From a virus: a DNA stretch of 26,811 nucleotides. Location: positions 1-26,811 of the IMG/VR virus record IMGVR_UViG_3300018080_000522, one strand, 5' to 3'. The translations under genes were made by a program, and so were the position numbers. The notes beneath the pieces were generated by a model. That model worked only from the letters and a program-made list of their open reading frames with translations. It searched no databases and was not told the origin of the DNA. Each line of letters opens with the position of its first letter. Position 1 is the stretch's first letter. This document shows positions 1 to 26,811 of this stretch, piece by piece.

Positions 1-1
1 A

Positions 2-991
2 GATCCTCGTTCCGGTAACTTACTCGGAAACGGGTTTCTCGTACAACAGTATGAAGTGAACGGTGCAGGTGCAGCGATCATCAACGAACCCTCTGCCAGA
101 AAATACCCGCATCGAGGTTATCTTCAGGAACCAGACACCAATCGTCTCGCGCGAAACGAAAATACAGTAGATACCATTGTCGAACTGAAGAAAGCAAACA
201 TTGATCGTTTCGTTCCTACCGCAGACATCACGATCACACCGAGACAAGTAGGCTCCGTGGGAACAACGAGTCCTGTTCTGAAAAGACAAAATCGCGCAGG
301 TGCATGGACAGAACCACTCACGCCTTACGGTGCAGAGTATCCGCACAATCATGTGTATGAAAGCGAATCAGGTCACATTGTCGAAATCGATGATACACCA
401 CAGCGAGAAAGACTACACCGCTATCATCGCACTGGCACATTTGAAGAAATCCACCCGAACGGGGATCGCGTAACCAAGATCGTAAGAAACAACTATACGA
501 TTGTTATGAAAAATGACAATGTGCATGTCGAAGGTTTCAAGAATGTTACAGTTGACAAAGCGTGTAAGATTTTGGTAAACGCTGACGAGGAAGGAAACGA
601 TCTGGATATTCAGATCGCAAGGACAGGCAATCTGAATCTCGATGTCAATGAAGGAAACATCAACGCAAAAGTTGGTACTGGTGATGTAAACCTCCAAGTG
701 GAAAACGGTTCATTGAACTTGCATGTGAACGGCAACTTCAATCAATACATCAGCGGAAACTACACACAAATAGTTGGTGGACAATATCTTGTGCGATCTG
801 GTTCTGGTAATGGTGGCGCAATCTTTTTGAACGCTGGACAAATACACTTGAACAAGCCTAACGCTCCAACATCAGGTGGTGAATCTTCGACAAGTGCAAC
901 ATTACCTGCACCAATCGTGTCAGATGCGGCAAGAGTTGCGGCGCAACGCACACAATCTACACCGCAAACAACTAAGAAGGAAATTGGTTAA
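2..991 (+). CDS. gp5-like baseplate hub / central spike protein, 5' end missing
   Basis: The reading frame is open from base 2 to the stop at 989-991, so the true start lies outside the window; a GTG at 56 is only an internal codon. About 329 residues are visible. They contain the conserved gp5-family segment YPHNHVYESESGHIVEIDD, then HRTGTFEEIHPNGDRV, then a run of short alternating hydrophobic/polar repeats (NLNLDVNEGNINAKV, NGSLNLHVNGNFNQYI). Such repeats are typical of the trimeric beta-helical needle that forms the membrane-piercing tail spike below the baseplate hub. The OB-fold expected at the N-terminus, and any lysozyme domain, would be upstream and cannot be checked. The stop overlaps the next ATG by one base (TAATG), which implies translational coupling. 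The family call is strong; the presence of lysozyme activity is unknown. Confidence 0.85.
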   Translation, partial: DPRSGNLLGNGFLVQQYEVNGAGAAIINEPSARKYPHRGYLQEPDTNRLARNENTVDTIVELKKANIDRFVPTADITITPRQVGSVGTTSPVLKRQNRAGAWTEPLTPYGAEYPHNHVYESESGHIVEIDDTPQRERLHRYHRTGTFEEIHPNGDRVTKIVRNNYTIVMKNDNVHVEGFKNVTVDKACKILVNADEEGNDLDIQIARTGNLNLDVNEGNINAKVGTGDVNLQVENGSLNLHVNGNFNQYISGNYTQIVGGQYLVRSGSGNGGAIFLNAGQIHLNKPNAPTSGGESSTSATLPAPIVSDAARVAAQRTQSTPQTTKKEIG

Positions 992-1560
992 TGGTATTTC
1001 GTTCTGGTTACAATCCCCTTCCGAGTGGTATCACACCAAAGTTTCCCGATCTCATCAAGATCGATCATCCATCTGCTGTCGTTCAAGCAGCGGGTGCGGG
1101 AAGATTACTTCAGCGAAATCCTCTGTGTGACAAAAATCTACTGAAGGGTATTGATGGTGTTGCAAGTATTCCTGGCGCAGTCTCAGACTTTCCTGGCATC
1201 AAAGATGTCATCGCAGGCACAGGTGTTTTCAATCTGTTTCCCGAAGATCCGATTGCACAGTTCACAGGAATACCGGAGTTTACTGCACTCGCAAATCCCG
1301 AAGGTATTTTGCGTGCATTAGGACTCCCAACGGAAATTGATCCTGAGCAGATCATCAAGGCTGCTGTGGACGATGTTCTGAACGCACTGGATATCGAAAA
1401 CCCACTTGCAGAGTTGTGTGAGGAGATTACTGAGGTGGGAGAGAGCATCGACCAGCAGATCCTTACTGAAATACCGACACTTCCGAACATAAATAGTTTG
1501 GTTCCCGATGTGGACTTCCCGAAGTTCTCACAAATTACAGATCAGTTACCAAACCTCTGA
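991..1560 (+). CDS. Hypothetical protein, 189 aa, between spike and Cys-rich gene
   Basis: I do not recognise this protein. It starts at the ATG of a TAATG junction with the gp5-like gene and ends in TGA. It is acidic and rich in Pro, Ile and Leu, with no clear signal peptide or membrane span. The N-terminal 40 residues (MVFRSGYNPLPSGITPKF) look ordered. The rest alternates short helices with Pro/Gly breaks, for example GIPEFTALANPEGILRALG and later PTLPNINSLVPDVDFPKF. Only two cysteines are present, unlike the next gene. Placed between the spike and the baseplate tip genes and tightly coupled to gp5, it may be a virion component or an assembly factor for the hub or for the large Cys-rich protein. 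That is inference from position only. Confidence 0.75.
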   Translation: MVFRSGYNPLPSGITPKFPDLIKIDHPSAVVQAAGAGRLLQRNPLCDKNLLKGIDGVASIPGAVSDFPGIKDVIAGTGVFNLFPEDPIAQFTGIPEFTALANPEGILRALGLPTEIDPEQIIKAAVDDVLNALDIENPLAELCEEITEVGESIDQQILTEIPTLPNINSLVPDVDFPKFSQITDQLPNL

Positions 1561-1569
1561 GGCTAAATC

Positions 1570-4500
1570 GTGGCGAAAATACCTTTTGATCCTTCATCTA
1601 CAGAGATTCCTGAAAATGCAATCACCAATGCGGAGCGTCGAGCGGCGCTTGTAGTTCTTGAAGGAAAGGCTCTCAAGAATCCTGCTAGAAAACTGATCGA
1701 CAACGCAAAGCGATGTGTGACACACCAGATCGCAGAGTTTGAAGAATTGCGAGACGGCATTTCTGCTGGAACACCGAATGAAGTGCCGGGTTGTTACTCT
1801 TGTGCCGGAATTCCTTTGCAATGCACAATCGAAGCAATTTCGCTACTCAATGACATCATGTATGAGTTGGATCTGATCGACATTCATACAGACAGAATCA
1901 CGGGAGCAAATCCCGAAACTGTTGATGAGTTTTTTCAGAGATTCTCTGCTGCGACGGAATACACCAAAGCACTCAAATCAGTAACAGGCAAGAACATCGA
2001 AAAGATATCGTGTGTGTTTTGTAGTGTTGCTGGCGAATGTACCGATGTCTATTCCAGAATCTGCAATTCTACTGGGTGTCAACCAAGCACCGGCATCTGT
2101 CAGGGATTTACGAAAGTCTCCGGTGTTTCAGGACTCGCCAGTAGAGTCAAAAACAATCCACAGTTATGTGCTTGCATGAACGAGGAGTTTCTGCCAGGAA
2201 TCATCGATGATCTACAGCAGATCATACCAAAAGACGAGTTGTGTTATTGCGAAGCAATTAGTTTTCTTTCAAAGTATTCGAGTGGTTTGAAACTTGCAAG
2301 CGATGTGTTGGGTGATCCTTTCGTTTCGGATGTTGTCAGTGAAGTGTTCGGAACATCAGACTTACAAAATGTTCTAAAGCAGATCAAAGAAGGCACACCG
2401 GACGACGAACAAACAGAATACTTTGAAAGAGTCGATCTCGTTGGTGCAGGTTGTCCAGAAGATTTTACGGATGCTGCAACTGGTCCTCCCGGTCCTCCCG
2501 GTCCTCCGGGTGCGCCTGGCTTACCCGGTCCACCCGGTCCTCCAGGTCAAAATTGTGATTGTGGTGATGATCCCGACCCAACCGGTGCGTGCTGCGTCGG
2601 TGATTACTGCATTTCTGTGTCTGGTAGTCAGTGTGGTTTCTTCGGTGGTGATTACAACGGAGATGGATCTATCTGTTTCAATTCGGAAACAGGAGAAGGT
2701 GTGAACTGTGCTGGTGCTGGTGGGTGCAATAACAATGAAGATTGTCCGCCAGGTTTAATTTGTTGTGGTTCAGACTGTGTTCAACCATGTCAAGATGGGA
2801 CTTGCCCTCCGTGCATTGAACCTTCTGATTGCCCCGAAGGCACATATGAATGTCCTGCGAACTCTGGTAGTTGTTGTGAAAATGGCAGATCGTGCTGCCC
2901 AAACGATCCCACCAATCCTTGCTGTCCGCCTGGTTCTAGTTGCTGCGACAACAAGTGCTGTGCATCTGCAAAATGCTGCGATGGTCTATGTTGTCCAAAT
3001 GAAGACGACACATGTTGCACAGACGAAGAAGGCAATCCGCTATGCTGCCCAGAAGGAACCATTTGCTGTGGGACTGGTTGCTGTCCAATAGAGGGTTCTG
3101 AGTGTTGTGACGGAGAGTGTTGTTCAACTCCGTGCTGCGGTGGTGTCTGTTGTCCAGACGGCGAACAATGCTGTAACGATACATGCTGTCCAACAGAATG
3201 CTGTGGAGGTAACTGCTGTGCTGAAGGTGAAATCTGTTGTAATGGAACCTGCACACCTCCAGAAGATTGTGATTGCGATGATCTTCCGGGTTGTTCTAAT
3301 TTTCCAAACATTGTGTGCAATAAATGCGAAAAGCCAAGATACCAAGCAGACGACTCTGGTGTATCTTGTCTAACAAATGTAGAAGACGGCAATCGGTGTA
3401 ATGTTCTTGTTAATAACACTGACGGTTGTTGCCCGGGTCAATGTTGGCAACACTGGAAGGAAGAATATGAGGTGTGCTGCACAGAACAAGCATGTCCCGG
3501 TGAAAAAGAATTCGAGAATACTTATGTTTGTTGTCCCGAAGGTCAAAATTGCTGTGTTCTACCAGATGGAACACCAACATGCTGTGAGGTAGGAAGTTCG
3601 TGCTGTGATGGATTTGGTTGTTGTCCGCATGTTTGTTGTCAGTGTGAAGAAGGAAGTAGTATTGTAAGCACATGCACGAATCCTCAAGAGCCATTCAATC
3701 CCGCTATAATCAATCAACTGTGTGGTTTGAATAACACCATCGGATGTTATGGAAACTATTATGCCGACTGTCCATTTGGTCCTAATCGTTGTCGAGGATA
3801 TGAGCCTATTCTAGAGGATTGTGAATGTGGTTGTCCTGCGGGAAGTGTTGATTGCAACAACGGGTTTGGATGCTGTCCGATGGACTGGCAATGCTGCACA
3901 AACCCAACCACAGAAATTGGTACATGCTGTGGACCTGGTTTGGAATGTTGCTGCCCAGATACAGACGGAAACAACGCAAGCGAACCGTGTGAATGTATTG
4001 ATCCTCTGACACAAAGATGCTGTGATGGAAAACCATCACCAGTCAATGAAGATTGTCCAGAATGTGCTACAAGTCTTGATTGCACAAATCCAGAAAAGCC
4101 AAATTGTTGTGGTGGAAAGTGCTGTGACTGTTGCAACAACGCGGGTGATGATTGTTGTGATACTGTGTGTTGCCTAAACGAAGAAACCGGAGAAACTACA
4201 TGCTGTCCAAACAGCAGCGATACCTGTTGTAATGGAGTGTGCTGTCCCGTAGACAGAGAGTGTTGTGGTCCAGATGGACCCTGCTGCCCACAAGGAGAAG
4301 TTTGCTGCACTAACGCAGCCGGAGAACAGGTATGTAAATTGCCGCAAAATTGCTGTGGTGGTGTAGTATGTCCGGGTGAGGGGAATTGCTGCAATGGCAC
4401 ATGTTTATCCGAAACTAATCTAACATGCTGCAACAACCAACCATGTCCAGCAGGAAATTGCTGTGGTGGTGTGTGCTGCGAAGAAGTTAGAGGTGGTGTA

Positions 4501-4614
4501 GATTTTAGTGGTTGTTGTGAACGAAATGGTATATGCGATTGTAACTATGGTGCTTGTAACAACGATTGCGACCCGGATGTTCCTGGCGGCGGTGGATTCG
4601 GAGGTGGTGGTTGA
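1570..4614 (+). CDS. Giant collagen-like, cysteine-rich structural protein, 1014 aa
   Basis: The start is GTG at 1570. A stop (TAA 1564-1566) closes the frame just upstream, the next in-frame Met is near residue 97, and GAGG at 1559-1562 gives a good ribosome binding site. Residues 1-304 are mostly non-repetitive and partly helical, with about 15 cysteines often as CxxC or CxC (CVFC, CAC, CYC). Residues 305-326 are a collagen-like run of seven Gly-X-Y triplets. Residues 329-1000 hold about 150 cysteines by eye count (roughly 22%), mostly as CC pairs in patterns such as CCPEGTICCGTGCCP and CCNGVCCPVDRECC. The protein ends in a Gly-rich tail, GGGGFGGGG. Collagen-like segments are known in phage fibres; the Cys-rich part suggests many disulfides or bound metal. 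A virion adhesin or baseplate appendage is likely from its position, but the function is unproven. Confidence 0.85.
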   Translation: MAKIPFDPSSTEIPENAITNAERRAALVVLEGKALKNPARKLIDNAKRCVTHQIAEFEELRDGISAGTPNEVPGCYSCAGIPLQCTIEAISLLNDIMYELDLIDIHTDRITGANPETVDEFFQRFSAATEYTKALKSVTGKNIEKISCVFCSVAGECTDVYSRICNSTGCQPSTGICQGFTKVSGVSGLASRVKNNPQLCACMNEEFLPGIIDDLQQIIPKDELCYCEAISFLSKYSSGLKLASDVLGDPFVSDVVSEVFGTSDLQNVLKQIKEGTPDDEQTEYFERVDLVGAGCPEDFTDAATGPPGPPGPPGAPGLPGPPGPPGQNCDCGDDPDPTGACCVGDYCISVSGSQCGFFGGDYNGDGSICFNSETGEGVNCAGAGGCNNNEDCPPGLICCGSDCVQPCQDGTCPPCIEPSDCPEGTYECPANSGSCCENGRSCCPNDPTNPCCPPGSSCCDNKCCASAKCCDGLCCPNEDDTCCTDEEGNPLCCPEGTICCGTGCCPIEGSECCDGECCSTPCCGGVCCPDGEQCCNDTCCPTECCGGNCCAEGEICCNGTCTPPEDCDCDDLPGCSNFPNIVCNKCEKPRYQADDSGVSCLTNVEDGNRCNVLVNNTDGCCPGQCWQHWKEEYEVCCTEQACPGEKEFENTYVCCPEGQNCCVLPDGTPTCCEVGSSCCDGFGCCPHVCCQCEEGSSIVSTCTNPQEPFNPAIINQLCGLNNTIGCYGNYYADCPFGPNRCRGYEPILEDCECGCPAGSVDCNNGFGCCPMDWQCCTNPTTEIGTCCGPGLECCCPDTDGNNASEPCECIDPLTQRCCDGKPSPVNEDCPECATSLDCTNPEKPNCCGGKCCDCCNNAGDDCCDTVCCLNEETGETTCCPNSSDTCCNGVCCPVDRECCGPDGPCCPQGEVCCTNAAGEQVCKLPQNCCGGVVCPGEGNCCNGTCLSETNLTCCNNQPCPAGNCCGGVCCEEVRGGVDFSGCCERNGICDCNYGACNNDCDPDVPGGGGFGGGG
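2482..2547 (+). repeat. Collagen-like Gly-X-Y repeat
   Basis: Twenty-two codons encode seven consecutive Gly-X-Y triplets plus a closing Gly (residues 305-326 of the Cys-rich protein). Five triplets are GPP and the others are GAP and GLP. The DNA is a degenerate nine-base repeat (ggtcctccc and variants). Collagen-like runs in phage fibres usually act as trimeric connectors; here the run joins the N-terminal head to the Cys-rich domain. Confidence 0.95.
3526..3645 (+). other. Granulin-like cysteine module A
   Basis: Residues 653-692 read VCCPEGQNCC, eight residues, a CC pair, five residues, a CC pair, four residues, CCPHVCCQC. The order CPxG-x2-CC-x8-CC-x5-CC-x4-CCP-x-C closely follows the granulin/epithelin pattern known from eukaryotic proteins. 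The match is in cysteine spacing and the Pro/Gly positions only; homology is not shown. Confidence 0.5.
4168..4266 (+). other. Granulin-like cysteine module B
   Basis: Residues 867-899 repeat the spacing of module A: CC, nine residues (LNEETGETT), CC, six residues, CC, three residues, CCPVDRECC. This is a second independent match to the granulin-type CC ladder within the same protein. The evidence is spacing only. Confidence 0.45.
4600..4604 (+). promoter_or_regulatory. Ribosome binding site deciding a TTG start
   Basis: GGAGG lies six bases before the TTG at 4611. It is built from the codons of the Gly-rich tail of the upstream protein. It supports TTG 4611 over the TTG at 4566 as the start of the downstream fibre gene. 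Confidence 0.65.
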
Positions 4615-6611
4615 CAACACGAAACACCAATGCGTATGGACCATATTCTGTTGAAGGCTGGTATCCTCTCTACAGCAGCAGTAGTGCTGCGTTTGAAGCG
4701 AGTCCACGGAACGAAGCAGAACCGATCTATCTTGCAGGCAGAAGATACTTTCGACCACTTGGTTTAGGAAAACCGGGAAACGGTGTAGTCTTCAATGGAG
4801 ATCATGTCGCACAAGAACATCAGATTCCTGTATCAGAAAGAAAACCAGTTGCCCCGGTTCTTCCAAGTGTCATTCAGACACCTGTTTCCTTTCAGATCAT
4901 CAACTTTCCACAGGCTGAAAAGAAGAAGACGAAAGTTGCTGGTGATGTGTTCTCGAAGAACTCCAGCGAAACAAAAATTTCTGGCGACTACCACACGACA
5001 CTCACAAACAAGAGCGGTCAAATCAAAACCACAACGAAGGTATCAACCATCGATGGTAAGGTATCACAAGATATCGTGGGCAGTCCGAACTTTGGTGCGA
5101 AGAATGTCACAGAAATCACTGGTTCCACGATACAGCAAATCAATTCAAACGGAATTCTGTTTGACGAAAAGGTAGTTACATTCGTATCTGGATCGAACAT
5201 TCGCATCGACACAGATAACGAACGACGAGACTTCATTCGCATCTCTGTGGATGAAATCAATCTGTGGGAATTGGAAGATGTGAACACCAACATGGACCCA
5301 AAGAAAGGCGAAGTCCTGATTTGGGACCCAGTCGAATCACAGTGGACAAATGGAAATGTCGATCTTCAGGAAACCACTGGTATTCTGTACGGTGGTGTTC
5401 TTACTGCCGTTCCGGGTGGAACTACTTTTGATGTCTCTGCTGGTATAGGACACATCATCACATACACGGCAGATTCTTCGGGTGCGTCTTTTGAAAGAGA
5501 GTATGTTTCGTGGAGTGAATTCACAGACGTCACACTTGATAACATTGCAACTCAAGACTTTACTTATCTTTACATCGATGACGGAGAGTTGATTCAGACA
5601 CCAACGCCATTCTCCGAATCGGATTACCAGACGAAGATCATTGTTGGAACCATCTGTCACATTGACAATGCCACAATCACTCTTGCGACAAACAAGCAGA
5701 GTGTGGGTTATCATTATTCTCAGAAAGTAACCGAACTGTTCAACATGTTCGGACCAATGAAAAAGTCCGGTCTTCGACTCACACCAAACGACTCAAATCT
5801 TAAGTTTGATAGATCGGCTGGTGAAGCACTGGTTGTCGGTGGAAACTATGGAACAAATCAGTTTGATCCAGACAATGTTGTTCTTTCTGCGGTGACTGGT
5901 GTTTCGTTCTGTCGTTTGTCAAGAGACGGTTCTGGAGGGTACTCATTTGATACCAATAACGGTTCATTTTATGAGTTCATCGATCCGGGTTACTATGACA
6001 ACAACAGTGGCACTTTACAGGTCGTAAATAACAACCAATGGACGATACAGCGACTGTTCATGTTCCCGAATAATCCTGCGGATGTTATTTGTTATTATGG
6101 TATTGATATCTACAACTCAAAGGAAGATGCACTCGATGGTATCGTAACAGAAGTTTTTGAAGAAGCACTAATCACTCAAGAGAATGCGGTGTTTTTGGGT
6201 GATCTTGTTATTCGTGGAGGAGCGACAAACCTATCATCTACTGACGATGCAAAGTTTCTTCCTGCTGGTTTTTCCCGTGCTGCTGGTGGTGGAGGAGGCG
6301 GTGGAGCCGGTGCAGTAGATAAGAGACTACTAGAAACAACACTAAGAACAACCGCATATACACTTACAATTGACGACGCATACAAAGTTGTTCCTTTCAA
6401 CAACCCACTCGGAACATCACTAACAGTACCGCAGAATGCCTCCGTTCCGTTTGAAATCGGAACGGTAATCTATGTTTACAATGCAGGTTCGGGTACTGTT
6501 AACATAACCCCAGCGAGCAAAGTGACTTTACGAAATTCGGGTGCAATCACTCAGTTTCAAGAAGTTTATTTACGAAAAAGAGCCACAGATGAATGGGTAA
6601 TGGTCACTTAA
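4611..6611 (+). CDS. Fibre-like virion protein, 666 aa, TTG start
   Basis: The best start is TTG at 4611. It overlaps the upstream stop as TTGA, has GGAGG six bases before it, and no in-frame ATG occurs until about residue 228. The early part (about residues 1-220) is polar with repeats of charged beta-strand type. Around residues 260-550 lies a beta-rich module (GIGHIITYTADSSGASFERE, later WTIQRLFMFPNNPADVICYY) that I associate with phage baseplate or fibre proteins. A run of seven glycines (residues 559-565) forms a hinge. The last 100 residues (AVDKRLLETTLRTTAYTLTI to the end) are a compact beta domain like those at fibre tips. It sits between the Cys-rich gene and the PAAR gene and is probably a baseplate-attached fibre or adhesin. 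No enzyme motif is visible. Confidence 0.8.
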   Translation: MTTRNTNAYGPYSVEGWYPLYSSSSAAFEASPRNEAEPIYLAGRRYFRPLGLGKPGNGVVFNGDHVAQEHQIPVSERKPVAPVLPSVIQTPVSFQIINFPQAEKKKTKVAGDVFSKNSSETKISGDYHTTLTNKSGQIKTTTKVSTIDGKVSQDIVGSPNFGAKNVTEITGSTIQQINSNGILFDEKVVTFVSGSNIRIDTDNERRDFIRISVDEINLWELEDVNTNMDPKKGEVLIWDPVESQWTNGNVDLQETTGILYGGVLTAVPGGTTFDVSAGIGHIITYTADSSGASFEREYVSWSEFTDVTLDNIATQDFTYLYIDDGELIQTPTPFSESDYQTKIIVGTICHIDNATITLATNKQSVGYHYSQKVTELFNMFGPMKKSGLRLTPNDSNLKFDRSAGEALVVGGNYGTNQFDPDNVVLSAVTGVSFCRLSRDGSGGYSFDTNNGSFYEFIDPGYYDNNSGTLQVVNNNQWTIQRLFMFPNNPADVICYYGIDIYNSKEDALDGIVTEVFEEALITQENAVFLGDLVIRGGATNLSSTDDAKFLPAGFSRAAGGGGGGGAGAVDKRLLETTLRTTAYTLTIDDAYKVVPFNNPLGTSLTVPQNASVPFEIGTVIYVYNAGSGTVNITPASKVTLRNSGAITQFQEVYLRKRATDEWVMVT

Positions 6612-6629
6612 TCGTTGTATACATACTGT

Positions 6630-6929
6630 ATGCCACAAGTAGTAAGAAAAGGCGACATCTGTACGGGACACGAATGTTTCCCACCAAGACCGAATAACGC
6701 AGGTTCTCCGAATGTGTTTGTGAACGGTATACCTGTTCACCGAAAGTCGGATACCTGGTCATTCCATTGCTGCGCTCGTAATTGTTTTGAGTCGGGACAC
6801 ACATCCACTACCGTTTCTGGTTCACCGACTGTATTTGCAAATGGGATTGCGGTTGCACGAAAAGGCGATCCAGTCGCTTGCGGTTCTCGTTGTAATACTC
6901 ACTCTCCTAATGTATGGGCGGACGGTTAA
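6630..6929 (+). CDS. PAAR-domain tail spike tip protein
   Basis: A 99-residue protein starting MPQVVRKGDICTGHECF, the usual opening of PAAR proteins (RKGD...GH), with later NVFVNGIPVHRKSD and TVFANGIAVARKGDP blocks. PAAR proteins cap the gp5-type needle (T4 gp5.4 role) and fold into a small cone whose tip binds a metal through His and Cys. I count seven Cys and five His here, enough for that site and more than the minimal set. I chose ATG 6630 over the TTG at 6615 because family members begin right at this Met; neither has a clear ribosome binding site. The gene ends at 6929, overlapping the gp25-like ATG by one base. Its closeness to the spike and wedge genes fits. Confidence 0.92.
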   Translation: MPQVVRKGDICTGHECFPPRPNNAGSPNVFVNGIPVHRKSDTWSFHCCARNCFESGHTSTTVSGSPTVFANGIAVARKGDPVACGSRCNTHSPNVWADG

Positions 6930-7315
6930 TGAAACCAAAAAGATATGTCGATCTCGATTTAGATTTCTTACCGCATCCCGTAACAAAGGATGTGGTTTTG
7001 AAGTATGACGAGGAAGCGGTCAAGCGTTCCGTGCGAAATCTCGTACTGACAAATCTGTTTGAAAAACCATTTCATCCAGAGATCTCGTCAAATGTAACCA
7101 CGCTTTTGTTTGAAAACTTCAATCCCGTTATTGCGATTCGTCTGCGAAATGATATCGAAAGAATCATTCGTGATTATGAACCAAGAGTGAATCTGAGATC
7201 AGTCAATGTAACACCCTCACCAGACAGAAACCTACTTGAGATTGGTATTCTTTTCCAAGTATCCGGTTTTAACTCAACAACAGGCATCAACATACCATTA
7301 GAGAGATTACGATAA
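6929..7315 (+). CDS. gp25-like baseplate wedge protein
   Basis: A 128-residue protein starting MKPKRYVDLDLDFLPHPVTK at the ATG of a TAATG junction; an in-frame ATG at 6914 would add five residues but lacks support. It carries the gp25/GPW family landmarks: AVKRSVRNLVLTNLFEKPFH near the start, then a helix with LFENFNPVIAIRLRNDIERI, then a beta-strand end (NLLEIGILFQVSG). In T4, gp25 joins gp6 and gp53 in the wedge and resembles the end of the sheath, starting sheath polymerisation on the baseplate. The length matches T4 gp25 (about 132 aa). It overlaps the gp6-like start by one base, so the two wedge partners are coupled. Confidence 0.93.
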   Translation: MKPKRYVDLDLDFLPHPVTKDVVLKYDEEAVKRSVRNLVLTNLFEKPFHPEISSNVTTLLFENFNPVIAIRLRNDIERIIRDYEPRVNLRSVNVTPSPDRNLLEIGILFQVSGFNSTTGINIPLERLR

Positions 7316-9177
7316 TGGCAGAAGAACTTAATAAAAACCTTCAAGTCACGGATCTGGACTTTGATAGTATCAAAGAAAGTCTGAAGTCCTATCTTCAAGG
7401 ACAGGATCTGTTCAAGGATTATAACTTTGAAGGTTCTGGTCTAAACTACCTACTCGATGTTCTCGCTTACAACACACACTACCAGTCGTTCTACACGAAC
7501 ATGGTTGCGAACGAAACCTTTTTGGATACGGCGATCCGTCGAGACTCGGTAGTGTCAATCGCAAAGCATTTGGGTTATACACCAAACTCAGTTCGTTCGC
7601 CATTTGCAATCGTAAACATCAGTAGCGACGAAGCGTTCACACTCGACGCTGGAACCGTTTTCACAAGTAGTGTTGCCGGTGAATCATATACTTTCGTCAC
7701 GAAAGAAAACATCACCAGCAAAGTCTCCGGTGATCTTTATGTGGCAGAGAATGTTTCGATCTATGAGGGCGAGTTCTCCACGCTGTCATTTGTTGTGAAT
7801 AGTAACAATCGAAATCAAAGATTCATTCTGCCAGAAAACACTGACACCTCTACTCTCACTGTGCGAGTTGCAAACTCAATCACCGATTCCACAGGACTCA
7901 GTACGAAATGGCAACTTGCATCCAATCTCAATGAAGTGAAGTCTACCGACAAGGTATACCATCTTCAGGAGACGGACAACGGTAGATTTGAAATTTACTT
8001 TGGTGATAACATCGTTGGTGTCAAACCTGCAAACGGTAATGTAATCGTGTGTCAGTTCGTACTCACACGAAACCCTGACGCAAATGGCATCGGATCGAAC
8101 GACACAGAAACAAGAAGATCGTTTACTCTTGAGGGATTTGATGTCAGAACAATTGCGGCATCTGCTGGTGGTGCAAATCCAGAATCGATTCGCTCGATCA
8201 AGTTCAATGCTCCAAGAAACTACCAAGCACAAGATAGAGCAGTCACACAAAACGACTTTGCAACAATGATTCTTCGGGACTTTCCTGACATTGAGACTGC
8301 CGTGGTGTGGGGCGGACAAGACAATGATCCTCCGATATACGGAAAGGTGTTCATCGCACTCAAACCAAAAACTGGCATCTCTCTTGACGCTCCAACAAAA
8401 CAACTGATAATTGACAGTCTGAAACGCAATCGAAGTATTGTATCTGTCGTTCCAGAGATTCTCGACCCAGATCCGTTGTATCTTTTGTTTGACGCGCGAG
8501 TTGTTTTCGATCAAAGCAGAACTACACAAACACCAAACGGAATTCGTTCGTTTGCTCTGACACAGATACAAAACTATGTGGACACTGATCTAGAAAAGTT
8601 CGACGGCGATCTTTACTACTCGAAACTGCTAGGTCTGATTGATGACATCAGCGATTCTGTTGTGGGAACTGAACTGCGCATTCGTATTCAGAAGCATCTC
8701 ATACCAACACTGAACACCACGACAAACTACTCGCTGAATTTCAACAACGAAGTGTTTCACCCGAACGACGGGTATCAGACACCGGTTGTATCTTCTACTG
8801 GTTTTGATTACAAGGACGACAATAACACCGTTTTCCGTGGATTTCTTGAAGACGACGGTTCGGGAAATATCAGAATCTTCAAGGTAAATGATCTAGGAGT
8901 AAAGACGATAGTTTACACAAATGTTGGCTCAATAGATTACAAGAAAGGCAGACTGTCTCTCTTGAATTTCCGTCCTCTCGCAATTGATGGGACAGTCATA
9001 CGAATTACGGTGATGCCGAAAAATCAAAACATCTATGCGAACGAAAACCAACTACTGACTCTTGATGTGACAGATCCAGAGAGTCTACAGGTTGTTGCAG
9101 TTACCACGCTTCAAGAGAAAAACATGCAACTCAACAACAGAATTCTAGGTAACGGTTCTATCATAACAGGAGTGTGA
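7315..9177 (+). CDS. gp6-like baseplate wedge protein (baseplate J family)
   Basis: A 620-residue protein, close to T4 gp6 (660 aa). Residues about 41-97 carry the family signature (GLNYLLDVLAYNTHYQSFYT, then ANETFLDTAIRRDSVVSIAK and HLGYTPNSVRS). A beta-rich middle follows, and then the region RNYQAQDRAVTQNDF...RDFPDIETAVVWGGQDNDP, typical of gp6/baseplate J proteins, where it helps form the ring around the hub. The last 100 residues look like an added beta domain. gp6 forms the continuous inner ring that clamps the wedges and opens during sheath contraction. It is coupled to gp25 by TAATG and ends two bases before the next ATG. Confidence 0.93.
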   Translation: MAEELNKNLQVTDLDFDSIKESLKSYLQGQDLFKDYNFEGSGLNYLLDVLAYNTHYQSFYTNMVANETFLDTAIRRDSVVSIAKHLGYTPNSVRSPFAIVNISSDEAFTLDAGTVFTSSVAGESYTFVTKENITSKVSGDLYVAENVSIYEGEFSTLSFVVNSNNRNQRFILPENTDTSTLTVRVANSITDSTGLSTKWQLASNLNEVKSTDKVYHLQETDNGRFEIYFGDNIVGVKPANGNVIVCQFVLTRNPDANGIGSNDTETRRSFTLEGFDVRTIAASAGGANPESIRSIKFNAPRNYQAQDRAVTQNDFATMILRDFPDIETAVVWGGQDNDPPIYGKVFIALKPKTGISLDAPTKQLIIDSLKRNRSIVSVVPEILDPDPLYLLFDARVVFDQSRTTQTPNGIRSFALTQIQNYVDTDLEKFDGDLYYSKLLGLIDDISDSVVGTELRIRIQKHLIPTLNTTTNYSLNFNNEVFHPNDGYQTPVVSSTGFDYKDDNNTVFRGFLEDDGSGNIRIFKVNDLGVKTIVYTNVGSIDYKKGRLSLLNFRPLAIDGTVIRITVMPKNQNIYANENQLLTLDVTDPESLQVVAVTTLQEKNMQLNNRILGNGSIITGV

Positions 9178-9178
9178 T

Positions 9179-10987
9179 ATGAGTCTGCTGATCTTTCTCA
9201 ACAACACGAAAGAAACCCAGTCGTCGGAGAACATTATTCCGACAAAGGGAAAGGTATACTATAGAACATCACCACTTGTTCGTGAGCAGTTGCCAGATTT
9301 TATCGATAGTAACCACCCACGATTCGTTGCGTTTGTGAATGCGTATTTTGAATGGCTTGAACAAGAAAACAACTTGGGTGCGGTAGGTTACTTTCTCTCT
9401 GATCTATCCGATATCGATGCAACTAACATCGAACGATTTTTTCGCCACTTCAAGTACCAGTTTCTCAATGGATTTCCTGAAGATCTTGTAATCGATGCCG
9501 AAACTCAAACACCTGTCGATAAACAAAGACTTGTTAAGAGAATCAAGGAATTCTACCGCGCGAAGGGTAGCGAAAAATCCTATGAGTTTCTGTTTCGCAT
9601 TCTGTTTGATTCTTATGTCGAGTTCTACTATCCGCGAGAAGACATTCTTTCGATCTCGGATGGTAAGTGGTACTTACCAAGATCCATCAAAGTTTCCTTG
9701 TCAACAGACTACAACATTCACGACATACGAGGAAACACCATCACACAGTTGGAAGGAAACAACGCATCAGCAAGAGCAAAGGTAGAAGATGTAATCGTAA
9801 ATACCAGAGGTTCGATTCATCATGCTGAGTTGTTTCTTTCAAACATCAATGGAACTTTTATCGCTGATAGAAACATAACTTTGAACTTTCCAACTGGCGA
9901 TAAAGAATCTTATGTGTATCCTGTAATTACTTCTATCGGTGCAATAACTGGTGGTGCGTCGTATCAAATAGGAGATACGATCACTGTCGGTGGTGTTTCA
10001 GGCGAAGGTGCAAAAGCAGTAGTAGATACGATCAGCACACAAGGAGCGATTGAAAGTGTTTCTCTTGTAGAATCTGGCATTAACTATTTCAACACAGACA
10101 ACCCCACATTTTCGGTAAACACTTTCCGTGGATCTGGAGCGTCATTCTCGCTTACAGTCGGTGCGGTGTCTCTATATCCTGGCATTTATATCAACGACGA
10201 CGGAAAACTGAACTCCGTTAAGAAGATTCGTGACAACTACTTCTTCCAAGAGTTTTCGTATCAGTTGCGATCTTCGCTTGCACTTGAAAGATACAAGCAG
10301 TATGTTCTTGATGTGATTCACCCAGCAGGTCTGAAACTCTTTGGTGCGTTGGTGCAAGGAAAATCTCACGGAATCACATTCGGCAGATCGACTAGTGCAG
10401 AGGCGAAAGAGATTTCGATTCTTGGACACTACACGCCGTACACGCTCAACACAAAAGAAAACCTGAGAAACACCGCAAAAGGCGTAGATCTGTACCCGTT
10501 TGGTTACAACGGCGTCACCAGCGATCTCGTTGCTGAAAATGGAACCACACCTCACGATTCTACGGGTGCGCGTCCTGCAATTTATTACGGTAAAGTCTAT
10601 TACGAAGAAGCATCGAGAACTGGTCCTACTATTGTTGGTGATCCCATCTACGCATTTGATGTAACAGGATCGGGTGAAACTTGGGAACCGGGAACAACAG
10701 GACCGATGTGGTATTTGTCGCAGGGTGTCACCGCAGAAGGTGCATCCGCAGCATATGTGATTAGTCTCACCGCAGACGCTGGTGATTTCGCAAACAATGG
10801 TTCGTATTGGGTTATCTTCCCACATCCTAACTCTCGCAACATAGATACAATACCGCCGGGTACAACATTCTCGAATGTTATACTCGATGACTTCTTCTTT
10901 ATTCCTGTCCAATCAAATGGCGGAATTACAGCAGATTACGAATTGTCCACACCATCATTGCAAACACTCGTATTCGGATCATACTAA
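9179..10987 (+). CDS. Baseplate wedge-like structural protein in the gp7 position
   Basis: A 602-residue protein; ATG 9179 has AGGAG at 9168-9172. The N-terminal 170 residues hold motifs I associate with myovirus baseplate proteins: LPDFIDSNHPRFVAFVNAYF, then a helical block with FYRAKGSEKSYEFLFRILFD and YYPREDILSISDGKW. Residues about 195-345 have repeated G-x2-Y-x2-GD type beta turns (GGASYQIGDTITVGGVSGEG and GINYFNTDNPTF). Residues about 425-602 are an additional beta-rich domain with many Gly, Thr and aromatic residues. It lies between gp6-like and gp8-like genes, where T4 has gp7 (1032 aa), but it is much shorter, and I cannot show homology to gp7. A wedge arm or fibre-attachment role is inferred. 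Confidence 0.8.
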   Translation: MSLLIFLNNTKETQSSENIIPTKGKVYYRTSPLVREQLPDFIDSNHPRFVAFVNAYFEWLEQENNLGAVGYFLSDLSDIDATNIERFFRHFKYQFLNGFPEDLVIDAETQTPVDKQRLVKRIKEFYRAKGSEKSYEFLFRILFDSYVEFYYPREDILSISDGKWYLPRSIKVSLSTDYNIHDIRGNTITQLEGNNASARAKVEDVIVNTRGSIHHAELFLSNINGTFIADRNITLNFPTGDKESYVYPVITSIGAITGGASYQIGDTITVGGVSGEGAKAVVDTISTQGAIESVSLVESGINYFNTDNPTFSVNTFRGSGASFSLTVGAVSLYPGIYINDDGKLNSVKKIRDNYFFQEFSYQLRSSLALERYKQYVLDVIHPAGLKLFGALVQGKSHGITFGRSTSAEAKEISILGHYTPYTLNTKENLRNTAKGVDLYPFGYNGVTSDLVAENGTTPHDSTGARPAIYYGKVYYEEASRTGPTIVGDPIYAFDVTGSGETWEPGTTGPMWYLSQGVTAEGASAAYVISLTADAGDFANNGSYWVIFPHPNSRNIDTIPPGTTFSNVILDDFFFIPVQSNGGITADYELSTPSLQTLVFGSY

Positions 10988-12955
10988 ATGTCCAACAGTC
11001 CAATCAAAAGTGCATTGAAAAAATACTTTGTCAGTTCATTTATTAACAGCGCAGAGTCGAAAGACAAACTGTTCTTTTTCATCGGAAAGACAACGGGTTG
11101 GGACGAATCTGGTCCTTCTGCTGGCACACCCGAAGATACCATCGTAGATGATATTGATACCTTGCGTAACATCATCGCTTACAAAGCAATTCAACCATCC
11201 GATATCAACTACATGATACCAAAGAACGAGTGGACATACGGTGCAAAGTACGATGAGTATTCTGACTCGGTTTCGCTTGAGGGAAAAACTTATCATGTGA
11301 TGACTGACGAATACCATGTATACAAGTGTATATCAAACAATGATGGCGGAGAATCCGTAAAAAAACCATCATCAACTGTGACTACGGGAACCTTTTCTAC
11401 ATCGGACGGATATCGGTGGAAGTATCTGTTTACCATTCCAGAAGCATTGAGAAAATACATCACCGAAGATTACATTCCTGTTCCAATCGTATCTTTTAGA
11501 AGTTTCGATGAGATAACACAGCGCCAATACGACACACAAATCAATGCTGTGAACGGAAGTATCGATTACATTCGTGTTACAAGCAACAAGACCGTAAATA
11601 TAGCAAGCACATTGTATGGTGGTTTATTTCAGAATGGCAATCCCAACACAAATATCTTTGATGCACCCTATGCAGCAGGTGTTTCTGTAGTAAAGTTTAA
11701 CGCTGGAATCGGATCGAATGACTTTACTAATTGTGATTTGAATGTTGTCTCAGGACCTGGTGCAGGACAGGTACGAAGAATTGTATCGTATAACAAAACA
11801 ACAAAAGAAGCAACACTAGACGCTCCTCTTACACAATTGGTAACAGACGGTTCGGTGTTTCACACCACACCCGGAATCGCTATAAATGGAGACGGTGAAG
11901 ACGCACAAGCACATATCTCTCTACTACCATACGATGCTTCCGATCCTGATGTTGTTATTCGAGAAGTTGTAGTTACAAATCCTGGCAAAAACTACACATA
12001 CGCAACGATCACAAACACAGCATTTAACTCTGCATATAATTCACAACCAGATATTCCAACATTCGACGCTGTTCTTCCACCAGCAGGAGGACATGGTGTA
12101 AATCCTTTGCTGGAACTCGATTCTACCAAACTGTTCGTACTCGTTCGGTTTGAGGGAACAGAAGGAATAACTGGTCTTGACACAAGAAACGATATTTTGC
12201 AATATGGTATTGTGTTGAATCCAAAACTCAATGACACAGATCCGCAGTATTTGGACTCTCTCGGAAACCCAATACGCATTGCAAATGTGAACGAAACAGC
12301 GGTGAGAGATATCATTGTTGAGTCAAACACAAACACGCCACTACCACAAAATTTGTTCACACCGAACAGATATGTTATTGGTTCTGAATCAAAGGCAACC
12401 GCACAGATCGTATCGTTTCTTCCAACAAACGAAACTGGGTTTGGATTGCTGAAAGTAAAAAACATTCAAGGTGATTTTCGTTTACCACTAAACTTAGGGT
12501 TTACCGGCGAACCACTTGTTGAGTTCGATCAGAGTGGTAAAGTATGGTCCTTTGACAAGATCGAAAAGGCTAGAATTGTATCCATTGTGGAAAATCCAAG
12601 AGACACTACAGATGTCGTGTTCGATGGTACAACTGTTCTTGGTGTTTCTGGTGCGCCAAGTATTGACGGCGACTCCATTATTGTTGGTGTCTCATCAGGT
12701 TCTTACGGAACTGTTCTTGGGTGGGATCAAGGTCTGACAAACGGGAATTTGATTCTCACCGATGTCCACGGAATGTTTGAGTCTGGCGAACAAATCGACA
12801 TTTCCGGCGGGGCAAAGAATGCGGCGAGCATAGATACAATAACAATACCAGAGATTAAGCCAGTAACAGGTCAGGTATTGTACGCACAAAACATGAAGCC
12901 TATTGTGCGTGGACCAGAGCAACTTGAAGAATTTCAAATCTTACTAGGATTCTAA
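10988..12955 (+). CDS. gp8-like baseplate wedge protein, enlarged
   Basis: A 655-residue protein starting right after the previous stop (TAAATG). Residues 1-160 match the gp8-like pattern of marine T4-like phages: KLFFFIGKTTGWDE, then NDINYMIPKNEW-like text (DINYMIPKNEWTYGAKYDEY), YHVMTDEYHVYKCISNN and DGYRWKYLFTIPEALRKYI. Residues about 363-393 contain GGHGVNPLLELDSTKLFVLV, another family landmark, and the end (VLYAQNMKPIVRGPEQLEEF) is the usual C-terminus. T4 gp8 is only 334 residues and dimerises in the wedge as the platform for gp10-type fibres. The roughly doubled length comes from beta-rich insertions around residues 190-340 and 430-620. The family call is good; the role of the insertions is unknown. 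Confidence 0.85.
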   Translation: MSNSPIKSALKKYFVSSFINSAESKDKLFFFIGKTTGWDESGPSAGTPEDTIVDDIDTLRNIIAYKAIQPSDINYMIPKNEWTYGAKYDEYSDSVSLEGKTYHVMTDEYHVYKCISNNDGGESVKKPSSTVTTGTFSTSDGYRWKYLFTIPEALRKYITEDYIPVPIVSFRSFDEITQRQYDTQINAVNGSIDYIRVTSNKTVNIASTLYGGLFQNGNPNTNIFDAPYAAGVSVVKFNAGIGSNDFTNCDLNVVSGPGAGQVRRIVSYNKTTKEATLDAPLTQLVTDGSVFHTTPGIAINGDGEDAQAHISLLPYDASDPDVVIREVVVTNPGKNYTYATITNTAFNSAYNSQPDIPTFDAVLPPAGGHGVNPLLELDSTKLFVLVRFEGTEGITGLDTRNDILQYGIVLNPKLNDTDPQYLDSLGNPIRIANVNETAVRDIIVESNTNTPLPQNLFTPNRYVIGSESKATAQIVSFLPTNETGFGLLKVKNIQGDFRLPLNLGFTGEPLVEFDQSGKVWSFDKIEKARIVSIVENPRDTTDVVFDGTTVLGVSGAPSIDGDSIIVGVSSGSYGTVLGWDQGLTNGNLILTDVHGMFESGEQIDISGGAKNAASIDTITIPEIKPVTGQVLYAQNMKPIVRGPEQLEEFQILLGF

Positions 12956-12958
12956 TAA

Positions 12959-15900
12959 ATGGCAACAGAAGGTAAGTCTCGTTTCAACATCGAACCATAC
13001 TACGACGACTTTGACGAGGCGAAGAAGTTTCTTCGCATTCTCTTTCGTCCATCGTATTCTGTTCAAGCAAGAGAACTCACACAACTACAAACCATTTTGA
13101 ACAATCAAGTCGGCAGATTTGCCGACCATATCTTTGAAAACGGTTCAATCGTTAAGGGTGGTAGTGTTTCTGAGTCTCGCGTTCAATTCGTTCGTCTTGA
13201 AACAACGACAACTGATCCTTCACAGTTGCTTAATTATGAAATCACATTTACGGAAAACGATGTTACAAAGAGAGGAAAGGTTGTTGCAACTCTACCAGCA
13301 ACGACAACCGATCCCCATGTAATTTTGTTTTACGAACCGTACACAGGAACCGGCGCAACCGATACCACAAACAACGGAAGATTGTTTGTTTCTGGCAATC
13401 GTCTTCAAACAACCAATCCAAACATTACAACTGATGGTTCTGATGCACTCATCGTAAAGGCACAAGGTTCCATTGCACCAACCGGCGAAGCAATTCTCGT
13501 CTCGATTCAGCAAGGAATTTTCTACCTTGAGGGATTCTTCGTACTGAACGATGCACAATCGATTCCCGTATTCAAAACTACGAATGGTGTTCGTGACTTT
13601 ACCATCGACAGTCAAACAACCGCTGTCGGATTTAACATCAACCGAGTTACAGTCACCGTCAACGACGATGTTTCTCTCCGCGATCCGGCGCAAGGTTCTT
13701 ATAACTTTAACGCACCCGGAGCGGATCGATACAAGATTGATCTGGTAATCGATCAGATTCCGTTCACATTCAATGAAGACGGATTCCGAACGGAGTTCGA
13801 TACCGAAAACTTCATCGAGTTCTTCCGCGTTCTGAATGGCGAAACATTCAAGACGCTTAAGTATCCAGACTATGCTGGTCTAGAAGAAACACTTGCGAGA
13901 AGAACCTTCGATGAGTCGGGACACTACACAGTTAGACCATTTGGTATCGAGGTTCTGGAATACGATGTTAACAACGGTGGTGTATTCGATCCAACAGTAA
14001 GCCCATCCGAACAGATTCGCAATGATCCTGATGGATTCCTTGCAGTCGGAATGAAGACCGGTAAAGCGTATGTTCAGGGTTATGAGTTTGAACTACAGAA
14101 CACAGAGTATCTTGTCGGAAGAAAGGCAAGAGACTTGGATCATGTTCAAACTCAATCCGAGCAACTTCTTCCGTTCGACCTTGGTAACTATGTAATCGTC
14201 AGTAACAACGCGAACTCTCTTTTCGGTGACTTCTTTACTACAAACACCGATAGTGTTTTTGGACCAAAGCAAAAGAAACTTGCGCTGCTAGATGTCGAAA
14301 GAAACCATATTGGATGTGCAAACGCAGTCCACCTGCAACCAAACGATTTCAACTCAACAACATATCGTTTGTATTTGTCTGATATTGTGTTTGGAACCCA
14401 AGCAGGGGTGAATGCACAGTATGATACCGCTACTATAGAACAGGTTGCATATTTTGCATCAAGCGATACAGCATCTCAAGAAACGATATTCACCGCAGAA
14501 CCAAACAGTGGTTTTGATGGTTCTCCGTTGTTTGACAGAGGAAATGCAACTCTAGTGTATCGTGTTCCCGTTGGAAACACTGTCAAGGAAATCACCGGGT
14601 TAGATTACTATGTGCAACGAGACTTCCAACCAACACTAACAAATGTTGGTGGTGACATTTACGAAGCAGTCATCGGAAACGAATCTGGCAATCCATTCAA
14701 TCTGTTGCCTTCTGGTGCTGTGTTTCAGGGAACCAACAATTCTGATGGATTTGTCGATACCATCGATGAACTTGATGAATACATCGTTTCTGTCAACGGT
14801 CACATTTACACCATGTCACCAGAAACTTCCGGTCTGTACGGCGGAAACACGCTTTCGGTAAACAGCGGAAACACATCGGTAACACTCACACTCGATCTGT
14901 CAAACGAAGAAAGCATTCCAGAAAAAATCTATGTGCTTGCAAATGTTCGAGTTGAAGACAGCACCGGAGCAAACTTCCGCAAAAAGATTCTCAAGAAAAG
15001 AACACTAACTCTCAATGGCAATTCCAATACTGTTTTCAGCAACGCAATTGCTAGAGGTTATGGCATCAGTCTTGAAATCTCAGATGTGTACCAACTTCTC
15101 TCGGTGAAAGATGCGACAGATGCAAACAAAGACATCACATCGCTGTTTACACTAGACAATGGACAGCGTTCGTACTTGTACGATCACGCAAGTATTATTC
15201 TCGATGAAAGTTATGCGGATGGTAAAGAAGGACCTGGTGATAAGTGGTTAAACAATGGTGATGCGGCACTATTTACTGTCGAGTTTCTTTACTTCGATCA
15301 TCGAGTTGGTGCAAGTGGTAAATACGATCAGATCACATATCCGATTGTAGTTCAATCATATCTTCATGACATGCACGAAGCAGGCGTCACAGTGGATGGT
15401 GTGACAACAGACTTCAACTACAGTCTGATTCCACCATTCGTAGACAAGAGAACTGGTGAAACATTCAGTTTGTCTGATGCAATCGATCATCGACCAATTC
15501 GTGCGCCTGGTGTTGCTTATGAGGGTGATCTTGTAACACCAGACGAGTCTGGTAGAGTTTATGGTGCATGGACACCCGAAGACGGCAATCTTTACTTCGT
15601 CAACTATACTCACTATCTTCCAAGAATCGATAAGATTTTGCTCACGAAGGAAAGAGAATTCAAGATTCTTGAAGGTCGTCCTTCACTTGAACCAATTGCA
15701 GCAGAACACAATCCTGAAAACGTAATGGTTCTGTACGAGATCAAAGTAGAACCATACACTTTCGGTCCCGAGGATGTCGAAATCAAGTATATCGACAACC
15801 AGCGATATACCATGAGAATGATCGGTGAACTGGATAAGAGAATCACTCGACTTGAAGAACTCTCCAAACTCACCGATGATGAGCAAGAAGCAAAGACCTC

Positions 15901-18364
15901 CATCGCTTCGTTCTCTAACACATTCCTTAACGGCATGGTAATCGACTCGTTCTCTACACACGATTCGGCAGATATTGACAGCGAAGAACACTCGATTGCA
16001 ATAGATCAGGAAACAGGAACACTTCGTCCAACAACATCTGCTGTTAACATCGATCTTCGCTCAAGCGAATCTTCCCCGACTGGTATCACACTATCAGCGG
16101 ATAATGTAATCAGTCTTACACCAACAGGAACCGAAGCAACTGTTGTTGCTCTAGAAGCAAACACAACAGTCAAGGTAAATCCTTCGTCGAAGGTGAACTG
16201 GGTTGGTTCTCTTTCGCTTTCCCCTTCCAGTAGTAACTGGCTTAGCACATATAAACCAGTCGTTGTAAACAACAACGAAGGTGGAAAGAACACTCACTGG
16301 ATCTCTGGTAGAAAGAAGAACACCAGAGGTGTGCGAAATGGTTTCGGAACACAATGGAAGTGGTGGAATATTCACTGGGGAACCGAACGCGACAGAAGCA
16401 TCACCGAAGAACTCGACTATGCTTCAAACATTACAAACACTTCGCATCTTCGTGAGGTGTTGTATGATCGCTGGTCACAAATCGTTCCAAGCGACAAGTC
16501 GGTTTCAAAGACAACAGGCTTCCGAAACACAGTTGCGTCTTATAGCGCAACAGGTAAAGCAAGAAGTGCTAGAAACAGAATCCGTCCTATCACACTTCGC
16601 AGACCGGACAACTCGATCAATTTCAGAATGGACTCTGTAACGATTGACTTCTCTGCATCCAATCTGAAGCCGTTCACCAAGATGTATGTTTTCTTCGATG
16701 GAAGAAAACTTGGATTGCAGTCTGAAAACAGTGCTTCGTACAATAACGATTATGGTTATCTTGCCAATCTGAACCCATCGACGCTTGTAACTGACGAGTA
16801 CGGTTCTGTTTCCGGTCAGATCGTGATTCCCACAACCAACAAGTACCTTGCAACAGACAAGGTAATCAGAATCACAGACTCCGCACAGAACATTTCTTCG
16901 GAAAGCACAACATCCACCGATATGATTTTCCGCATCGACGGAAACTCCAGAACTCAAGGTTCCGGTAGACTGCGTGCAAGTCTCGCAAAGAGGGATTCCA
17001 CAAAGCAAGATCGAATCGTTCAGGATGCAACAACTACAAACCGCAAGCAAATTCTTTCCTCTGTTGCGGACTATTACGATCCATTGACTCAAACATTCTT
17101 TGTCGATGGTTCACGCTATCCAAACGGCATCATGTGTTCCAGCATTGATATTTACTTCAAGACAAAGAACGCGAATGTTCCTGCAAAGATCGAACTTCGG
17201 GATGTAGTAAACGGAGTACCAGATCCATCGCATGTCATTGCATTCTCAGAGGTTACAAAGCCTGGTGACACTTCACTTGCGGACGGTGTAACTGTATTCT
17301 CAACTGGTCCAGATTCGACAAAGTATACTCGGTTTACCTTTACAACACCGGTTCGATTGACACCCGGAGAATATGCACTTGTCGTCCGAAGCAACAGCAG
17401 CGACGACGAACTTTGGGCTGCGACTCTCGGTGAAAAAGGCATTACTGCCGACGGTTTGAACACCAGCACCGAAGTCATCAAGCAACCCTATGTCGGAAGA
17501 TTGTATCTACCACAAAACAATGGAACAAGAGTCGAAGACACAACTCGCTCCCTCATGTTCCGTGTGAACAGAAATGTCTACGACACCACAGAAACCAAGC
17601 AGATTCGCTTGCGTGGTGTTGCAAACTCTGCGAGAAACCAAGACGGAGTGGTTGTAACAACACCATCCGTAAACTACATCGAACTGAAGGCTACCATCGA
17701 ACAGGAGCCAGATGCTGTGGTTCGATTCTTGCCTTCTACAAGCAACTTCTCCGCTGCTGATAGACGAGAGTTGATTCCAAACAGAACGACAAAGATCCTC
17801 GGTAAGCCAGGAACATATCCAAGAAGCACGACAAATGAAATCTCCACAAACGAAGGGGATCTTCTTGAACTGATTCTTGGAACACCAGACGCAAACATCT
17901 CACCACTTGTTGACTTGGATCGTTTGTCTCTCGTCTGTGTAAGAAACAACATAAGCACCGACACTTCCGGCGAAGAAGACCCGGTAGTGATCGATAAGCC
18001 TGACAAGGGTGTTGCAAGATACATCGGCAAGAGAAATACACTAGACATTCCCGCGAATAACATTCGTGTTGAGTTTGAAGGAAACCTTCCAGAAGAAACC
18101 GATGTCAAAGTCTATGTCAAGATTCTTGAAGACACAAAGACAGACTTCGAGAAGCAACCATACATTGAACTCACGAAGACAAGCGAAACTTTGAGAAACC
18201 CATCAAACACAAATGACGGTGAGTTCTATAAGTTCTCGTACATTCCAAAGACACCAACGGGATCATTCTCGGTGTATTCGACAAAGATTGTTCTAACAGG
18301 ACCGGATAATGGTCTTGCTGTTCCTGCGATTCGCAACTTAAGAACATATGCGATTACGACATGA
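12959..18364 (+). CDS. Giant DUF4815-type structural / fibre-network protein, 1801 aa
   Basis: The protein starts at ATG 12959 with AGGA nine bases upstream. The first 70 residues (FNIEPYYDDFDEAKKFLRIL, ARELTQLQTILNNQVGRFAD) are the DUF4815 signature of large virion proteins in T4-like marine phages. A helical segment near residues 948-983 (YTMRMIGELDKRITRLEEL) looks like a trimeric coiled coil. After it come a Trp-rich block near residues 1127-1147 (NGFGTQWKWWNIHWG), the block DFSASNLKPFTKMYVFFDG, and YYDPLTQTFFVDG with SSIDIYFKTKN near 1371-1404, all recurrent in this family. It follows gp8 directly, where T4 has gp9, gp10 and gp11, so it probably forms the outer baseplate or long proximal fibre. 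It overlaps the next gene by ATGA. Confidence 0.88.
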   Translation: MATEGKSRFNIEPYYDDFDEAKKFLRILFRPSYSVQARELTQLQTILNNQVGRFADHIFENGSIVKGGSVSESRVQFVRLETTTTDPSQLLNYEITFTENDVTKRGKVVATLPATTTDPHVILFYEPYTGTGATDTTNNGRLFVSGNRLQTTNPNITTDGSDALIVKAQGSIAPTGEAILVSIQQGIFYLEGFFVLNDAQSIPVFKTTNGVRDFTIDSQTTAVGFNINRVTVTVNDDVSLRDPAQGSYNFNAPGADRYKIDLVIDQIPFTFNEDGFRTEFDTENFIEFFRVLNGETFKTLKYPDYAGLEETLARRTFDESGHYTVRPFGIEVLEYDVNNGGVFDPTVSPSEQIRNDPDGFLAVGMKTGKAYVQGYEFELQNTEYLVGRKARDLDHVQTQSEQLLPFDLGNYVIVSNNANSLFGDFFTTNTDSVFGPKQKKLALLDVERNHIGCANAVHLQPNDFNSTTYRLYLSDIVFGTQAGVNAQYDTATIEQVAYFASSDTASQETIFTAEPNSGFDGSPLFDRGNATLVYRVPVGNTVKEITGLDYYVQRDFQPTLTNVGGDIYEAVIGNESGNPFNLLPSGAVFQGTNNSDGFVDTIDELDEYIVSVNGHIYTMSPETSGLYGGNTLSVNSGNTSVTLTLDLSNEESIPEKIYVLANVRVEDSTGANFRKKILKKRTLTLNGNSNTVFSNAIARGYGISLEISDVYQLLSVKDATDANKDITSLFTLDNGQRSYLYDHASIILDESYADGKEGPGDKWLNNGDAALFTVEFLYFDHRVGASGKYDQITYPIVVQSYLHDMHEAGVTVDGVTTDFNYSLIPPFVDKRTGETFSLSDAIDHRPIRAPGVAYEGDLVTPDESGRVYGAWTPEDGNLYFVNYTHYLPRIDKILLTKEREFKILEGRPSLEPIAAEHNPENVMVLYEIKVEPYTFGPEDVEIKYIDNQRYTMRMIGELDKRITRLEELSKLTDDEQEAKTSIASFSNTFLNGMVIDSFSTHDSADIDSEEHSIAIDQETGTLRPTTSAVNIDLRSSESSPTGITLSADNVISLTPTGTEATVVALEANTTVKVNPSSKVNWVGSLSLSPSSSNWLSTYKPVVVNNNEGGKNTHWISGRKKNTRGVRNGFGTQWKWWNIHWGTERDRSITEELDYASNITNTSHLREVLYDRWSQIVPSDKSVSKTTGFRNTVASYSATGKARSARNRIRPITLRRPDNSINFRMDSVTIDFSASNLKPFTKMYVFFDGRKLGLQSENSASYNNDYGYLANLNPSTLVTDEYGSVSGQIVIPTTNKYLATDKVIRITDSAQNISSESTTSTDMIFRIDGNSRTQGSGRLRASLAKRDSTKQDRIVQDATTTNRKQILSSVADYYDPLTQTFFVDGSRYPNGIMCSSIDIYFKTKNANVPAKIELRDVVNGVPDPSHVIAFSEVTKPGDTSLADGVTVFSTGPDSTKYTRFTFTTPVRLTPGEYALVVRSNSSDDELWAATLGEKGITADGLNTSTEVIKQPYVGRLYLPQNNGTRVEDTTRSLMFRVNRNVYDTTETKQIRLRGVANSARNQDGVVVTTPSVNYIELKATIEQEPDAVVRFLPSTSNFSAADRRELIPNRTTKILGKPGTYPRSTTNEISTNEGDLLELILGTPDANISPLVDLDRLSLVCVRNNISTDTSGEEDPVVIDKPDKGVARYIGKRNTLDIPANNIRVEFEGNLPEETDVKVYVKILEDTKTDFEKQPYIELTKTSETLRNPSNTNDGEFYKFSYIPKTPTGSFSVYSTKIVLTGPDNGLAVPAIRNLRTYAITT

Positions 18365-18567
18365 ACCGAATGAGAATTAAGAACGAACCGGGGCTTGAAC
18401 GAGACTTACAAACAAATGGCATTGTAAACACCAATGTCGATGAATACACTCGTTTCCTAGAAGAAAAAGAAAAAAGAAACACGGAAGAACAAAGACTAAA
18501 TACTCTTGAGGCTGAGTTAAGGGATATCAAGGCTTTGCTTCTCGAATTGTTAAACAAAGGACAATAA
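18361..18567 (+). CDS. Small coiled-coil protein, 68 aa
   Basis: Starts at the ATG of an ATGA overlap with the DUF4815-type gene and ends immediately before the next ATG. The N-terminus RIKNEPGLERDLQTNGIVNT is followed by a predicted amphipathic helix (EKRNTEEQRLNTLEAELRDI then KALLLELLNKG) with heptad-like Leu spacing. Small proteins with an opening like this occur next to fibre genes in T4-like marine phages; their function is not known to me. Tight coupling on both sides suggests it is made in proportion to the fibres, as a trimer connector or assembly factor. That role is inference. Confidence 0.82.
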   Translation: MNRMRIKNEPGLERDLQTNGIVNTNVDEYTRFLEEKEKRNTEEQRLNTLEAELRDIKALLLELLNKGQ

Positions 18568-21204
18568 ATGGCAAGTACCCTACACAGTGTAACACCATTA
18601 CAACTTTCCGATTCGTTCAACGAATGGTATCTACGAAGCAACGATCTGATCGATGTCGTAAATCGAATCAATGTGTATGATGTTGTTGGTGGGTTTGGGT
18701 TTGCCGAATATCGTGCGGTTGACGGAACAAAAACACTCCGCATCAACATCGGTCAAGGTAATGCAGAGTATCAAGGAACACTAATCGGTGTAACAGGACA
18801 AGGAATCTACGGTCTTCGATTCTTGGACGATCCTTCTGCTACCGGTGCAAACAATCCTGATGTGTCTACATCGCACAAGGTTCTCGCAGTTGACATTGCT
18901 GGTTTGCCAGACGCAACACCAGGTCCAACAGGAACAGTGGAAGCAGACGACTATTTCATGTTCGCGGATGTGTCTACTGCAACCGCAGACATAAGACGAG
19001 TGAAAGCATCTGAGTTGCTTCCGTATTCGATTTCCGGCGATCACAGATTCACCGGAAATATTTACTTCGATGGTACATACACTGTTATTAACTCATCCGA
19101 ACTGTTCGTTGACGACAAAGTTATTTACTTGGGAACAAGTGGTGATAGCGACGGTGGTGAACCGGGACTGAATGATGTAAACATCGACGGTGCAGGTGTC
19201 GTCGTTCGTGGTCTTTCAGGTGACAAAGAGTGGGTTGTTGATACGAGCAATGCCGGTATTAGTTCTGCGTATCAGGCGTGGAAAACAAATATCGGCATCG
19301 ACTTCAATGTTGCAAAAGCATACACCAATGCGTTTAACATTTTCGGTTACAACTCAGCAGAAACCAAAATCACGATCTCGCACGATGGAGTTGCAGACGA
19401 GCGGTTTGAAATCGGTGCGTTCAAGGCAGGCGATACACAAAAGCGAATTCGTATTGGTTATGTAAACACACAAACCGGAGCAACAGCAGACGGTATTCGT
19501 GTTACTCGACAGGGAACTGTTCAGGTTCCGAAACTGAATGGTGATGTAGTCGTATCAGGCATCACATTTGAAAACTCTTTCAGTTACACTGCAAAGAATA
19601 ATGCGGTTCCAACATCTTCGGCAGAAGGTGCTGGTAACACATACGACACACACCTGAACTACAAGTGGACAAACCGAAAACTGGTAGAGCAAACAGCACA
19701 CGGGTTTACTTCTGGTGATCTGTTAAAGTTCTATAGCAGTGCTGCTGGTGCAACATACGACAAAGCAGACAACTCAACAGCGGTAAATGCAGAAGTTGTC
19801 GCAATCGTTGAAAAATCGCACTCACCAAACCACTTTACCGCAGTCTACACAGGACTCGTTGACCTTTCCGAAGTACCGGATGGTTCGACTCTCGCTCCCG
19901 GTGAAGTCTACTTCTTAGGTTCTACTGCTGGTAGTTACACCTCGCAGGAACCAACCGAAGTCGGCAAAATACGCAAACCAGTTTTGATCGGTGTTACCGG
20001 AGACACTGGTCTTTTTGTCAACTACATCGGCAACGAAGTTGCTTTCGATACTGGTGGACAGAGTTTCGATTTCGTTACATACGACACACACAACATCGAA
20101 CTCATCGATCAAAGAATCGTCACTTCCTCGTTTAGAAACAAGATCATCAACGGTGACTTCGACTTCTGGCAAAGATGGAGAGACTACGATGGAATCGCAG
20201 GAACGCAAGTTACCGGTGACATCAACCTGCCGACAGGAAATGCTTACGGAACCACTCTAGAGTTTGGTGAAGGTGTTACCGGATATCATGCAGACATGTG
20301 GGCGATTCTTTCAGCGGAAATCGATCCTACCAACACACGATCCTGTGTCGTGCATAAGTTAGCACACACAGGCGATAACGCAATCAAAACTACAGGTGGA
20401 ACCACACCAAGAAGTTACATTCGTGTTGAAAGTGGTCCATCTGGAGCAGGAGATATCATTCTCTCACAGAGAATCGAAAATGTAAGAACACTGGGAAGCA
20501 CCACTGGTGAAAATGAAATCATCTTAAGTTACTGGATTCGCGGAACCAGCATGGATGGTGGATCTACAGACTTCAAGGTGAATGTTCTTCAGGTGTTTGA
20601 TGGTTCGACATATGATACTGGTTCCACAAACTGCTTTGCAATCAACGGTTCTGTCACTAGCACAGATGGAACTACCTTTGATGTGTCCAGTGAATGGCAA
20701 CAGAAGCAAACCCGATTTAGAACAAACGAACTGAACACCTTCTCCTCATCGATCAACGCAGACAAAAACTGGCTTGAAGTTCAGTTTATTCTTCCTCCGG
20801 CATGGGGATCTGGAGTTGGTTTCGATCTTTCCCGCGTGCAATTAGAATCTGGAACAAACAGATCGAGATTTGAGGAGCGTCCACTCTCTATCGAGAAGCA
20901 ACTGTGTGAAAGATACTATGCAATCGCTGATGTTTCTTACAACGGTTACTTCATCGAAGGAACAACCGCGACAAGTATGGTAAAACTCGATGCAGAGTTG
21001 TACCCATCGATTGATGTTCATGGTATCAGCGGTTCTTCTGTTGGAACGACAGTTGTTGGAACTGATTTTGTATCAAGCGGAGATATCGATTCTATATCTC
21101 TGTCGGACATTACCATTTCGGGTAGTTCTGTGCTTGCGGAAAGAGGCGCTTCTGGTAGCGTCAGTTGCGTTTCGAGTTATCACATAGATAGTAGTATAAG
21201 ATAA
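18568..21204 (+). CDS. Tail fibre-like protein, 878 aa
   Basis: ATG 18568 follows the previous stop with AAAGGA at 18556-18561. The N-terminus (TPLQLSDSFNEWYLRSNDLI) is a short helical anchor typical of phage fibres. The middle contains FTGNIYFDGTYTVINSSELF and DDKVIYLGTSG, a beta-stranded motif common in fibres of T4-like marine phages. Residues about 372-487 form a module shared with the next gene (HGFTSGD ... GEVYFLG ... IRKPVLIG ... NYIG). Residues about 524-772 run from KIINGDFDFWQRW to VQLESGTNRSRFEERP, a carbohydrate-binding-like jelly-roll pattern known in many phage fibres. CERYYAIADVSYNGYF follows near the end. It is likely a receptor-binding fibre; the ligand is unknown. Confidence 0.88.
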   Translation: MASTLHSVTPLQLSDSFNEWYLRSNDLIDVVNRINVYDVVGGFGFAEYRAVDGTKTLRINIGQGNAEYQGTLIGVTGQGIYGLRFLDDPSATGANNPDVSTSHKVLAVDIAGLPDATPGPTGTVEADDYFMFADVSTATADIRRVKASELLPYSISGDHRFTGNIYFDGTYTVINSSELFVDDKVIYLGTSGDSDGGEPGLNDVNIDGAGVVVRGLSGDKEWVVDTSNAGISSAYQAWKTNIGIDFNVAKAYTNAFNIFGYNSAETKITISHDGVADERFEIGAFKAGDTQKRIRIGYVNTQTGATADGIRVTRQGTVQVPKLNGDVVVSGITFENSFSYTAKNNAVPTSSAEGAGNTYDTHLNYKWTNRKLVEQTAHGFTSGDLLKFYSSAAGATYDKADNSTAVNAEVVAIVEKSHSPNHFTAVYTGLVDLSEVPDGSTLAPGEVYFLGSTAGSYTSQEPTEVGKIRKPVLIGVTGDTGLFVNYIGNEVAFDTGGQSFDFVTYDTHNIELIDQRIVTSSFRNKIINGDFDFWQRWRDYDGIAGTQVTGDINLPTGNAYGTTLEFGEGVTGYHADMWAILSAEIDPTNTRSCVVHKLAHTGDNAIKTTGGTTPRSYIRVESGPSGAGDIILSQRIENVRTLGSTTGENEIILSYWIRGTSMDGGSTDFKVNVLQVFDGSTYDTGSTNCFAINGSVTSTDGTTFDVSSEWQQKQTRFRTNELNTFSSSINADKNWLEVQFILPPAWGSGVGFDLSRVQLESGTNRSRFEERPLSIEKQLCERYYAIADVSYNGYFIEGTTATSMVKLDAELYPSIDVHGISGSSVGTTVVGTDFVSSGDIDSISLSDITISGSSVLAERGASGSVSCVSSYHIDSSIR
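19681..20034 (+). repeat. Fibre module 1, copy in the 878-aa protein
   Basis: Residues about 372-489 align by eye with residues about 18-145 of the 785-aa neighbour. Shared landmarks in the same order are H-x-F-x2-G, NAE with a following VE, FT-x-V, GE-x-YFL, IRKP-x-x-I and NYIG. This suggests duplication or exchange of one domain between adjacent fibre genes. Confidence 0.6.
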
Positions 21205-21210
21205 TAGGAG
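21205..21210 (+). promoter_or_regulatory. Ribosome binding site for the GTG-started fibre gene
   Basis: TAGGAG sits six bases upstream of GTG 21217 in a 12-base gap and decides that start; no in-frame ATG is nearby. Confidence 0.7.
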
Positions 21211-21216
21211 TTAACC

Positions 21217-23574
21217 GTGGGTTCAACAGCATTAGGTCGAATTGGTGGTTCTGGTGGCGGTGGTTCAAAGATAACCATTACGCAACCTGGTCACGATTTC
21301 ATTGCAGGAAATGTTGTTCGTTATGATGCGTCAAACGATCAATACACCAAAGCAATCGCATCAGAATTTGGTGGCTTTTCTGCTGATGTAAATGCAGAAG
21401 CAATAGGTGTTGTTGAATCAGTATCCGTTGATACCTTCACAATGGTATTGAATGGAAAGATTGAAAGCGGTTCGTTTACAGTCGAGAACTTTGATGTATT
21501 GAGCAACCCACAGCAGGGTGAGTTTTATTTCCTCAGTGATGAAACACCCGGTTTGCTGACAAATGTTCCCCCACAAGATGGTGCGAGTATACGAAAGCCT
21601 ATCTTCATACAAACAACCACCGGTGGAATTGGGTTCGTTCAAAATTACATCGGTATTCGCAACAGCGAAATTCTTGAGGATATCGTTGATATTAGTTCCA
21701 TTCAACCAGTAGGAATGATTGCTCCTTTTGGGGGAATTGCTTCTGCAATTCCTGACGGTTGGTTGCCATGTGATGGAAGTATATTTGATCCGAGCGAATA
21801 TCCAGAACTTGCCACTGCAATCGGTCTAAACTACGGCGGAAACGAGTATAGACTACCAGATCTCCGAGGTAGAGTTGCTCTAGGCACAAACCCTACTGGC
21901 GGAAATGCAACCCTGTCGGTGCGAGAGTTGGGATCTGTCGGTGGTGAAGAAAGTGTTGTGCTTGAAAGATCAAACCTTCCCAACCACAACCACGACGGTT
22001 CTTCTTACAAAGCATTTATTGATGATGTAATCAATAACGAAGTTGATTACGCTAATTACGGAGCGGTTTATGGGTTCTTTGATCCAGATGGTCCGACACC
22101 AACTAGAAACATCGGTGAAAACAGCGCATCTGTTCCCGTCCAACCAATAGACGATCAAGGCGCAGTCGTTGCGAATGATTGGGTAACACATTTTGGTCTT
22201 GGAATGGGAGACGACTATGATTACGCACTTACAGAGAAAGCCGTAAATATTGCAAGCGAAGGCAGTGATCTTCCTCACAACAACATGCCTCCGTTTCAGG
22301 TTGTAAACTGGATCATTCGTGCAAGAGCAACAGAAGACGCGGCGATTATTACAGTCAATCTTCGTAATCTGAGAGATGTTGATACATCCAGAGGTTTCCC
22401 AACCAACAACAACCAAAAGAACGGCGACTTGGTGTCGTGGAACAGCACGGAACAGAAGTTCATCATGCGTCCCGATACTGCAACTGTAAACTATTGTCAA
22501 AACGGTGCGTTTGATAAGTGGACAAATGGAATCACATTTAACGATGCTGCTTTCACTGCTGCGTACACTGCAAACAATTGGTACTATGAAAGAACTGGAA
22601 CTGTCGGTGGAACAGATAGACTCTTTCAGATAGAAAGAGGTGGTGCAGTTCCTGGTCATAATGCAGCAAACTCGTTTCAAGGTCTTACAGAACCAATAGC
22701 AGGACACGACTTTGTTCCAAGTGCATTCAACGCAACTGGTGTTACTGGTGATTCTTTGTTGATTAGAAAGATACAACCGCTGACCACATCGTTGTTCTCT
22801 AACGACGAATATCACACACTGTCATTCTTTGTTAACGGCAGAGATTACGCTCAACTGCTACAAGCAGAATGGTTTACACTAAGTTTCTGGTCATGGACAC
22901 CACAAGCATACTTCACGGGTGATGATAACCGTGCAATCTCCGTTTCATTCAGAAACCAAGCAGGAAACGGCAGAACAGGTAGAAGATTCGTGGATGAGTT
23001 CCGTCCAATTCAAAATCAATGGACAAAACACGAAATCAAAGTTCCCGTGGATGCAATACAACAATGGAACTTCCAAGAAACTGAAGAACCAGGCAGTCAT
23101 GGTCTAAAAGTAACATTTGCTTTGTCGGCAGGAAGCGGAAGAAGAACTCAAAATCCTCGCACTTGGGCGGCAGGATTAAACATTTACGCTACAGACAATC
23201 AAGCAGAACCAATAAACGACAATGTAAGCGTTGGTTCATATTGGTTAGGACTTGCACAAGTTCAACTGGAAGCAGGAGCGTATTCTTCAAACTTCAAACT
23301 ACCACAGTCAAGAGAAACTAACTGGAAGCCACAAATAAGCCCTGGCGTTGGTCAACTAATAGCACTACGACGACCAGGCGGAAATGGCGCACCGGGCATG
23401 ACTGAATATACATTTCCAGCAGGAAAATGGGTGTACGCTTATTGGAGATGGTCTAGTGGTAACGATAACGAATATCCGTTCTCAGAAGGACAAGGCGAAG
23501 CGATCAGCGATGGATCAACACCTCACGAATTCCCCGAACCCATTTCAGTCGGTTGGGCATTCCGAGTAGAATAA
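21217..23574 (+). CDS. Tail fibre with phage tail-collar domain, 785 aa
   Basis: The start is GTG at 21217, supported by AGGAG six bases before. Residues about 18-145 are the module shared with the 878-aa fibre. Residues about 168-262 are a clear phage tail-collar domain: IAPFGGIASAIPDGWLPCDG, YGGNEYRLPDLRGRVALG, then NLPNHNHDGSS. Domains of this kind occur in short tail fibres and receptor-binding tips, where His residues often bind iron or other metal. Residues about 424-696 (NGAFDKWTNG ... VQLEAGAYSSNF) resemble the jelly-roll module of the previous fibre. The last 80 residues are Trp/Tyr/Gly rich (GKWVYAYWRWSSGNDNEY), suggesting a separate binding tip. Role: short fibre or adhesin, analogous in place to T4 gp12. 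Confidence 0.9.
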   Translation: MGSTALGRIGGSGGGGSKITITQPGHDFIAGNVVRYDASNDQYTKAIASEFGGFSADVNAEAIGVVESVSVDTFTMVLNGKIESGSFTVENFDVLSNPQQGEFYFLSDETPGLLTNVPPQDGASIRKPIFIQTTTGGIGFVQNYIGIRNSEILEDIVDISSIQPVGMIAPFGGIASAIPDGWLPCDGSIFDPSEYPELATAIGLNYGGNEYRLPDLRGRVALGTNPTGGNATLSVRELGSVGGEESVVLERSNLPNHNHDGSSYKAFIDDVINNEVDYANYGAVYGFFDPDGPTPTRNIGENSASVPVQPIDDQGAVVANDWVTHFGLGMGDDYDYALTEKAVNIASEGSDLPHNNMPPFQVVNWIIRARATEDAAIITVNLRNLRDVDTSRGFPTNNNQKNGDLVSWNSTEQKFIMRPDTATVNYCQNGAFDKWTNGITFNDAAFTAAYTANNWYYERTGTVGGTDRLFQIERGGAVPGHNAANSFQGLTEPIAGHDFVPSAFNATGVTGDSLLIRKIQPLTTSLFSNDEYHTLSFFVNGRDYAQLLQAEWFTLSFWSWTPQAYFTGDDNRAISVSFRNQAGNGRTGRRFVDEFRPIQNQWTKHEIKVPVDAIQQWNFQETEEPGSHGLKVTFALSAGSGRRTQNPRTWAAGLNIYATDNQAEPINDNVSVGSYWLGLAQVQLEAGAYSSNFKLPQSRETNWKPQISPGVGQLIALRRPGGNGAPGMTEYTFPAGKWVYAYWRWSSGNDNEYPFSEGQGEAISDGSTPHEFPEPISVGWAFRVE
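21268..21651 (+). repeat. Fibre module 1, copy in the 785-aa protein
   Basis: Residues about 18-145 carry the same ordered landmarks as the module in the 878-aa protein (GHDF, NAEAIGVVE, FTMVLNG, GEFYFLS, IRKPIFI, NYIG). Identity is modest by eye, so the duplication, if real, is old. Confidence 0.6.
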
Positions 23575-23594
23575 ACTAATAAGGAATCGATCAT

Positions 23595-25655
23595 ATGTCT
23601 TCAAGTGCCGTTGCATTTTCATCCTCAGCAGCATCCTCGGTGGGTGTCATCACATCAAACACGACATTGTATGTCTCACCTGATGGTTCTGATACCGTAA
23701 ACACAGGCACATCATCTAGTCCTTTCAAGACTCTAGATCGTGCGTTGAGTAGTTTAACAAACCGAAGAATCTCTGATGGTGTAACTGTTACCATATTCAT
23801 CACGGGAGCAGTTTCATTCAATGGTGCTAACGAAAGACACACTTTTTCTGCCACCACATTCGAGCATCCTGACGGAGAGCGAATCGTTATTTCCGGGGCA
23901 AAGTCTGTTCCAGTAACAATCCAATCGATTTCTTCTTACAATGCGAACTCCGCAACGACTGGCGGATACTACATGGAAGCACATGTCCAATCTTCCTCTG
24001 GTATTACAGTTGGTGACTTCGTTTTCATTCACGAACCAAACTACAGAGACTCATCAAAGCCAACAGGTGGTCCTATCATCTATGAAGTTGACTTTGAAAA
24101 CGAAAGAATGGCTGTTCGATCAACCGAACACACTGGAAACGCTGGTGAGACATATGACAATTGGATTGCAACATCTCGTAAGTTACTTGCGACTGGTCCA
24201 CACCAAGTTGTTTCAACAGAAGGACTACTGAGTTCGACACCGACTGTATTATTGTTTGTGCGTCATGAAAACACATGGGAAGACACAAGAACATCAACGG
24301 ATGATCGTGATGCGTTTGTTACACCGCAAGGTATAGCACTTTCTGCGTCTGGTATATTTAACAGTAACGGTTCTCTAATAAACACATACTCCAGTCCAAT
24401 TCTTGGTAACATCTCATCCGGCACACCAGGTCTTACCGGTGCAGCAAATGTTGAGTATGGTGGTGTCAGCAAAGAATCGTTTACAACTGCATTCGATAAG
24501 CGACATGTGAATCTTTCCGCAAATGTTGTCAAGACAAGATTGAACTTTGACTCGACGGACGGGTTGAAGATTCTAAGTAGCATCGGAAGAATCGAAGACA
24601 TTATTCTCTGCGGTCCTGCACATGCAGGAGCAAACGGTGGAACATACGCACCCGAGTCAAATACAAAGACAGGTATTTACATTGGTCCTAATGTAAACTG
24701 TGTTCTGAAAAATGTCGGTGTTTCTGGCTTTGACAAAGGTATACACATCGATCATGGAAGTCTGACAGCAGATCAGGTATTCGCATCTGGAAACAACTAC
24801 AATGTATATTGTGATAACGGCAGATCGTACTTGAATGAGTCAATCGTTACTGGTTCTGGTAACTCCAGCATCTATGCAACCAACAACAGTTCTCTGGTAT
24901 TGAAAAACACCATCGTCACAGCAAACAAGTCAAACGGCATTGAACTCGACAACGGTTCTGTTGCTGAAATGAACTACTGCAATGTATCATTGAATGGTGG
25001 AAACGCTGTTGTGTCGAACGAATCGATTGTTGATCTGACAGGAACCACAGCAGCATATGGTGTTACCAGCGATGCTTCTCTCGGAATCTATTCGTTCGGA
25101 ACGAATGGTTACAACGGAAGATTCTTTGTTCAGAGCCGTGACGGAAACTGGTTGTTCCATAACAAGTTGGCTGGTGTTCGTCTGGATCAAAATTCAACTT
25201 TGAATCTATCGGGTTCTGTCGTCTCCTACAACGGAGAAAGCGGTGTTTTTTCCATCGGTTCTCAAATCAATGCGTTCCGAAGTAATGTCTGGGCGAATGG
25301 AGGATCGTTTGATGCAGCGATCACCGGTATCACTCAGTCGAGCATCACATCAATCTATGATGGAACCGTTCGTCTTGAAGACACCAGTGTTGGCAACTCC
25401 GTCCGAGGAATCTATCTCAACGGTTCTTATATGTCAGACTCAGCAGGTCAAATCGTCGGAAATACCAACGAAGGCTTGTATGCTGAAATGAAGTCACTTG
25501 TTCGATTGCTCGATACTGGCATCACCGGAAACAGCATGGACATTTCCGCAAACTATCTCACAACAGTCTTCCTAGATAATGGTACAAATACAGTGAATCC
25601 AAACACAGAAACAGGAACCACATCTGATATCATCGTTGCTGAAAGCATTGCATAA
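23595..25655 (+). CDS. Beta-helix tailspike-like protein, 686 aa
   Basis: ATG 23595 has AAGGA at 23581-23585. Residues about 26-58 (TLYVSPDGSDTVNTGTSSSP then FKTLDRALSSL) are the typical N-cap of pectate-lyase-like right-handed beta-helices. From about residue 340 onward, short repeating turns follow (GIYIGPNVNCVLKNVGVSG, GIHIDHGSLTADQVFASGNN, NSSIYATNNSSLVLKNTIVT, GIELDNGSVAEMNYCNVSLN), the pattern of a parallel beta-helix. Phage tailspikes of this fold bind or cut surface polysaccharide. I cannot point to catalytic residues, so enzyme activity is open. It is separated from the collar-domain fibre by 20 bases and overlaps the next ATG by one base. It is probably an additional receptor-binding or depolymerase protein. 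Confidence 0.87.
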   Translation: MSSSAVAFSSSAASSVGVITSNTTLYVSPDGSDTVNTGTSSSPFKTLDRALSSLTNRRISDGVTVTIFITGAVSFNGANERHTFSATTFEHPDGERIVISGAKSVPVTIQSISSYNANSATTGGYYMEAHVQSSSGITVGDFVFIHEPNYRDSSKPTGGPIIYEVDFENERMAVRSTEHTGNAGETYDNWIATSRKLLATGPHQVVSTEGLLSSTPTVLLFVRHENTWEDTRTSTDDRDAFVTPQGIALSASGIFNSNGSLINTYSSPILGNISSGTPGLTGAANVEYGGVSKESFTTAFDKRHVNLSANVVKTRLNFDSTDGLKILSSIGRIEDIILCGPAHAGANGGTYAPESNTKTGIYIGPNVNCVLKNVGVSGFDKGIHIDHGSLTADQVFASGNNYNVYCDNGRSYLNESIVTGSGNSSIYATNNSSLVLKNTIVTANKSNGIELDNGSVAEMNYCNVSLNGGNAVVSNESIVDLTGTTAAYGVTSDASLGIYSFGTNGYNGRFFVQSRDGNWLFHNKLAGVRLDQNSTLNLSGSVVSYNGESGVFSIGSQINAFRSNVWANGGSFDAAITGITQSSITSIYDGTVRLEDTSVGNSVRGIYLNGSYMSDSAGQIVGNTNEGLYAEMKSLVRLLDTGITGNSMDISANYLTTVFLDNGTNTVNPNTETGTTSDIIVAESIA

Positions 25656-26095
25656 TGTATTTTAAACATAACACTGATGACACTATAGAAATTAATGGCG
25701 TTCGTTTTCCGTATGAAGTGTTTCTGAGACTTGAACCAGACTATGTGAAACCAAGCGGAATGAAATGGCGAATGTACGAGCAGGGTTCATACCATCACAT
25801 TCACACAATCGATGCTTCACAAATATCCGGTGAGTATCCGTGGGAAGACGGAGATCGGTACATCTCAAGACTCGGTGATTTGAAGTTGCTCCATACAGAA
25901 GTGGAGGAAACAAAAACTCCACCACCAGAAAAAGAACCCACGATAGCGAAACCAAAAAAGTTAGATCCTGCTGAGATACTTGGCGAAGATTACATAAATA
26001 AACTGAATGCCTTATGGGATTTCATCGCAAATGAAGTTCCAAAAAGCGAATCGATTTACCCTGTCAAAAAATCTTTGAGAAAGAAAGAAGCGTGA
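25655..26095 (+). CDS. Hypothetical protein, 146 aa, after the tailspike
   Basis: I do not recognise it. It starts at a TAATG junction with the beta-helix gene. Residues 1-72 are rich in Tyr, His, Trp and Phe (IEINGVRFPYEVFLRLEPDY, YEQGSYHHIHTI) and look like a small folded beta domain. Residues about 80-105 are a charged Pro/Lys/Glu linker (EETKTPPPEKEPTIAKPKK). The end is a short helix (AEILGEDYINKLNALWDFIA) plus a basic tail. Small genes directly downstream of, and coupled to, a tailspike are often fibre-assembly chaperones or attachment adaptors. That is a hypothesis from position and size only. Confidence 0.78.
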   Translation: MYFKHNTDDTIEINGVRFPYEVFLRLEPDYVKPSGMKWRMYEQGSYHHIHTIDASQISGEYPWEDGDRYISRLGDLKLLHTEVEETKTPPPEKEPTIAKPKKLDPAEILGEDYINKLNALWDFIANEVPKSESIYPVKKSLRKKEA

Positions 26096-26096
26096 C

Positions 26097-26483
26097 ATGA
26101 AGTTATCACTAGAACAAATTTACCGTGCATACCCCGTGTTTCAGGTGCTGATCGAACAACCACTACCGGTATCCGTGAACCTTAAACTAAGAGATGCGGT
26201 TCGTGAACTTCAACCCCACTTTCAAGAAATCGCAGACATTCAAAACAAGATTGTCCAAGAACAGAACTACCCGCAAGATGAATCCGGTTCATACTTGGTG
26301 ACGGAAGAATCCCACGACGAGTTTCTTTCCATTCTGAACGCAAGACTACAAAGATTTGTAGACATTGAATGGGAACCCATTACGGTTGATGAGATTGTCG
26401 ATGCGAAACTTTCAATCAAGGAACTGGAAGCCGTTTCATTCCTGTTCTCGGATATCGAGTCGCTGGTTGAAACGCCAATGTGA
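26097..26483 (+). CDS. Hypothetical helical protein, 128 aa
   Basis: Starts two bases after the previous stop. The whole protein appears helical and acidic: SLEQIYRAYPVFQVLIEQPL, then a long helix (KLRDAVRELQPHFQEIADIQ) leading to a conserved-looking turn (YPQDESGSYLV), then FLSILNARLQRFVDIEWEPI and VDEIVDAKLSIKELEAVSFL. The layout of a helix pair with a central Gly turn and a closing L-S-hydrophobic segment resembles small phage proteins of the DUF1617 type, but I hold that only weakly. It is the last gene before the neck gene, so it could belong to tail completion or regulation. Confidence 0.75.
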   Translation: MKLSLEQIYRAYPVFQVLIEQPLPVSVNLKLRDAVRELQPHFQEIADIQNKIVQEQNYPQDESGSYLVTEESHDEFLSILNARLQRFVDIEWEPITVDEIVDAKLSIKELEAVSFLFSDIESLVETPM

Positions 26484-26488
26484 CGGCG

Positions 26489-26513
26489 ACTCCTTATACA
26501 TAATGTAAGGAGT
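26489..26513 (+). promoter_or_regulatory. Hairpin covering the neck gene's ribosome binding site
   Basis: ACTCCTTA (26489-26496) pairs perfectly with TAAGGAGT (26506-26513); a G-U and an A-U pair extend this to ten pairs with a five-base loop, CATAA. The 3' arm contains the AAGGAG ribosome binding site. The hairpin could hold back neck protein translation, or be an RNA processing site or a protein-binding site. No T-run follows, so it does not look like a terminator. Confidence 0.65.
26507..26512 (+). promoter_or_regulatory. Strong ribosome binding site of the gp13-like gene
   Basis: AAGGAG lies five bases before ATG 26518, the best such site in the window. It is fully inside the 3' arm of the hairpin. 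Confidence 0.75.
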
Positions 26514-26517
26514 TCTT

Positions 26518-26811
26518 ATGTCAACACCAAATTCAAGACAGTCACTCAAAGACTATGCACTACGCATGTTGGGTTATCCTGTTATTGATATCAATGTCGA
26601 TGATTCTCAGTTAGAGGATCGTCTAGATGATGCACTTGAGTTCTATGGTGACTTTCACGCAGATGGTTACGAAAAAGTGTATCTGAGTCACCAGATCACA
26701 CAAGACGACATTAACAACAAGTATATCGATATATCAAACATCGACGATAGTGTTACTCAAGTCGTAAAGGTTTTTTCTTACGCTGCAAACACAACAAACA
26801 TCTTTGACATA
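26518..26811 (+). CDS. gp13-like neck protein, 3' end missing
   Basis: The frame opens at ATG 26518 and runs to the window edge (98 codons seen). The N-terminus (SLKDYALRMLGYPVIDINVD, then DSQLEDRLDDALEFYGDFHA) matches the gp13 neck protein pattern of T4-like phages, with LGxPxI-x-(V/I) followed by an acidic helix and an FYG or LYGEYH-like block. After it comes YEKVYLSHQITQDDINN. In T4, gp13 and gp14 close the packaged head and make the site where the tail joins; T4 gp13 is about 309 residues, so roughly two thirds lie outside the window. Its place just after the fibre genes matches the T4 order (gp12, wac, gp13). A 34-base gap with the hairpin precedes it, the longest gap here. Confidence 0.82.
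   Translation, partial: MSTPNSRQSLKDYALRMLGYPVIDINVDDSQLEDRLDDALEFYGDFHADGYEKVYLSHQITQDDINNKYIDISNIDDSVTQVVKVFSYAANTTNIFDI

Follow-up and report, generated by a model that had tools for sequence, protein, structure and literature searches.

As a rule, cysteine is scarce in phage virion proteins. Several described systems resemble parts of the Cys-rich protein reported here. DUF7217 (PF23854, phrog_2114) comprises structural proteins of Ackermannviridae and Ounavirinae; known members are about 240 aa long, occur alone or in longer proteins, have neither a collagen stretch nor a Cys region, and lie outside the gp5–gp25 slot in the genomes examined. Mass spectrometry has found one of them, ORF129 of phage LIMEstone1, in virions (PMC3296691), and we identify it as a DUF7217 protein because it aligns with CBA120 orf171 (64% identity), which Pfam puts in this family. 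Granulins carry a disulfide ladder on stacked hairpins (PMC11035057). In the collagen-like tail fibre proteins of Escherichia coli prophages, as far as their description goes (PMC3368898), a short G-X-Y stretch joins appendage domains. T4 gp37 and the fibres of Alteromonas phage R22Y are also tail appendages with unusual side-chain chemistry, in their case His-based iron sites. Finally, proteins of Planctomycetota (Phycisphaerae) share a module of roughly 43 residues, the GACC module, with phage proteins.

The protein is encoded in a window of 26,811 nucleotides, that is, the whole stretch of viral DNA that was analysed, and the features discussed are collected in Table 1. Its N-domain has a fold in common with DUF7217 at about 15% identity. 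Compared by description with the E. coli prophage fibres, it has only 8 triplets and is distinguished by a 22% Cys region; compared with T4 gp37 and R22Y, it has Cys instead of His, and metal motifs are depleted. Like the granulin domain (PF00396), it has CC pairs that are predicted to sit on stacked short β-hairpins, but these form a long open-ended array rather than a 12-Cys domain, and the protein is phage-encoded without a secretion signal. The DUF7217 link, the CC-pair pattern, the fusion to a fibre gene homologue, and the tandem copies are new here.

Table 1. Coordinates of the features discussed, numbered from the first nucleotide of the window
Feature	Position	Strand	Details
gp5-like baseplate hub/lysozyme, C-terminal part	2..991	+	cut by window start; phrog_430, E 4e-47
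orf189, small conserved gene	991..1560	+	directly upstream of Cys-rich gene
Cys-rich collagen-linked putative structural protein	1570..4614	+	GTG start, 1014 aa, 167 Cys
All-helical N-domain (predicted)	1570..2481	+	remote DUF7217 relative by model, Foldseek, and hhalign
Collagen-like linker	2482..2553	+	aa 305–328, 8 G-X-Y triplets
GACC module	2581..2709	+	aa 338–380; GACCx4Cx7Cx3GGxYxG with DxNxDG loop
Cys-pair ladder region	2725..4569	+	aa 386–1000; CCx3CC/CCx5CC spacing, longer loops between
Segment aligning with granulin AaE (6cku)	2968..3129	+	aa 467–520
GGAGG (4600–4604) and TTG start (4611–4613) of next gene	4600..4613	+	frame continuous with ORF 4566–6611
Fibre-like partner gene	4611..6611	+	666 aa; homologous to C-terminal part of fused relatives
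PAAR spike-tip protein	6615..6929	+	PF05488, E 2e-13
gp25 baseplate wedge	6914..7315	+	PF04965, phrog_261
gp6 baseplate wedge	7315..9177	+	phrog_219, E 2e-162

A Cys-rich gene in a baseplate operon

The gene comprises 1014 codons without the stop, and its start codon has GAGG before it. A sequence-only reading had described a collagen-like stretch followed by a region at more than 20% Cys, with about 150 Cys counted by eye after the Gly-X-Y connector. Both estimates were accurate, since the collagen-like stretch (GPPGPPGPPGAPGLPGPPGPPGQN, aa 305–328) is followed by 686 residues (aa 329–1014) with 152 Cys (22.2%) and 52 CC pairs. The Cys are not confined to the part after the connector, however, as the first 328 residues have another 15. 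The collagen-like stretch is short (8 consecutive triplets) and misses the Pfam Collagen threshold (19 bits against a cut-off of 27.2; E 0.0012), and it is found in every relative with sequence extending that far. Only the PAAR protein, at 7.6% (8 Cys in 104 aa), joins it as a Cys-rich product; the remaining genes of the window encode 0–1.1% Cys each.

The same reading had placed the gene within a baseplate operon, which Pfam and PHROGs bear out with gp5, PAAR, gp25, and gp6 around it. The closest cultured phages by gp6 are mostly marine Kyanoviridae at <40% identity, and on these relatives a marine kinship of these T4-type phages may be suggested.

A full-length homologue, 83% identical overall, occupies the same place in a contig of another sample (L001, the same as L071). 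By NG86, comparison of the two genes gives a dN/dS of 0.07/0.82 for the N-domain and of 0.14/1.35 for the Cys region, far under 1 in each part tested. Every one of the 148 aligned Cys of the Cys region is kept, even though 53 of their codons differ synonymously, whereas other residues are kept less (Gly 88%, Asn 73%, Glu 65%). A 12-residue indel drops four Cys together, and the total is still 167 in both proteins. The C-terminal third is the most variable part, at 67% identity. Because there are independent homologues, low dN/dS, and conserved synteny, an artefact, frameshift, or chimera can be ruled out: ORF 1570–4614 is a real gene under purifying selection. We take the reverse-strand ORFs beneath it (e.g., 2790–3419 and 3759–4436, both on the − strand) as shadows of the Cys codons.

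The family was assembled by two routes. Scanning for GACC modules at the DNA level found 34 IMG/VR stretches, and an N-domain profile gave 12 loci; the N-domain occurs in four of the 34 pattern stretches, with the close homologue not counted. The sequence-only reading had proposed a protein search of viral genomes for the same position; relatives are present in 12 phage contigs besides the window, all of them fragments from uncultured phages, with N-domain identities of 28–88%. A gp5 homologue lies upstream in each of the 12, and PAAR and gp25 or gp6 follow downstream wherever the flank is covered. Where the sequence reaches, the relatives have the same layout of N-domain, collagen-like linker, GACC module, and Cys-dense region, the densest part of which has about 27–33 Cys per 100 residues.

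Directly upstream, a homologue of orf189 is found in 11 of the 12 contigs (34–93% identity) and is missing only in the L075 contig. No Pfam, PHROG, or NCBIfam match was found for orf189, and it was rejected as a DUF7217 paralogue (hhalign 0.4%). It is likely an assembly partner or chaperone of the Cys protein.

In five relatives (L066, L075, L076, L078, and L079), the Cys protein runs on into a homologue of ORF 4611–6611, and the C-terminus of the L079 fusion protein matches the tail fibre proteins phrog_9017, 7760, and 22179 (tip domain). Only in fused relatives does the chain itself include a recognised fibre domain; in the window, ORF 4611–6611 is separate, with parts that match phage tail fibre/tailspike proteins and the minor tail protein phrog_8780. 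Its TTG start overlaps the Cys-gene stop codon and has GGAGG ahead, so translational coupling is likely on these signals, and both proteins are probably synthesised in concert. Two tandem copies each are present in the L078 contig and in the L079/L066 contig, and such paralogues in one phage could give two fibre types.

A known, well-described Cys-rich phage family with an assigned function would have refuted the sequence-only reading, and none was found in the open-access literature or the databases searched. Pieces of the protein gave no convincing match in Pfam, NCBIfam, or PHROGs, and tblastn of the whole protein, N-part, and Cys part against 50,697 phage records gave nothing significant, the low-complexity filter hampering the Cys part; no relative thus turned up in cultured phages. 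The N-domain profile had no match in GTDB cellular genomes in one narrow pattern scan, and we found no report of Cys-rich marine phage structural proteins in the open-access literature.

The N-domain and the GACC module

The AlphaFold model of the N-domain is a helical bundle with pLDDT mostly 75–97 over aa 31–240. Foldseek with this model finds phage DUF7217 proteins at E 1.3e-4 to 3.3e-3 (including 9.3e-4), and hhalign of the family against an alignment of eight DUF7217 proteins gives 94% (E 1.4e-7), compared with 0.1% for the reversed alignment and at most 1.1% for 50 column shuffles. Shared motifs include GxGLxNPL, a YTxAMKS-like helix, and ATxxLKxxL. In hmmscan of Pfam, no DUF7217 (PF23854) row appears at E up to 10; against PHROGs, there is a weak match only, to phrog_2114 (E 0.031); and VIA returns generic helical bundles only, up to Z 9.4. 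Profile–profile and fold comparison make the N-domain a distant relation of the DUF7217 family, one that the curated Pfam score does not recover, and it is a probable virion anchor.

The GACC module is conserved in 11/11 aligned members and, besides the 34 viral stretches, is common in Planctomycetota genomes among the matches listed. By a crude hydrophobicity rule, 34/62 GACC ORFs in the Planctomycetota loci listed have a secretion-like N-terminus, as opposed to 56/295 other ORFs; among the listed matches with a closed 5′ end, none reaches 20 Cys per 100 residues. The Cys-rich phage proteins have no hydrophobic N-terminal segment or signal peptide. This fits GACC modules being intended for an oxidising exterior, which the phage would gain via lysis, and is not evidence of the phage host.

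Other GACC-type arrangements were seen among the viral stretches. Some phage ORFs (L070, L041) have one or two GACC modules close to the C-terminus. In another phage contig (L050:7786–13829), a different Cys-rich ORF with GACC modules but no N-domain (1125 aa, 85 Cys) immediately precedes gp25 and gp6, giving this position a second architecture. In L044, L051, L057, L064, and L068, a second architecture has a collagen-like N-terminus ahead of Cys-rich GACC-type modules (32–249 Cys), with a PIGIAGxTGxF domain between them in several of this set; the L068 protein had no match in cultured phages. A scan for CC motifs also returned a short Cys-/Gly-rich ORF with a different pattern (L011:574–1446; 290 aa, 26 Cys).

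A probable cysteine ladder

The spacing of the Cys is far from random. CCx3CC occurs 14 times in the window protein against 0.8 expected, and CCx5CC 12 times against 0.4, values reached in 0/2000 shuffles for either motif. CxC and CxxC are depleted in the same comparison (8 observed versus 26 expected, and 3 versus 20, respectively), and the Cys region has many acidic residues and 2 His in 688 residues. In the first Cys segment, the majority of columns that do not vary among aligned members hold Cys. An even number of Cys was discarded as a sign of pairing, since it depends on the boundaries chosen, some sequences are incomplete, and the set is phylogenetically redundant.

Structure prediction of the Cys region, which the sequence-only reading had proposed, was carried out for aa 327–574 and answers for that part: the model has serial short β-hairpins, with pLDDT about 80–87 in the CC-rich part and pTM 0.40. 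Foldseek of the model against the PDB gave no match at E < 1; the best solved match among its candidates is granulin AaE (6cku), with a weak VIA-align Z of 3.9 (rmsd 3.2, 51/56 residues, 31% identity). The Pfam Granulin cut-off is not reached (12.2 bits against 20.9), and AlphaFold is not a reliable guide to the connectivity of Cys-rich proteins, which it can get wrong (PMC11035057); we therefore claim a granulin-like architecture and not PF00396 membership. On the model, a granulin-like disulfide ladder is the most likely architecture of the Cys region, and we favour it over a metallothionein because of the CC-pair spacing, the depletion of CxC and CxxC, and the predicted hairpins. A metallothionein-like protein would show these clusters in excess, and in the window protein the shuffle comparison finds them depleted.

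A proposed fibre shaft and its rivals

The sequence-only reading had found no function to explain the protein; the field is now narrowed to a fibre-shaft role. We consider it probable that the protein is a baseplate-anchored shaft of a fibre or adhesin in a T4-type phage, made reduced and cross-linked after lysis. The helical N-domain would dock on the baseplate or hub, and the short collagen-like stretch may act as a trimerising linker or hinge. The Cys region of roughly 690 residues would form a rod of serial β-hairpins, tied by a granulin-like disulfide ladder, and the distal part of the fibre would be supplied by the product of 4611–6611, which is on the same chain in several relatives. 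Since the protein lacks a signal peptide, it would be reduced in the cytoplasm and become oxidised in oxic water, during lysis or later, yielding a fibre shaft or adhesin that is stiff and resists proteases. The earlier idea of an extracellular adhesin or rigid armoured appendage of the baseplate thus gains support from synteny, the fibre-tip fusions, and the DUF7217 anchor, to which the hairpin-ladder model and the cysteine spacing add for the rigid appendage.

That reading had offered disulfides after lysis, bound metal, or a folding partner as explanations for so many Cys. Disulfides outside the cytoplasm are favoured by the spacing and the hairpin model, and metallothionein-like metal binding is disfavoured by the depletion of CxC and CxxC. 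The family contigs, which are fragments, gave no thioredoxin-fold match that would point to a folding partner encoded by the phage. They also gave no match to a 2OG-Fe(II) oxygenase, which would serve collagen hydroxylation. The window protein has about 76 possible disulfide bridges per chain. That the shaft is a disulfide-ladder rod cured to a rigid and protease-proof state only post-lysis, by environmental oxygen, is a more specific suggestion, which we offer tentatively.

The Cys region might itself be adhesive, its GACC and hairpin modules binding glycans or proteins on the host surface, with the collagen stretch serving just as a tether. The Planctomycetota proteins whose GACC modules accompany secretion-like N-termini, the L070 and L041 ORFs with their modules by the C-terminus, the absence of a tip domain at the end of the window protein, and the variability of its C-terminal third are all in keeping with this. 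We consider it unlikely, however, because the Cys region of the five fused relatives is internal to the chain and leads on to fibre-like sequence, and a shaft is the better fit for rod-like repeats.

Less probable still is a metal-binding domain for Zn, Cu, or Fe (e.g., an iron lure as in the Ferrojan/Trojan Horse hypothesis). T4 gp37 and R22Y (PMC11705849) are known or proposed cases of phage tail fibres that bind metal, much Cys is combined here with many acidic residues, and a PAAR gene is near. Yet the iron sites of those fibres are HxH rather than Cys (PMC11705849), His is nearly absent from the Cys region, CxC and CxxC are depleted, and both spacing and model suit a disulfide ladder. A non-virion protein released at lysis (a decoy, matrix, or anti-competitor) that only sits in the late operon would share its module with bacterial proteins that have secretion-like N-termini, but is very improbable given the invariant neighbourhood from gp5 to the next baseplate genes, an anchor domain known from a virion protein, and the fusion to fibre-like domains.

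With >100 Cys per chain in a baseplate-linked family, the use and timing of disulfides in virions become testable, as does the question of whether virions mature post-release. Curing by oxygen after lysis, if true, would mean that a phage appendage completes its maturation outside the cell, and the Cys rod could be a stiff protein-rod material. The N-domain, collagen linker, GACC module, and CC ladder also provide a marker set for unstudied uncultured T4-type phages.

Further genes of interest lie downstream in the window. A protein of 1801 aa (12959–18364) with DUF4815 and phrog_358 occupies the place of VrlC-annotated proteins in related phages. Three more adsorption-type genes follow in a row (18568–25655), namely, a fibre-like gene (18568–21204), a fibre with a Collar domain (21217–23574), and a β-helix spike-like gene (23595–25655).
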